Of a stretch of 64,000 nucleotides of DNA, positions 1-64,000 are shown piece after piece. The notes under the pieces are model-generated. The model was given only the letters and a program-made list of their open reading frames with translations. It did no database searches and had not been told where the DNA came from. The position numbers and the translations under genes were made by a program. Position 1 is the first letter of the stretch, and every line of letters starts with the position of its first letter. The DNA comes from Streptomyces sp. NBC_00659 (lineage in GTDB: Bacteria; Actinomycetota; Actinomycetes; Streptomycetales; Streptomycetaceae): positions 9,548,001-9,612,000 of the forward strand of contig NZ_CP109031.1 of the NCBI RefSeq assembly GCF_036226925.1, written 5' to 3'.

Positions 1-748
1 CGTGCTGTGCGGCCTCGGCCACCGTTGCCCGGCCGGAGACGGCGTAACAGGTGGTGACCAGCGGCAGGCCGGCCAGCTGTGCGGCCTCGTAGTGGGCGGC
101 CCGCAGCCGGGGCGGCAGGCCGTGCAGCAGCAGCCCGTCGCAGCCCGCGTCGGCCAGGGCGCGGGCGAAGCCGCCCGGGTCGCGGCCCCTGACGGTGTGA
201 CTCCAGTCGGCGAGCAGGGCGATGCGCAGACGGCGCAGGGTGGGACGTATGGCTGTCACCGCGTCGAGCACGGCGTCGAGGGTGACACCGCTCGCCAGTG
301 CGCGGTCCGCGCTGCGGCGGACGACCGGGCCGTCGGTGACGGAGCCGGGGAAGGGGACGGCCAGTTCGAGGCAGTCGACGTCACTGTCGTCGAGCATCGC
401 GGCGAGGTCCGCCAGGATGTCGAGCGGCGGGTCGCCCGCGTTGACGAACACGGCGAGTCCCGGGCGGCCCGGACGGCGGCGCGCGAAGAACTCGCCCGTG
501 TCGGCCGGTGCGTGGGGGTGTGCGTCCCCGGGAACTCTGCCCCGGGCTCCCCGGCCCTCACCCGCCGGCCGGCCGTCTCCGTCCGGCCCGCAAGCCGGGC
601 GACGCTCCCCAGGCCTTTCGGGCGAAGGCCCCACCGGCGCGGCGGACCCGGCGCTCCGGCAGGACGCCAGGGACAAGGACGCCACTCCGGGCACAGCGTC
701 CGGAGCCAGGCCCGACACCGGGACCGTGGGCAGGAGTCGCTCAGGCAT
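1..748 (-). CDS. TrpA-like protein (tryptophan synthase alpha family), 3' end cut by window edge
   Basis: Lyase of the tryptophan synthase alpha fold, which in primary metabolism cleaves indole-3-glycerol phosphate. The core is recognisable: a strand ending VFVNAGDPPLD, then CLELAVPF with the catalytic-type Glu (about residue 128) and VTDGP with the second acid (about residue 139). The usual MYANLV-type loop is replaced by ALLADWSHTV, so the substrate is probably not the normal one. The ATG overlaps the trpD-like stop by 8 nt (ATGCCTGA), implying coupled translation. That start gives about 85 extra low-complexity residues before the fold; an internal GTG could be the true start. It lies in an operon with an adenylation enzyme, a carrier protein and a TrpD paralogue, which points to an amidine- or indole-like nitrogen heterocycle rather than to tryptophan supply. 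The family call is fairly secure, the reaction is inferred. Confidence 0.72.
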   Translation of the reverse strand, partial: MPERLLPTVPVSGLAPDAVPGVASLSLASCRSAGSAAPVGPSPERPGERRPACGPDGDGRPAGEGRGARGRVPGDAHPHAPADTGEFFARRRPGRPGLAVFVNAGDPPLDILADLAAMLDDSDVDCLELAVPFPGSVTDGPVVRRSADRALASGVTLDAVLDAVTAIRPTLRRLRIALLADWSHTVRGRDPGGFARALADAGCDGLLLHGLPPRLRAAHYEAAQLAGLPLVTTCYAVSGRATVAEAAQH

Positions 749-1787
749 GAGCCGCCTCCCGCGTGCGCAGCCGGTCGACCAACGACAGCGCCGCGCCGTC
801 GTGCAGCGTGGAGCGGGCGGCGCGCAGTGCCTCGTGCCAGTCGCCGGTGAGCCGGCCCGCCACCGCCAGGGCGGCCGCGTTGAGGCAGACGGTTTCGGTG
901 GCGGCGGGGGTGCCGCGTCCGGCGAGGACCTCCAGGAAGAGATCCACGGCGTCCTGCACACCGCCTCCCCCGGGACGGCTCAGATCCGCCAGCCGGCCCG
1001 GCCCCAGGCCCAGCGCGGCGGGCCGCAGGGTGAACTCGTCCTCGGCGCCGTCCTCGTAGCACCGCACCCGGTTGGCGGTGAACGCCAGCAGCTCGTCGGC
1101 GCCGGCGTCGTTGTCGGCCAGCCACACCGTCCGGCCCGTGGCACGCGAGACGTGCGCGGCCGCCTGCCGCAGCCCCTCGAGCGCCTCCGGGCGGGACACC
1201 CCGCTCACCTGGGCGCGCACCGCCACGTCGGCGAGCAGGGGGCCGAGCGTGTTGACGATCGACCCCAGCCGCCGCATGTCCAGCGGCACGACGGCCCGGG
1301 CGAGCAACGCGATCTCCGCGGGGTACACGAAGTACCCGGCGAAGGCGACGCCGCAGCGCTCCAGGGTGTCCTGGGTCTGCTCGTACGACGTCGTCGCCGC
1401 GATGCCGAGCCGCTCGAGCAGGTCCAGGGAGCCGCAGCTGCCGGTGTAGGCGCGAGAGCCGGTCTTGACGACCCGGACGCCCATCGCCGCCGCCACGAAG
1501 GCGGCCGCCGTGGAGATGTTGAAGGTACGCGGCCCGCCCCCGGTGCCGACGATGTTCACGGCATCCGCGAACGCGTCCGCCGGGCGCAGGGGCCTGCGCT
1601 CGGCCAGCGAGTCCAGCAACGCGCACAGCGTGACCGGGTCCGGCATCCGGGTCGACAGCGAGGCGAGCAGGGCCGTGGCCTCACCCCGGCGCAGGTCACC
1701 GGCGTGCAGCTGGTCCCAGAACGACCGCCACACCGGCAGCTGAACGGGACGGTCCCGGCCGATGAGCGCGACGACGGCCTCGTGCAT
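741..1787 (-). CDS. TrpD-like phosphoribosyltransferase paralogue
   Basis: A 348-residue member of the anthranilate phosphoribosyltransferase family, normal length for TrpD. The glycine-rich PRPP loop (GTGGG, residues 81-85), TFNIST (88-93) and the following VVKTGSRA are visible. Two signatures depart from true TrpD: GTGGD has become GTGGG and the anthranilate-contacting KHGNR is KTGSR (108-112). It therefore probably transfers a phosphoribosyl group to something other than anthranilate. It starts 2 nt after the carrier protein stop and overlaps the TrpA-like gene, so the four genes from 3572 down to 1 form one operon. In kosinostatin biosynthesis a comparable set (free A enzyme, PCP, Trp-like enzymes) is reported to build the pyrrolopyrrole from nicotinate and ribose, and that is the best analogy. 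The substrate here is inference. Confidence 0.8.
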   Translation of the reverse strand: MHEAVVALIGRDRPVQLPVWRSFWDQLHAGDLRRGEATALLASLSTRMPDPVTLCALLDSLAERRPLRPADAFADAVNIVGTGGGPRTFNISTAAAFVAAAMGVRVVKTGSRAYTGSCGSLDLLERLGIAATTSYEQTQDTLERCGVAFAGYFVYPAEIALLARAVVPLDMRRLGSIVNTLGPLLADVAVRAQVSGVSRPEALEGLRQAAAHVSRATGRTVWLADNDAGADELLAFTANRVRCYEDGAEDEFTLRPAALGLGPGRLADLSRPGGGGVQDAVDLFLEVLAGRGTPAATETVCLNAAALAVAGRLTGDWHEALRAARSTLHDGAALSLVDRLRTREAAHA

Positions 1788-1789
1788 GA

Positions 1790-2053
1790 CTACTCGGCCC
1801 CCACGTGCTCGCGCGGCGCGTCGGTGAGGAACGCGGCGATCGCCGCGACGGAGGTGAAGGACTCGGGGTCGAGGTCCACGGCATCGGTGTCGACGCCGTA
1901 GCGGTCCTCCAGCCAGGCGATCACCTTGAGCAGCCCGAGGCTGTCGATGACGCCGTTCGCCATCAGGTCGAGGTCGTCGGCGAGGTCGTCCGCGGGCACG
2001 TCCGGCAGGAACTCCCTGAGGACGAACTCCTTGACGGCCTGGGCGTAGTCCAT
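1790..2053 (-). CDS. Free-standing peptidyl/acyl carrier protein
   Basis: An 87-residue carrier protein with the phosphopantetheine site in GVIDSLGLLKVIAWLED (Ser38). The pattern is of the discrete amino-acid or aryl carrier kind (CloN5/RedO-like) rather than the type II polyketide ACP kind. It sits 1 nt after the adenylation gene stop and 2 nt before the TrpD-like start, so it should be made with them and loaded by the adenylation protein. The probable role is to hold the activated acid while the TrpD-like and TrpA-like enzymes elaborate it. The PPTase at 24962-25849 is a candidate for its activation. Confidence 0.88.
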   Translation of the reverse strand: MDYAQAVKEFVLREFLPDVPADDLADDLDLMANGVIDSLGLLKVIAWLEDRYGVDTDAVDLDPESFTSVAAIAAFLTDAPREHVGAE

Positions 2054-2054
2054 G

Positions 2055-3572
2055 TCAGTTCTCCTTGGTGAAGTGGGCCGAAGCGACCAGGTCGCGGTCG
2101 ACCTTGCCGGTGGAAGTCCTGGGCAGCGGGTCGTCGACGATCCGCAGGCCCGACGGAACCGCCGCCCGGGGGAGCCGGCGGGCCAGATGCCCGCGCAGCG
2201 TCAGGCTGGTGAGGCCGGAGCCCGGTGCACGCCGTACCAGCGCGTGCAGCAGCCGTCCGGCGACCGGGTCGGGCAGGGCCAGGACGGCCGCCTCGGTGAC
2301 CTCGTGGTGGCCGAGCAGGACGTGCTCCACCTCCTGGGCGTTGACCCGCACCCCGCGCACCTTGACCTGCGCGTCGGTGCGGCCCTCGAGGGTGAGGGAG
2401 CCGTCCGTGTGCCGGCGCACCAGGTCGCCGCTGCGGAAGTAGCGCCGGCCGTCGTCGCGTGCCGGATGCGGTACGAACGCCTGCGCGGCGGCCGCCGGGC
2501 CCAGGTAGCCGCGGGTCTGGAAGGCGGTGGAGACGAGCAGTTCGCCGGCGCCGGGCCCGGCCAGTACCGTGCCCTCGTCCGTGACGACGAGCGCACCGGC
2601 GCCGGGCAGCGGCCGGCCCAGCGGCAGCGGGCCGCCGCCCGCCGCGTCTTTCGCGCTCACCTCGTACACGAAGCTGTCATTGGTCTCGGTGCACCCGTAG
2701 ATGCTGTGCAGCCGGGCGCCGGGCAGCAGGCCCGGCAGCCGGGCGAGCAGCGGCCCGGGCATGGCGTCACCGGTGAACATGGCGTGCCGTACGGCGGGCA
2801 GGACCACCCCGGCGGTGTCCGCTGCGTCGGCGAGCAGCCGGAAGAACATGGGTACGGCCTGGACGACCCGGACCTGATGCCGGGTCAGCAGATTCAGCAG
2901 GCGGGGACCGTCCAGGGCGTGGTCGGCCTCGACGAGGACGGCCCGGCCGCCGTGCGCGAGGGTGGCCCACACGTCGAGCAGACACAGGTCGAAGTTGAGC
3001 GGCGCGTAGTTGAGGACCGTGGTGCCCGGGCCGATGCCGAAGGCGTCGGCGGCCCAGCCGGTGAAGGCGTCCAGTGCCGCCACGTCCAGCGGGACGATCT
3101 TCGGGGTTCCGGTGGAGCCGGAGGTGGTGAGCAGCAGGGCGGGCCGGCCGGTGGGCGGCGCGGGAGGCCGCGGGGTGCTCGCCCCGCGCGCAGGGGGACC
3201 GTCGTCGGGCCGCAGCGCCTTTTGTACGCCGGCCTGCTCGTGCAGCAGGCCGACGGCGTCCCGGCCGAGCGTGGCGGCCGCCAGCAGCACCGGCCGGCGC
3301 TCCAGCAGACAGGCCAGGACCAGGGCGATGGTGGCGGGCGACTTCACGGCGGGCACGGCGATGGGTGCGTCGCCCGGCAGGTGCGCCAGGCGGGCCCGCT
3401 CGTGCTCCGCGCTGCGCAGCAGCGCTCCGTAGCCGATCTCCTCGTCCCGCCACACCAGTGCGGTCGCGTGCGGGGTTCGCCGCGCCTGTTCCAGGACACC
3501 GCCGAGGAGGGTGCGACGGTGTGCCGCGACGTGTCCGGGCGCGACCTGCGTCCTGCCTGCGCTGCCGTTCAA
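2055..3572 (-). CDS. Free-standing adenylation enzyme (acyl/aminoacyl-AMP ligase)
   Basis: ANL-superfamily adenylating enzyme of about 505 residues that activates a carboxylic or amino acid and loads it on the adjacent carrier protein. Visible motifs: the phosphate loop TTSGSTGTPK (about 149-158), PLNFDLCLLDVW, the A5-type YGCTETNDSF, YFRSGDLV, and the C-terminal STGKVDRD lysine motif. The NFDLCLLDVW and TETNDSF stretches recall the discrete ligases of pyrrole and aryl carrier systems. The start chosen is TTG at 3572, preceded by GGAGGGAAC at good distance; the frame stays open far upstream but there it is antisense to the SWIM gene. A two-heptamer SARP-type box lies about 65-80 nt upstream. 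The substrate cannot be read from the sequence; nicotinate is an inference from kosinostatin, proline or an aryl acid are alternatives. Confidence 0.87.
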   Translation of the reverse strand: MNGSAGRTQVAPGHVAAHRRTLLGGVLEQARRTPHATALVWRDEEIGYGALLRSAEHERARLAHLPGDAPIAVPAVKSPATIALVLACLLERRPVLLAAATLGRDAVGLLHEQAGVQKALRPDDGPPARGASTPRPPAPPTGRPALLLTTSGSTGTPKIVPLDVAALDAFTGWAADAFGIGPGTTVLNYAPLNFDLCLLDVWATLAHGGRAVLVEADHALDGPRLLNLLTRHQVRVVQAVPMFFRLLADAADTAGVVLPAVRHAMFTGDAMPGPLLARLPGLLPGARLHSIYGCTETNDSFVYEVSAKDAAGGGPLPLGRPLPGAGALVVTDEGTVLAGPGAGELLVSTAFQTRGYLGPAAAAQAFVPHPARDDGRRYFRSGDLVRRHTDGSLTLEGRTDAQVKVRGVRVNAQEVEHVLLGHHEVTEAAVLALPDPVAGRLLHALVRRAPGSGLTSLTLRGHLARRLPRAAVPSGLRIVDDPLPRTSTGKVDRDLVASAHFTKEN

Positions 3573-3636
3573 GTTCCCTCCCCCTGATCCCGTTTCGCAC
3601 CGTGCGGTGGTCTTCGGTCCCGATCGTGCGGGGGTG

Positions 3637-3654
3637 GTCTGGAGGATTGATCGA
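3637..3654 (-). promoter_or_regulatory. Candidate SARP box upstream of the adenylation/Trp-like operon
   Basis: Read on the minus strand there are heptamers TCGATCA and TCCAGAC whose starts are exactly 11 bp apart. The same spacing and TC(G/C)A core recurs at other starts of this cluster. It lies between the operon start and the terminator behind the SWIM gene, where its promoter should be. Found by eye; only two good repeats. Confidence 0.45.
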
Positions 3655-3673
3655 GTCACGGTGCACCTGCAGC

Positions 3674-3713
3674 ACCAGGGCCCCGTCACCGGTGGCGGTG
3701 ACGGGGCCCTGGT
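3674..3713. terminator. Perfect 17-bp hairpin, transcription terminator
   Basis: Inverted repeat with arms at 3674-3690 and 3697-3713 and a 6-nt loop, directly after the SWIM gene stop (which reads leftwards). There is no long T run, as is common in Streptomyces. It should separate the SWIM/SNF2 unit from the adenylation operon. Confidence 0.75.
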
Positions 3714-3724
3714 CCCTGTGCCGT

Positions 3725-5023
3725 TCAGTCGTCGGTGAGGTCCACGAGGGCGTCCGAGGGGTCGCCGTGCGGCGCTCCGGCCGGCCACCACGCGTCCGCC
3801 CGGCGGCGATAGGGGTACCAGCGGCCGTCGCGGCCCAGGCGCAGCTGGATGTCCTGGCCGGCCGGTGTCCAGTGGTTGCCCTGGACCTGAAGCTCCGGCA
3901 GTTCGTCCGCCTCCCAGCCCGCCGAGAGCGCCGCGCGTGCCCGGGCGGTCTCCTGGGCGGACGGCGACCAGGCGCGCTCCAGCACCTCCAGCCCCGCCGC
4001 CCCGCCGGTGCGCCAGGCCTCGGCCGCGCGGTCCAGCTCCTCGGACGGTCTGCCGCAGGCCTGCCGCAGCCGCGCCGCAACCCTTGGATCCGGATGGGTG
4101 GCCGCGATGCGTACGGTGTCCTGCCACAGGCCGAGCTCGGGCGCGGGCGCGTCGGTCAGGCCCCGGGCGTACGCGAGCAGCGACCTGGCGCGTACGGCCG
4201 CGTCGGCGACCAGCTGCTCCAGCGGGTCGGCCTCGATGCCGGTGACCGGCTCACCGGCACCGGCCGGGGCGGGAGGCAGCGACGGCAGTCCGGGCAGCGG
4301 CGACGCCTCCCGCGACCAGGCGGACAGCGGGTCCACGCCGGGCAACGGGCCCTTCTGCAGGGTGACTTCCGCGTCCGTCCCGTCCGCGTCCTCGCCGTCC
4401 TCGCCATCCTCTTCGTCCTCTTCGTCCCCGCCCGTCATGGCCCGCAGCAGCAGCTCCGACTTCAGCTCCTCCACGGCCTCTCCGGCGCCCCTGCCCCGCA
4501 CCAGCAGCAGCAGCCACGGGTCCGTGTCCAGGTGCCACGACAGCTGGTAGCACAGGGCCGTGGCATGCGGGCACGGATGGTCCAGGGCGTCGCAGTCGCA
4601 GTCGGCGTCCAGGTCCCCGTACCCGGGCAGCAGCCGCAGCCGGGCGTCCTCCACCGCCTCCAGGAGGTCCTCGGGCAGCTCACCGGCCAGCAGCGACTCC
4701 GTCACGGCGGGCCGGTCCGCGGTCTTGTCCCACAGCAGTTCCCACTCCTGGTCGTCCAGCTCCCGCAGGGTGATCACGGTCGTGTACGCCTCGTCGCCGC
4801 CGTAGACCTGCGCCGTGATCCGTCCCGGGCCGACCGCGATCGGCCCGATCCGTCCGGTGCGGGAGAAGGCCCGGCCCTGCTTCAGCGGCTCCTCCTCCGG
4901 CCAGGTGTCCTCGACGGCCTGCGTGAAGGATCCGGCCCAGAACGACTGGCCGCGGGCACGGCCGCCCTTGCGGGCGGGGAAGGCGGGAAAGCCCCGGGCG
5001 CCGCTGTCCTTGCTCGCGGCCAT
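3725..5023 (-). CDS. SWIM zinc-finger protein
   Basis: A 432-residue protein with a SWIM-type zinc site, CxC followed by CxH (DCDCDALDHPCPHA, around residues 150-165), a fold used for DNA or protein contact. The middle carries an acidic linker rich in Glu and Asp; the C-terminal third is helical and ends DALVDLTDD. The ATG shares one base with the SNF2 stop (TGATG), so the two are translationally coupled and probably work as a pair, as in many actinobacterial genomes. Nothing suggests a direct biosynthetic step. The pair may be a housekeeping insertion or may help survive a DNA-damaging product; that is inference. Confidence 0.85.
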   Translation of the reverse strand: MAASKDSGARGFPAFPARKGGRARGQSFWAGSFTQAVEDTWPEEEPLKQGRAFSRTGRIGPIAVGPGRITAQVYGGDEAYTTVITLRELDDQEWELLWDKTADRPAVTESLLAGELPEDLLEAVEDARLRLLPGYGDLDADCDCDALDHPCPHATALCYQLSWHLDTDPWLLLLVRGRGAGEAVEELKSELLLRAMTGGDEEDEEDGEDGEDADGTDAEVTLQKGPLPGVDPLSAWSREASPLPGLPSLPPAPAGAGEPVTGIEADPLEQLVADAAVRARSLLAYARGLTDAPAPELGLWQDTVRIAATHPDPRVAARLRQACGRPSEELDRAAEAWRTGGAAGLEVLERAWSPSAQETARARAALSAGWEADELPELQVQGNHWTPAGQDIQLRLGRDGRWYPYRRRADAWWPAGAPHGDPSDALVDLTDD

Positions 5024-7851
5024 CACTCGCTCCTCAGCTCGACCAGGCCGGCCAGTTCGTCGTTGGTCAGTTCCGTCAGTGCCTGCTCGCCCGCCCCGAG
5101 CACCGAGTCCGCGAGCTCCTTCTTCGACTCCAGCAGGGCGGCGATGCGGTCCTCGACGGTGCCTTCGGCGATCAGCCGGTGCACCTGGACGGGCCTGGTC
5201 TGGCCGATCCGGTACGCGCGGTCCGTGGCCTGCGCCTCCACCGCCGGGTTCCACCAGCGGTCGTAGTGCACGACGTGTTCGGCCCGGGTCAGGTTCAGGC
5301 CTGTACCGGCCGCCTTCAGCGACAACAGGAAGACCGGCACCTCCCCGTCCTGGAAGCGCTGGACGAGCTCCTCGCGCTTGGGCACGGGCGTGCCGCCGTG
5401 CAGCAGCTGGGCGGGCACCCCGCGTTCGCGCAGGTGCCGCTCCAGCAGCCGGGCCATGACGACGTACTGCGTGAACACGAGCACGGCGCCGTCCTCGGCG
5501 ATGATCGTGCCGAGGAGTTCGTCGAGCAGCTCCAGCTTCCCGGAGCGCCCCGTGAGCACCGTGCCCTCCTCCTTGAGGAACTGGGCGGGGTGGTTGCAGA
5601 TCTGCTTCAGGCCGGTGAGCAGTTTCAGGACCAGGCCGCTGCGGGCGATGCCCTCGCTGCCGCGGATCTGCGCCATCACCTGCCGCACCTGCCCGTGGTA
5701 CAGCGCCGACTGCTCGGCGGTCAGCGCGACCGGCCGGTCCGTCTCGGTCTTGGGCGGCAGTTCCGGCGCGATGCCCGGGTCGGACTTGCGGCGGCGCAGC
5801 AGGAACGGGCGCACGAGAGTGGCCAGGCGCTGTGCCGTGGGCCGTTCCCCAGCGCCCTCGGTGCGCTCCGCCTCGATCGGCGCCATCCAGCGCCGGCGGA
5901 ACTCGCCGTATCCGCCGAGCAGTCCGGGCGTCGTCCAGTCCAGGACCGCCCACAGCTCGGAGAGGCTGTTCTCGACGGGCGTGCCGGTGAGCGCGATCTT
6001 CGCGTCGGCGGGGATCAGCCGCAGCGCCCTGGCGGTGCTGGAGTGCGGGTTCTTGACGTGCTGGGCCTCGTCGGCGACGACCATGCCCCAGCGGTGCCCG
6101 GCGAGCCGGTCGGCGTCGAGGCGCATCGTGCCGTACGTCGTCAGGACGAATCCCTCCCCGGCGCCGTCCAGGGTGCGGCCCGTGCCGTGGTAGCGGCGTA
6201 CGGCCGTGCCGGGCGCGAACCGGCCCACCTCGCGCTGCCAGTTGCCCAGCAGGGAGGCCGGGCAGACGACCAGGGTCGGCCCGCTGCTGTCCTCGTGTTC
6301 CTGGCGCAGCAGATGCAGCGCGATCAGCTGGACGGTCTTGCCCAGGCCCATGTCGTCGGCGAGGCAGCCGCCCAGCCCCAGCGAGGTCATCCGGTCCAGC
6401 CAGCGCAGGCCGCGCAGCTGGTAGTCGCGCAGGGTGGCGGCGAGCGCGGCGGGCCGGCGCAGGGGTTCGGCGCCGCCGTCCGGATCGGCGAGGTGGGCAC
6501 GCAGCGCCAGCAGCCAGGGGGTGGGCTCCACCGGCACCTGTTCCTTGCCGGCCCGCGCGTATCCGGTCAGGGCGACGGCGAGCGCCTCGATCGCGGTGAG
6601 CGTGCCCACCTCCGGCTCGCGGGCCTTGCGGGCCAGGTCGGCACCGGCCAGGATCCAGCCGCCCCGCAGCCGTACGGCGGGACGGCCCGCGGCGGCCTCG
6701 GCCCTCTCCTGGTCCGTCAACGGGTCGCCGTCCAGGCAGAGCTGCCAGCGCAGGTCCACGGTGCCGTCGCCGCCGAAGAACGAACGCAGGTCGGCCGGCG
6801 GCGCGAGGCCGGCGCCGACGACGGCCCGGGCGGTCAGCGAGCGGCCGGCGTCCCCGGGCCACAGCACGTCGATGCCGTGAGCGCGCAGCCGGCCGGCCGC
6901 GCCGCCCAGCAGATCGGTCACGTCCTGGTCGGACAACTCCATGGCGTGCGGCACGGGCAACAGCCGCTGAAGCGGCTTCCACACGTCCGCGGCCCGGCGC
7001 ACGGCCAGCACGGTGTCGGCCTGGGCCCGCGGACCCAGCGCGTGATCGGCGCTCGCGAACAGCTCGTCCGCGTCGAGCGCGAGGGTGGGGTCGGCCAGGC
7101 TGTGGGCGCGGGGGACCAGGCGCAGGCAGGGGGCGATGCCGCCGTCCTCGCTCCCGCCGGTGAGCTCCACCCGCAGGCTGACGCGGACTCCCGAGTCCAG
7201 GCCCGCCGAGATCTCCTCGGCCCAGGCCCGCAGCTGGGGCACGAGCTGGGGCTCCGCCGCCGCGAACGCCGCCCGGCCGGTGGCCGCCGGGGCCGCCGGG
7301 GTGCGCGGCAGGGTGTCGGCGACGGCGTCCAGGAACGCCCGTACCAGGCCCTCCGGTTCGGCCATCCGCACCGCCGTGTCAGCCGTGCCCGGCAGGACGC
7401 CGGCGTACGCCTCGGGCGGCGCGGCAGCGGCGAGCGCGCGCACCCGTTGCACGTCGTCCAGGTCCAGTGGGCCGATCCGCCAGGCGTCGTAGCCGCCCGG
7501 CGTGACACCCGGCAGCAGCCGCTCCCGGGCCGCCAGGTGCAGGGCGATCGCGGCCGCGCCTGCCCAGAACGCGGCGGCCCGATGGACCCCCGCCCCCGGC
7601 CGGGCCGCGCGGGCCAGCACCGGCAGCGCGTCGCCGACCGACAGCCGCACGGCCGCGACGGTGCGCAGGACCGGGGCACCGCCCTCGACGGTGACCACGT
7701 CCACGGCGTCCCCCGCCCCGGCCACCGGATCGGGCGGACCGCCCGGCGGGTCCCAGAACACCACCGTGCCGGAGCGGGGCGGGTCGGCCGCCTCGAAGAG
7801 CACCGCACACCGCGTGAGGTCGTCGGCCCGAACGCCCGTCGTCACTGCCAT
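5023..7851 (-). CDS. SNF2-family DEAD/DEAH-box helicase
   Basis: A 942-residue ATP-dependent DNA translocase of the SNF2/RapA type. The C-terminal half has the Walker A loop DDMGLGKTVQ (about residue 500), the DEAQH box (about 590), SGKLELLDELL, VFTQY, and the motif VI region YDRWWNPAVEAQATDRAYR with RIGQ. The N-terminal half is the less conserved SNF2-associated region of the bacterial form that partners SWIM proteins. ATG at 7851 follows AGAGGGAC. Together with the SWIM gene it is a two-gene unit between the nitrogen-branch operon and the exporter. Chromatin-like or repair remodelling is the family role; a link to self-resistance is unproven. Confidence 0.92.
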   Translation of the reverse strand: MAVTTGVRADDLTRCAVLFEAADPPRSGTVVFWDPPGGPPDPVAGAGDAVDVVTVEGGAPVLRTVAAVRLSVGDALPVLARAARPGAGVHRAAAFWAGAAAIALHLAARERLLPGVTPGGYDAWRIGPLDLDDVQRVRALAAAAPPEAYAGVLPGTADTAVRMAEPEGLVRAFLDAVADTLPRTPAAPAATGRAAFAAAEPQLVPQLRAWAEEISAGLDSGVRVSLRVELTGGSEDGGIAPCLRLVPRAHSLADPTLALDADELFASADHALGPRAQADTVLAVRRAADVWKPLQRLLPVPHAMELSDQDVTDLLGGAAGRLRAHGIDVLWPGDAGRSLTARAVVGAGLAPPADLRSFFGGDGTVDLRWQLCLDGDPLTDQERAEAAAGRPAVRLRGGWILAGADLARKAREPEVGTLTAIEALAVALTGYARAGKEQVPVEPTPWLLALRAHLADPDGGAEPLRRPAALAATLRDYQLRGLRWLDRMTSLGLGGCLADDMGLGKTVQLIALHLLRQEHEDSSGPTLVVCPASLLGNWQREVGRFAPGTAVRRYHGTGRTLDGAGEGFVLTTYGTMRLDADRLAGHRWGMVVADEAQHVKNPHSSTARALRLIPADAKIALTGTPVENSLSELWAVLDWTTPGLLGGYGEFRRRWMAPIEAERTEGAGERPTAQRLATLVRPFLLRRRKSDPGIAPELPPKTETDRPVALTAEQSALYHGQVRQVMAQIRGSEGIARSGLVLKLLTGLKQICNHPAQFLKEEGTVLTGRSGKLELLDELLGTIIAEDGAVLVFTQYVVMARLLERHLRERGVPAQLLHGGTPVPKREELVQRFQDGEVPVFLLSLKAAGTGLNLTRAEHVVHYDRWWNPAVEAQATDRAYRIGQTRPVQVHRLIAEGTVEDRIAALLESKKELADSVLGAGEQALTELTNDELAGLVELRSE

Positions 7852-7902
7852 GTCCCTCTGGATTCCCCTTCGTACATCCGGTCCCGTCCGATGTGGTCGC
7901 TC

Positions 7903-8727
7903 TCAGCTGCCGAGCCGCTGGTAGCGTCGCACGGACAGAGGGAAGAAAACGGCAAAAATGATCACCGGCCACACCACACCCATGACAATGGCCTGATCCG
8001 TCGCCCATGTCCCGGTGTCCCAGCCCGGGTTGCCGAACAGCCGCCGCGCGGCCGTCACCGTCGCCGACAGCGGATTCCACTCGGAGACCGCGGCGAGCCA
8101 GCCCGGCATCGTGTCCGGCGACACGAAGGCGTTCGACAGGAACCCCAGCGGCCACACCAGGGTCTGCACGGCGGTGACGGCGGCCGGGTCCGTGAAGACC
8201 AGCCCCAGGTAGATGCCCACCCACAGCAGGGCGAAGCGCAGCAGCAGGAGCAGGCCGACGGCTGCCAGCGCCCGGCCGAACCCCTCGTTCGCGCGCCAGC
8301 CGACGGCCAGGCCGCACAGGATCATCACGGCAAGCCCGAGGACCGAGTTGAGCATGTCGGCGATGCTGCGTCCGCTCACCACCGCCGCCGCGGACGTGGG
8401 CATCGCCCGGAACCGGTCGGTGACCCCCTTGGCGGCGTCGCTGATCACGGCCAGCATCGTCACCTCGATGCCGAAGACCATCGTCATGGCGAACATGCCC
8501 GGTACCAGGAACTCGCGATAGCTGCCCCCGCCGGGAACCTGCATCGCCCCGCCGAACAGATATCCGAACATCAGCACCATCATGATCGGGAAGAGCAGGC
8601 CGATGACGACGGGGGCGGGATTGCGGGCCCAGTGGGCCAGCGAACGCCCGGTCAGCACCCAGGAGTCGGACAGGGCCCAGCGGGCACCGCCCGTGCCGGT
8701 TTCGGACTGCGGGACTGCGGTGCTCAC
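7903..8727 (-). CDS. ABC-2 type exporter permease (DrrB-like)
   Basis: A 274-residue membrane protein with about six hydrophobic segments, beginning with a soluble stretch and the segment around VIGLLFPIMMVLMFGYLFGG. DrrB-type features include FLVPGMFAM, DRFRAMP, and a C-terminal WNPLSATVTAARRLFGNP. The GTG start overlaps the ATPase stop by 4 nt (GTGA). With the ATPase it forms a daunorubicin-type two-gene exporter that pumps drug out of the cell and gives self-resistance. Export of the aromatic product of this cluster is the likely job. Confidence 0.9.
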   Translation of the reverse strand: MSTAVPQSETGTGGARWALSDSWVLTGRSLAHWARNPAPVVIGLLFPIMMVLMFGYLFGGAMQVPGGGSYREFLVPGMFAMTMVFGIEVTMLAVISDAAKGVTDRFRAMPTSAAAVVSGRSIADMLNSVLGLAVMILCGLAVGWRANEGFGRALAAVGLLLLLRFALLWVGIYLGLVFTDPAAVTAVQTLVWPLGFLSNAFVSPDTMPGWLAAVSEWNPLSATVTAARRLFGNPGWDTGTWATDQAIVMGVVWPVIIFAVFFPLSVRRYQRLGS

Positions 8728-9740
8728 ACCGTCACCTCTTCGTTCTCGGTCCCGCTCGGGCTCTGGTTCCTGTCCGTGCCGGTCAGGTGCAGGAAGACCT
8801 CGTCCAGCGTGGGGCGGCGCAGCGCGATGTCCTCGGCCACGACACCCGCCTCGCCCAGTGCCCGCACGATCTCGGACAGGGCGGCGACCCGGTCCGAGAC
8901 CGGGGCACCCACCCGCCGGTTCTCCACGTCGGTGTCGGGGTCCCGGCCCGTGATGCGGGCCAGCACCCCGGCCGCGGCGGCGATCTCACCGGCGCCGCGG
9001 ACCGTGACGTCGATCCGGTCGCCGCCGATCGCCGACTTCAGCTCGTCGGGCGTGCCCTCGGCGATCACCCGCCCGCCCGCACCGCCCGGCGAGGCGATCA
9101 CCGAGATCCTGTCCGCGAGCTGGTCCGCCTCGTCCAGGTACTGCGTGGTCAGCAGGACCGTCGTGCCGTCCTGGACCAGGGAACGCACCGCCGCCCACAC
9201 CTCGTTGCGGCTGCGCGGGTCCAGGCCCGTCGTCGGCTCGTCGAGGAAGAGCACCCGCGGCGCGAGAATGAGACTGGCCGCCAGGTCGAGGCGCCGGCGC
9301 ATACCGCCCGAGTAGTCCTTGACCTGCTTGGCACCCGTGCCGGCGAGCCCGAACTGCTCCAGCAGCGTGTCCGCGCGCGCACCGGCCGCGCGCTTTCCCA
9401 GGTGGTACAGCCGCCCGAACATCACCAGGTTCTGGCGGCCGCTGAGGACCTCGTCGACCGCGGCGTACTGGCCGAGCAGCCCGATCCGCGCCCGCACCTT
9501 CGCGCTGTCGCGGACCACGTCGAAGCCGGCCACCTCCGCCCGGCCCTCATCCAGCCTGGCCAGCGTGGACAGGATGCGTACCGCGGTCGTCTTGCCGGCG
9601 CCGTTGGGCCCGAGCAGACCGTGCACCGTGCCCTCGGGCACCCGCAGACCGAACCCCCTCAGGGCCGGGGCGTCGCCGTACCGTTTGCACAGGTTCTCGG
9701 CGAGGATCGCGTACCCGGATCCCACGGATGGCCTCGTCAT
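8724..9740 (-). CDS. ABC transporter ATPase (DrrA-like)
   Basis: A 338-residue nucleotide-binding subunit. Walker A is LGPNGAGKTT (about 38-47), the signature is YSGGMRRRLDLA, Walker B is VLFLDEPTTGLD, and the switch region is LLTTQYLDEADQLAD. The C-terminal extension with DEVFLHLTG is typical of DrrA proteins. The ATG at 9740 is preceded by AAAGGGAC. It pairs with the following permease. A divergent 131-bp region separates it from the ABM monooxygenase and contains a three-heptamer SARP-type box. Confidence 0.92.
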   Translation of the reverse strand: MTRPSVGSGYAILAENLCKRYGDAPALRGFGLRVPEGTVHGLLGPNGAGKTTAVRILSTLARLDEGRAEVAGFDVVRDSAKVRARIGLLGQYAAVDEVLSGRQNLVMFGRLYHLGKRAAGARADTLLEQFGLAGTGAKQVKDYSGGMRRRLDLAASLILAPRVLFLDEPTTGLDPRSRNEVWAAVRSLVQDGTTVLLTTQYLDEADQLADRISVIASPGGAGGRVIAEGTPDELKSAIGGDRIDVTVRGAGEIAAAAGVLARITGRDPDTDVENRRVGAPVSDRVAALSEIVRALGEAGVVAEDIALRRPTLDEVFLHLTGTDRNQSPSGTENEEVTV

Positions 9741-9793
9741 GGATGTCCCTTTCCCCGGTGTGCGACAGGTCCGAGCAGTCTTCGGCCGGCCGC

Positions 9794-9822
9794 TCGGTCC
9801 GCCTTCGAGCCCGGCTCGAGCC
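9794..9822 (+). promoter_or_regulatory. Candidate SARP box, three heptamers
   Basis: TCGGTCC, TCGAGCC and TCGAGCC start at 9794, 9805 and 9816, each 11 bp apart, within the divergent region between the ABC ATPase and the ABM gene at 9872. Direct heptamers at 11-bp period are the known layout of ActII-ORF4-type operators. It probably drives the ABM gene; the last repeat is also part of a palindrome and might serve both directions. Confidence 0.55.
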
Positions 9823-9871
9823 GGGCAGGCAAGCGTTCGGTGCGTCAACGCCCACCGGCCCGGAGGAGCAC

Positions 9872-10174
9872 GTGGTCACCTTCATCAACCGGTTCACGGT
9901 CACCGGCCCGGCCGAGGAGTTCGAGCGGCTCTTCGACGACACCTCGGCCTTCTTCCGCGACCGCCCCGGATTCCTGCGCCACCGGCTGCTGCGCCACACC
10001 GAGCGGCCCGGCTCCTACGTCAACATCGCCGAGTGGACGGACGACGAGTCCTTCCGCGCGGCCGTCACCCACCCCGGTTTCGCCCCGCACGCCGCCGCGC
10101 TGCGCACGGTGAGCACCAGCGAACCGAACCTGTACACGGCTGTGCTGGAACGCGAGGCGGCCACCGGAGGCTGA
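9872..10174 (+). CDS. ABM-family (antibiotic biosynthesis) monooxygenase
   Basis: A 100-residue single-domain alpha+beta barrel protein of the ABM family, the ActVA-Orf6 kind, which oxidise aromatic polyketides to quinones without cofactor or assist tailoring. It shows the usual pattern VTFINRFTV, FRDRPGFLRHRLLRH and AEWTDDESF. GTG at 9872 follows GGAGGA at 4-nt spacing. It stands alone between the exporter and a terminator. It resembles the second ABM gene at 19829 in layout (VTF start, GFLRH/GYVRH), so the two may be diverged copies, perhaps acting at different ring positions. Confidence 0.85.
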   Translation: MVTFINRFTVTGPAEEFERLFDDTSAFFRDRPGFLRHRLLRHTERPGSYVNIAEWTDDESFRAAVTHPGFAPHAAALRTVSTSEPNLYTAVLEREAATGG

Positions 10175-10189
10175 GCGGCTCCACGCAAG

Positions 10190-10233
10190 CCGAGAGCGGG
10201 CGGCCCCGGGACACCGGGGCCGCCCGCTCTCGG
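10190..10233. terminator. Perfect 20-bp hairpin between convergent genes
   Basis: Arms 10190-10209 and 10214-10233 with a 4-nt loop, lying between the converging ABM gene and the BBE-like oxidase gene. A bidirectional terminator. Confidence 0.85.
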
Positions 10234-10250
10234 CGTACGGGAGAAGGGCC

Positions 10251-11864
10251 CTACCGGGCCGCTCGCACGGACAGCGGGTGGTGGAACACCTCGCGCGGGT
10301 CCCACTTCGCCTTGACCGCCTGCAGGCGGTGGTAGTTGTCCCCGAAGTACAGCCGGTGCCAGGGCACACCGGAGGTGTTCCACTTCGGATCGGCCATGTC
10401 GATGTCGGGGAAGTTGATGAAGCAGCCCTCGTTGCGGTCGTTCGGCGCCGGAACCCCGCCCGTGTCCTGGTAGACACCCGCGTACAGCCGGCGCAGCCAG
10501 TCCACGTTCGCCGCGTCCCGCTCCGGGCTCTGCCAGGTGTTCATGAACAGCGCCTTCATCACCGAGCCGCGCTGCCAGGACGCCGTCGACCGCGGGCCGA
10601 CCGTGTTGACGAGGCCGCCGTACGACTGGATGGACACCGAACTGGAGTCGTTGGTGTGCTCCGTGCTGCCCAGGAAGCCGTACAGCACGTCGATCTGCTC
10701 GTCGGTGAACGCCCGCCGCAGATAGGACGACTTGATCTTCTGCCGGCCGCTCTCCGCGTCCTGGGAGGCGGCCAGCGACTCGACCGACGCCAGCCACGGC
10801 AGCGTCTCGGGCGGCGCGGCGTACGCCTGGACGCCCACCCCGGCCGAGACCGCGTCGATGTGGTCCTGCAGCAGCCTGCCGGCGTCGGGCAGGGTCGCGT
10901 CCAGGTGGGTGAAGGCCACGGCGCTCAGCCCCTGGTCACTCTCCCCCTGGTGGCCCAGCAGCACCAGACCGCTGAACAGGCCGGTGTACGGCGACCGGGG
11001 GCCGCTGTTGCGCTCGTGCCAGCGCCCGTGGTTGCCCACCAGCGTGCGGAACGCGTTCCTGGTCATGCCCTCGCGCGGGAACATCACGGCGGAGGTCAGC
11101 ACGCTGCCGTGCGGCCGCGGCAAAGCGGTGGCGGGGTCGCTGCCCCGGGCCGCGGGCGAGCGGAACCAGTAGCGGGTGACGACGCCGAAGTTGCCGCCGC
11201 CCGCACCGGTGTGGGCCCACCACAGTTCACGGTTCGGATCGTTCGCGTCCCGCGTGGCGACCACCGCGCGGGCCCGCCCGCGGGCGTCGACGACGACCAC
11301 TTCGACGGCCAGCAGATGGTCGCTGGAGATCCCGTGGCGGCGGGACAGAGCCCCGTAGCCACCGCCCTGCACATGGCCGCCGAAGGCGACGGTCGCGCTG
11401 GCGCCGCCCGGGACGGTCACGCCCCAGCCGTAGTAGAGCGCCCGGTAGACGTCCACGAGCCGGGCACCCGCGCCGATCTCGAAGGCGCCGCGCGCCGCGT
11501 CCCAGCGGACGGTGTCCATCCCGGCGAGATCGACGACCCGGCGGACCGAGGTGTCACCCACGAAGTTCTCGTAGCAGTGGCCGCCGCTGCGCACCGCGAT
11601 GCGCTTGCCGTCGCGTACGGCCTCACGCACCGCCACCACCACCTGCTCGGTGGTGGTGGCCAGCACGAAGGCCTCGGGCCGGGCGGTGAACCTCTTGTTG
11701 CTGCCGCGCACGGCGAGGTCCGCGTAGCGCGGGTCCGCCGGTTCCACCACCAGCGGATGGGAGGAGGGGCTCGCGGCGGCGGTTGCGGTGGCGAGGCCGG
11801 AACCCGCGGCCGCCGCCGCGGCGATCGTGCCCGTGACGAAGCGTCTGCGGTTCGGAGCAGTCAT
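10251..11864 (-). CDS. Secreted BBE-like FAD-linked oxidase
   Basis: A 537-residue flavoenzyme of the berberine-bridge/glucooligosaccharide oxidase family. It begins with a twin-arginine signal (NRRRFVTG, then an Ala-rich hydrophobic stretch to about residue 33), so it should be folded with FAD and exported by Tat. The FAD-binding region has RSGGHCYENF, where His96 is the usual 8-alpha-linked residue. Position for the second, cysteinyl link is PGGASATVAFGGH with no Cys, so a single covalent bond is expected. The C-terminal BBE segment is present (YFGDNYHRLQAVKAKWDP). It follows the ACP gene by 11 nt and belongs to the KS-CLF-ACP operon. A late oxidation or ring closure outside the membrane is a reasonable inference. 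Confidence 0.9.
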   Translation of the reverse strand: MTAPNRRRFVTGTIAAAAAAGSGLATATAAASPSSHPLVVEPADPRYADLAVRGSNKRFTARPEAFVLATTTEQVVVAVREAVRDGKRIAVRSGGHCYENFVGDTSVRRVVDLAGMDTVRWDAARGAFEIGAGARLVDVYRALYYGWGVTVPGGASATVAFGGHVQGGGYGALSRRHGISSDHLLAVEVVVVDARGRARAVVATRDANDPNRELWWAHTGAGGGNFGVVTRYWFRSPAARGSDPATALPRPHGSVLTSAVMFPREGMTRNAFRTLVGNHGRWHERNSGPRSPYTGLFSGLVLLGHQGESDQGLSAVAFTHLDATLPDAGRLLQDHIDAVSAGVGVQAYAAPPETLPWLASVESLAASQDAESGRQKIKSSYLRRAFTDEQIDVLYGFLGSTEHTNDSSSVSIQSYGGLVNTVGPRSTASWQRGSVMKALFMNTWQSPERDAANVDWLRRLYAGVYQDTGGVPAPNDRNEGCFINFPDIDMADPKWNTSGVPWHRLYFGDNYHRLQAVKAKWDPREVFHHPLSVRAAR

Positions 11865-11875
11865 CGTGTCCCCGC

Positions 11876-12139
11876 TCACACGCCGGCGCGCTCGGACAGC
11901 GCCCGGTTGATCAGTTCCAGGTACACGCGCGGGGTCTCGGCCTCGTCCACGGCCTCCTCGTCCAGGAGCACTTCGAAGTCCCGCTCGATGCGCCCGGTCG
12001 TCTGCAGCACGGCCAGCGAGTCGTAGCCCAGTTCGGCGAACGGCACGTCCAGGATGTCGCCGTCCAGGTCCACGCCCTCCTCCTCGCCGGCGCACTCACG
12101 CAGCAGGGTGATCAGGTCAGTGAGTTCGAGCCGTTTCAC
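11876..12139 (-). CDS. Type II polyketide acyl carrier protein
   Basis: An 87-residue ACP with the phosphopantetheine serine in ELGYDSLAVLQ (Ser41) and a strongly acidic middle (EEEGVDLDGD), as in type II aromatic PKS. GTG at 12139 is chosen because AGG lies 6 nt upstream; ATG at 12151 is possible but its GAGG is only one base away. It lies 65 nt downstream of the chain-length factor and completes the minimal PKS with it and KS alpha. It carries the growing poly-beta-keto chain. Confidence 0.93.
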   Translation of the reverse strand: MKRLELTDLITLLRECAGEEEGVDLDGDILDVPFAELGYDSLAVLQTTGRIERDFEVLLDEEAVDEAETPRVYLELINRALSERAGV

Positions 12140-12204
12140 GGCATACCTCATTCCTCGGTGTTCCCGGGTGTTCTTCGGTACAGGTGCTGCGGGTGCCGGC
12201 GGGG

Positions 12205-13476
12205 TCAGGCGCGGACCACGGCGGCGGCGTTGAAACCGCCGCGCCCGCGCGCCAGCACGAGCGCCGTCCGCAGCTGCGCACCCCGGCGCGGGGCACCGGT
12301 CACGAGATCCAGGGGGCAGTCCTCGGCCGGGCGCCGGGTGCCGGTGGTGGGCGGGATCACCTGGTCCCGCAGCGAGAACAGGGCGGCCGCCAGGTCCAGC
12401 GCGCCACCGCCGGCGGCGAGCCGGCCGGTCATGCTCTTCGGCGCGGTCACCGGGACGCCGTACTCCCCGAACACATCGGAGATCGCCCGCGCCTCGGCGC
12501 GGTCGGCCACCCGTTCCCCGGCGCCGTCGGCGAAGACCACGTCGACCTGGTCGGGCCGTACCCCGGCGTCGTCCAGGGCGAGTTCGGCCGCCGCGCCCAG
12601 CCGCGAGCCCCCGCCCGCCCCGGGGGCCGGGTCGAAGGTGGCCGCGTATCCGGCGACCGTCCCGTACACCCGGGCGCCCCGGTCGCGGGCCGCGGTCGCG
12701 GACTCCAGGACCAGCAGCGCGCCGCCCTCGCCGGGGACATAGCCGCAGGCGTCCGCCGAGAACGGCAGGAAGGCGCGGCCGGGGTCGTCGCTGACGCTGA
12801 TGCGTCCCTCGGCCAGGTGCGCGGCCCACCCCCACGGGCACAGCGCGGAGTCGACCGCGCCCGTGACGACGAGCGAGGATCCCCTGCGCAGCTGGCGGCG
12901 GGCCTGCCCCACCGCGTCCAGACCGCCGGCCTGCTCGGACACCAGCACTCCGCTGGCACCGCGCAGCCCGTGGCGGATGGATATCTGACCGGTGTTCACC
13001 GCGTAGAACCAGGCGAACGACTGGTACGCGCTGACGTGCTGGCTGCCCTTGCTCCACAGGGCCTGAAGCTCGCGCTGGCCGAACTCGAAGCCGCCCGCGG
13101 ACGACGCGGTGACCGCGCCCGCCGCGTACTCGGGCAGCTCGGCCGCCTCGACACCGGCGTCCTTGAGCGCCTCCTCGGCGGTCACCAGCGACAGCCGGGT
13201 CACCTGGTCGGTCTGCGACATCAGCCGGCTGGGCACATGGTCCTCGGCGACGAAGCCGGGCACCTCGCCCGCGAGCCGGGCCGGATACCCGGAGGCGTCG
13301 AAGCGGGTCAGCGGACGGATGCCGCTCTCGCCGCGCAGGACCGCCGCCCACCAGGCCGCGGCTCCCAGCCCGTTGGGGGCGACGACACCGATGCCGGTGA
13401 CCACGGCGGGGGTGGTGCGGGCTTGGGCGCCGCGACCGGTGACGCCGGGGCGTTCGAGGAGGGACGTGCCGGTCAT
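12205..13476 (-). CDS. Ketosynthase beta / chain-length factor
   Basis: A 423-residue KS-fold protein in which the catalytic Cys is replaced by Gln ([12 protein letters not shown], Gln182), the hallmark of chain-length factors. It forms the heterodimer with KS alpha and sets chain length, which cannot be read here by eye. The ATG overlaps the KS alpha stop by 4 nt (ATGA), as usual for this pair. It has about 18 extra residues before the first strand ([14 protein letters not shown]). Confidence 0.95.
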
Positions 13477-14738
13477 ACGCTCACTCCCAGGTGCGGGCGG
13501 GTCAGGATCATGGCGCTCTGGAAGCCGCCGAAGCCGCTGCCCACGGTCAGTACCGTGTCGGTCACCTGCTCGCGGGCCACGAGCGGGGTGTAGTCCAGGT
13601 CGCAGGCGGGGTCGGGTTCGTGCAGATTGGCCGTGGGCGGCACGGTGCCGTGCTCGATGGCCAGGGCGCTGGCGGCCACCTCGAGGGCGCCGATCGCGCC
13701 GAGCGAGTGGCCGATCATCGACTTGATGGAGCTGATGGGCACCTCGTACGCCCGGGAGCCGAGACCGCGCTTGAACGCGGTCGTCTCGTGCCGGTCGTTC
13801 TGCTTGGTGCCCGAGCCGTGGGCGTTGATGTAGTCGACGTCGCCGGGGGCGAGCCGGGCCTCGTCCAGGGCGGCGGTGATGGCCTCCGCCATCTCCCTGC
13901 CGTCCGAGCGCAGGCCGGTCATGTGGTAGGCGTTGCTGCGGCTGGCGAAGCCCGCGATCTCGGCGTACACATGCGCGCCGCGGCGGCGGGCGTGCTGAAG
14001 CTCCTCGACGACCAGGACGGCCGAACCCTCGCCGAGCACGAACCCGTTGCGGGTGCGGTCGAAGGGCCGCGAGGCGGTCTGCGGCTCGTCGTTGCGGGAC
14101 GTGGTGGCCTTGATCGCGTCGAAGCAGGCCAGGGTGATCGGGGAGATCGGCGCCTCGGTCGCGCCCGTGACCATGACGTCGGTGCTGCCCTCGCGGATCA
14201 GCTCGACCGCGTGCCCGACGGAGTCCAGGCCCGAGGTGCAGCCCGTGGACACCAGCGACACCGGGCCCTGGGCGCCGACGCTGCGGGCGACCTCGGCGGC
14301 CAGCGAGCTGGGCACGAAGTAGTCGAACAGATGCGGAACGGCGCGTGTGTGGTCGACCAGCCAGTGGGCGCCGCCCTCGCTGACCTTCGCGTACTCGACG
14401 TCGAGGCCGGTGGTGCAGCCGACGGCGCTGCCGAGCGTGACCCCGGTGCGCAGCGGGTCGAGCTGCCCGTCCAGTCCGCTGTCGGCCACCGCCTCGCGGG
14501 CACTGACCAGCGCGAACTGCGCCGCACGGTCGAGCCGTTGGGCCTCGGCCGCGGTGAACCCGTGCGCGTCGGCGTCGAAGTCCACCTCCGCGGCGATGCG
14601 CGAACGGAACTGGGCAGGGTCGAACAGGGTGATGCCACGGGTGGCGGTGCGGCCCGCGGTGAGCACCGACCAGAACTCCTTGGTGCCCACTCCACCCGGG
14701 GCGACCACTCCGATTCCGGTGATCACAACCCGTCTCAT
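13473..14738 (-). CDS. Ketosynthase alpha of type II PKS
   Basis: A 421-residue condensing enzyme that extends the polyketide with malonyl units. The active site is [12 protein letters not shown] (Cys167), with the His residues in [11 protein letters not shown] and [12 protein letters not shown], and the typical [16 protein letters not shown]. It is first in the operon KS alpha, CLF, ACP, BBE-like oxidase. Upstream on the minus strand is a two-heptamer SARP-type box within the 143-nt gap to the SARP gene. Length and motifs are normal. Confidence 0.97.
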
Positions 14739-14841
14739 CGGCTGTCCCTCACAGTTGTCCTCCAGGTGTCACGACGGCGGCGCGGATCGTCGCCCGGCGA
14801 CAGTACGAGCCCCCCGTCGACCGTCCGAGCGTCGCCGACGT

Positions 14842-14859
14842 ACCTGGAGGACGGCTCGA
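14842..14859 (-). promoter_or_regulatory. Candidate SARP box upstream of the minimal PKS operon
   Basis: On the minus strand TCGAGCC and TCCAGGT start 11 bp apart, about 105-120 bp before the KS alpha ATG. The second heptamer also belongs to an 11-bp perfect inverted repeat, GTCCTCCAGGT at 14756-14766 and ACCTGGAGGAC at 14842-14852. A third repeat is not evident. Confidence 0.45.
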
Positions 14860-14881
14860 ACACGACGCGGGCCGAGAGCGC

Positions 14882-15889
14882 TCACCCCGTCTCCGGGAGG
14901 CGGGCCGTCAACGCGTCGAAACGGCGTACCAACGCCTCCTGCCGGCGGCACAGTTCGTCGATGTGCTGCTGCAGGCGGACGATCTCACTGCCGAGTTCCA
15001 GCGTGTCGGCCGGCGTCGTCGGCCCGGCCGGAAAGCCCGGGCCCGTGGGGGCGGACAGGTCGGGGGAGTGGTTGAGGATCGCCTCCAGACGGCCGCGCAG
15101 GACGGGACCCGGTTCGATGCCGAGGGACTCCACCAGACGGCGGCGGGCACGCTCGTAGACGCCCAGGGCCTCGGCCTGGCGGCCGCCGCGGTACAGGGCG
15201 ATCATCAGCAGGTCGTAGAACCGCTCGCGCAGCGGATGGTCGGACGTCAGTTTCTCCAGCTCGCCGGTGATCTCGCCGTGCTGGGCGCAGCGCAGGCTGG
15301 CGTCGTACAGGGTCTCCAGCACCGTCAGCCGGTTCTCCTCCAGCCGGTCCGCCTCGCTCGTGCAGATCGGGCCGTAGCGGCTGTCCTGAAGTGCCGGACC
15401 GCGCCACAGCGAAAGGGAACGGCGCAGCAGCTGGGCAGCGTAGCCGGGGTCGGTGGCGATCGCCGCCCGGCCCCTGGCGGACAGCCGGTGGAAGCGCTCG
15501 ACGTCGGTGCCGGCCTGGCCCAGGCTCAGCAGATAGCCGGTCGGCAGGGTGGTGATCCACTCGTGGCCGGGGGCCGGCGCGGGCTCCTCCGGCAGCAGGC
15601 GGCGCAGCCGGGCCACGTGTGCCTGCAGCGCGTTCGCCGCGTTCGAGGGGGGACTGTCGCCCCACAGCTCCTCGGTGAGCTGGTCCACGGACAGCAGCCG
15701 GCCCGCATGCAGCACGAGCGCCGACAGCAGCACCCGCTGCTTGGGCCCCGGCGGCACGATGTCGGTGCCCGCCCCGCCGTGCCGTATCTCCACCGGCCCC
15801 AGCAGCCGGAACTCCGTCTCCTCACCGGCGGACGAGGGCACCGTCCCGGGCCGGGCGGCCGCCCTGACGCCCCCGCGCGTCATGCTCAT
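14882..15889 (-). CDS. SARP-family transcriptional activator (first of three)
   Basis: A 335-residue activator with an OmpR-like winged helix (FRLLGPVEIRHG to WGDSPPSNAANALQAHVARLRRLL) followed by the bacterial transcriptional activation domain (VERFHRLSARGRAA, then LIALYRGGRQAEALGVYERARRRLVESLGIEPGP-type repeats). Beyond the domain is a C-terminal coiled-coil-like tail (LELGSEIVRLQQHIDEL) not found in short ActII-ORF4 types. No TTA codon was seen. The ATG at 15889 lacks a clear ribosome site of its own, but a 14-residue leader ORF with a good site ends across it. It is divergent from the second SARP. It probably activates the type II PKS operons. Confidence 0.92.
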   Translation of the reverse strand: MSMTRGGVRAAARPGTVPSSAGEETEFRLLGPVEIRHGGAGTDIVPPGPKQRVLLSALVLHAGRLLSVDQLTEELWGDSPPSNAANALQAHVARLRRLLPEEPAPAPGHEWITTLPTGYLLSLGQAGTDVERFHRLSARGRAAIATDPGYAAQLLRRSLSLWRGPALQDSRYGPICTSEADRLEENRLTVLETLYDASLRCAQHGEITGELEKLTSDHPLRERFYDLLMIALYRGGRQAEALGVYERARRRLVESLGIEPGPVLRGRLEAILNHSPDLSAPTGPGFPAGPTTPADTLELGSEIVRLQQHIDELCRRQEALVRRFDALTARLPETG

Positions 15890-15930
15890 CGCGGCACTGC
15901 TCGGTCCGGCACGGGCTGACGCTCTTCCAT
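15886..15930 (-). CDS. 14-residue leader ORF coupled to the SARP gene
   Basis: The sequence GGAGGCACC precedes ATG at 15930, opening a 15-codon frame (MEERQPVPDRAVPR, stop) whose TGA overlaps the SARP ATG as ATGA. The SARP start has no good ribosome site, so its translation may depend on this leader. No known family; function as a coupling device is inferred. Confidence 0.4.
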   Translation of the reverse strand: MEERQPVPDRAVPR

Positions 15931-16267
15931 GGTGCCTCCGTCGCTGGTCGGGTGTGCGGCGGCCGCGGGTGTCGTGGTGTGGTCCGTTCCGGGTCGGCCA
16001 ATTGCGGCCGCGGGGTGAGGCGGCCGGTCCTTCGGACGATAGCCATCCAGGGCAGGGGGGCGGCCGCCCGTGCGAGCCCGGTTCCAGCATTCGTACAAGC
16101 GTTCTTGAGCGGGCTGGTCCCAGGTGGAAAGCCCGCATGTGGAAGGTCGCTTGAACGCGGCTGGAGATTGCGAGGGGTGTCACGCGAACCGGGCTAGCGT
16201 GCTGCACGGCCGACGGCTTTGAGCCATCGAGTGGAACCAACCACTCAACCGGTACGGGGAGGAAACT
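15931..16267. promoter_or_regulatory. Divergent regulatory region between two SARP genes
   Basis: This 337-bp gap drives both SARP genes. It contains an imperfect direct repeat, GTTCTTGAGCGGGCTGG at 16101-16117 and a close relative GTCGCTTGAACGCGGCTGG near 16147-16165, plus GTGGAA at 16124 and 16139. On the minus strand the second repeat reads TCCAGCC and TCAAGCG at 11-bp spacing. These could be SARP sites for auto- or cross-control. No clear -10/-35 pair could be assigned. Confidence 0.4.
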
Positions 16268-17089
16268 GTGGAGATACAGGTTCTGGGTCCGTTGAGCGCC
16301 GACGTCAACGGGGTCTCAATCGTTCCGACAGCGGGCAAGCCGAGGCAGATCCTCGCTCTGCTCGCCTTCTACCCGGGCAGGGTCATGCCTGTGCCCACCC
16401 TCATGGAAGAGATCTGGGGCACCAACATGCCCCAGAGCGCCATGACCACCATGCAGACCTACATCCTGCAGCTGCGTCGCCGCCTCGGCACCGCCATGGG
16501 GCCCGACGCCCCCGGCACCGCCAAGGAGGTGCTGGCCACCCGGCACGGCGGCTATCTGCTGCAGGTCCCGCCCCAGAGCGTGGACGTGCACCGCTACGAG
16601 CAGCTGGTGACGGCCGGTCAGTCCGCGTTCGACGAGGGCGAGGACGCGCAGGCGGCCGGTCTGTTCCGGGACGCGCTGGCCATGTGGCAGGGGCCCGCAC
16701 TCGTCGACGTACGGGTCGGCCCGATCCTGGAGATCGAGGTCATGCGGCTGGAGGAGAGCCGTCTGGTCATCGTCGAGCGCCGCATCGACTCCGATCTCAG
16801 GCTCGGCCGGCACACCGAGCTCATCGCCGAGCTCACCGACCTGGTCGCCCGTCATCCGCAGCACGAGGGCCTGCACTCGCAGGCCATGGTGGCGCTCTAC
16901 CGCTCCGGCCGGCAGGCCACCGCGCTGGACGTCTACCGCCGGCTGCGCAAGCGGCTGATCGAAGATCTGGGCGTGGAGCCCTCGCCGCAGCTGCAGCGGC
17001 TGCACCAGGCGATGCTCACCGTCGACCCGGCGCTGGACGTGGCGTGCGGGCCGCGCCGCACCTCCACCTTCAATCTGTACGCGGCCTGA
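16268..17089 (+). CDS. SARP-family activator, ActII-ORF4 type (second of three)
   Basis: A compact 273-residue pathway activator. The N-terminal winged helix runs from MEIQVLGPLSA through PRQILALLAFYPG to QTYILQLRRRLG; the activation domain follows (VDVHRYEQLVTAG, HEGLHSQAMVALYRSGRQA, YRRLRKRLIEDLGVEPSP). Length and order fit ActII-ORF4 and its relatives, which bind heptamers at 11-bp period in target promoters. GTG at 16268 follows GGGGAGGAAACT. No TTA codon was seen. It is the best candidate to bind the repeated boxes listed elsewhere in this window. Confidence 0.94.
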   Translation: MEIQVLGPLSADVNGVSIVPTAGKPRQILALLAFYPGRVMPVPTLMEEIWGTNMPQSAMTTMQTYILQLRRRLGTAMGPDAPGTAKEVLATRHGGYLLQVPPQSVDVHRYEQLVTAGQSAFDEGEDAQAAGLFRDALAMWQGPALVDVRVGPILEIEVMRLEESRLVIVERRIDSDLRLGRHTELIAELTDLVARHPQHEGLHSQAMVALYRSGRQATALDVYRRLRKRLIEDLGVEPSPQLQRLHQAMLTVDPALDVACGPRRTSTFNLYAA

Positions 17090-17170
17090 GCCCGAATGCG
17101 GCGAGGACCCGGCGTGACCTCCGTGAGGCGCGGGAGAGCCGATTGGGCGCGACGAGAAGAGGGACAGCCG

Positions 17171-17935
17171 ATGCCCGACGAACAGCCGGTGGGGCTGCAC
17201 TGTTTCGCGCACGCCGGAGCCGGCATCTCCTCGTTCCACGGCTGGCGCGCCGGCCTCGGCCCCGGCGTCTCGCCCGTGCCGCACCTGCTTCCGGGCCGCG
17301 ACAGCCGGCGCCGCGAAGCCCGTGTGACGGGACGCGGGGCACTGCTGGCCGACCTGATGGACGGCTTGCGGACCGCGCCGCACACGCCGTACGTGCTGTA
17401 CGGGCACAGCCTCGGCGCGCTGGTCGCCTACACGCTCACCCGGGCACTGCACGAGGCCGGGCTCCCCGGCCCGGCCCTGCTCGCCGTGGGGGCCTGCCCG
17501 CCGCCCGACACCCCGTCCGAACTCGCGGACGCCTGCCGGGAGTCCGACGAACGGCTGCTGCGGCTGCTCGACACGATGGGCGCCGTGCCCGAGGGCGCCG
17601 ACCCCGGCGGCTTCTGGTACCGGTCCGTGATGCCGGTACTGCGCGACGACCTGGCCCTCGCCGACAGCCTGCGCCGCGCCGCCCGCACCCCGGTGCGGGG
17701 CGGCCCGCTGACCGTGCCGGTCCTGGCCGTCGCCGGCGCGGACGATCCGCTGGTGCGGCCCGCCGAGCTGGCGGACTGGCGGCGCTGGACCTCGGGACCG
17801 CTGGTGGCCCGCACGCTGCCCGGCGACCACTTCTTCGTCCGCGGACCCGAACTGCCCCGCCTGCTCGGACGGGCCTGCCGTGTCGTACGGCGTCTGACCC
17901 GGGCTCCCCGGGCGACGGCCGGTGCGCGCGGCTGA
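17171..17935 (+). CDS. Type II thioesterase
   Basis: A 254-residue alpha/beta hydrolase of the editing thioesterase family that frees carrier proteins from stalled or wrong acyl groups. It has the entry motif HCFAHAGAG, the nucleophile elbow YGHSLGAL (Ser80), an acid in AGADDPLV and the catalytic His in PGDHFFV. ATG at 17171 follows GAGGGAC. It lies 81 nt after the second SARP, probably in one transcript, and ends before a pair of strong hairpins. It could serve either the PKS carrier or the discrete carrier proteins. Confidence 0.9.
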   Translation: MPDEQPVGLHCFAHAGAGISSFHGWRAGLGPGVSPVPHLLPGRDSRRREARVTGRGALLADLMDGLRTAPHTPYVLYGHSLGALVAYTLTRALHEAGLPGPALLAVGACPPPDTPSELADACRESDERLLRLLDTMGAVPEGADPGGFWYRSVMPVLRDDLALADSLRRAARTPVRGGPLTVPVLAVAGADDPLVRPAELADWRRWTSGPLVARTLPGDHFFVRGPELPRLLGRACRVVRRLTRAPRATAGARG

Positions 17936-17973
17936 GGCCCGTCCCTCGGACCGGCCTGCACAGGAGGACGGCC

Positions 17974-18129
17974 ATGACGGAATCCTCCCCTCCCCGAAAG
18001 GGAGGGGAGTCCTGGCCCAGGCTGCACGGCCGGGAGCAGCGCTCCCGGCCGTGCAGCGTGTGCGCCCCGCTCTCGCAGCACAGATCGAGCGCTCTTCGAA
18101 CATTCCTCGAGCGGTCCGGCGGAAGGTGA
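17974..18129 (+). CDS. Doubtful 51-residue ORF across tandem hairpins
   Basis: ATG at 17974 has a strong site (AGGAGG, 5-nt spacing) and reads 51 codons, but the frame runs straight through two near-perfect hairpins and over the SARP-type box. No family is recognised. It may be a non-coding leader or a terminator region that keeps a ribosome site by chance. Confidence 0.2.
   Translation: MTESSPPRKGGESWPRLHGREQRSRPCSVCAPLSQHRSSALRTFLERSGGR
17985..18057. terminator. Tandem hairpins after the thioesterase
   Basis: First hairpin: arms 17985-17994 and 18000-18009, 5-nt loop. Second: perfect 17-bp arms 18021-18037 and 18041-18057, 3-nt loop. Together they should insulate the SARP-thioesterase transcript from the ligase operon, whose own control box begins 28 nt further on. 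Confidence 0.8.
18085..18113 (+). promoter_or_regulatory. SARP box, three heptamers
   Basis: TCGAGCG, TCGAACA and TCGAGCG start at 18085, 18096 and 18107, exactly 11 bp apart. It is the clearest example in the window. It sits 71 bp before the ligase GTG and right after tandem terminators, where a promoter is needed. Confidence 0.68.
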
Positions 18130-18183
18130 GATCCGCCGGGCGGCGCACGCGCCGCCCCACCGAGACCCGGAGGAGAACGAGCC

Positions 18184-19770
18184 GTGCCGGACTTCACCTA
18201 CCCCGATCTCCCGGTGGACGGACTGCTGCGCACCGCAGCCGGGCGCGACCCGCACGGCATCGCCGTGCGCACCGCGCACGCGGCCGTGTCCTTCGGCGCA
18301 CTGGCCGCCCGGGCCGACCGCATCGCCGCGTATCTGCAGCAGGAGACCGCCGGCCGACCGGGCGTGCGGGTCGGTGTCGCAAGCGTCCTCGACCCGGCCT
18401 TCGCCGCCGCCTACTACGGCGTCATGGGCAGTGGCGGCACGGTCGTCCTGGTCAATCCGCTGATCGGCGAGGACGGGCTGCGGCATGTCTTCGCCGCGTC
18501 CGGGGCCGAGATCGCGCTGGTGCCCTCGGCGACGGCCGCGCTGCTGGCCAAGATGCGCGGCGCGCTGCCCGCGCTGCGCACCGTCGTGGTGACGGACGCG
18601 CCCGACGCGGTGGTGCCCCCCGGCTGCATACCGCTGCACACCGTCCTGGACACGGCGCCGGACACCCCCGGCGAGCGGCGCGCGGACCCGGACGCCGTGG
18701 CCTGCGTGCAGTTCACCACCGGCACCACCGGCCGCCCCAAGGGCGTGCTGCTCACCCACCGCAACGTGGTCGCCAACGCCCGGCAGGTCGCACTCGCCCA
18801 CCGCCTGGACCGTGACGCGGTCACCGTCAACCACCTGCCGCTGTACCACGTCATGCACCTCAACTCGGCGCTGTACGCCGGTGCCTGCCAGGTGCTGTGC
18901 CAGGACCCCGACCCGCTTGTCTCGCTGGCCGTGGCCGCCGGCACCGGCGCCACCCACTACTACGGGCTGCCCGCCCGGCTGCACCGCCTCGCCGCCGACG
19001 AGCGCCTGCCCAGGACCGCGCGCGGGGCACGGGGCGGGCCCCGGCTCACGGCCGTGCTGTCCGGCGGCTCGGGACTGCGCCGCGAGGCCGCCCGCACCCT
19101 GCGCGATCTGCTCGGCGTCCCCGTCGTCCAGGGCTACGGCATGGCCGAGCTGTCCCCGCTCACCCACTGCCAGCAGCCCGGCCGCTACCGGCCCGGCGCG
19201 GTCGGCACCCCGGTGCCCGGTACCGAGTGCCGGCTTGTCGACCTCACCACCGGCCGCCCGGTGGACGTCTGGTCCACCGGCGAGGTGCAGGTCAAGGGCC
19301 CCCAGCTGATGGCCGGTTACCTCGGCGAGGACAGCTGCGCGCGCATCGACGCGGACGGCTGGTTCTCCACCGGGGACGTCGGATACGTCGACAACGAGGA
19401 AGCCCTGTGGCTGGTGGACCGGATCGACGACATCTTCAAGTACGACAACGAGATCGTCTCGCCCAGCCGCGTCGAACGGATCCTCGCCACCGACCCGCGC
19501 GTCGCCGACTGCCTGGTCGCCGACTGGCCCGACCAGGAGCACGGCGGCCTCGTCTGGGCGGGCGTCGTCCTGCACGACGACCACGACACCGCCGGCGCCC
19601 ACCAGGTCCTCGACGTCCTCGACTCGGTCACGGCCCGGGCCAACGAACACCTCGCGCACTTCGAACGGATCCGCCTGGCCGAAGCCCTGGACGCTGTGCC
19701 GCGTACCCCCACCGGGAAGCCGGCGCGGCGCCTGGTCCGGCAGCAGCTCAAGGAGCGGGCCGCTTGCTGA
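18184..19770 (+). CDS. Acyl-CoA synthetase / AMP-dependent acyl ligase
   Basis: A 528-residue ANL enzyme with the phosphate loop TTGTTGRPKG, HLPLYHVMHLNSALY, VVQGYGMAELSPL, the hinge WFSTGDVGYVDN with WLVDRIDD, and the C-terminal lysine PTGKPARR. Such enzymes activate fatty or aryl acids to acyl-CoA or acyl-ACP. GTG at 18184 follows GGAGGAGAAC. It opens an operon with an ABM protein, a flavin hydroxylase and the aromatase/cyclase, under a clear SARP-type box. It may supply an unusual starter or an acyl group for the condensation-domain protein. The substrate is unknown. Confidence 0.9.
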   Translation: MPDFTYPDLPVDGLLRTAAGRDPHGIAVRTAHAAVSFGALAARADRIAAYLQQETAGRPGVRVGVASVLDPAFAAAYYGVMGSGGTVVLVNPLIGEDGLRHVFAASGAEIALVPSATAALLAKMRGALPALRTVVVTDAPDAVVPPGCIPLHTVLDTAPDTPGERRADPDAVACVQFTTGTTGRPKGVLLTHRNVVANARQVALAHRLDRDAVTVNHLPLYHVMHLNSALYAGACQVLCQDPDPLVSLAVAAGTGATHYYGLPARLHRLAADERLPRTARGARGGPRLTAVLSGGSGLRREAARTLRDLLGVPVVQGYGMAELSPLTHCQQPGRYRPGAVGTPVPGTECRLVDLTTGRPVDVWSTGEVQVKGPQLMAGYLGEDSCARIDADGWFSTGDVGYVDNEEALWLVDRIDDIFKYDNEIVSPSRVERILATDPRVADCLVADWPDQEHGGLVWAGVVLHDDHDTAGAHQVLDVLDSVTARANEHLAHFERIRLAEALDAVPRTPTGKPARRLVRQQLKERAAC

Positions 19771-19828
19771 CCCCGCCCCCACCGCCCGCACCCGGACACC
19801 CGACCCCTCAGATCCTCAGGAGCAGAAC

Positions 19829-20116
19829 ATGGTGACCTTCGTCGACAAGCCGACCGTGCACGGCGGCACCGACGCCTTCCTCGCCGTCAAGGGCAGGCTC
19901 ACCGCCTCCACGGCCGCTCAGCCCGGATACGTGCGTCACCAGACCCTCCGCCACGCGGGCGCGCCCGACGTCTTCCCCGAGCTCGCCGTGTGCCAGGACG
20001 CCGCCGCCCACCGCAAGGCTGTGCGCAGCGAGGAGTTCCCGTCCCTGGCCCAGGGCCTGGGCCCGCCGGCCACGCCCGGCCCGGGGCTGTACGAGACCAT
20101 CGAGGGGAGCGCGTGA
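19829..20116 (+). CDS. ABM-like small monooxygenase
   Basis: A 95-residue relative of the ABM proteins (MVTFVDKPTV, QPGYVRHQTLRH, ELAVCQDAAAHRKAV), more degenerate than the copy at 9872. The stop shares a base with the flavin hydroxylase ATG (TGATG), so the two are coupled and may act together, as small ABM proteins often do beside large flavin hydroxylases. ATG at 19829 follows CAGGAG. Confidence 0.75.
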   Translation: MVTFVDKPTVHGGTDAFLAVKGRLTASTAAQPGYVRHQTLRHAGAPDVFPELAVCQDAAAHRKAVRSEEFPSLAQGLGPPATPGPGLYETIEGSA

Positions 20117-21837
20117 TGCACGACCTCGACCGGCCACGGGCGATCGTCGTCGGCGCGGGCCCCGTGGGCCTGACCGCCGCCCACGAACTCGCCCGCAGGG
20201 GAATGTGGGTGCGGCTGGTCGACGCCGCGCCCGGGCCCGCGCGCACCAGCCGCGCCGTGGCCGTGCACCCGCGCAGCCTGGAGACGTTCGCGCAGATGGG
20301 CGTCGTCGACGACCTGCTCGCACGGGGACGGCGGAACCGGGCCTTCACCATGTACTCCGGCGGGCACCGGCTGGTGCGGCTGGAGGCCGACTACACGACG
20401 ATGCCGACCTCCTACCCGTACACGCTGATCGTCCCGCAGACCGAGACCGAGGCCGTGCTGCGCGAGGCCGTGGCCCGGCTCGGCGTCGACATCGAGTGGG
20501 GCGTGAAGCTGACCGGGTTCGAGCAGGCCGCGGACGGCGTGTGCGTCCGCCTGCGCGGCGTCGACGGCGTCGAGGAGAGCGTCGAGACCTCGTGGCTGGT
20601 CGGCTGCGACGGCGGGCACAGCACCGTGCGCAAGCTGCTCGGCCTGGAACTGATCGGCGAGTCCAGCGAGACGTGGATGCTCGCCGACGCGCCCGTCGAC
20701 ACCGACCTGCCGCCCGACACCATCTACTGGACCCACACCGGCGGGCACGCCCTGATGATGGTGCCCTACGCCCGCGACGGGCAGTGGCGGCTCCTGGACA
20801 CCGCGCCCGCCGCGGACGGCGGCACGGAACGGCTCGGGGCCAGGCTGTCGGCCGGGCTCGGCCGTGACGTCAAGGTCGGCGAGGCCGAGTGGACGTCCGT
20901 GTTCACCTTCCAGCAGCGCATGGTCGAACGGATGCAGCAGGGCCGCGTCTTCGTGGCGGGAGACGCCGCCCATGTGCACAGCCCCGCCTCCGGACAGGGC
21001 ATGAACACCGGCGTCCAGGAGGCGTACAACCTCGCCTGGAAAATCGCCCAGGTCGACCGGGGCGACGCGGGACCGGCCCTGCTCGACACCTACAGCGAGG
21101 AGCGGGTGCCGATCGGCGAGGCCCTGCTCGGCTCCACCCGCACCGCCACCTTCCTCGTCCAGCTCAAGAGCCTGCTGGCCGCGGCGGCGCTGCCGGCCGT
21201 CTTCGCCGTCGTACGCGCCGTGCCGCCGCTGCGGCGGGCCATCCAGCGCAAGGTTCTCGGCGGCATGTCCGGCCTGCGCATCGGGTACGGCGCGTCCTCC
21301 CTGACCACCGTCGAGGCCTACGAGTACGTCGTCGGCGCCGGACCCGTGGTGATGTCCGTGTCCGTGCCGACCCCCGAACCGGGCCCCGGCCGGCGCATCA
21401 CGGAGGCGCAGGTCCACCACCCCTCCTCACCCGGCTGCCGCTCCCTGCACGACGAACTGCGCGACCCCCGCTGGACGTTGCTGCTCTCCGAGGGCGGCAC
21501 CGGGCCCGGTGACACACCCGTCGGCGTCGCCGTGACGGCCGCCGTCCAGTACGGCGAGTGGCTGTCCGTGCGCACGGTGGGCGGCCGGTGCGCCGACGGT
21601 CCCGCCCCGCTCGCCGACCCCGACGCCCGGCTGCGCATCGCGCTCGGCCTGGCCCCCGGCTGCTGGGTTCTGGTGCGCCCGGACGGCTATGTCGCCGCGC
21701 GCGGTGCCCAGCTGACCCGCACCGCGCTGGACCGGGCCCTCGCCCCGCTGCGCCTGGCCGGCCCGCTCGCCGGGGAGGCCCTGCGCGAACCGGGTCCCGG
21801 CCTGCCCACTCCCGTCCACCGCCCGAAGGAGCACTGA
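20116..21837 (+). CDS. FAD-dependent aromatic polyketide hydroxylase
   Basis: A 573-residue class A flavin monooxygenase of the PHBH/PgaE/RdmE type. The N-terminal Rossmann motif is VVGAGPVGLTAAHELARRG, the middle has WLVGCDGGHSTVRKLLG (the DG motif), and GDAAHVHSPASGQGMNTG binds the FAD ribityl chain. The C-terminal thioredoxin-like domain (from about residue 430) is the one usual in polyketide hydroxylases. It uses NAD(P)H and O2 to hydroxylate or oxidatively rearrange the ring system. It belongs to the ligase-ABM-hydroxylase-cyclase operon. Confidence 0.94.
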   Translation: MHDLDRPRAIVVGAGPVGLTAAHELARRGMWVRLVDAAPGPARTSRAVAVHPRSLETFAQMGVVDDLLARGRRNRAFTMYSGGHRLVRLEADYTTMPTSYPYTLIVPQTETEAVLREAVARLGVDIEWGVKLTGFEQAADGVCVRLRGVDGVEESVETSWLVGCDGGHSTVRKLLGLELIGESSETWMLADAPVDTDLPPDTIYWTHTGGHALMMVPYARDGQWRLLDTAPAADGGTERLGARLSAGLGRDVKVGEAEWTSVFTFQQRMVERMQQGRVFVAGDAAHVHSPASGQGMNTGVQEAYNLAWKIAQVDRGDAGPALLDTYSEERVPIGEALLGSTRTATFLVQLKSLLAAAALPAVFAVVRAVPPLRRAIQRKVLGGMSGLRIGYGASSLTTVEAYEYVVGAGPVVMSVSVPTPEPGPGRRITEAQVHHPSSPGCRSLHDELRDPRWTLLLSEGGTGPGDTPVGVAVTAAVQYGEWLSVRTVGGRCADGPAPLADPDARLRIALGLAPGCWVLVRPDGYVAARGAQLTRTALDRALAPLRLAGPLAGEALREPGPGLPTPVHRPKEH

Positions 21838-21839
21838 CC

Positions 21840-21878
21840 GTGACCGACAACCGGCCCTCCGCGAAGAGGTGCTTGTGA
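21840..21878 (+). CDS. 12-residue leader ORF coupled to the cyclase gene
   Basis: GTG at 21840, preceded by AAGGAG 9 nt away, opens a 13-codon frame (VTDNRPSAKRCL, stop) whose TGA shares one base with the cyclase ATG (TGATG). It bridges the hydroxylase and cyclase genes and may keep ribosomes on the message. It could be a chance frame. Confidence 0.35.
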   Translation: MTDNRPSAKRCL

Positions 21879-22834
21879 TGACGGGTGAGCGCGTGCACCG
21901 TACGTCGCACTCGGTCGAGGTGGACGCCCCCGCCGGCGCCGTGTTCGGGCTGATCTCGGACGCGACGCGGTGGCCGCTGTTCTTCCCGGAGAACGTGCAC
22001 GTGGAACGGCTGGAGTTCGACGGCACGAACGAGCGCCTGCGGATGTGGGCGACGGCCGGCGGCCGGCTCAGGTCGTGGATCTCGCAGCGGGTCCACGATC
22101 CCGGGACCCGCTGCGTCGAGTTCCGCCAGACCCACACCCAGCTGCCCGTGACGATGATGCGCGGGACGTGGATCACCGAGGAGCGGGCGGACGGGACGAG
22201 CCTGCTGACGCTGCTGCACGACTTCGCGGTGCACGGCGACGCCGCGGGTGACGTGGCGTGGGTGGAGCAGGTCCTCGACCTCAACTCCCGGGCCGAACTG
22301 GCGAGTCTGCGGTCCCTCGCGGAGCGGTGGACGCGTTTCGACGACCTCGTGCTGTCCTTCGAGGACACGGTCCGCATCAACGCGCCTGCCGAGCGCGTGT
22401 ACGACTTCCTGTACCGGGCCGGCGACTGGCCCGAGCTGATTCCGCATGTGGCGCGGCTGGAGCTGACGGAGGACACCCCCGGGGTGCAGGTCATCGCGAT
22501 GGACACGCTCACGGCGGACGGGGCGGGGCATACGACCGAGTCCGTGCGGATCTGTTTCCCGCACGCGGGGCGGATCGTCTACAAGCAGACCACCACTCCC
22601 GCGCTGATGGAGGCGCACACCGGGGAGTGGAACGTCGTGTCCGACGAGAACGGCCTGGCCGTGGTCGCGCAGCACAGCGTGGTGCTGCGCGAGGACGCCG
22701 TGGAGCAGGTGCTGGGGGCCGGTGCGGACCTCGCCCGGGCCCGCCGCCATGTGAGGGAGGCCCTCGGACGCAACTCCACCGCGACGCTGCACACGGTCCG
22801 CCGGTACGCGGAGTGCGTCACCCGGGCGCGGTGA
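21878..22834 (+). CDS. Two-domain aromatase/cyclase (SRPBCC fold)
   Basis: A 318-residue protein made of two START/SRPBCC halves. The first is about 1-155 (HSVEVDAPAGAVFGLISDATRWP) and the second about 160-318 (DTVRINAPAERVYDFLYRAGDWPELIPHVARLE). Didomain ARO/CYC proteins close and aromatise the first ring of type II polyketide chains, typically those first reduced at C-9; no ketoreductase is seen in this window, so one may lie outside or the enzyme acts on an unreduced chain. ATG at 21878 has GAGG at 8 nt; GTG codons at 21869 and 21875 are alternatives. It ends the operon. Confidence 0.93.
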   Translation: MTGERVHRTSHSVEVDAPAGAVFGLISDATRWPLFFPENVHVERLEFDGTNERLRMWATAGGRLRSWISQRVHDPGTRCVEFRQTHTQLPVTMMRGTWITEERADGTSLLTLLHDFAVHGDAAGDVAWVEQVLDLNSRAELASLRSLAERWTRFDDLVLSFEDTVRINAPAERVYDFLYRAGDWPELIPHVARLELTEDTPGVQVIAMDTLTADGAGHTTESVRICFPHAGRIVYKQTTTPALMEAHTGEWNVVSDENGLAVVAQHSVVLREDAVEQVLGAGADLARARRHVREALGRNSTATLHTVRRYAECVTRAR

Positions 22835-22870
22835 GGGCTCCCGCCCGCGCCGCCGGCCGGGCCTGAGCCG

Positions 22871-22911
22871 AGGCTGCCGTGACTCCCCGAAGGGACGCGG
22901 CAGCCTTTTTT
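22871..22911 (+). terminator. Rho-independent terminator after the cyclase
   Basis: Arms AGGCTGCCG at 22871-22879 and CGGCAGCCT at 22898-22906, followed by a run of T to 22911. This is the only textbook stem plus T-run seen in the window. The remaining sequence up to 23165 holds a SARP-type box and no gene. Confidence 0.85.
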
Positions 22912-23066
22912 CACGGGTGGAGCCGGAGTCGGGAAACGGTCGCGGAACCGCGGTGTCCCGCATGAGCCACGCTCGGGAAACCGTCAAGAAAAAACCGACT
23001 GCGCGGTCTGTTCGGCGGGTTTTCGTGAACACCCCGCACCGCCGCCCCGGATTCCTGGACCGCATC

Positions 23067-23095
23067 TCGAGCGCTGCTCCAGTGCGCCGCGAGCA
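23067..23095 (+). promoter_or_regulatory. Candidate SARP box upstream of the oxidase-PPTase operon
   Basis: TCGAGCG, TCCAGTG and GCGAGCA start at 23067, 23078 and 23089, 11 bp apart, about 70-100 bp before the flavoprotein ATG. A further TCGAGCG lies at about 23109, out of phase. Confidence 0.55.
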
Positions 23096-23165
23096 GCCGC
23101 CGTCAGCGTCGAGCGTAGGTACGCGACAGACAGGTACCGCGACGAAGGAGCTGACCACCGCCGCC

Positions 23166-24926
23166 ATGACCACCACCGCCGAGACCGTATACGCAGCCGG
23201 CGCCGGACCCGGCCGCTGGGAGACGGACGCGCTCGCGCGCGCCGCGCGGCTCGAGGCCCTGCTCGGCGATCCGCACGACCCCGCCAACCCGCACGGTCTG
23301 CGCGCCCTGTTCGCCGCCGACGACCGGCGCACCCCGCCCGCCGCGACCGAGGCCCTGCTCGCCGAGTCCGGCCTGGGCGCGGAGTTCGTACCCGCCGAGT
23401 ACGGCGGGCGGCTCACCCGGGCCGATCTGCTCGCCCGCACCCTGCGCCCCGTCTTCCGGCGCGATGTCGCACTCGGCTTCGGGTACGGCATCACCTCGCT
23501 GTTCGCGACCGGCGCGGTCTGGGCCGCCGGCAGCACACGCCAGCGCCGTGACCTCGCGGACCTGCTGCTCGACGGCGGCCGTGGCACGATCCTCCATCAT
23601 GAACTCGCCCACGCGAACGCCATCCTGAGGGACGAGTTCACCGCCCGGCCGACGCCGGAGGGCGGACGCCGGCTGTACGGCCGCAAGGATCTGATCATCA
23701 ACGCGGCGCGCGCCGACGCCCAGGTCGTCTACGCCCGCACCGACGCCGCGCGCGGACCCAACAGCCACTCCGTCTTCCTCCTCGACCCGGCGCGGGCACA
23801 GACCGGAACGATGCGGCACCTGCCGCGGATCGAGACCCCGGGCATGCGCGGAGCGCTCTTCTCCGGGCTGGAGTTCGACGGCCGCTCACTGCCCGAGGAC
23901 GCGCTCGTCGGCCGCGTGGGCGAAGGCGTCGCGCTCGCCCTGCGCACCTTCCAGGTCAACCGCAGCGTGATCTGCGGGGTCGTCACCGCGGCCGCCGACA
24001 CCGTCCTGCACTCCGCGGTCCGGGCCGCGACCACCGGGCGCACCGGCCCCGTCGCCCGCCGCTGGCACAAGCCGCTCACCGGGGTCTTCGCCGATCTGCT
24101 GGCCTGCGACAGCATGGCCACCGTCGCCCTGCGCGCGCTGGGCCTGCTGCCCGACCGGGCCCATGTGACGGCCGCCGCCGTCAAATACGTGGTGCCCGGC
24201 CTGCTCCGGGAGAACCTGGAGGAACTCGCCACCGTGCTGGGTGCCCGCGGCTACGAACACGGCAGCCCGCAGTACGGCGCCCTCGACAAGCTCGTACGGG
24301 ACCTGCCGGTCGCCGGGCTCGGCCACGCGGGCACCGCCGCCTGCCAGGCGGTGATCGTGCCGCAGCTGCGCCACCTCGCCGAGAGCGCCTGGTTCGCCGA
24401 GGACGAGCCGCCGCCGGAGCTGTTCCGCAAGGGCGCCGAACTGCCCCCGCTCGACTACCGGCTGCTGGGCATCGCGGGCGGCGGCGACTTCATGGCCGCC
24501 TCCCTCATCGGGTCGGCCGGCCGGCTCGCCCCCTCCCGCGGCGTCGGCGGCCAGATCACCGCGCTCGCGGAACTCGCCGAGGCGTTCGTCGCCGAACTGC
24601 GAGCACTGCGCGCGACCTGCCGGCTGCTCCCGCCGTCCGGGGCCTCGGCGTTCGGCGATCCCGCGATGTGCGTGCTCAGCGACCGCTACAGCCTGATCAC
24701 CGCCGCCGCGGCGGTCCTGGGCATCTGGGAGGGCCAGGACGGCACGGATCCCTTCCTCGCCGACGCGGCGTGGGCGGTGCTCGCCCTGTCCCGGATCGGC
24801 GAGCGGCTCGGCATCCCGGTGCCCGACCTGCCCGACGGCTGCACGGCACACCTGCTGGACGAACTGATCCGCCGATACCGGGCCGGCCTCAGCTGCGACC
24901 TGGACGCCACACCGCTCGCGCAGTGA
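23166..24926 (+). CDS. Acyl-CoA oxidase/dehydrogenase-like flavoprotein
   Basis: A 586-residue protein of acyl-CoA oxidase architecture: N-terminal helical region (GLGAEFVPAEYGG, then FGYGITSLFATG), middle beta domain (RRLYGRKDLIINAARADAQVVYART) and C-terminal helices (LENLEELATVLGARGY-like segment with GYEHGS). It is longer than ordinary acyl-CoA dehydrogenases (about 380). It should introduce a double bond beside a thioester, using FAD. A conserved catalytic Glu could not be placed with confidence by eye. GGAG lies 16 nt before this ATG, so an upstream non-ATG start is possible. It is followed by the PPTase gene 35 nt on, and its neighbours suggest processing of an acyl-CoA or carrier-bound acid. 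Confidence 0.82.
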   Translation: MTTTAETVYAAGAGPGRWETDALARAARLEALLGDPHDPANPHGLRALFAADDRRTPPAATEALLAESGLGAEFVPAEYGGRLTRADLLARTLRPVFRRDVALGFGYGITSLFATGAVWAAGSTRQRRDLADLLLDGGRGTILHHELAHANAILRDEFTARPTPEGGRRLYGRKDLIINAARADAQVVYARTDAARGPNSHSVFLLDPARAQTGTMRHLPRIETPGMRGALFSGLEFDGRSLPEDALVGRVGEGVALALRTFQVNRSVICGVVTAAADTVLHSAVRAATTGRTGPVARRWHKPLTGVFADLLACDSMATVALRALGLLPDRAHVTAAAVKYVVPGLLRENLEELATVLGARGYEHGSPQYGALDKLVRDLPVAGLGHAGTAACQAVIVPQLRHLAESAWFAEDEPPPELFRKGAELPPLDYRLLGIAGGGDFMAASLIGSAGRLAPSRGVGGQITALAELAEAFVAELRALRATCRLLPPSGASAFGDPAMCVLSDRYSLITAAAAVLGIWEGQDGTDPFLADAAWAVLALSRIGERLGIPVPDLPDGCTAHLLDELIRRYRAGLSCDLDATPLAQ

Positions 24927-24961
24927 GAGCACGGACAGGCACCAGACAGGGAGGGCACACG

Positions 24962-25849
24962 GTGAACCCGTCGACACCGGCCAAACCGGCCATGACGTCC
25001 GTACCGCACGACACCGACCGCATCAGCGAGCCGATCCACGTCAGCGGCCCCGACGGGCCCTGGCACAAGGTGCGTGAGGGCATGCGGCTGCGCGGCAACG
25101 CCGTGGTGTACACCACCTGGGGCGAATGGCTCGCCACCGCCGTCACTGACCCCTTGCTGCGGCCGCTGCTCGGCCGCGACTGGACGCGCTACCGGCGCAC
25201 CGCCGACCCGGTCGTGCGCTTCCGGTTCGCGGCGTCGCGGATGGCCACCAAGTTCACCGCCGCGGCCGCGCTGGACACCGAGGCCGCCGCACTCGATCTG
25301 GCCTACAAGATCGGGGGCCGGCCCTATCTGCGCGGGCTCGACCAGATCGACGTCAGCCTCACCCACACCGACGACCTGATCGCCGTCGGCGTCAGCCGCA
25401 ACGGACGGATCGGCGTCGACGCCGAACCCGCCACACGGACCATGTCGTTCGACCTGATGCAGGAACATGTGTGCACGCCCGCCGAACGGGCGGAGCTTCA
25501 GCGGCTCCCGGACGCCGACCGCTCGGCCGGACTGCTGCGGCTGTGGACGTTCAAAGAGGCGTACACCAAGGCCCTGGGGCAGGGACTGCGGCTCGGTTTC
25601 TCCGAGTTCGGCCTCGGTGTCGAAAGCCCGGGACTGCTGGGGCCCGACGGCACGCCCGCCGCCCGCGGCGACTGGGCCTTCACCACCCATCAGGTGCTCG
25701 GCCGCTACCTCCTCAGCGTGGCCTGCCACGACGCCGGCCTGGACACCTCCCGCGACACGGCACCGCGCACCATGCTCGACGAGGGCTTCGTGGGCGCCGT
25801 CACCGGCCTCCTGGCCGTCCCGGCGGACGACGGCACTCCACGCGGGTGA
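24962..25849 (+). CDS. Sfp-type 4'-phosphopantetheinyl transferase
   Basis: A 295-residue PPTase with the signature pair RIGVDAEP (about 149-156) and WTFKEAYTKALGQGL (195-209), the magnesium and CoA-binding motifs of the Sfp group. It would convert the apo carrier proteins of this cluster to holo form. GTG at 24962 follows GGGAGGGC. The N-terminal 40 residues are extra compared with typical Sfp proteins. It closes the operon with the oxidase-like gene. Confidence 0.9.
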   Translation: MNPSTPAKPAMTSVPHDTDRISEPIHVSGPDGPWHKVREGMRLRGNAVVYTTWGEWLATAVTDPLLRPLLGRDWTRYRRTADPVVRFRFAASRMATKFTAAAALDTEAAALDLAYKIGGRPYLRGLDQIDVSLTHTDDLIAVGVSRNGRIGVDAEPATRTMSFDLMQEHVCTPAERAELQRLPDADRSAGLLRLWTFKEAYTKALGQGLRLGFSEFGLGVESPGLLGPDGTPAARGDWAFTTHQVLGRYLLSVACHDAGLDTSRDTAPRTMLDEGFVGAVTGLLAVPADDGTPRG

Positions 25850-25871
25850 CGCGCGGGCCCGCACGGTGTTC

Positions 25872-25900
25872 TCGAGGCCGGATCCAGGAGCGGTCGAGGA
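25872..25900 (+). promoter_or_regulatory. SARP box in the gap before the condensation gene
   Basis: TCGAGGC, TCCAGGA and TCGAGGA start at 25872, 25883 and 25894, exactly 11 bp apart, within the 351-bp gap 25850-26200. This places the condensation protein and the following methyl-cycle genes under the same control as the type II PKS. Nothing else was recognised in the gap. Confidence 0.62.
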
Positions 25901-26200
25901 TCCGGGGCACGGGCCCCGACCGGCAATAGGGTGCCGGGCGACTGTCGCGGCCCATCCCTTCGAAACGATTCCTGCGCGCCCGGCCGAGCCGGGCACCGCC
26001 CACCGCGGGCCGCCCGGACCAGCACGGTGTCAGCGCCGTATCAGGACCGTATGGGCGGGCCTGCACATACTCGTTCCGCGCTCGAGAGAAGGGAGGGAGG
26101 GGGTTCTCCACAGCCGTACGCGGAGGCCGTGCACACAGTCGTACGCGTGGACAGCACGCCGTACGCGCGGCCACCCGGACGTGCACGCCCCGGACAGCCG

Positions 26201-28354
26201 ATGACCACCGACCACACCGCGCCCCCACCGCCCGAGGAAGCGACGACCGTCTTCGTCGACCTGGGCCGGCCCCCCTACGACACGCCCGTCCTGGAGCTGC
26301 GCGGCCCACTGGACCCGGACCGGCTCAGGGCCGCCCTCGACCACCTCGCCGTCCACCACCCCGGCGCCCCGGCCTGGCGGCACCGCGTCGAGGGACTCGG
26401 CCCCGGCCACCACGCGCTCCGGCTCGCCGTCGACGACACCGGCACACCGCACGACGCCTTCCCCTACGGACGGCTCGCCGACCTGCTCACCCACCCGCTG
26501 CCCGGCGCCCGCCCCACCCGCAGCCTCACCGCGACCCCGCTCCAGCGCGAACTCCTCGCCGACTCCGAGACCCACCCCGGCCGCCACATCGAGCAGCTCA
26601 CCGCCCTCTGGCACGGCCCCCTCGACATCGAACGCCTGCGCGCCGCCTGGCAGTCCGTCACCGACCACGAGAGCGTGCTGCGCGCCGCGTTCGACGACGG
26701 GCCCGAACCGCTGATCGTCCTGCACGAGCACGTCGACGCCGCCGTGCTGTGGGTGCCGCACGGCGGCGCCCGCTGGACCGACCTCGTCGAACACGACCGC
26801 AGGCGCGGCATCGACCCGCGCCTGCCCGGTCCGCTGCGCGTCACCGTCCTCGGCTCCGCCCCCTCGGCGGACGACCAGCCCGTGCCCGCCCGGATGCTGC
26901 TCACCTACCATCACGCCCTGCTCGACGACTGGAGCGCACGCCTGCTTCTGCGCGAGTTCTACCGGGCCTACCTGGCGGGCGGCCAGCTGCCGGGCGGCGA
27001 ACGCCGGCCCGACCTGCGCGACTACGCCCGCTGGCTCGGCCGTCAGGACACCGGCCCCGCCCGCGACTTCTGGTCGCGGGCCCTGCCCTCGCCCACCGAC
27101 ACCGCCTGGCCCCTCCCGCCCGCCGAAACCACCGACGCGGCCCGCCCCGCGGCCACCCAGCCGCCCGACGCCGTCAGCCGCACCCGGCTGCGCCTCACCG
27201 CCGCCCAGACCGAGCGCCTCGGCGCCTGGGCCGCGCGCTGCGGCAGCACCGAGAGCGGCGTCCTGCAGGCCGTCTGGGCCCTGCTGCTGTACCGGGCCTG
27301 CGGAGCCGGGGGAGCGGCACGGGTCCGCTTCGGCGTCACCGCCTCCGGGCGCGGCATCCTCTTCGAGGGCGCCGAACGCATGCCCGCCGCCCTGCGCACC
27401 GTGCTGCCGCTGTCCGTCGAGGTCGACCCCCGTTCCACCATGACAACGCTGCTCGCCGAACTCCGCGACCGGGCCCTGGACATGTCGGCCTACGAATGGA
27501 TCTCCCCGGGCCAGATCCGCTCCTGGGCCGCCTCGGGGGCCGAGGAGGCCACCGAAGAGGACGGCACCCTGATCGTCTTCGAGAGCAGGCCCCGCGACAC
27601 CGACGACCTGGCCGACGTCCTGGCCGCCCAGGGCGTCCGCGTCGAGCAGCCCGAGACCCAGGGCGCCCGCACGGCCTTCCCGCTCACGATCGTCGCCCAC
27701 CACGACGGCGACGGCAGACTCGTCCTGACCGCGTCCTACGACCGGGCCCGGCTCGACGACGCCGCCGGTGCCGGCGTCCTCACCCACAGTGCCCTGCTGC
27801 TGGGCGAACTGCCCTACGTGGCGGGTGACTCCACGACCGTGGCCGACATCCTGGACCTGCTGTCCGTCCTCATGGACAGCGCCTGCACCGTCCCGCCGTC
27901 CGGCCACGAGGACACCACGCCGGCCCGCGACCCGGCAGAGCCCCTGCCCGCCGCCGAAGCGGAACCCCCGCTCGTCCCGCTGCGTGCCGCCGACACCGCC
28001 GGCGCGGGCACCGTCTGCCTCCTGCAGACCCACGGCACCCCCCGCTCCCGCTACGACCGGCTCGCCCGCGCCTACCGGGGCCCCGAGTCGATCGTCCTGC
28101 TGCGCTCCCTGCCCGGCGGGACAGACGCCCGGTACACCGCGCTGCGCTCCCTTGCCGACGCGGAGGAACTCCTCGTCCTGGGCGGGTTCTGCGGCGGCGG
28201 AAGCGCCGCCTACGAGATCGCCCGGCGCATCGCGGCCCACGGCGGACGGCCTCCGCTCGTGGTGCTCACCGGTGCCGCGGCCGACGCCGACGGCCACGCC
28301 CGGATGCTCGAAACCGCCGCCGAACGGGCCGGACACCCCGGACACCCCGGATGA
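26201..28354 (+). CDS. Condensation-domain protein with a truncated thioesterase-like tail
   Basis: A 717-residue protein. Residues about 110-540 form an NRPS-type condensation domain with HHALLDDW (237-244, HHxxxDxW) as the catalytic motif; it should join an acyl or aminoacyl thioester to an amine or alcohol. There is no A or carrier domain, so it acts on partners in trans. The last 140 residues resemble the start of a thioesterase (CLLQTHGTP..., [19 protein letters not shown]) but the elbow is GFCGGG with Cys in place of Ser, and the protein stops before a catalytic His. The start is uncertain: ATG at 26201 has a weak site and the frame is open upstream. It precedes metK by 59 nt. Confidence 0.82.
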
Positions 28355-28413
28355 CCGGCCCGCCCGGCGGCGCTCGTCACAGACGTCACATCACCGGACA
28401 CCACTGGAGAGTC

Positions 28414-29622
<1,209 letters not shown>

Positions 29623-29650
29623 ACGGTCCGCGCCTCACGAGGAGATCGAC

Positions 29651-30637
29651 GTGCGCATCGCTGTCACCGGTTCCATCGCCACCGACCACCTGATGGTCTT
29701 CCCCGGCCGGTTCGCGGATCAGCTGATCCCCGACCAGCTCGCCCATGTCTCGCTCTCCTTCCTCGTCGACGCCCTCGAGGTGCGCCGTGGCGGAGTCGCG
29801 GCCAACATCGCCTTCGGCCTCGGCAGCATGGGCCTCGCACCGCTGCTCGTCGGCGCCGTGGGCAGCGACTTCGCCGAGTACGAGACCTGGCTCAAGGAGC
29901 ACGGGGTCGACACCGGCGCGGTCCTTGTCTCCGGCGACCGGCAGACCGCCCGCTTCCTGTGCATCACCGACCAGGACGCCAACCAGATCGCGGCGTTCTA
30001 CGCGGGCGCGATGCAGCAGGCGCGGGACATCGACCTGCGGCGGCTGGACACCCTGCTGAACCCGCGCACCGATCTGGTCCTCGTCTGCCCCGACGACCCG
30101 GCCGCGATGCTGCGGCACACCGCCGGCTGCCGTGAACTCGGCCTCCCCTTCGCCGCCGACCCCTCCCAGCAACTCGCCCGGCTGGAGCCGGAGGAGACCC
30201 GGGACCTGGTCGACGGCGCGCGCTGGCTGTTCACCAACGAGTACGAGGCCGCGCTGCTGCGCGAACGCACCGGCTGGGAGCACACCGAGATCCTCGCCCG
30301 CGTCGGCATCTGGGTCACCACGCTCGGTGGCGCCGGCGTACGCATCGACCGCCGGGGCGAACCGACGCTGACCGTACCGGCCGTCCCCGACGCCCCCGTG
30401 GCCGACCCGACCGGCGTCGGCGACGCCTTCCGGGCCGGCTTCCTGGCCGGTCTCGGGCGAGACCTGCCCCTCGACGCCGCAGCCCGCCTCGGCTGCGTGG
30501 TGGCCGCCCAGGCCCTCGCGGCGGTCGGCTCCCAGACCTACCGCATCGACCCCTCGCACCTGCTGCGCACGGCGGAGCACGCGTACGGCATCGAGGCTGC
30601 TGAGCAACTCGCGCCGGCTCTGGAGGAGTTGTTGTGA
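29651..30637 (+). CDS. Adenosine kinase (PfkB family)
   Basis: A 328-residue sugar/nucleoside kinase with the N-terminal VTGSIATDHLMVFPGRF, glycine pair RRGGVAANIAFGLG, and the C-terminal PfkB signature ADPTGVGDAFRAGF, with Asp as base. In this context it removes the adenosine made by SahH and so pulls the methyl cycle forward. Family members are often annotated only as carbohydrate kinase, but the gene order supports adenosine. GTG at 29651 follows GAGGAG. Its stop overlaps the metH GTG by 4 nt. Confidence 0.9.
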   Translation: MRIAVTGSIATDHLMVFPGRFADQLIPDQLAHVSLSFLVDALEVRRGGVAANIAFGLGSMGLAPLLVGAVGSDFAEYETWLKEHGVDTGAVLVSGDRQTARFLCITDQDANQIAAFYAGAMQQARDIDLRRLDTLLNPRTDLVLVCPDDPAAMLRHTAGCRELGLPFAADPSQQLARLEPEETRDLVDGARWLFTNEYEAALLRERTGWEHTEILARVGIWVTTLGGAGVRIDRRGEPTLTVPAVPDAPVADPTGVGDAFRAGFLAGLGRDLPLDAAARLGCVVAAQALAAVGSQTYRIDPSHLLRTAEHAYGIEAAEQLAPALEELL

Positions 30638-33600
30638 CCGGGCGGACAAGGGCAGACGCCCTGCGCGAGGCGCTCGCCACCCGTGTGGTGGTGGCCGACG
30701 GCGCGATGGGCACGATGCTCCAGGAGCAGGACCCCACCCTGGAGGACTTCCAGCAGCTGGAAGGCTGCAACGAGATCCTGAACGTCACCCGCCCGGACAT
30801 CGTGCGGTCGGTGCACGAGGCGTACTTCGAGGTCGGCGTCGACTGCGTCGAGACGAACACCTTCGGTGCGAACTTCGCGGCGCTGGCCGAGTACGAGATC
30901 GCCGACCGGATCCACGAACTGTCCCGGGAAGGGGCCCGGATCGCCCGAGAGGTGGCCGACGAGTTCACGGCGTCCACCGGTCGGCAGCGCTGGGTGCTCG
31001 GCTCGATGGGCCCCGGCACCAAGCTGCCCACCCTGGGCCACGCCCCGTACACCGTGCTGCGCGACGCCTACCGGCAGAACGCGGAAGGCATGATCACCGG
31101 TGGCGCGGACGCGCTCCTGGTGGAGACGACCCAGGACCTCCTCCAGACCAAGGCGGCACTTTTGGGCGCCCGCCGGGCCCTGGACTCCCTCGGCGTGAAC
31201 CTGCCGCTCATCTGCTCGGTGACGGTGGAGGCGACCGGCACCATGCTGCTCGGCTCCGAGATCGGTGCAGCGCTGACCGCGCTGGAGCCGCTCGGCATCG
31301 ACATGATCGGCCTGAACTGCGCCACCGGCCCCGCCGAGATGAGCGAGCACCTGCGCTACCTGGCCCGGCACTCGCGGGTACCGCTGTCCTGCATGCCGAA
31401 CGCGGGTCTGCCGGTCCTGACGAAGAACGGCGCCCACTACCCCCTGACGCCGGCGGAACTGGCCGACGCCCAGGAGAACTTCGTACGGGACTACGGCCTG
31501 TCCCTGATCGGCGGCTGCTGCGGCACGACCCCGGAGCATCTGCGCCAGGTGGTGGAGCGGGTGAGCGGTCTGACGCCCCCCGGGCGTGATCCGCGGCCCG
31601 AGCCCGGTGCGGCCTCGCTCTACCAGACGGTCTCGTTCCGTCAGGACACCGCGTACATGGCGATCGGTGAGCGCACCAACGCCAACGGCTCGAAGAAGTT
31701 CCGCGAGGCGATGCTGGAGGCCCGCTGGGACGACTGTGTGGAGATGGCCCGCGACCAGATCCGCGAGGGCGCGCACATGCTCGACCTGTGCGTCGACTAC
31801 GTCGGCCGGGACGGGGTCGCGGACATGGACGAGCTGGCCGGCCGGTTCGCCACCGCCTCCACGCTGCCGATCGTGCTCGACTCCACCGAGGTTCCGGTGC
31901 TGCGTGCGGGCCTGGAGCGCCTGGGCGGACGTGCGGTCCTCAACTCCGTCAACTACGAGGACGGCGACGGACCCGAGTCCCGGTTCGCGAAGGTCACCCA
32001 GCTCGCGCGGGAACACGGCGCCGCGCTGATCGCGCTGACCATCGACGAACAGGGCCAGGCCCGTACCGTCGAGACCAAGGTCGCCATCGCCGAACGGCTC
32101 ATCGAGGACCTCACCACGAACTGGGGCATCCACGAGTCCGACATCCTCATCGACACCCTGACCTTCACGATCTGTACCGGTCAGGAGGAGTCCCGCAAGG
32201 ACGGCATCGCGACGATCGAGGCGATCCGCGAGCTCAAGCGCCGCCGCCCCGACGTGCAGACCACGCTCGGCCTGTCCAACATCTCCTTCGGTCTGAACCC
32301 GGCCGCCCGCATCCTGCTCAACTCCGTCTTCCTCGACGAGTGTGTCAGGGCGGGCCTGGACTCGGCGATCGTGCACGCCTCCAAGATCCTGCCGATCGCC
32401 CGGTTCACCGAGGAGGAGGTCACCACCGCCCTCGACCTCATTCATGACCGCAGGGCCGAGGGATATGACCCGCTGCAGAAGCTGATGGCGCTGTTCGAGG
32501 GCGCCACCACCAAGTCGCTGAAGGCGGGCAAGGCCGAGGAGCTGGCCGCGCTGCCGCTGGACGAACGCCTCAAGCGGCGGATCATCGACGGGGAGAAGAA
32601 CGGCCTGGAGGCCGACCTGGCCGAGGCGCTGCAGGACCGTCCCGCCCTCGACATCGTCAACGAGACGCTGCTGGACGGCATGAAGGTGGTCGGTGAACTG
32701 TTCGGCTCCGGCCAGATGCAGCTGCCGTTCGTGCTGCAGTCCGCCGAGGTGATGAAGACGGCCGTCGCCTACCTCGAGCCCCACATGGAGAAGTCGGACT
32801 CCGAAGGCAAGGGCACCATCGTGCTGGCCACCGTGCGCGGCGACGTCCACGACATCGGCAAGAACCTCGTCGACATCATCCTGTCCAACAACGGCTACAA
32901 CGTCGTCAACCTCGGCATCAAGCAGCCCGTCTCCGCGATCCTGGACGCCGCCCGGGAGCACAGGGCCGACGTCATCGGCATGTCCGGGCTCCTGGTCAAG
33001 TCCACGGTGATCATGAAGGAGAACCTGGAGGAGCTCAACCAGCGGGGCATGTCCGCCGACTACCCCGTCATCCTCGGCGGCGCCGCCCTGACCCGCGCCT
33101 ACGTCGAACAGGACCTCCACGAGATCTACCAGGGCGAGGTCCGCTACGCCCGCGACGCCTTCGAGGGCCTGCGCCTGATGGACGCCCTGATCGGCGTCAA
33201 ACGCGGAGTGCCCGGCGCGGTCCTGCCCGAACTCAAGCAGCGCCGCGTCCCGAAGAGGGAGTCGAAGCCCGACGAGCTGTCGCAGCCCGGTTCTTCCGAC
33301 GTGGCCACCGACACCCCGCTGCCGGAGCCGCCGTTCTGGGGCACCCGCGTGATCAAGGGCATCCAGCTCAAGGAGTACGCCTCCTGGCTGGACGAGAGCG
33401 CCCTCTTCAAGGGCCAGTGGGGCCTCAAGCAGGCCCGCGCCGGCGACGGGCCGACCTACGAGGAACTCGTCGAGAGCGAGGGCCGGCCGCGGCTGCGGAT
33501 GTGGCTGGATCGGCTGCGCACCGAGAACCTGCTCGAAGCGGCCGTCGTCCACGGCTACTTCCCCTGCGTCTCCAAGGGCGACGACCTGATCATCCTGGAC

Positions 33601-34118
33601 GACAGCGGCTCGGAGCGGACCCGGTTCACCTTCCCGCGCCAGCAGCGCGGCCGGCACCTGTGCCTGGCGGACTTCTTCCGCCCCGAGGGGTCCGGCGAGA
33701 CCGACGTGGTCGGCCTCCAGGTCGTCACCGTGGGCTCGCGGATCGGTGAGGAGACCGCCAAGCTCTTCGAGGCCAACGCCTACCGCGACTACCTCGAGCT
33801 GCACGGGCTGTCCGTGCAGCTCGCCGAAGCCCTCGCCGAGTACTGGCACGCGCGGGTCCGTGACCAACTCGGCATCTGCGCCGCCGACCCGCAGTCCATG
33901 GACGGCATGTTCCGCACCGAGTACCAGGGCTGCCGCTACTCGCTGGGCTACCCGGCCTGCCCCGACCTGGCGGACCGCGCCAAGATCGCCGACCTGCTCC
34001 GGCCTGAGCGTATCGGGGTGCACCTGTCCGAGGAGTTCCAGCTGCACCCCGAGCAGTCCACCGACGCGATCGTCGTGCACCACCCGGCGGCCGGCTACTT
34101 CAACGCGGGAGGACGAGC

Positions 34119-34122
<4 letters not shown>
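30634..34122 (+). CDS. metH: Cobalamin-dependent methionine synthase
   Basis: A 1162-residue full-length MetH. Order: homocysteine domain (DGAMGTMLQ; zinc Cys pair in [11 protein letters not shown] about 290), pterin domain ([14 protein letters not shown], about 345 onward), B12 cap and binding domain (DVHDIGKN with the cobalt His about 739), and the SAM-dependent reactivation domain to the C-terminus ([17 protein letters not shown] segment). It regenerates methionine from homocysteine with methyl-tetrahydrofolate. GTG overlaps the kinase stop and its stop overlaps metF (ATGA). Confidence 0.97.
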
Positions 34123-36363
<2,241 letters not shown>

Positions 36364-36668
36364 GGGCCCGGAGAACGTCGAGGAACAGGGCGGGACGACG
36401 GTCCCGTCCGGCGAGTGATTCCCGGAATGCGGCGAGGATTTCAAGAAGTGGTGGGTGAAGGGCGTGCTTGCCGGCGCCGCGCAGAGTGGGTCCTCGCCGC
36501 CTTCCGCGCGAATCTCCTCAGAAACGGCAGCAATTCATTGGAGATTCGCTTGAGGGGCTGGAGAACGACTCGAATTCCGCTCCAGGGGCCGTGGGGCGGA
36601 ATTCGGGGGCCGTGGGGCGGAATTCGGGGAGCGGGGCGTGGCGGCGCGGGCGGGTCGGAGAGCGGGCG
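36364..36668. other. 305-bp gap between convergent genes with a SARP-like motif
   Basis: sahH and the third SARP converge here, so no promoter is needed, yet TGGAGAA, TCGAATT and TCCAGGG start at 36559, 36570 and 36581 at 11-bp spacing. GAATTC occurs three times. No convincing gene or terminator was seen. It may be the remnant of a promoter whose gene has been lost. Confidence 0.4.
36585..36626 (+). repeat. Two perfect tandem copies of a 21-bp unit
   Basis: The unit GGGGCCGTGGGGCGGAATTC plus G is repeated without change at 36585-36605 and 36606-36626, with the start of a third copy. It lies in the convergent gap downstream of sahH, just after the SARP-like heptamers. The function is unknown. 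Confidence 0.85.
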
Positions 36669-37529
36669 TCACTGAGCCGGCGGGCTGAGGGGCTCGAAGG
36701 CTCCCATCAGCAGGGGGTCGAGGGCGTTCGCGGGTGCCTGCCGGATGGAGCCGGAGCCGCGCCGCGGCCGAGGCGGCTCAGGGGTGCGCAGCAGCTCCAG
36801 GTACGCCGCCTGGGACTCGGCCGCCGGGTCGACGCCGAGCTCGTCGGCGAGCACCTCGCGCAGCCGGTGATAGGCGCGCAGCGCCTCCGCCCGGTTGCCC
36901 GCGCCGACGTACGCCGTCATCCGGCAGCGGTGCGCGCTCTCGCGCAGCGGCGCCTGCCGTACCGCCTCGTCGGCGTATCGCGCCGCCTGGTGGCCGTCGC
37001 CCAGCACCGAGGCCGACAGGCTCGCCAGCTCCAGTGCGCTCAGGCGCAGTTCGTCCACCCACTCGCCCACTCCGACGGCCCACGCGCTGTCGTGCCCGGG
37101 CAGGAACGAGCCCCGCAGATTGGACACGGCGGCGGCGGCGAGTCCGTGCGCCACGGCGTGCGCGCCCTCGGCGAACGCGGACCTCGCCTCGGTGACCGCC
37201 ATCTCGGACGCCTCCAGATCCACGGCGACGTCCTCGGGCAGCCGCAGCGCGTACCGGCCGCTCTGCGCGATCAGCGGGGTCTCGCCGGGCCGCGCGACCG
37301 GTCCGGTGAGATAGCCCCGCACCTTGCTGACGACGCTGCGCAGGGCCGATGCCCAGGTGTCGGGCAGCCCGTCCGGCCAGATGGTGGCCGCGAGCTGGTC
37401 GCGGCTGGTGCCCGAGGCGCGCTCCAGGATCAGCCGGGAAAAGGCGATCTGGGCCTGCGTGCTCGACACGTGCAGCGGCGGCGCGCCGTCGTGCTCGATC
37501 GTGACGAGGCCAACGAGTCTGATCAGCAA
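36669..37529 (-). CDS. SARP/BTAD-family regulator (third of three)
   Basis: A 286-residue regulator with a winged helix at the N-terminus (IRLVGLVTIEHDGAPP, LILERASGTSRDQLAATIW, ASALRSVVSKVRGYL) and the activation domain after residue 100 (ASEMAVTEARSAF, ESAHRCRMTAYVGAGNRAEALRAYHRLREVLADELG). It is more divergent than the other two. TTG at 37529 follows GGGAGACAG. No TTA codon was seen. It lies alone facing sahH; its targets are unknown. Confidence 0.88.
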   Translation of the reverse strand: MLIRLVGLVTIEHDGAPPLHVSSTQAQIAFSRLILERASGTSRDQLAATIWPDGLPDTWASALRSVVSKVRGYLTGPVARPGETPLIAQSGRYALRLPEDVAVDLEASEMAVTEARSAFAEGAHAVAHGLAAAAVSNLRGSFLPGHDSAWAVGVGEWVDELRLSALELASLSASVLGDGHQAARYADEAVRQAPLRESAHRCRMTAYVGAGNRAEALRAYHRLREVLADELGVDPAAESQAAYLELLRTPEPPRPRRGSGSIRQAPANALDPLLMGAFEPLSPPAQ

Positions 37530-37829
37530 GGCTGTCTCCCGTTGTCCGTCTCCTCATTCCAGTGAAAATGACCGTACCGGTGGCCGGTGTTCGCATTCAA
37601 CCGCCGTCGTGCGCATACCCGTGATAATTGACGGAACCGTGCCTTCCGACTTGCCGTCCAACCTCGATTGATATTTAAAGACTTGGTAATTAGGCCACGT
37701 CGTGACCGTGTCGTGCACGCCGTGCCGGTCTGGAAAAAGGGAAGACGGCGCCTGGAGGCCGTCTGGAGAAACGGACGGGAATATGGGCCCGCGTGAGCCG
37801 CCGATGTCCGGATCCGTTCGTTCCGGTCC

Positions 37830-38035
37830 GCCGTGAACAGCGCGACGCCCGCCGTGAACACCCTGCGGCGGCCCAGGGCGTCCCCGTCCCCGGCCCGGCC
37901 GCCGAGCGGCAGCAGCCCGCCGAACACGAGCGGACAGGCGTTGATCATCCATGACGCGCCCACGGCGGACAGCCCCAGTCCCTCGCGCAGACCGGGCGGC
38001 GCGATGTTCACGATCGGGTCGCCGAGCCGGATCAT
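37830..38035 (-). pseudogene. Fragment of a DHA2-type MFS exporter (N-terminal part)
   Basis: On the minus strand about 65 codons read VNIAPPGLREGLGLSA, WMINACPLVFGGLLPLGGRAGD and LGRRRVFTAGVALFT, the first two helices and the GRAGDxLGRRR loop of 14-helix drug exporters. A GD pair is duplicated before ALGRRR. No helices follow and no start context exists, so it is a dead fragment. The surrounding gap 37530-38201 is otherwise empty apart from an AT-rich stretch near 37670-37690, likely promoter DNA for the third SARP. Confidence 0.6.
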
Positions 38036-38201
38036 CGGGACGGGCGGACGACGATCGCCGCACACGTCTCCCGAGGACCGCCGCAGAACCGGTTCGGCCT
38101 CACTCGAAGACGCCCGTCGCCGTCCACAGCCGCTACAGAACGGCCGGAGGCGAGCTGGAGGGCCCTGGCCGGTGCGGACGCGGTCCGGTTCACTGACGGG
38201 C

Positions 38202-39089
38202 ATGGCCAGCCACGCGCCCCGTCCACCGCGCCCGGATCCGTTGGAACTCCGGATACGAGCCGTGCGCGGGCTCCTGCACGCCGGGCACCCGGACCGGGCG
38301 GCCGACCGCTGTGCGGCCCTGCGGGACCGGGCCGCCCGTTCCGGGGCACGCCGCTGGCAGACCGCGTTCGGTGCGCTGCGCGCCGAGGCCCTGCTGTGCC
38401 TGGGCGGACTCGCCGCGGCCGAACGGGAGGCCGCGACCGCCGTACGGGCCGCCGGCTCCGACACCCCCCTGAGACTGTGGCCCGTGGCGGTGCTGGCCCA
38501 GGCGCTGACGGAACTGGGCCGGACCGACGAGGCGGACGAGCAGTTGCGCCGTGCCGCGCCCGGACCGCTCCCGCTCACCGAGGACGTCCTGCCGTACCTC
38601 AGAGCCCGGGGCCGCCGTCTTCTGGCCGTACGGTGCCCGGAAGAAGCCCTCGCCGACTTCCTGCGCGTCGGAGAGCTGGCGGAGCGTCAGGACAGCGGCC
38701 TCTTCGCGCAGTTGCCCTGGCGCACCGACGCGGCGGAGGCGCTGGTGCACCTCGGCCGGTACGACCGGGCCACGAAGCTGATCGACGCACAGCTCACCGC
38801 GGCCGCAGAGCCGGGACCACGGCACCGCGGCCTCGCGCTGCGGCTGCGCGCCGCCACCCAGGAACCCGCCCTGCGGCCCGCCACGCTCTGCCTGGCCGCC
38901 GCCGAACTGCGCACCGCCGGTGACCGTCCGGCGCAGGCCCAAGTCCTGGCCGACCTCTCGGACGCCTTGAGCGACCTGGGCGACGACTCCGCGGCCGGGG
39001 TGTTCCTGCGCCGCGCCTGGCACCTCGCGGCGGACTGCGGCGCGGTTCCCCTGTGCGAGCGGCTCCGCCCGGAACTCGTCGCCACCTGA
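38202..39089 (+). CDS. TPR-only protein related to LAL regulators (probable truncated paralogue)
   Basis: A 295-residue helical protein whose whole length matches the TPR-like C-terminal third of large LuxR (LAL) activators: ELRIRAVRGLLHAGHPDRAADRC, LPWRTDAAEALVHLGRYDRA, LADLSDALSDLGDDSAA, FLRRAWHLAADCG. The N-terminal ATPase and the C-terminal HTH are both missing. The full LAL regulator at 39251 has the same segments (WRTAAAQAWLHLDDRDQA, ALADLGHALHHDGH), so it may be a decayed duplicate, or a partner or decoy for that protein. ATG at 38202 has only a weak ribosome site (ACGGG). Confidence 0.65.
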   Translation: MASHAPRPPRPDPLELRIRAVRGLLHAGHPDRAADRCAALRDRAARSGARRWQTAFGALRAEALLCLGGLAAAEREAATAVRAAGSDTPLRLWPVAVLAQALTELGRTDEADEQLRRAAPGPLPLTEDVLPYLRARGRRLLAVRCPEEALADFLRVGELAERQDSGLFAQLPWRTDAAEALVHLGRYDRATKLIDAQLTAAAEPGPRHRGLALRLRAATQEPALRPATLCLAAAELRTAGDRPAQAQVLADLSDALSDLGDDSAAGVFLRRAWHLAADCGAVPLCERLRPELVAT

Positions 39090-39250
39090 CCGGCCCAAAG
39101 CTGCGCCCCCACCGAAGCGCCCTTGCTCCCTTGCGCCGCCCTTGCGCCCCCCCGACTACGGTGCCAACGCATCCGCGCCCTTCTCACACATCATCACCGG
39201 TGCGCTGTGGCACCGGTTCCCGGGGTCGGCTTTTTCTTACGGGGGCGATC

Positions 39251-42055
39251 TTGCTCGGCTATTCGGAAAACGCTGTGGAGACGAACACGCTCAGGCAGGC
39301 CCTTGAGCGCGCCAAGGAAGGACAAGGCTCCGTCGTGGTCGTGGGCGGACCCCCGGGCTGCGGGGACCCCTCACTGATGAAGGCATGTGTGCACGGCGCC
39401 GACGAGGCCGGCGCCGTCCTGCTCGACGCCATCGCCTCCCCGGCGGAGACGGGCATCCCGCTGGGTGTGGCCGGCCAGCTCTTCCAGAGCGCCGAACTCG
39501 CCGGCGCCGTGGACGATCCGCAGACCCTGATCCGCGAGGAAGGCGCCCGGCTGGCCGGCGCCACCGGCGCGGCCGACGTGGAGTTCGAGGTCCTGCACCG
39601 CCTGCACGAGGCGGTCCTGGCCCTGGGCGAGCGCGCTGCGGTGATGGTCTTCGTCGACGAGGCACGGTACGCCGACGACACCTCCCTGCGCTTCCTGCTC
39701 TTCCTCGCCCGCAGGATCCGGGAGTCCCGCGTGGTCGTCGTGGTCGGCGAGTCCGCCCGCGCGACCCCCGCCGCGTCCGCGGCCGCCGAGTTCCACGCCG
39801 AACTGCTGCGGCTCCCGCACTGCCGGCAACTGCGCCTGGCCCCCCTGCCCCCGGACGCGGTCGCCGCGTCCCTCGTGGGACTCGTCGGACGGCAGGAGGC
39901 GGACGCCTTGGCGGCGGAGGTCCACGAGGCGTCCGGCGGCAACCCCCTGCTGGTGCGCGCGCTGGTCCAGGACTACGCGGAGGCGCGGGCCGCGGCGAAG
40001 GACACACCGCTCCAGGTCTGCCCCGGCGACAGGTTCCGCCAGGCCGTCTCGGGCCTGCTGCGCCGCGGCGAACTCGCGGTGCTGCAGATGGCGCAGGCTT
40101 TCGCCGTCGCCGGCGAGGACGCCCCGGTCACGGTGCTGAGCGGGGCGGTCGGCCTGGCCGGCGACATGGTGCCGCGCGTGATCCAGGCACTGCAGGGCGC
40201 CGGACTCATGCACGAGGGCCGCTTCCGCAACCCCGCCGTCCGCCGGGCGGTCCGCGAGGACCTGTCCCCGGACGAGGCCACCGCCCTCAACCGCTCCCTC
40301 GCCCACCTGCTGTACGAGGAAGGAGCCCCGGCCTCGACGGTCGCCCGCCATCTGCTCGCCGGCGGCGGAGGCGACGCCCGGTGGGCGGTGGGCGTCCTGG
40401 AGGAGGCCGCCGACGAGGCACGTGCCGGGCAGCGCTTCGACCTGGCGCTCAGATACCTGGAGTTCGCCCACGAACTGTGCCGGGACACCGCCCGGCGCGC
40501 CGGGATCAGGACCAGGATCGCCGGGCTCGCCTGGCATGTGCGTCCGGCCGGCGTGGTGCGCCATCTGCCCCGCCTCATCGACGCCGCCCGCGCCGGCCAC
40601 CTCTGCGGCGCAGACACCATCGCCCTGGTCTGGCACCTGCTCTGGTACGGCAGGTTCGACGAAGCCGTCGACGCTCTGGAACGGCTGGGCGACATCCCGG
40701 GCGGCCCGGACCGGCGCACCGCCGGCGAACTCGGTGTCCTGCGGCGGGCGATCTCCGCGAGCAGCCCGGAGCTGCTCACCCACGGCAGCCGCACCGCCCC
40801 GCCCCCGGCCGGCCAGGACCCCGCCTCCGCCCATGTCGTGGTGGAACCGCGGCTCCAGGGCGTGGCCGTCCTCGACACCGTCCTGCGGCGCGGAGCCGAC
40901 CCCTCCACCGTGGTCCACGCCGAACAGGCCCTGCGCCGCATCCAGCTCGGCGACAAGGGTCCGGAGACGGCCGAGCCCGTCACCTCGGCCCTGCTCGCCC
41001 TCGTCTACGCCGACCGGCTGGACGTCGCGGAACCCTGGTTCGCCCGGCTGCTCGGCGAGGACGCCCTGCGGGGCAGCCCGTCGTGGCAGGCCCGCATCCA
41101 CGCCGTACAGGCGGAGGCCGCGCTGCGCCGGGGCGCCCTGCCCGCGGCCCTGGGGGCCGCCGAGACGGCGCTGGCACAGCTGCCGCCGGCGGCCTGGGGC
41201 GTCGGACTCGGCCTTCCCCTCGGTACGGCCGTGCTCGCGGCCACCGGCATGGGCCGCTACGACAAGGCCGCCGCCCTGCTTGCCCAGCCGGTGCCGGAGG
41301 CGATGTTCCAGACCCGCTACGGCCTGCAGTACCTCCACGCCCGGGGCTGCCACCACCTGGCGACCGGCGGCCACTACGCCGCACTCGCCGACTTCGCCTC
41401 CTGCGGCGAGCTCATGCGCGCCTGGGAGATGGACCTGCCCGGCCTGGTGCCCTGGCGCACGGCCGCGGCCCAGGCATGGCTGCACCTCGACGACCGCGAC
41501 CAGGCCCGCCGCCTCATCGACGAACAGCTGCAGCGGCTGAGCCCCGGCCCCTCCCGCACCCGTGCCACGACGCTGCGGGTCCTCGCCGCGACCGGCGAAC
41601 CGCACCGGCGCGCCGCCCTGCTCACCGAGGCCGTGGACATGCTCGAGGCCTGCGGCGACCATCTGGAACTCGCCCGCGCGCTCGCCGACCTCGGCCACGC
41701 GCTCCACCACGACGGCCACCGCAGCCGCGCCCGGATGATCGCGCGCCGGGCGTACCGGTCGGCCATGGAGTGCAAGGCCGGATCACTGACCGAGGAACTC
41801 CAGGCCGGCAAGGACGGCCTGTGCTCCGCCGACTCCGCTGCCGCGGCGAGCGATCTCGCCCAACTGAGCGACGCGGAACTGCGCGTGGCGGCACTCGCGG
41901 CCCAGGGCATGACCAACCGGAAGATCGCCGGACGGCTCTTCATCACCGTCAGCACGGTGGAACAGCACCTCACGCAGGTGTACCGCAAGCTCAATGTGAA
42001 GCACCGCAAGGAACTGCCGTACGGGCTGCACAGCGCGATGCGCGAGTCCGCCTGA
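39251..42055 (+). CDS. LAL-family (large LuxR) transcriptional activator
   Basis: A 934-residue regulator: N-terminal ATPase region, long helical TPR-like middle, and a C-terminal LuxR HTH (LSDAELRVAALAAQGMTNRK, IAGRLFITVSTVEQHL). The P-loop is degenerate, GGPPGCGDPSLMK, where GK(S/T) is expected, so ATP binding is doubtful; the Walker B-like VMVFVDEARYADD is kept. TTG at 39251 follows ACGGGGGCG; GTG at 39275 is an alternative. It stands alone before a strong terminator. LAL proteins often switch on type I PKS clusters, so it could control the right-hand pathway; this is inference. Confidence 0.9.
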   Translation: MLGYSENAVETNTLRQALERAKEGQGSVVVVGGPPGCGDPSLMKACVHGADEAGAVLLDAIASPAETGIPLGVAGQLFQSAELAGAVDDPQTLIREEGARLAGATGAADVEFEVLHRLHEAVLALGERAAVMVFVDEARYADDTSLRFLLFLARRIRESRVVVVVGESARATPAASAAAEFHAELLRLPHCRQLRLAPLPPDAVAASLVGLVGRQEADALAAEVHEASGGNPLLVRALVQDYAEARAAAKDTPLQVCPGDRFRQAVSGLLRRGELAVLQMAQAFAVAGEDAPVTVLSGAVGLAGDMVPRVIQALQGAGLMHEGRFRNPAVRRAVREDLSPDEATALNRSLAHLLYEEGAPASTVARHLLAGGGGDARWAVGVLEEAADEARAGQRFDLALRYLEFAHELCRDTARRAGIRTRIAGLAWHVRPAGVVRHLPRLIDAARAGHLCGADTIALVWHLLWYGRFDEAVDALERLGDIPGGPDRRTAGELGVLRRAISASSPELLTHGSRTAPPPAGQDPASAHVVVEPRLQGVAVLDTVLRRGADPSTVVHAEQALRRIQLGDKGPETAEPVTSALLALVYADRLDVAEPWFARLLGEDALRGSPSWQARIHAVQAEAALRRGALPAALGAAETALAQLPPAAWGVGLGLPLGTAVLAATGMGRYDKAAALLAQPVPEAMFQTRYGLQYLHARGCHHLATGGHYAALADFASCGELMRAWEMDLPGLVPWRTAAAQAWLHLDDRDQARRLIDEQLQRLSPGPSRTRATTLRVLAATGEPHRRAALLTEAVDMLEACGDHLELARALADLGHALHHDGHRSRARMIARRAYRSAMECKAGSLTEELQAGKDGLCSADSAAAASDLAQLSDAELRVAALAAQGMTNRKIAGRLFITVSTVEQHLTQVYRKLNVKHRKELPYGLHSAMRESA

Positions 42056-42067
42056 CAACCCGCACCG

Positions 42068-42112
42068 AACGGCGCCGGTCCCGGACCCTCACGGTCCGGG
42101 ACCGGCGCCGTT
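42068..42112. terminator. Perfect 20-bp hairpin after the LAL gene
   Basis: Arms 42068-42087 and 42093-42112 with a 5-nt loop, starting 12 nt after the LAL stop. Confidence 0.85.
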
Positions 42113-42148
42113 TCGTCGCGGGTCCGGCGTGATCCGCGGCGGCGTGTG

Positions 42149-42177
42149 TCGACCGCAGCTCCGGCCCCGCTCGAGGC
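42149..42177 (+). promoter_or_regulatory. Candidate SARP box upstream of the AT-carrier gene
   Basis: TCGACCG, TCCGGCC and TCGAGGC start at 42149, 42160 and 42171, 11 bp apart, 100-128 bp before the ATG. It is the rightmost box noticed. It suggests the AT-carrier protein belongs to the type II PKS regulon. Confidence 0.5.
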
Positions 42178-42276
42178 AGCGCCTCGACAGTTGGCTGACG
42201 ACGGACACCTCGAAGGGGCACGGGGCAGCAGTGAGCGCTCGACCCTTTCCGGACGGCCGACACCTCAAGGAGAGGC

Positions 42277-44016
42277 ATGAGCCCCAAGACCACCGCTGAG
42301 ACGAACGACGAGGCGGCACTTGCGCCGTCCGAGCCGGTCCTGTGGCATCTGGCCCTGCTCAGCGGGGCCGACGGCACGACTCTCCATACCGGACTCGCCG
42401 GACTCAAGGCCCGTTTCGCCCAGTTCCCGGTCCTGGAGGACGTCCCGGTGCGCATCCGTACCGTCGGCAGCGAGGGCGGTCACCGCGGCGCCGTGCTCAC
42501 CGGCGAGGGCGTCGCCACGGACCTCGGCGTCCGGGAGGCCGGGCACGCCGCTCCCGTCGCCTTCATGTTCCCCGGACTCGGTGACCACTACGGGGACATG
42601 GGCCGCGACCTGTACCGCGACTTCCCCGTCTTCCGCGCCGCCGTCGACGAGTGCGCCAAGACGCTCACGCCCGAACTCGGCCTGGACATCCGCGAGATCG
42701 TCTTCCCCGACCCGGAACCGGGCGCCACCGTCACGGCCGCCCCGGCCGTCGACCTGCGCCGCATGCTCGGCCGCGGGGACGGCCCGCGCAGCGAGAACGA
42801 GCGCCGGCTGAACGCCACCCGGCTCGCCCAGCCCGCACTGTTCGTCATCGAGTACGCGCTGGCCCGGCTCTGGGAGTCCTGGGGCGCCCGCCCCTCCGTC
42901 ATGATCGGCTACAGCCTCGGCGAGTACGTCGCCGCCACCCTCGCCGGTGTGCTCGCCCTCCCGGACGCCCTGACCCTCGTCGCCCGCCGGGCCGCACTCA
43001 TCGACAGCCTGCCCGAGGGCGCCCTGCTCGCCGTCATGCTTCCCGAACAGGAGGCCGGCGCCCTGCTCGGGGACGACGTGTCGCTGTCCGCCGTCAACGG
43101 ACCGGAGTTCTGCGTCGCGGCCGGCCCCGTCGCCGCGATCGAGGAGCTGGAGCGCACCCTGCGCGAACGCGGCACCGTCTGCCGCCGGGTGCAGTCCACC
43201 CACGCCTTCCACTCCTCGATGATGGAGCCCATCGCCGGCCAGGTGACCGACCTCGCGCGGACCCTCACCCTCAACCCGCCGAGCATCCCCTACATCTCCA
43301 ACGTCACCGGCGAGCCCATCACCGACGCACAGGCCACCGACCCCGCCTACTGGGCCCTCCACCTGGTCAGCCCCGTGCGCTTCGCCGAGGGCCTGCGCCA
43401 CCTCGCGGCCGTTCCGCTGCTGCTGGAGACCGGCCCCGGCCAGACCCTCAGCAGCATGGCCACCGTGATCCGCGGCCCCGAGGCCGGCACCGTCGTCGCC
43501 TCCATGCGTCATCCACTGGAGCGCCGGTCCGACTCCGCCGTCGCCCTCAAGGCGCTCGGGCGGCTGTGGCTGGCCGGCGCCGGCATCGACCGGGCCGGCT
43601 TCCCGGCCGACGAGCTGGACCTCGTGGCCGACGCCGTCACCACCGTCTCGGGCGACACCGCGTCCGGCAACGCGCCGAGCAGCGTGGAGCGGGAGGTCGC
43701 GGGCGTCTGGGCCAAGGTGCTCAGGAACGAGCAGCTGCCCCACGACGTCAGCTTCTTCGAGGTCGGCGGCAACTCCCTGCTCGCCACCCGGCTCGCCCTG
43801 CGCATCAAGCGCGTCTTCGGCGTCGAGGTGTCGCTGCGCCAGATCTACGAGTGGTCGACCGTCTCCCGGATGGCCGCCGCCGTGGAGACACTGCGCGCCG
43901 GCCGGGAGCCGGACACCGCCGCGGAGGGCTCCTCGCACACCGGCACCTCGCCGGCCCGCTTCCAGCTGCCCGACGGCCCGGGCTTCGTCTCCCACCGCGT
44001 GCTGATGCGCTGCTGA
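42277..44016 (+). CDS. Acyltransferase-carrier didomain protein
   Basis: A 579-residue protein with a malonyl-CoA-type acyltransferase (FMFPGLGDHYGDMG entry, nucleophile GYSLGEY about 210-216, and the specificity motif HAFH about 309) followed by a carrier domain of NRPS-like type (FFEVGGNSLLATR, Ser about 499). The first 85 residues resemble a linker before an AT. There is no KS, so it acts in trans, for instance loading or transferring a malonyl-type unit to a partner. ATG at 42277 follows AAGGAGAG. Downstream is a discrete ACP and the relic of an FkbI-like gene, which suggests an extender- or starter-unit role. Confidence 0.85.
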   Translation: MSPKTTAETNDEAALAPSEPVLWHLALLSGADGTTLHTGLAGLKARFAQFPVLEDVPVRIRTVGSEGGHRGAVLTGEGVATDLGVREAGHAAPVAFMFPGLGDHYGDMGRDLYRDFPVFRAAVDECAKTLTPELGLDIREIVFPDPEPGATVTAAPAVDLRRMLGRGDGPRSENERRLNATRLAQPALFVIEYALARLWESWGARPSVMIGYSLGEYVAATLAGVLALPDALTLVARRAALIDSLPEGALLAVMLPEQEAGALLGDDVSLSAVNGPEFCVAAGPVAAIEELERTLRERGTVCRRVQSTHAFHSSMMEPIAGQVTDLARTLTLNPPSIPYISNVTGEPITDAQATDPAYWALHLVSPVRFAEGLRHLAAVPLLLETGPGQTLSSMATVIRGPEAGTVVASMRHPLERRSDSAVALKALGRLWLAGAGIDRAGFPADELDLVADAVTTVSGDTASGNAPSSVEREVAGVWAKVLRNEQLPHDVSFFEVGGNSLLATRLALRIKRVFGVEVSLRQIYEWSTVSRMAAAVETLRAGREPDTAAEGSSHTGTSPARFQLPDGPGFVSHRVLMRC

Positions 44017-44134
44017 AGAAGATGGCCGCCTGCTCGGGCGAAAGAGCTGCGAGGGCTTCCACAAGTACCGCTGACGCCCGCCCCCTTCCTCTCCGCGACC
44101 GCCACGACACCATGACAACAGGACGGATGACGAG

Positions 44135-44389
44135 ATGAGCACGGACAACAGGGCCAGGGCCGCGGAGTACCTCTCCCGCTTCTTCCCGGTGCAGGACCTC
44201 AAGGACGACGACGACATCTTCGAACTCGGCTTCGTCAGCTCGATGTTCGCGATGCAGCTGGTGTCCTTCGTCGAGCACGAATTCGGCATCACGGTCGAGA
44301 ACGAGGACCTGGAGCTGGAGTACTTCCGGTCCATCAGCGCGCTCGACGCCTTCGTCACACGCAAGCTCTCCGCCCCGGCAGCGCTGTAG
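44135..44389 (+). CDS. Discrete ACP of the methoxymalonyl (FkbJ/AsmACP) type
   Basis: An 84-residue carrier protein, MSTDNRARAAEYLSRFF, with the site LGFVSSMFAMQLVSFVE (Ser36) and VENEDLELEYF. This pattern is of the ACPs that carry glyceryl/methoxymalonyl units (FkbJ, AsmACP). The next frame is a broken FkbI-like dehydrogenase, normally its neighbour in that pathway, and FkbH, FkbK and FkbG are absent. The ACP frame is intact but its pathway here is not, so it may have been kept for another use or be on the way to loss. Confidence 0.78.
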   Translation: MSTDNRARAAEYLSRFFPVQDLKDDDDIFELGFVSSMFAMQLVSFVEHEFGITVENEDLELEYFRSISALDAFVTRKLSAPAAL

Positions 44390-44408
44390 GCGAGAGCGGA
44401 CCGAGACG

Positions 44409-44695
44409 ATGACCGGAGCGCTCACCGCGCAGCAGGAGCAGGCCCGCAAGGAGTTCAGGGCCTTCCGCGACCGCCACATGGCCCCCTGCGCCGGCACCTG
44501 GCACCGCGCCCGGCGCACCCCGCCCGAGATCATCCGGCTGCTCGCGGACGAAGGCCTGCTCGGGCTGTACGTGCCGCGAGTACGGCGGCGGTGGCTGCAG
44601 CCGGGAGCTGAAGCAGGCCTGGCTGCCCCGGCCGGCCCGCGGTGAGCGCATCGCGGCGCCGGCCGTCTCGGAGCCGGCAGTGACGCGGCCGGCGT
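44409..44695 (+). pseudogene. Relic of an FkbI-like acyl-CoA dehydrogenase
   Basis: About 57 codons from ATG 44409 match the dehydrogenase N-terminus (QEQARKEFRAFRDRHMAPC, IIRLLADEGLLGLYVP). A one-base shift near 44575 then moves EYGGGG into another frame, where it joins SRELKQAWLPRP and GERIAAPAVSEPA, a segment from further along the protein. So there is a frameshift plus an internal deletion and no enzyme can be made. Confidence 0.75.
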
Positions 44696-45230
44696 GACCA
44701 CTACCGCGTCGGCTTCCGGACGCCGCGTGCCCTGCCCGAGCAGGAGACACCGGCGGACGGAACGTGGGTCCTCGGTGACAGCGCCGGGGTGTCCGAGAGC
44801 CTGGAGGCCGACCATGTGGCTGATGTGGATGTACTGCCTGCCCGCCTGGACAACGGGTGGCAGGCGCCCGCTCGACTGGCCGTCGACGCGACCACGCCGG
44901 TGGCGCCGACAGCCGGTCGTGGCGACATCGCCGACGCTGCGCAGGAGCTGACCGCTTCCGCGCTGCGTACTCTGCAACGTCTGCCGGGCGAACCCCGGCT
45001 GAACGGTGCCGAGTTGGTGTGGATCACACGTTCGGCGGCGGGCGCGGACAACGACGTCCGCGACCCGCTGCGGGCACCGCTGCGGGGCTTGGTCCGCGCG
45101 GCGCGCGGCGAGTACGCCGAACGTGTGATCCGCCTGGTCGACCTGGGCGACGGCATCGCCGACGAAGCGCTGCTGCCCCGCGCAGCCGCCCTGACGGGCG
45201 AGCCGGAGATCGACCTGCCCCCCGAGGACG
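44696..45230 (+). pseudogene. Relic of a type I PKS ketoreductase structural subdomain
   Basis: One open frame carries DHYRVGFRTP, DGTWVLGDSAGVSE, LNGAELVWITRSAAG, PLRGLVRAARGEYAERVIR and LVDLG. This is the non-catalytic half that precedes a KR in modular PKSs, including the usual GLVRxARxE...RLVDLG run. No KS, AT or NADPH-binding half is present and the frame passes directly into an MFS tail. It is a fragment left by deletion of a modular PKS. Confidence 0.7.
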
Positions 45231-45500
45231 CGGGCGCGGGGTCCGGCGTCGTCAACACCGCGACGCAGTTCGGCTCGGCGACCGGTACCGCGGCCGTCGG
45301 AGCGGTCCTCCTCGGACTCGTCGGCGCCGGGGCGAGAGCGCGGCCGCCGCGGCCGACTTCACCTCTGCGGTCTGCCTCACCCCGTGGTGCAACGTCGCCG
45401 CCTTCCTGCTGACCGCCGCCCTCACCCCGCTGCTCCCGCGCAGCGAGCCGACGAACGCCGGCGCCGCGGCGAACGCCAAGGACGACTCCGCCGCCGGCGG
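45231..45500 (+). pseudogene. Relic of an MFS exporter C-terminus fused to the PKS piece
   Basis: GVVNTATQFGSATGTAAVGA and LLGLVG continue the previous frame, then after a shift near 45340 the next frame reads ADFTSAVCLTPWCNVAAFLL and TAALTPLLP, the last two helices of a 14-helix drug exporter. The earlier twelve helices are absent. The join with the PKS fragment at about 45230 marks a deletion end-point. Confidence 0.68.
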
Positions 45501-45564
45501 TCCCGTCCCCGACCCGGCCCAGGCCGAATTCCCTTCCCTCACACATCTCCCACAGGAGGCTCGT

Positions 45565-45747
45565 ATGGCAGAAACCCCGGAGAACAATTCCACGGAGGAC
45601 GAGAACCGGCGCAAATTCCGTGAGGTCCTCGCGCGCAAGCGGAACACGAACAGGGACCGCCAGGCGCACGAGGACGGCCGGCTGAAGGTGAAGGGCATGA
45701 GCGGTCCGGCCGGGCAGAAGCGCCAATTCCGGCGCAAGGCCGGCTGA
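45565..45747 (+). CDS. Small conserved hypothetical protein (DUF5302-like)
   Basis: A 60-residue, highly charged protein (DENRRKFREVLARKRNTN, then GPAGQKRQFRRKAG) of a small actinobacterial family best matched to DUF5302. ATG at 45565 follows AGGAGG at 5-nt spacing, so it looks translated. It is followed by a hairpin. The function is unknown. It lies intact inside a zone of broken genes. Confidence 0.75.
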   Translation: MAETPENNSTEDENRRKFREVLARKRNTNRDRQAHEDGRLKVKGMSGPAGQKRQFRRKAG

Positions 45748-45773
45748 GCAGCGGATCCACATCGACAGCACAA

Positions 45774-45816
45774 GAGAATCGCCGGCCCCGAGGACTTTCC
45801 GGGACCGGCGATTCTC
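45774..45816. terminator. Hairpin after the small DUF5302-like gene
   Basis: Arms of 12 bp at 45774-45785 and 45805-45816 (GAGAATCGCCGG and its complement) with a partly paired loop, 27 nt after the stop. Confidence 0.7.
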
Positions 45817-45904
45817 CTTCACCGAGTGGAGTGGGCCGCGGTTCACCGCCGCGCGCCGGGCTTGGGAAGCGGACGGGGGCGGGGCACGGAGCGCGGCTTG
45901 GGCC

Positions 45905-46327
45905 GGCGGACACCGAAACCGCACCGCCCTCCTCGACGCGGCCATCGACGTTCTCGCCCGCGAAGGCTCGCGCGGCCTCACCCTGCGCGCGGTCGACGCC
46001 CGGGCGGGCGTGCCGGTCGGCACGTCCTCCAACTACTTCCGCAACCGGGACGAGCTGCTGCTGCAGCTCATGCGGCGTACCGACGAACGCATCGCGCCCG
46101 ACCCGGAGCAGGTCGCCGACGTCATGCGCGCCGAGCCCTCGACCGGCCTCGTGGCGCTCCTGCTGCGCCAGGTCCACGAGCGCATGGAGGCCGACCGCGC
46201 CGGCTGCCTCGCCATGCTGGAGCTGCGCCTCGACGACCTCACCGTCCCCGAGGTGCTCGCCCCGTACGCCGGCGACGACCTGATCGGCGAACTCGCCCGT
46301 CGGCTGCTGCCGAAGGGCGTCACCTGA
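45905..46327 (+). pseudogene. Relic of a TetR-family regulator
   Basis: The frame reads RTALLDAAIDVLAREGSRG, LRAVDARAGVPVGTSSNYF and RNRDELLLQL, a clear TetR HTH, but no ATG, GTG or TTG start lies in frame just upstream. After LAMLELRL it jumps to DDLTVPEVLAPY and stops at about 140 residues, so much of the ligand domain appears deleted. Confidence 0.65.
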
Positions 46328-46480
46328 AGTCCCCCTGCCGGCCCGTATCCGTCGCCCCGCGAACCCCTATTTCCGAATTCTCTTGAGTTCGGGGGCCCCT
46401 ATTTACCGGAAAAAGATCATTGAAATGGCCTTTCCGGCGGTACGTTTCACAGAAACCGTCTCGTATTCGGAGTCTATGGA

Positions 46481-48019
46481 ATGTCGATTCTTGAGCTGCG
46501 GGAGATCCGTGCGGAGGCGTTGCGTGGCCCGAGCGAGAAGGCGACGGCGGCGCAGCACGCCAAGGGCAAGCTGACCGCCCGGGAGCGCATCGGGCTGCTG
46601 CTGGACGCGGGTTCGTTCCGGGAGGTCGAGCAGCTGCGCCGGCACCGGGCGACCGGTTTCGGCCTGGAGGCCAAGAGGCCGTACACCGACGGTGTCATCA
46701 CCGGCTGGGGCACGGTCGAGGGCCGTACGGTCTTCGTGTACGCCCACGACTTCCGGATCTTCGGCGGGGCGCTGGGCGAGGCCCACGCCACGAAGATCCA
46801 CAAGATCATGGACATGGCCATCGCGGCGGGTGCGCCGCTGGTGTCTTTGAACGACGGTGCCGGCGCCCGTATCCAGGAGGGCGTCTCGGCGCTCGCCGGC
46901 TACGGCGGCATCTTCCAGCGCAACACGAAGGCCTCCGGGGTCATCCCGCAGATCTCTGTGATGCTCGGCCCGTGCGCCGGCGGCGCGGCCTACTCGCCGG
47001 CGCTGACGGACTTCGTGTTCATGGTCCGCGAGACCTCGCAGATGTTCATCACCGGCCCGGACGTGGTCAAGGCGGTGACGGGCGAGGAGATCACCCAGAA
47101 CGGCCTGGGCGGCGCCGACGTCCACGCGGAGACCTCCGGCGTCTGCCACTTCGCCTACGACGACGAGGAGACCTGCATCGCCGAGGTGCGCTACCTCCTG
47201 TCGATGCTGCCGCAGAACAACCGCGAGAACCCGCCGCGGGCGCAGTCCTCCGACCCGGCCGACCGCCGCAGCGAGGTGCTGCTGGACCTGGTCCCGGCCG
47301 ACGGCAACCGCCCGTACGACATGACCAAGGTCATCGAGGAACTCGTCGACGACGGCGACTACCTGGAGATCCACGAGCGCTGGGCCCGCAACATCATCTG
47401 CGCGCTGGCCCGCCTCGACGGCATGGTCGTCGGCATCGTCGCCAACCAGCCGCAGAGCCTGGCCGGTGTCCTCGACATCGAGGCCTCCGAAAAAGCGGCC
47501 CGTTTCGTGCAGTTGTGTGACGCCTTCAGCATTCCTCTGGTGACCCTGCTGGACGTGCCCGGGTTCCTGCCGGGTGTCGACCAGGAGCACGGCGGGATCA
47601 TCCGGCACGGCGCGAAGCTGCTCTACGCGTACTGCAACGCGACGGTGCCGCGGATCTCCCTCATCCTGCGCAAGGCGTACGGCGGCGCCTACATCGTCAT
47701 GGACAGCCAGTCCATCGGCGCGGACCTCACCTACGCCTGGCCGACGAACGAGATCGCCGTGATGGGCGCCGAGGGCGCCGCCAACGTCATCTTCCGCCGC
47801 CAGATCGCCGACGCCGCCGATCCCGAGGCCATGCGCGCGCGCATGGTCAAGGAGTACAAGGCCGAGCTGATGCACCCCTACTACGCGGCCGAACGCGGCC
47901 TGGTCGACGACGTCATCGACCCCGCCGAGACCCGCGAGATCCTCATCAAGTCACTCGCGATGCTGCACACCAAGCACGCGGACCTGCCCTCCCGCAAACA
48001 CGGCAACCCCCCGCAATGA
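46481..48019 (+). CDS. Acyl-CoA carboxylase carboxyltransferase (beta) subunit
   Basis: A 512-residue biotin-dependent carboxyltransferase of the AccB/PccB type. Motifs: HAKGKLTARERIGLLLD, LNDGAGARIQEGV, MLGPCAGGAAYSPALTDF, and the second-half VPGFLPGVDQEHGGIIRHGAK. It would add CO2 from a biotinylated alpha subunit encoded elsewhere, giving malonyl- or methylmalonyl-CoA. In this setting malonyl-CoA for DpgA (four units per product) and the PKS is the natural role. ATG at 46481 has GGAG 7 nt upstream. The 153-bp gap before it is AT-richer than its surroundings and probably holds the promoter. Confidence 0.95.
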   Translation: MSILELREIRAEALRGPSEKATAAQHAKGKLTARERIGLLLDAGSFREVEQLRRHRATGFGLEAKRPYTDGVITGWGTVEGRTVFVYAHDFRIFGGALGEAHATKIHKIMDMAIAAGAPLVSLNDGAGARIQEGVSALAGYGGIFQRNTKASGVIPQISVMLGPCAGGAAYSPALTDFVFMVRETSQMFITGPDVVKAVTGEEITQNGLGGADVHAETSGVCHFAYDDEETCIAEVRYLLSMLPQNNRENPPRAQSSDPADRRSEVLLDLVPADGNRPYDMTKVIEELVDDGDYLEIHERWARNIICALARLDGMVVGIVANQPQSLAGVLDIEASEKAARFVQLCDAFSIPLVTLLDVPGFLPGVDQEHGGIIRHGAKLLYAYCNATVPRISLILRKAYGGAYIVMDSQSIGADLTYAWPTNEIAVMGAEGAANVIFRRQIADAADPEAMRARMVKEYKAELMHPYYAAERGLVDDVIDPAETREILIKSLAMLHTKHADLPSRKHGNPPQ

Positions 48020-48032
48020 ACGGAGACTCATC

Positions 48033-48245
48033 GTGAGCGACGACGACCGAATCCTGCGTGTCGAGAAAGGCCATGCCGGACCCGAGGAGCTGGCCGCCCT
48101 GACCGCGGTCCTGCTGGCCCGGGCAGCGGCGGCCGGCGGGATGGAAGCGGACCCGGACGAGGACCGGCCCTCGGCGGCCCCCTGGCGACGCCTGGAACGC
48201 CGTACGTACTTCGGCGCCCCGCACAGCTGGCAGGGCGCGGCCTGA
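48033..48245 (+). CDS. Acyl-CoA carboxylase epsilon-like subunit
   Basis: A 70-residue protein of the actinobacterial carboxylase epsilon family: RILRVEKGHAGPEELAALTA, then a variable linker and a C-terminal WRRLERRTYFGAPHSWQ. Such subunits bind the beta core and improve its activity. GTG at 48033 is 13 nt after the beta stop, behind ACGGAGA. The pair is ended by a convergent terminator. Confidence 0.85.
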   Translation: MSDDDRILRVEKGHAGPEELAALTAVLLARAAAAGGMEADPDEDRPSAAPWRRLERRTYFGAPHSWQGAA

Positions 48246-48255
48246 CGCGCAGAGC

Positions 48256-48287
48256 ATCGCCCCCGGCCGGTCGAGGCCGGGGGCGAT
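48256..48287. terminator. Hairpin between convergent operons
   Basis: Perfect 13-bp arms 48256-48268 and 48275-48287 around a 6-nt loop, between the carboxylase pair and the end of the dpg operon. Confidence 0.82.
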
Positions 48288-48314
48288 CGCGTCGAGGCGC
48301 GTCGCAAAGACGGA

Positions 48315-49127
48315 TCAGGTCCCCGTCCACTTCGGGGGGCGCTTCTCCACGAAGGCCCGCGGGCCTTCCTCCGCGTCCCGGCTGTGCATCCGGCGCTCCT
48401 CCCAGACGTACCGCGTGGCGAAGGCCTGTTCCAGGGGCATCGTGGCCGACGTGGCCGCGGCTTCCTTGATGGCACGCAAGGACAGGGGCGCGCAGCGCAG
48501 CATGTCCTCCAGCCAGCCGTCGACGCAGTCGTCCAACTCGTCGTACGGCACGGCCTCGTTGACCAGCCCCAGTTCGTACGCGCGGGCCGCCGACATGCGG
48601 CGGCCGGTCAGCAGGTGGCCCATCGCCGCCCGGTACGGCGCCTGCCGGGTCAGCCGGAACACACCGCCGGCGCCGGCCATCAGGCCGAGCCGGGCCTCGG
48701 TCAGGGCGAACTCGGCGTGTTCGGCGGCGACGACGATGTCGCAGGCGAGGGCGAGTTCGAAGCCGCCGCCGAGCGCGTAGCCGTTGACGCGGGCGATCAG
48801 CGGTTTGGACAGGGAGAAGCGCTCGGACAGCCGGGGCCAGCCGGGCTTGCCGCGGCTGCCGAAGGTGGAGACCGCGGCGCCCGCGGTGTCCTCGTCGAAC
48901 CGGCGGACCAGTTCCTTGAGATCCTGGCCGACGGAGAAGGCGCGCTCACCGGCTCCGGTGAGGACACCCACCCAGATGTCGTCGTCGGCCTCGAAGTCGT
49001 CCCAGATCCTGGCGAGTTCGGCGTGCGTGGCGAGGTCCATCGCGTTCAGCACGTGCGGCCGGTCCAGGGTGATACGGGCGACGTGGCCGCGTTTGTCGTA
49101 GCGCACGCGGCGCGGCTCGTCGGACAC
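48315..49127 (-). CDS. dpgD: DpgD-like enoyl-CoA hydratase
   Basis: A 270-residue crotonase-fold enzyme. It shows [13 protein letters not shown], the oxyanion region [19 protein letters not shown] and [13 protein letters not shown]. In glycopeptide pathways DpgB and DpgD help DpgA by dehydrating and aromatising the octaketide-like intermediate to 3,5-dihydroxyphenylacetyl-CoA. It is the last gene of the six-gene operon. GTG at 49127 follows GAGAGGAG. Confidence 0.88.
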
Positions 49128-49151
49128 GCTGCGGCTCCTCTCGTCGAGGCG

Positions 49152-50612
49152 TCAGAAGGGATACGGCAGTGCCGTGCCGCGTACGGTCAGCCACTGCCAC
49201 TGGGTGTACTCGTCCCAGCTGTTCTCCGAGCCGTGGCGGCTGCCGTTGCCGGAGGCGCCGCGCCCGCCGAACGGTATATGCGCCTCGTCGTTGACCGTCT
49301 GGTCGTTGACGTGGACCAGCCCCGTCCTCAAGCGTTCCGCGAGCGCCAGACCGCGTTCGGCGGATCCGCTCTGGACGGCCGCGGACAGCCCGTACTCCGT
49401 GTCGTTGGCCACCGCGACGGCCTCGTCGTCGTCGGCCACCACGATCACCGGGGCCACCGGGCCGAAGATCTCCTCGCGGAACGCCGGCATCGCCGCCGTC
49501 ACGCCGGCCAGCACCGTGGGCCGGTAGAACGGACCGGTGTGGGTGCCGCCGGTCAGCACGCGGGCTCCGGCGGCCACGGTCTCGGCCACGAGCCGTTTCA
49601 CCCGGGCCAGTTGGCCGTCGCTGATCAGCGGTCCGAGGTCGACGTCCGCCGTCCACGGGTCGCCCACGGTCAGCTGCTCGGCCCGCTTGGCCAGCCGCTC
49701 CGTATACGCCTCGGCGACCGACTCCAGCACGATGTGCCGGCCGGCGGCCATGCACACCTGCCCGGAGTGGAAGAAGGAGGCCCAGGCGCCGGCCGAGGCG
49801 GCGACGTCGAGGTCCGCGTCGTCCAGCACGATCAGCGCGTTGTTGCCGCCCAGTTCCAGCGAAGCCCGCTTCAGCAGGCGGCCCGTGGTGCGGCCGACCT
49901 CACGGCCGACCGCGGTGGAACCGGTGAACGCGATCATCGCCACGTCCGGGTCGGAGGTCAGCGCCGCACCTGGCCCGGCGTCGCCGGGCAGCACGTGGAG
50001 GACACCCTCGGGCAGTCCGGCCTCCTCGAACAGCCGGGCTGTCACCCAGCCGCCGGAGACCGGGGTCTGCTCGTCCGGTTTGAGGACGACGGCGTTGCCC
50101 AGGGCCAGGGCGGGGGCGACCGCGCGCATGCCGAGGAGCAGGGGCACGTTCCACGGGCTGATCACCCCGACCACGCCCAGCGGGATGCGCCGGCCCACGC
50201 TGTGCCGGCCGGGCTGCGAGGGCAGCAGATGGCCGTGCGGGCGGCCGGGCAGTGCGGCGGCGGCCCACAGCTCGTCGGCCACGGCACCGACTTCGTACTC
50301 CGCCTTGCCGCGTACGCCGCCGCCCTCGCGGATGAGCCACGACACGACCTCGGGGGCGTGCGCCTCCAGCAGTTGCGCGGCCCGGCGCAGCACCGCGGCC
50401 CGCTCGGCCGCAGGCGTCGCGGCCCACGCGGGCTGGGCGAGGGCGGCGCCGCGGGCCGCCGCGCGGATGTCCGAGGCGTCGGCCGTACCCACCGTGGCGA
50501 GGGCGCGGCCTGTCGCGGGCTCCGTCGTGGCGGCGGCGCCGCCCGCGGGGGCCCGCCAGCCCTGGCTGAACACCTTCCCGTGCAGTGCGGTGGGGTCCAC
50601 CAATCGGGGCAT
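49152..50612 (-). CDS. Aldehyde dehydrogenase, benzaldehyde type
   Basis: A 486-residue NAD(P)-dependent aldehyde dehydrogenase with the catalytic Glu in LELGGNNALIVLDD and catalytic Cys in SGQVCMAAGRH, the cofactor loop FTGSTAVGREVG and EEIFGPVAPVIVV. Lying directly after a benzoylformate decarboxylase gene, it should oxidise 3,5-dihydroxybenzaldehyde to 3,5-dihydroxybenzoate. ATG at 50612 follows GGAAG; the decarboxylase stop is 31 nt upstream. Confidence 0.92.
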   Translation of the reverse strand: MPRLVDPTALHGKVFSQGWRAPAGGAAATTEPATGRALATVGTADASDIRAAARGAALAQPAWAATPAAERAAVLRRAAQLLEAHAPEVVSWLIREGGGVRGKAEYEVGAVADELWAAAALPGRPHGHLLPSQPGRHSVGRRIPLGVVGVISPWNVPLLLGMRAVAPALALGNAVVLKPDEQTPVSGGWVTARLFEEAGLPEGVLHVLPGDAGPGAALTSDPDVAMIAFTGSTAVGREVGRTTGRLLKRASLELGGNNALIVLDDADLDVAASAGAWASFFHSGQVCMAAGRHIVLESVAEAYTERLAKRAEQLTVGDPWTADVDLGPLISDGQLARVKRLVAETVAAGARVLTGGTHTGPFYRPTVLAGVTAAMPAFREEIFGPVAPVIVVADDDEAVAVANDTEYGLSAAVQSGSAERGLALAERLRTGLVHVNDQTVNDEAHIPFGGRGASGNGSRHGSENSWDEYTQWQWLTVRGTALPYPF

Positions 50613-50643
50613 CTTCCAGCTCTCCCTCAGTCGTGGCGGGTGA

Positions 50644-54325
<3,682 letters not shown>

Positions 54326-54354
54326 TCCGAATCCCGCTTTCCTGTGAGTGGAGT

Positions 54355-55428
54355 TCAGTACTGGACGAGCGCCGTCTCGATCTGCGATCCGGGACCCATG
54401 GTCATGAAGATTCCGTGCTCGCCCTTTTGGACGACGCCTTCCTCCAGCAGCCGTTGATAGGAGAAGAGGAAGGAACCGCTGGAGAGATTTCCGTAGTCGC
54501 GCAGCACACTCGTCGTGTGGCGAAGGTCGTGCCGGGTGAGTCCGAGATTGACGTCCACCGAGTCGATGACCTTCTTTCCACCGGAATGCACGATCCAGTG
54601 GGCGATGTCGCTGCGCCGCAGCCCGGTGCCGTCGAGCAGCTCACCGATGACGATCTCGGCGTGGGCGCCGACCGCGTAGGGAACCTCGCGGTCGAGGAAG
54701 AAGCTGAACTTCCCGGCCTCGTCGTCCCAGTCGTAGCGCATCGCGTCGATCGCCTCGGTGATCATGTAGCTCGCGAACTTGAGCACCGTGGCCCCGGGAC
54801 GGGTGCCGCCTCCCTCGCCGTCGGCCATGACGGCGACGGCCGCGGCGCCGTCCCCGAACAGGCTGTTGACGACGGCGGTCCGCATGGTGCCGTCGAAGAC
54901 GTACGCGGCCGAGCAGGACTCGGAGCACACCATCAGGGCGAGTCGGCCGGGGTTGGCCGAGGCCCAGGCGGTCGTGGCGGTCAGCCCGTTGAGACCCGCG
55001 TTGCAGCCCATGCCGACCACGTCGAGCCGACGGGTGTGCGGGGACAGCGGCAGCTCCTTGATCAGTTTCGCGCTGAGGCCGGGGGTGAGGAAACCCGTGG
55101 TGGTGACGCAGGCGAGGTAGCCGATGTCGTCCGGCTCGGCGCCGATGTCCTTGAGGCAGGACCGCAGCGCCCGGGCGCCCATGTCGACGCCCCACCTGGC
55201 GTGCTTGGCGAGCAGTTCGCCCTGGCTCTCCATGCGGCGCCGGCCGTCCTCCCCCACCGGGGGAAGGTTCAGATAGCGGCGCTCGATCGCGCTGTTCTGA
55301 AAGACCGAGACTATTTTCTCGTTCTCGATGCCGAAGGCGTCCAGAACTTCCTGCTGCGAGTAGCTGTGCGGCGGAGTCGCCGTCCCGACACCGAGTATTC
55401 GTGGAAGCGGCGAAACTACCGGCATCAT
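54355..55428 (-). CDS. dpgA: DpgA-like type III polyketide synthase
   Basis: A 357-residue chalcone-synthase-fold enzyme. Catalytic triad: Cys142 in VGMGCNAGLNGL, His in WIVHSGGKKVID, Asn in DYGNLSSGSFLF. DpgA joins four malonyl-CoA to 3,5-dihydroxyphenylacetyl-CoA. ATG at 55428 follows AGGGATC; in-frame ATGs about 50 nt upstream lack such a site. It is first of the operon dpgA-B-C, decarboxylase, aldehyde dehydrogenase, dpgD. The 393-bp gap up to the TetR ATG holds an 18-bp repeat array. Confidence 0.94.
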   Translation of the reverse strand: MMPVVSPLPRILGVGTATPPHSYSQQEVLDAFGIENEKIVSVFQNSAIERRYLNLPPVGEDGRRRMESQGELLAKHARWGVDMGARALRSCLKDIGAEPDDIGYLACVTTTGFLTPGLSAKLIKELPLSPHTRRLDVVGMGCNAGLNGLTATTAWASANPGRLALMVCSESCSAAYVFDGTMRTAVVNSLFGDGAAAVAVMADGEGGGTRPGATVLKFASYMITEAIDAMRYDWDDEAGKFSFFLDREVPYAVGAHAEIVIGELLDGTGLRRSDIAHWIVHSGGKKVIDSVDVNLGLTRHDLRHTTSVLRDYGNLSSGSFLFSYQRLLEEGVVQKGEHGIFMTMGPGSQIETALVQY

Positions 55429-55706
55429 GTGGTGATCCCTTTCTGCACCGCAGAATTTCATTGGCATGAAGGTCGCACCGTTGAACATACAGGCGCCGGG
55501 CGGTAATTCGCCACAATGGATTATCGGGCGATTTTCCGACGGAAAGCAGGGGGTGATAGGGGTTCGATAGGGGTGGTTGTCCGAGAGGGCTTTCGAGGTA
55601 TGGAATTCGCGTGGCGGGCGGCCCGCGGGGCCGGTGCCCGCGGTCGGGGTCCGGCCCAGGTGCGGCCGGGGTCCGGCCGGGGCTCGGTCGAAGCCGCTTG
55701 ACGCCG

Positions 55707-55808
55707 CCCCCGAAAGTGATAGAGTCTCTCGATATGAGAGAGGCTCTCGAAGTGAGATGGCCTCTCGAAGTGAGATGGCCTCTCGAAGTGATAGGTTCTC
55801 TCTGGATG
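55707..55808 (+). repeat. 18-bp tandem repeat array, probable TetR operator region
   Basis: Units starting CTCTCGA occur at 55726, 55744, 55762 and 55780, exactly 18 bp apart; the units at 55744 and 55762 are identical (CTCTCGAAGTGAGATGG). Weaker units flank them at about 55707 (CGAAAGTGATAG) and 55798 (CTCTCTGGATG). The first unit is a palindrome, CTCTCGATATGAGAG. The array ends 14 bp before the tetR ATG, between it and dpgA. Phased repeated half-sites next to a TetR gene point to cooperative autoregulation. Confidence 0.85.
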
Positions 55809-55821
55809 CAGGGACGGGGTG

Positions 55822-56406
55822 ATGGACATGGGGCTGCGTGAGGCCAACCGGCAGCGCGTGATGGGTGAGGCACGCCGTGAGGCGCTGGCTCTCTTCGTGA
55901 AGCAGGGCTTCGAGGCGACCACCGTCGAGCAGATCGCGAGCGCCGCGGGCATCTCGTCGGCCACCTTCTACCGTCACTTCCGCGCCAAGGAGGACGTGCT
56001 CTTCAACGAGGGCTACGACCCCTTCCTGGAGCGCGCGTTCGCCGGCCGTCCGGCCGGCGAACCGCTCGCGGAGGTCGTCCGCACCGTCTACCAGGAGTTC
56101 GCCGCCCGTCTGCTGGAGGCCGACCACCAAGCCCTGTTGCTCAGGCACCGTCTGATGAGCAGCGTCCCCGCCCTGCGGGACCGGCTGATGAGGGAGGAGC
56201 GCACCAACCTCGACCAGCTGGTCAACCTCCTGGCCGACCGGGTCGGCCGCAGCCCCGACGACTTCGAGGTGCGCCTCGCGGCGGCGGCCGTCAACGCGGC
56301 CTTCGCGCAGGCGGCCCAGTACTGGCTGGACCGGGACTGTGCCCCCCAGCTACCCGATCTCATGGAACTCGCCATGGACCGCATCAAGGGCGTCCTCGCC
56401 TTCTGA
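55822..56406 (+). CDS. TetR-family regulator
   Basis: A 194-residue repressor. HTH: REALALFVKQGFEATTVEQI, ASAAGISSATFYRHFRAKED. The C-terminal ligand domain is complete. ATG at 55822 has AGGGAC at good distance; GTG at 55819 is an alternative. It is divergent from dpgA with the 18-bp repeat array between, so it probably represses the dpg operon and itself. The next genes, a quinone-reductase-like enzyme and an exporter, may also be targets. Confidence 0.92.
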   Translation: MDMGLREANRQRVMGEARREALALFVKQGFEATTVEQIASAAGISSATFYRHFRAKEDVLFNEGYDPFLERAFAGRPAGEPLAEVVRTVYQEFAARLLEADHQALLLRHRLMSSVPALRDRLMREERTNLDQLVNLLADRVGRSPDDFEVRLAAAAVNAAFAQAAQYWLDRDCAPQLPDLMELAMDRIKGVLAF

Positions 56407-56425
56407 CCAGCACTGATCCGCGCTA

Positions 56426-56458
56426 CGTCCGTTCCGGTCCGCCGGATCGGAACGGACG
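56426..56458. terminator. Hairpin after the tetR gene
   Basis: Arms CGTCCGTTCCG at 56426-56436 and its complement at 56448-56458, 20 nt after the stop. Confidence 0.72.
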
Positions 56459-56631
56459 GCTCCAGTCACGCTCGAGTCATACGAGAGTGCCGTACGGGAT
56501 GACCAAGGCATGCGCCTCGCCGGTACGAGCACCTCGCGCGTCACACGTACGCCCGTTTCCCGCACTGGCACCAGCACATCTACCGGTAAGCAATGCGAAA
56601 TCCCTTATGGCCACATTCTGGAGGCATCCCC

Positions 56632-57582
56632 ATGCGCGCAGCTGTAGTTCACACCGTCGGCCAGGCCCCCCGTTACGCCGAGTTCGAGGAGCCGACCGCC
56701 GGCCAGGGTGAGGTCCTGATCGATGTCAAGGCCGCCGCCCTGACCAACCTGACCCGCCTGGTCACCCGCGACCCCGACTACTCGGAGGGACGCACCCCGC
56801 CGTTCGTCGCCGGCGTCGAGGGCGTCGGCACACTGCCCGACGGCCGCCGGGTCGGATTCGGCGCCCGCCGCGCCCCGTTCGGCTCGCTGGCCGAGAAGAG
56901 CGTGTCCCCCGGCATCCTGCTCTTCGACGTCCCGGACGGCGTCGACGACATCACCGCGGCCGGGCTCATCAACCCCTCCCTGTCGTCCTGGCTGCCGCTG
57001 GCCTCCCACATCCAGCTCCAGCAGGGCGAGTCCGTGCTCGTCCTCGGCGCCACCGGTGTCGCCGGCCAGCTCGCCGTCCAGATCGCCAAGATCCTGGGCG
57101 CCGGCCGCGTCGTCGCCGCCGGCCGCAACGAGGAGGTCCTCAAGCAGCTCCTGAACCGCGGGGCGGACGCGATCGTCCCGCTCGGCGGAAGCGACGAGGA
57201 GGTCGCCGCCGCGTACGCGGACGCCATCGGCGACGGATTCAACGTCGTGCTCGACTACGTGTGGGGCCACCCGGCCGAACAGTTCCTCGAGGCCCTGCCC
57301 CGCGAACTCGTCGTCAAGTCCGGCGTCCGCTACCTGCAGATCGGCAACAGCGCCGGCCGGCTCGCCGCCATCGACGGCAACGCGCTGCGCCGCAGCGGTG
57401 TGACCATCATCGGCTCCGGCTCCCTGCCCGACCTCGACGAGGTCAAGGCGATCTGGGGCCGCGTCATGACGGAGACGGCCGCCGGCAACCTGAAGATCGA
57501 CGTGGTGACCGCCCCGCTCTCGGAGATCGAGACCCGCTGGGAGGCGGACGTTCCCGGCAAGCGGACCGTCATCACCATCTGA
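56632..57582 (+). CDS. Zinc-free NADPH:quinone oxidoreductase-like protein
   Basis: A 316-residue medium-chain reductase: N-terminal GroES-like domain (GEVLIDVKAAALTN, FVAGVEGVGTLPDG) and a Rossmann domain (VLVLGATGVAGQLAVQIAKILG). Zinc ligands are absent, as in quinone reductases. ATG at 56632 follows GGAGG. It may reduce a quinone or enone of the right-hand product, or detoxify it. Confidence 0.88.
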   Translation: MRAAVVHTVGQAPRYAEFEEPTAGQGEVLIDVKAAALTNLTRLVTRDPDYSEGRTPPFVAGVEGVGTLPDGRRVGFGARRAPFGSLAEKSVSPGILLFDVPDGVDDITAAGLINPSLSSWLPLASHIQLQQGESVLVLGATGVAGQLAVQIAKILGAGRVVAAGRNEEVLKQLLNRGADAIVPLGGSDEEVAAAYADAIGDGFNVVLDYVWGHPAEQFLEALPRELVVKSGVRYLQIGNSAGRLAAIDGNALRRSGVTIIGSGSLPDLDEVKAIWGRVMTETAAGNLKIDVVTAPLSEIETRWEADVPGKRTVITI

Positions 57583-57613
57583 CCCGCCGAAAATCCCCCG
57601 CGGCGGGGCGAGA

Positions 57614-57642
57614 GGGGCGGGCGGCAGCACGCCGCCCGCCCC
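57614..57642. terminator. GC-rich hairpin before the second exporter operon
   Basis: Arms GGGGCGGGCGGC at 57614-57625 and its complement at 57631-57642, 5-nt loop, 31 nt after the oxidoreductase stop. Confidence 0.7.
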
Positions 57643-57661
57643 GATCTCGCCGCACCGCACA

Positions 57662-57697
57662 AGGACCGCACCACCAGACAGGACCGCACCACCAGCA
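57662..57697 (+). repeat. Two tandem copies of an 18-bp unit
   Basis: AGGACCGCACCACCAG followed by AC at 57662-57679 is repeated with CA at 57680-57697. It lies 42 bp before the ABC ATPase ATG and could be an operator or a chance slippage product. Confidence 0.6.
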
Positions 57698-57738
57698 CAC
57701 CGACCCGTGCGGCACGCACCGGAGGGAGGGAGACACCC

Positions 57739-58689
57739 ATGAACGATTCCGTGATCGAGGCCGTGGGCCTCACCAAGACATACGGAACCGCCACCGTCCT
57801 GGAGGACGTGAGCCTGGCGGTGCCCCGCGGCACCGTCCTCGCACTGCTCGGACACAACGGCGCGGGCAAGACCACCCTGGTCGACATCCTGACCACCACG
57901 CTGCCCCCGACCGCGGGCACCGCCAGGATCGCCGGGTACGACGTGACACGGCGGCCCGACGAGGTACGCCGCAGGATCGGCGTCACCGGCCAGTTCGCCT
58001 CCGTCGACGACGGGCTGTCCGCCGTCGACAACCTGGTGCTCCTGGCGCGACTGCTCGGCGCGGGCCGCCGCCAGGCCGCCGCGCGCGCGGACGAACTCAT
58101 CACCCTGTTCGACCTGACCGGCGCCGCCCGCAAACCCGTCCGCACCTACTCGGGCGGCATGCGCAGGCGCCTCGACCTCGCCGCCGGACTCATCGGCAAC
58201 CCCGAGGTCATCTTCCTCGACGAGCCGACCACCGGCCTCGACCCGGCCGCCCGGCTCGCCCTGTGGGAGGTCGTCGAACAGCAGGTCCGCGCGGGCGCCA
58301 CCGTCCTGCTGACCACCCAGTACCTGGAGGAGGCCGACCGGCTCGCCGACTCCATCATCCTGCTCGCCTCGGGCCGCGTCGTGGCCTCCGGCACCCCCGC
58401 CGAGCTCAAGGCACGGGCCGGACAGCACTCCGTCACCGTCACCTTCGACAACGCGAGCCTCGTGCCGCAGGCGACCGAGGCACTGCTGCGCGCCGGCCTC
58501 GCACCCGCCCACGACGAGGGCGGCACCACCGTCACCACCCCGCTGACGGCGGCCCGCGACGTCGCCACCGTCGTCCGTGCCCTGGACGAGCACGGCATCG
58601 ACTTCACCGGGCTGTCCATGGCGGAACCCACTCTCGACGACGTGTACCTCACCTACGCCCACCGCCCCGCGGCGGTCGCAACAGCCTGA
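57739..58689 (+). CDS. ABC transporter ATPase (DrrA-like, second)
   Basis: A 316-residue ATPase: Walker A LGHNGAGKTT, signature YSGGMRRRLDLAAG, Walker B VIFLDEPTTGLD, then LLTTQYLEEADRLAD, and a DrrA-type C-terminus ending LDDVYLTYA. ATG at 57739 follows GGAGGGAGGGAG. Pairs with the next gene. A second exporter in the window supports the idea of two separate products. Confidence 0.93.
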   Translation: MNDSVIEAVGLTKTYGTATVLEDVSLAVPRGTVLALLGHNGAGKTTLVDILTTTLPPTAGTARIAGYDVTRRPDEVRRRIGVTGQFASVDDGLSAVDNLVLLARLLGAGRRQAAARADELITLFDLTGAARKPVRTYSGGMRRRLDLAAGLIGNPEVIFLDEPTTGLDPAARLALWEVVEQQVRAGATVLLTTQYLEEADRLADSIILLASGRVVASGTPAELKARAGQHSVTVTFDNASLVPQATEALLRAGLAPAHDEGGTTVTTPLTAARDVATVVRALDEHGIDFTGLSMAEPTLDDVYLTYAHRPAAVATA

Positions 58690-58708
58690 TCACGAAAGGA
58701 GACCGGCC

Positions 58709-59539
58709 ATGACCAGCACCGTTCCCAAGGCGACCGCCACCGCATTACGCACCGACACCTGGCGCGGCACCGGCGTCGCCACCCAGATCCTCGTCCTCAG
58801 CGAGAAGTCGCTCAGGCGGCTCGTCACCGACCCCAAACTCCTGCTGTTCAGCGTGCTCCAGCCGCTGATCCTCCTGCTGCTGTTCGGGCAGATCTTCAAC
58901 AGCATCTCCAAGACACCGGACTTCCCCGCGGGCGTCAGCTACATCGACTTCCTCGTCCCGGCGATCATGGTCAACACGGCCATGCAGTCGGCACTGCTGT
59001 CCGGCACCGGCCTCAACGAAGAGATCAAGAACGGCATGGTGGCCCGCTTCCGCACCCTGCCGATCTGGCTGGGCTCGGTCCTGGTCGCCCGCAGCGTCTT
59101 CGACCTGGCCCGCGGCGCCATCCGGCTCGCCCTCATGGTGCTCCTGGCCGTCGCACTGTTCGGCTTCTCACCGGCCGGCGGCGTCCTGGGCATCCTCGGC
59201 GCCTTCGGGCTCGCCCTGGCCATCGGCTGGGGGCTGGGCTGGGTGTTCCTCGCCCTCGCGGTCTGGCTGCGCAACGGCGAGTCCATGCAGGCGGTCGGCT
59301 TCCTGGCCATGTTCCCGCTGATGTTCGCCTCCAACGCCTTCGTCCCCGTCGACGGCCTGCCCGGCTGGCTCGGCGCGGTCGCCACGGTCAACCCGATGAC
59401 GTACGGCGTCGAGGCCGCCCGCGACCTCACTCTCGCCCACCCCGTCGGCTGGGGCGCCCTCATCGCGGTCGCCCTCTCCGCGGCGATCGGCGCGATCGCC
59501 ATCCCCGTCGCCGTCCGCGGCTTCCGCCGCCCGGCCTGA
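58709..59539 (+). CDS. ABC-2 type exporter permease (DrrB-like, second)
   Basis: A 276-residue membrane protein with about six hydrophobic segments (LQPLILLLLFGQIFN, LVPAIMVNTAM, LALMVLLAVALFGF) and the DrrB pattern FRTLPIWLGSVLVARSVFD with VNPMTYGVEAARDL. ATG at 58709 follows AAAGGAGA, 20 nt after the ATPase stop. Confidence 0.92.
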   Translation: MTSTVPKATATALRTDTWRGTGVATQILVLSEKSLRRLVTDPKLLLFSVLQPLILLLLFGQIFNSISKTPDFPAGVSYIDFLVPAIMVNTAMQSALLSGTGLNEEIKNGMVARFRTLPIWLGSVLVARSVFDLARGAIRLALMVLLAVALFGFSPAGGVLGILGAFGLALAIGWGLGWVFLALAVWLRNGESMQAVGFLAMFPLMFASNAFVPVDGLPGWLGAVATVNPMTYGVEAARDLTLAHPVGWGALIAVALSAAIGAIAIPVAVRGFRRPA

Positions 59540-59584
59540 CCGACCCCCTGAAAGGGCCCGTCCCCCGCGGGCCCACCCCGAAGA

Positions 59585-59620
59585 GGTTCGGCCCCCTCTC
59601 CCACGAGAGGGGGCCGAACC
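59585..59620. terminator. Perfect 16-bp hairpin between convergent genes
   Basis: Arms 59585-59600 and 59605-59620, 4-nt loop, between the exporter operon and the flavin monooxygenase that reads leftwards. Confidence 0.85.
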
Positions 59621-59644
59621 GTCACCGGCAGCAGCGGGAACGGA

Positions 59645-60853
59645 TCACGCCACCCGCAGCGACCGCGCCGGCAGCGGCGGAGCGTCGTCGTTCAAGTAGT
59701 TGCTCAGACTGCGCAGCTGGGACCGCTGGTACGAGGTCATCGGCAGCAGGCCGCCCACCACACGCAGCAGCCCGGGCGGCAGCGGCAGATTGCGGCGGCC
59801 CATCATCGTGGCGATCGAGTGCATCTTCCGCATCCGGGGCCAGCGCAGCGCCTCGTACCGGCGCAACGCCTCCCGAGGAGTCGCCCCCGGCTGGGACAGC
59901 ACCCGGTTCAGCACCCACGCGTCCTCCAGCGCCTGGCACAGACCCATGCCCAGCCGCGGCGGCACCGCGTGCGCCGCGTCGCCCAGCAGGGTCACCGGCC
60001 CGGCGGACCAGTTCTCCCGCACGCTGTGCAGGATGTGCGGAAAGACACCGACATCCGCGTCGGTGATCGTCTCCAGCAGCGTCGGCATCGGCGTGGACGT
60101 CCAGTGCCCGAACCGCTCCCGCAGGTTACGCACCGCGGAGGCACCCGGCGCGGCCGGCCTGCCGTCCACCCCGGGCGGGGCCGTGTCGCCGTCCCTGAAG
60201 GGCAGTTCGAACGCCCAGTACACCTCGCCACCGCCGACGGGGTGCACCACACAGATGCCCTCCTTGCCGTACAGCGAGTGGATCCGCGAACCATGGGCGA
60301 ACTCGTGCGGCAGCTTGGTGATGCCGTGCCAGGTCGCATCGCCCAGATAGACGGCCGGCTGCTCGTCCACCAGCAGCCGCCGCACCTGCGACCGGTGCCC
60401 GTCCGCACCCAGCACCACATCACCCACGGCCCGCGTGCCGTCCTCGAAGGCCACGGTCGCCTTCCCGCCGGCCTCCTCGACGGCCACCGCCCGCTTGCCG
60501 AACCGCACCACGCCGTCCGGCAGCCGCCCGGCCAGCTTCGCCAGCACATGACCGCGCTTGGTCACCAGGATCTCGGCACCGAAGTGCCGCGCCAGCCGCG
60601 ACAGATCCAGCCGCATCAGCCGGGTGTCCCCGTCCGCGACCAGGTCCAGCGCCTCCATACGCGCCCCGTCGACGCTCTCGGCCGGGACCCCCAACTCGTC
60701 GAGGATTCCCGTGGCGTTGGGGTACAGCAGCACGCCGTTGCCGTCCGTACGCAGCTGGTCGGCGGCCTCATACACCTCCACCTCGTGGCGCTGCGACAGC
60801 GCGACCGCAGCGGCCACGCCGCCCACACCGGCGCCCACAATGATGATCTTCAT
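59645..60853 (-). CDS. FAD-dependent monooxygenase
   Basis: A 402-residue class A flavin monooxygenase of the salicylate/6-hydroxynicotinate hydroxylase kind. [13 protein letters not shown] at the N-terminus, [14 protein letters not shown] in the middle and [16 protein letters not shown] for FAD. ATG at 60853 overlaps the PKS stop by 4 nt (ATGA), so it is made with the PKS. It probably hydroxylates, decarboxylates or couples the aryl product of that PKS. Confidence 0.92.
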
Positions 60854-63800
60854 CGGTTTTCTCCCTGGTTGCCGTCGTCCGTGAGCGCCTCCAGCCAGCC
60901 GTGTGCCGCCCCGGCGGTGGAGTGTGAAAGGTCCTCGAGGATCGTGAAGTGGTTTCCGGGCACGTCCAGCCGGTCGTCCGCGAACTCCCAGTCCGCCCGC
61001 CAGCCGTCCCCGTCCGGCGCCTCCTGCGCGAAGTGCTCGGAGGCACGGATCAGCAGCGTCCGGGTGGCCAGGCCCCGCGGCTCCCAGCCCTCGAAGACCC
61101 GGATGTAGCCGCCCATCGCCGACAACCGCTCGTCGCTGAGCAGGTCGAAGGTGTTCTCGCGGTCGAGCATCGCCTTCGCCATCTCCGTGGCGGCGGGCGA
61201 GTTCTGCATCGCCGACGGCGAGGAGCTGTCGAGCAGCACCATCGCCGCGGCCGGCGAGCCCAGTTCCTCCAGCCGCTGGGCCACCGCGTGCGCGACCCAG
61301 CCGCCCGCCGAACGTCCCACCAGCACGAACGGCCGCCCGGCCGCGCACCGCAGGGCCGCCTCGGCATGCGCCCCGGCCAGCGCGGTCACATCCGCCGGCA
61401 GGCTCTCCCCGCCGACGAACCCCGGCTCCGGCAGCGCCCACACATCCCGTACGTCCCTGAAATACGCGGCGAAACGGGCGTACTCGTGCGGACCCGCCAC
61501 CGGGCTGAACGACGGGAAGCAGACCAGCACCGGCCCGTCACCGTCCGCCGGACCGGTCGCCAGCCGCACCGGCTCCGGAAGAACCCCCTCAGCCGGCGTA
61601 CGGAACTGCTCCTGCAGCAGCGACGCGGCCTTGAGCACCTCCTGCGCCTCGTCGAACTTGCCCAGCTCACAGGCCCGCCAGTACAGCGACCCGATCGGCC
61701 CCGGCCCCTCTCCGGCCGCCTCGTCCGCCACCTCGCGCGCGCCGAGCTGCTCGGCCAGATACGCGGCCAGCCGCTCGGGCGTCGGATGGTCGAACATCAG
61801 CGTCGCGCCGAGCCGCAGCCCGGTCAGCGCCTTGAGCCGGTTGCGCAGCTCCACTGCGGTCAGCGAGTCGAACCCGGACTCCAGGAACGACCGCTGCGCC
61901 ACCACCCCACCGGCGTCCGCATACCCGAGCACTGCCGCGGACTGCTCCCGCACATGCGCCAGCAGCGCATCCACCCGCTCGCCCTCCGGCAACCCCGCCA
62001 GCCGCGCGGCCTCCCCAGCGTCGGCCACCGGAACGGCCGCACTTTCCCCGAGCGTCGAAACCACGCTCTGCAGCGAGCTCTCGAGCCAGTAGTGGGTGTG
62101 CTGGAAGGGGTAGGTGGGCAGGTCGACGGTTTTGGCGCCGGTGTCTGCGAGGTAGGCGGTCCAGTCGACGGGGGTGCCGTGGACGTGGAGCTGGGCGAGG
62201 GCCTCGACGAGTGCGGTGGGCCCGGTGTGCTTGCGGGTCTGGGTGGCGATGGACGTGGTGTCTTCGAGGGTGTCTGCGGCGAGGGCGGTGAGGATGCCGT
62301 CGGGTCCGATTTCGAGGAGGCGGGTGGTGTTCTGGTCGGCGAGGGTGCGCAGGCTGTCGTGGAAGCGGACGGCTTCGCGGATGTGGCGGACCCAGTAGGC
62401 GGGGGTGGTGAGCTGGTCGGGGTCGGCGGGTTGTCCGGTGAGGTTGGAGATGATCGGCAGGGTGGGGGAGTGGAACTCGACCGACTCCAGGACCTGTTGG
62501 AAGTCGTCGAGCATGGGTTCCATGAGGGGCGAGTGGAAGGCGTGGCTGACGGTCAGCCGTTTGACCTTCCGTCCCTGGGCCGAGAGTTCGGCGAGGACCG
62601 CTTCCACGGATTCTTCGTCGCCGGAGATGACGGTGGAGGTGGGTCCGTTGACGGCGGCGATGACGGCCTGTCCGCGGAGCAGTGGGGTGATTTCCTGTTC
62701 GGTTGCTTCGATGGCGGCCATGGCGCCGCCGGCGGGGAGGGCTTGCATGAGGCGTCCGCGTGCGGTGACCACGCGGGCGGCGTCGTCCAGGGTCCACAGT
62801 CCGGCGAGGTGGGCGGCGGTGAGTTCGCCGATGGAGTGTCCGGCCAGGGTGTCGGGGGTGATGCCCCAGCTGGTGACGAGCCGGTGGAGGGCAATCTCGA
62901 AGGCGAAGAGGGCGGCCTGGGTGTACTGGGTCTGGTCGAGGAGATTGTTGTCGGCCGCGAACATCACGTCCTTCAGCGGCCGGTCCAGATGGGTGTCGAG
63001 TGCGGCGCATGCGGCGTCCAGCGCGTCGGCGAAGACGGGGAAGGCGTCATACAACTCACGCCCCATACCGGCCTGTTGGGCGCCCTGACCGGTGAACAGG
63101 AACGCCGTCCGCCCGGCCTGGGCACTCCCGGTGAGGGCGCCGGGACTCCCCTCGGCCACGGCCGCGAGACCGGCGAGGAGTTCCTCCAGGTTGCTGCCGA
63201 TGACCACGGCCCGTTGGTCGAGGCGGGCGCGGGTGGTGGCCAGCGACAGGGCGATCTCGGCGGGAGTGTGGTCGCGCCCGGAGAGGTGGGCGGCGAGCCG
63301 TGCGGCCTGGTCCCGCAGTGCTCCCTGGCTCTTGGCCGACAACAGCCAGGGGGTGACCGGCAGTTCGCGCACCGGTTCTGCCTCGGGCTGCTCCTTTGGC
63401 GGTGCCTGCTCGACGATGATGTGCGCGTTGGTGCCACTGATACCGAAGGAGGACACACCCGCCCGGCGCGGCCGGTCCGCCTCGGGCCAGTCCCGGGCTT
63501 CGGCCAGCAGCTCCACCGCGCCCGCCGACCAGTCCACATGCGGAGTCGGCTCATCCACGTGCAGGGTCTTGGGCAGCACCCCATGCCGCATCGCCTGCAC
63601 CATCTTGATCACACCGCCGACACCGGCGGCGGCCAGTGTGTGCCCGATGTTGGACTTCAACGAGCCCAGCCACAAAGGCTGTTCGCGGTCCTTGCCATAG
63701 GTGGCGAGGAGGGCTTGTGCCTCGATCGGGTCGCCGAGTTTGGTGCCGGTGCCGTGTGCCTCCACCGTGTCCACATCGGCGGCCGTGATACGGGCGTTGG

Positions 63801-64000
63801 CGAGGGCCTGCCGGATCACCCGCTGCTGGGAGGGGCCGTTGGGGGCGGAGAGGCCGTTCGAGGCACCGTCCTGGTTGACGGCCGAACCACGGATGACACC
63901 GAGCACCTGGTGGCCACGGCGACGGGCGTCGGACAGCCGCTCGAGGAGCAGGACACCGATGCCCTCGGACCAGATCGTCCCGTCGGCCTCCGCCGCGAAC
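60850..64000 (-). CDS. Type I PKS, terminal module KS-AT-ACP-TE (5' end cut by window edge)
   Basis: The frame is open to the window edge. KS (partial): [20 protein letters not shown] and [32 protein letters not shown] (about 63070), [11 protein letters not shown] and [10 protein letters not shown], a malonyl-CoA pattern. The post-AT linker goes straight to ACP ([16 protein letters not shown], about 61870), so there are no reductive domains. [14 protein letters not shown] as nucleophile elbow, [10 protein letters not shown] as His motif. A non-reducing last module releasing an aromatic or lactone product fits a 3,5-dihydroxybenzoate starter. The AT coding stretch (about 62090-62940) has a markedly different strand composition from its flanks. 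KS Cys and any loading domain lie outside. Confidence 0.93.

Follow-up and report, generated by a model that had tools for sequence, protein, structure and literature searches.

What does an operon make that joins an adenylation (A) enzyme and its carrier protein to relatives of tryptophan enzymes, and that stands beside a type II polyketide synthase (PKS)? The question is raised by the left end of a 64,000-nucleotide stretch of the chromosome of Streptomyces sp. NBC_00659 (contig NZ_CP109031.1, positions 9,548,001 to 9,612,000), in the following called the window. Profile matches give nine minus-strand genes in the order A enzyme, carrier protein (PCP), TrpD, TrpA, ectoine-synthase-like protein (EctC-like), prolyl-type acyl-CoA dehydrogenase (ACAD), transglutaminase-like protein (TGase-like), TrpF and TrpC. 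The stand-alone A enzyme (2055..3572) matches AMP-binding (E = 1.1e-41) and AMP-binding_C (5.5e-14), the stand-alone PCP (1790..2053) PP-binding (8.5e-8), the TrpD-like phosphoribosyltransferase (741..1787) Glycos_transf_3 (4e-46), and the 5' part of the TrpA-like gene (1..748) Trp_syntA (2e-42, at genome positions 9547729-9548478). Against the NCBIfam trpD model the TrpD-like protein scores 1.3e-48 and 166 bits, which is under the model's 199-bit cut-off. The TrpA-like gene runs 337 bases beyond the left edge of the window, to about genome position 9547663, and carries an unusual N-terminal extension if its start is at 748. Beyond window base 1 the operon continues leftwards with five further genes, those of the EctC-like, ACAD, TGase-like, TrpF-like and TrpC-like proteins (genome 9544047-9547666, minus strand). 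The sequence-only reading had described four overlapping genes at the window end; all four are present there on the minus strand, but they are tightly packed, with 1 base between A and PCP and 2 bases between PCP and TrpD, and only TrpD and TrpA overlap (by 8 bases, if TrpA starts at 748). The arrangement is not a matter of chance because the same gene order is found in other genera. The whole cluster is duplicated in terminal repeats of about 155 kb, near each chromosome end.

The same reading had placed a type II PKS beside the operon and had likened the whole to the kosinostatin (quinocycline) cluster, and both points are borne out. The minimal PKS lies at 11876-14726 on the minus strand, with acyl carrier protein (11876-12139), chain-length factor (12205-13476) and ketosynthase alpha (13473-14726) showing 55, 65 and 72% identity to the counterparts in the kosinostatin producer Micromonospora okii TP-A0468, and 69, 81 and 87% to those in Streptomyces spiroverticillatus. 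A protein-by-protein comparison of the window region with 100 kb of TP-A0468 yielded 30 reciprocal best hits, type II PKS included. Among them are the A enzyme (50%), which also shares its code type with the producer's enzyme, PCP (55%), TrpD (55%), TrpF (51%), TrpC (61%) and TrpA (58%). Between operon and PKS, all on the minus strand, are a SWIM zinc-finger protein and a helicase (3725..7845, named from the annotated S. xanthii counterpart; 41 and 62% to the TP-A0468 region), an ABC transporter permease and ATPase (7903..9725; 64 and 70%) and a FAD-dependent oxidase-like protein (10251..11864; 60%). On the plus strand follow a SARP-type regulator, recognised by eye (16268..17089; 50% to TP-A0468, 82% to S. 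spiroverticillatus), and a pair comprising an acyl-CoA dehydrogenase/oxidase-family enzyme with weak NCBIfam matches only and a phosphopantetheinyl transferase assigned by eye (23082..25849). This pair is without a match in the TP-A0468 region, whereas the S. spiroverticillatus region holds a reciprocal best hit for each of the two (55 and 59%).

We consider it rather probable that the left-hand operon makes a bicyclic amidine, via glutamine, aminoproline, aminopyrrole and pyrrolopyrrole, within a sugarless cluster of the kosinostatin type. Gene content, gene order, kosinostatin-cluster counterparts, retained catalytic residues and missing sugar genes are read from the sequence; we infer the substrate, each of the reactions and whether EctC acts before or after loading. 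The A enzyme would activate a proline analogue (aminoproline) and load it onto the PCP, where the prolyl-type dehydrogenase would aromatise it to 5-aminopyrrole-2-carboxyl-PCP. The TrpD-like enzyme would then add phosphoribose to the exocyclic nitrogen, the TrpF-like enzyme would isomerise the adduct, the TrpC-like enzyme would close the second pyrrole, and the TrpA-like enzyme would remove the side chain by a retro-aldol reaction. The product would be a pyrrolo[2,3-b]pyrrole, which as an amidine is isosteric with indole. The TGase-like protein, which has no convincing relative among solved structures, would free the pyrrolopyrrole from the carrier, a role that is a guess. The indole-3-like carbon would finally attack the polyketide.

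The specificity code of the A enzyme is DLLQMTIDSK. The form DLLQxTxDSK occurs in 77 of 85 sequences, TP-A0468 included, with D in the first position (D235) in 85/85 and D in the eighth in 84/85. In A domains D235 usually binds the alpha-amine of the substrate, which is why an aryl acid such as anthranilate is spoken against. Proline itself is disfavoured by the code, as judged from two prolyl-type sequences, both from plasmid records: DLFYIAWVCK from a Pseudoalteromonas prodigiosin-type cluster and DLFYLALVCK from beside a prolyl-type dehydrogenase. To these two enzymes the identity is 31-34%, and an acidic residue sets the code apart from the prolyl type (DLFYxAxVCK). Within the stretches fetched, no EctC match was found near either of them. 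Among solved structures the top rows for the A enzyme are multi-domain gramicidin synthase and the best single-domain chain is 6o6e, an L-proline-carrier ligase; a profile search again returned gramicidin-synthase rows and had 6o6e among its single-domain chains, with no alignment to the prolyl ligase. Of the solved structures, 4irn, a prolyl-ACP dehydrogenase, is closest to the dehydrogenase here (4.7e-86), and the best NCBIfam model is L-prolyl-PCP dehydrogenase, with 374 bits under a cut-off of 650. In our view an aminoproline derived from glutamine is more likely to be the A substrate than nicotinate, proline or anthranilate.

The source of such an aminoproline may be seen in the EctC-like protein. 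Its metal ligands and T40, Y52, H55, F107, E115 and H117 are invariant in 79/79 EctC-like sequences, and the iron ligands E57, Y85 and H93 in 79/79 cassette sequences, as is expected of an ectoine synthase. A separate, better-scoring ectoine synthase is encoded at 2.54 Mb in the genome. According to PMC6344544, a side reaction of EctC from Halomonas converts glutamine to the cyclic amidine ADPC. Together with the A code this suggests a glutamine route and not the published nicotinate origin. Glutamine is favoured also because it would give both amidine nitrogens.

The alternative that survives best retains the aminopyrrole route with another order of steps: glutamine would be activated first and the EctC-like protein would act on glutaminyl-PCP. 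We regard this as unlikely, although as the strongest of the competing explanations. It gains from position Asn38, which in the P. lautus enzyme holds the free carboxylate (as described in PMC6344544) and which is T, C or A in 79/79 cassette sequences. The host's own ectoine synthase, however, also lacks Asn there and has His, which weakens the loss of Asn38 as proof of a carrier-bound substrate, so that the substitution argues neither way. Against this order of steps, the A code resembles those of the two prolyl-type enzymes with V-C changed to D-S, a change to be expected for a ring-bearing amidine.

Somewhat less likely still is the published route, in which nicotinic acid is loaded onto the PCP, the pyridine is contracted to a pyrrole, and Trp-like enzymes and ribose build the second ring. 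The kosinostatin precursor was reportedly traced to nicotinic acid with ribose by feeding and biochemistry (the work is that of Ma et al. in 2013), and the cluster here corresponds to that of the producer gene by gene. Against it stands D235 in all 85 A codes, with the usual role in binding an alpha-amine mentioned above. Also, nicotinate provides one nitrogen only, and the core cassette of A, PCP, EctC and ACAD is without an oxygenase for ring contraction, its dehydrogenase being of the prolyl type. The nicotinate origin is restated second-hand in Table 5 of PMC7918784 and in statements in PMC5321127 and PMC8400222. The myxochelin/bacillibactin-type A domains that are credited with nicotinate uptake have, instead of a code that begins with D, PLPAQGVVNK (as given in PMC8400222). 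Furthermore, kstB7, the gene of the proposed deformylation, is absent from a second producer's cluster, its homologue lying nearly 1 Mb away (as reported in PMC7918784).

We now return to the favoured glutamine-derived pathway and its product. The octose sugar genes that the sequence-only reading had looked to are absent: eight TP-A0468 sugar genes have no match in the 117-kb region round the operon, and the complete 9.66-Mb genome contains no NDP-hexose 2,3-dehydratase. Therefore the cluster is taken as an aglycone-type member; by its gene content it is of the kosinostatin (quinocycline) type without deoxysugar genes, and the product should be a quinocyclinone-like aglycone. It is very improbable that genes in another part of the genome provide the sugar and that the product is ordinary kosinostatin: glycosyltransferase genes can sit outside clusters, but the only genome match to the TP-A0468 glycosyltransferase, at 8.53 Mb, is weak (E 3e-5), and the dehydratase is missing. 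The TP-A0468 gene for a UbiD-type decarboxylase, which adjoins its TGase gene, also has no match in 117 kb round the operon, and the one UbiD gene in the genome is at 5.5 Mb, which leaves the loss of the carboxyl group unaccounted for in this strain. There are UbiD enzymes that act on pyrrole-2-carboxylate and on indole-3-carboxylate (as indicated in PMC7976604 and PMC8988006), and 7 of 36 full loci contain a UbiD-type gene.

The catalytic residues of the Trp-like enzymes are largely retained. TrpA E49 and D60 are kept in 39/39 sequences, as in the protein of the window, the TrpF Cys in 38/39 (one gap) and the Asp in 39/39, and TrpC E51, K53, K110 and E159 in 37/37. The E210 position of TrpC is Ala in 37/37 and N180 is replaced in 3/37, TP-A0468 among them. 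In TrpD the motifs GTGGD and KHGN are absent in all 38 cassette rows (GTGGG and KTGS in the window). Given these changes, the later chemistry may differ from that of the tryptophan route. A loss of a carboxylate-binding Arg in TrpD, at first sight promising, was dropped, the alignment round that helix being ambiguous. In spite of its four Trp families, it is practically inconceivable that the operon belongs to the cell's primary tryptophan pathway or is a redundant copy of the trp operon. Position and score refute this: the primary trpA, trpC and trpD lie at 2.78, 2.79 and 2.92 Mb, with much better scores than the operon copies. Moreover, neither trpB nor trpE is among the nine genes, and 34 of 36 full loci show a single arrangement of the Trp-like genes together with A, PCP, EctC and ACAD. 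Indeed, the left flank, to which the sequence-only reading had pointed for further Trp-like genes, has TrpF- and TrpC-like genes and no complete trp operon.

Among 84 related loci, counted with a 40% limit, 36 have all four Trp-like genes, 45 none and 3 a part, so the set is not strictly all-or-none. Two of the partial loci (L013, L014) have TrpA and TrpF without TrpD or TrpC at the locus, with an EctC gene elsewhere in those genomes, and the third (L051) is on a 4.2-kb contig. In two loci counted as Trp-free (L071, L072) the A gene is accompanied, at a distance of about 9 kb, by a TrpD-like match of 33%, under the limit. In a midpoint-rooted tree of A, EctC and ACAD, in which 37 of the 79 rows have a TrpF-like gene, most Trp-bearing rows fall into one nested part that also includes Trp-free rows, and L078 stands by itself; we attach only little weight to this pattern. 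Three loci (L038, L045, L047) also contain genes for a TrpB-like enzyme and a UbiD decarboxylase, followed by a gene whose start resembles an A domain. We would give an even chance to a widespread nested cassette, of which this operon would be one example: a core of A, PCP, EctC and ACAD, often with TGase, would convert glutamine to carrier-bound 5-aminopyrrole-2-carboxylate; TrpD-A-F-C would add a parallel tryptophan pathway acting on aminopyrrole instead of anthranilate; and those three loci would take the pathway to completion, with an amidine that is isosteric with tryptophan and destined for a peptide. If this is true, a group of orphan ectoine synthases would gain a role, and the origin published for the pyrrolopyrrole of kosinostatin would have to be revised. 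A literature search over titles and abstract openings brought up no report of an EctC-bearing carrier cassette. Anthelvencin biosynthesis uses an EctC-like step, and anthelvencin was not met among the papers listed. Three questions, the function of orphan ectoine synthases, the source of the amidine nitrogens and the recruitment of Trp enzymes as a set, are thus reduced to simple assays. The cluster also gives access to a quinocycline scaffold without sugar, and a DLLQxTxDSK code beside an EctC-like gene is a genome-mining handle for amidine natural products.

Compared with TrpD-F-C-A of the tryptophan pathway, the Trp-like set keeps the catalytic residues in TrpA and TrpF and, for the most part, in TrpC, but has altered acceptor-site motifs in TrpD and an altered position E210 in TrpC. 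With proline-to-pyrrole cassettes (A, PCP and prolyl-PCP dehydrogenase, e.g., prodigiosin) the operon shares the dehydrogenase type, whereas here an EctC-like protein is added and the A code has D-S for V-C and Q for Y. Orphan-type ectoine synthases, whose role is not yet clear (according to PMC6344544), are of the same family with the same metal site, but the protein here belongs to a carrier-protein operon. The kst cluster of TP-A0468 has in common A, PCP, TrpD, TrpA, EctC, ACAD, TGase, TrpF, TrpC, minimal PKS, cyclases, reductases and transporter; the cluster here is without the octose genes, UbiD and a cyclase-family gene, has the TGase gene within the operon and not elsewhere in the cluster, and contains extra genes common to S. 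spiroverticillatus. In a published screen a kosinostatin cluster had to contain 27 or more of 33 structural genes. In the ISME J account (PMC13099267) an S. albidoflavus strain lost kosinostatin production when ksnC3, a phosphoribosylanthranilate isomerase gene, was disrupted, and S. spiroverticillatus is assigned to the same cluster version (version B). The S. spiroverticillatus cluster differs in having sugar genes near its operon, a 2,3-dehydratase and a glycosyltransferase among them, and agrees in the nine-gene operon and the minimal PKS, across which the genes are 69-87% identical, and in counterparts for the regulators and the acyl-CoA oxidase-like and phosphopantetheinyl transferase-like genes.

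The genes for the stand-alone adenylation (A) enzyme (2055–3572), its carrier (PCP; 1790–2053) and a TrpD-like protein (741–1787) lie on the minus strand where the sequence-only reading had placed them, as confirmed by a Pfam scan, and the TrpA-like gene indeed starts near 748 and runs leftward past the window edge. That reading had proposed a search to the left for further Trp-like genes, and in 53 kb of left flank (genes called with our own script, Pfam run on 20 proteins) there are a TrpF-like (PRAI, 4e-12) and a TrpC-like gene (IGPS, 2.2e-41), together with an ectoine-synthase-like gene (EctC-like; Ectoine_synth, 4.9e-35), an acyl-CoA dehydrogenase (ACAD, 1.1e-37) and a transglutaminase-like gene (TGase, 9.7e-16). 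The host's primary trpA, trpC and trpD are at 2.78, 2.79 and 2.92 Mb, and a separate ectoine synthase, scoring above the EctC-like protein, is at 2.54 Mb. If the ATG overlapping the TrpD-like gene is the start, the TrpA-like protein carries an unusual, low-complexity N-terminal extension (478–748); its relatives, as called by our script, begin nearer the conserved domain.

The window (9548001–9612000 of a single-contig chromosome of 9,661,321 bases) lies within a terminal inverted repeat. Compared by separate stretches, the chromosome ends match to 99.985% in their first 20 kb and to more than 99.99% over window 1–18321 and left-flank stretch L006, which cover operon, PKS and left flank; in the next stretch the match breaks off, the repeat limit being ~155.3 kb from the chromosome end. 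Window 44001–64000 matches the other end at only 70% ungapped, as a register shift would give. The repeats, ~155 kb each, are placed at 1–155291 and about 9506030–9661321, each with one operon copy. Since they match over operon, PKS and left flank, the host cluster (genes g34–g67) is present in two copies per chromosome. The TrpF-like gene is also doubled in another Streptomyces species (G136).

The cassette is, as far as the listings from open-access literature searches for it and for quinocyclines go, undescribed. It was followed through 84 loci (four chosen of 13 plasmid records and the best 80 of at least 459 relatives from a genome scan), with a Trp-like gene counted at 40% identity or more. 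All four Trp-like genes are present in 36 loci (full loci), none in 45 (Trp-free loci) and part of them in three. The order A, PCP, TrpD, TrpA, EctC, ACAD, (TGase), TrpF, TrpC holds in 34/36 full loci (exceptions L026, L031), and A, PCP, EctC, ACAD, TGase in 36/45 Trp-free loci; among the nine others are contigs that break off next to the A gene (L029, L084). TGase is found in 12/36 full versus 41/45 Trp-free loci, an EutA/arylmalonate-decarboxylase-like gene (e.g., L010:16169–16975; at least 30% identity, the one scanned being below NCBIfam cut-offs) in 0/36 versus 23/45, and UbiD in 7/36 versus 0/45, in L028 with UbiX. Five loci have a ketosynthase sharing 60% identity or more with that of the window, and 19 have a weaker one. 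The many full cassettes adjoining a ketosynthase of about 38% identity and MaoC-like (17/36) and BioF-like (15/36) genes (L009, L015, L018–L020 and others) likely serve a different product class. Proteobacteria carry the cassette too (L031, L080, L085, L089), and 11 of 199 genomes drawn from the genus, host counted, match the TrpF-like protein with an E of 1e-40 or lower. The cassette is split in S. albogriseolus and strain SW4 (L126, L013, L014), the EctC gene lying outside the fetched locus in SW4 and S. albogriseolus JCM 4616; on plasmid CP042595.1 it is about 83 kb off the A gene.

For the substrate of the A enzyme we compared the Stachelhaus specificity-code positions, mapped by alignment. 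The window enzyme reads DLLQMTIDSK, that of the kosinostatin producer TP-A0468 DLLQVTLDSK, and 77 of 85 sequences fit DLLQxTxDSK. The eight deviants are five with F at the third place, one with S for T, one with T for S, and L066, which is without an EctC match (DLLQVANNSK); the first D is kept in 85/85 and that at the eighth place in 84/85. The prolyl side of the comparison comprises two sequences, from a Pseudoalteromonas prodigiosin-type cluster (DLFYIAWVCK) and, beside a prolyl-type dehydrogenase, from S. microflavus (DLFYLALVCK), with no EctC match in the fetched stretches around either; the EctC-bearing cassette on an Aliiroseovarius plasmid has DLLHLAIDTK. Thus, in the EctC-bearing cassettes D-S or D-T stands in place of the V-C pair of these prolyl-type enzymes. 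The ACAD is nearest to prolyl-carrier dehydrogenases. EctC from Halomonas elongata is described to convert glutamine in a side reaction to the cyclic amidine ADPC (PMC6344544), with two glutamine molecules (PMC4795551). Because of the code, the prolyl-type dehydrogenase and this side reaction we propose that ADPC would be the substrate of the A enzyme and aminopyrrolyl-PCP the product of the core cassette. For kosinostatin, Ma et al. in 2013 reportedly found a nicotinate origin. Our proposal conflicts with this origin, which is restated in PMC7918784, PMC5321127 and PMC8400222.

In the TrpA-like proteins E49 and D60 are kept in 39/39, in the TrpF-like proteins the Cys in 38/39 (one gap) and the Asp in 39/39. 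The TrpC-like proteins keep E51, K53, K110 and E159 in 37/37, have Ala at the E210 position in 37/37, and keep N180 in 34/37 (exceptions L032, L036 and TP-A0468, the last with Thr); residue numbers for TrpA, TrpF and TrpC are those of the model enzymes. All 40 rows of TrpD-like proteins keep the DE motif and the K of KHGN, and GTGGD reads GTGGG in 39/40. The H and N of KHGN are kept in 0/38 cassette rows; the two rows that retain them, L071 and L072, are 33% matches from outside the cassette and count among the 40 rows and not the 38 (motif roles as given in PMC5537072 and PMC9835598). With most residues kept and the TrpD motifs changed, the Trp-like set looks active but re-tuned toward another acceptor. 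Retro-aldol cleavage by the TrpA-like enzyme would release an indole-like nucleophile. A TrpB-like gene occurs in three full loci (L038, L045, L047), as would be expected if the released species acts as an indole isostere, and in 14/45 Trp-free loci (L034, L043, L044, L048, L050, L059, L065, L069–L072, L074, L081, L090), which suggests that there serine may be coupled to the aminopyrrole itself; the proteins of L038, L045, L047 and L034 are above the NCBIfam cut-off, and the remaining 13 were assigned by similarity to L038 only.

Gene functions in the right half of the window were named partly by eye. So named are the one-strand methyl-cycle genes at 28414–36363 (SAM synthetase, adenosine kinase-like, methionine synthase, MetF-like, SAH hydrolase), which adjoin a free-standing condensation protein (26201–28354), and a second cluster at 48315–63999 with DpgA-D-like, benzoylformate-decarboxylase-like, aldehyde dehydrogenase and ABC transporter genes and a type I PKS extending beyond the right edge, reminiscent of a dihydroxybenzoate-primed polyketide.

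The kosinostatin producer Micromonospora okii TP-A0468 turned up in the scan for related loci (L039), and 100 kb around its locus were compared. Of its 54 called genes (k33–k86), 24 have no match in the window region at E 1e-5. Pfam, run on ten of these, gave a nucleotidyl transferase, a 4,6-dehydratase-like protein, a 3,5-epimerase, an NDP-hexose 2,3-dehydratase, an EryCIII-like glycosyltransferase, an E1 dehydrogenase, an oxidoreductase of the Gfo/Idh type, a cyclase-family protein, a TetR regulator and a UbiD decarboxylase, whose gene overlaps that for TGase some 45 kb away from the operon. In the 117 kb of host sequence around the operon, eight sugar genes, UbiD and the cyclase are without a match at E 1e-10, and the glycosyltransferase has its sole match in the host genome at E 3e-5. 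The NDP-hexose 2,3-dehydratase (PF03559) was looked for in seven genomes or records and occurs in four of them: in TP-A0468 and S. spiroverticillatus it sits close to the operon, on the S. xanthii plasmid it is about 250 kb away, and in strain ST2-7A it is on contigs other than the operon's. It is absent from the host genome and from two drafts, those of Streptomyces sp. WAC05374 and Couchioplanes caeruleus. A kosinostatin survey lists 18 putative carriers in 34,389 genomes, requiring at least 27 of 33 genes (PMC13099267). The remaining 30 TP-A0468 genes have a match above 40% in the window region, the pairs being reciprocal best between the two regions, not whole genomes. Common to both are the entire operon and minimal PKS, together with aromatase/cyclase, reductases, SnoaL-like proteins, methyltransferase and FAD oxidase, and further the ABC transporter, a SARP-type regulator and the SWIM/helicase pair. 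Because these counterparts are present and the sugar genes are without match, the window holds, judged by gene content, a kosinostatin-type cluster, whose product should be unglycosylated.
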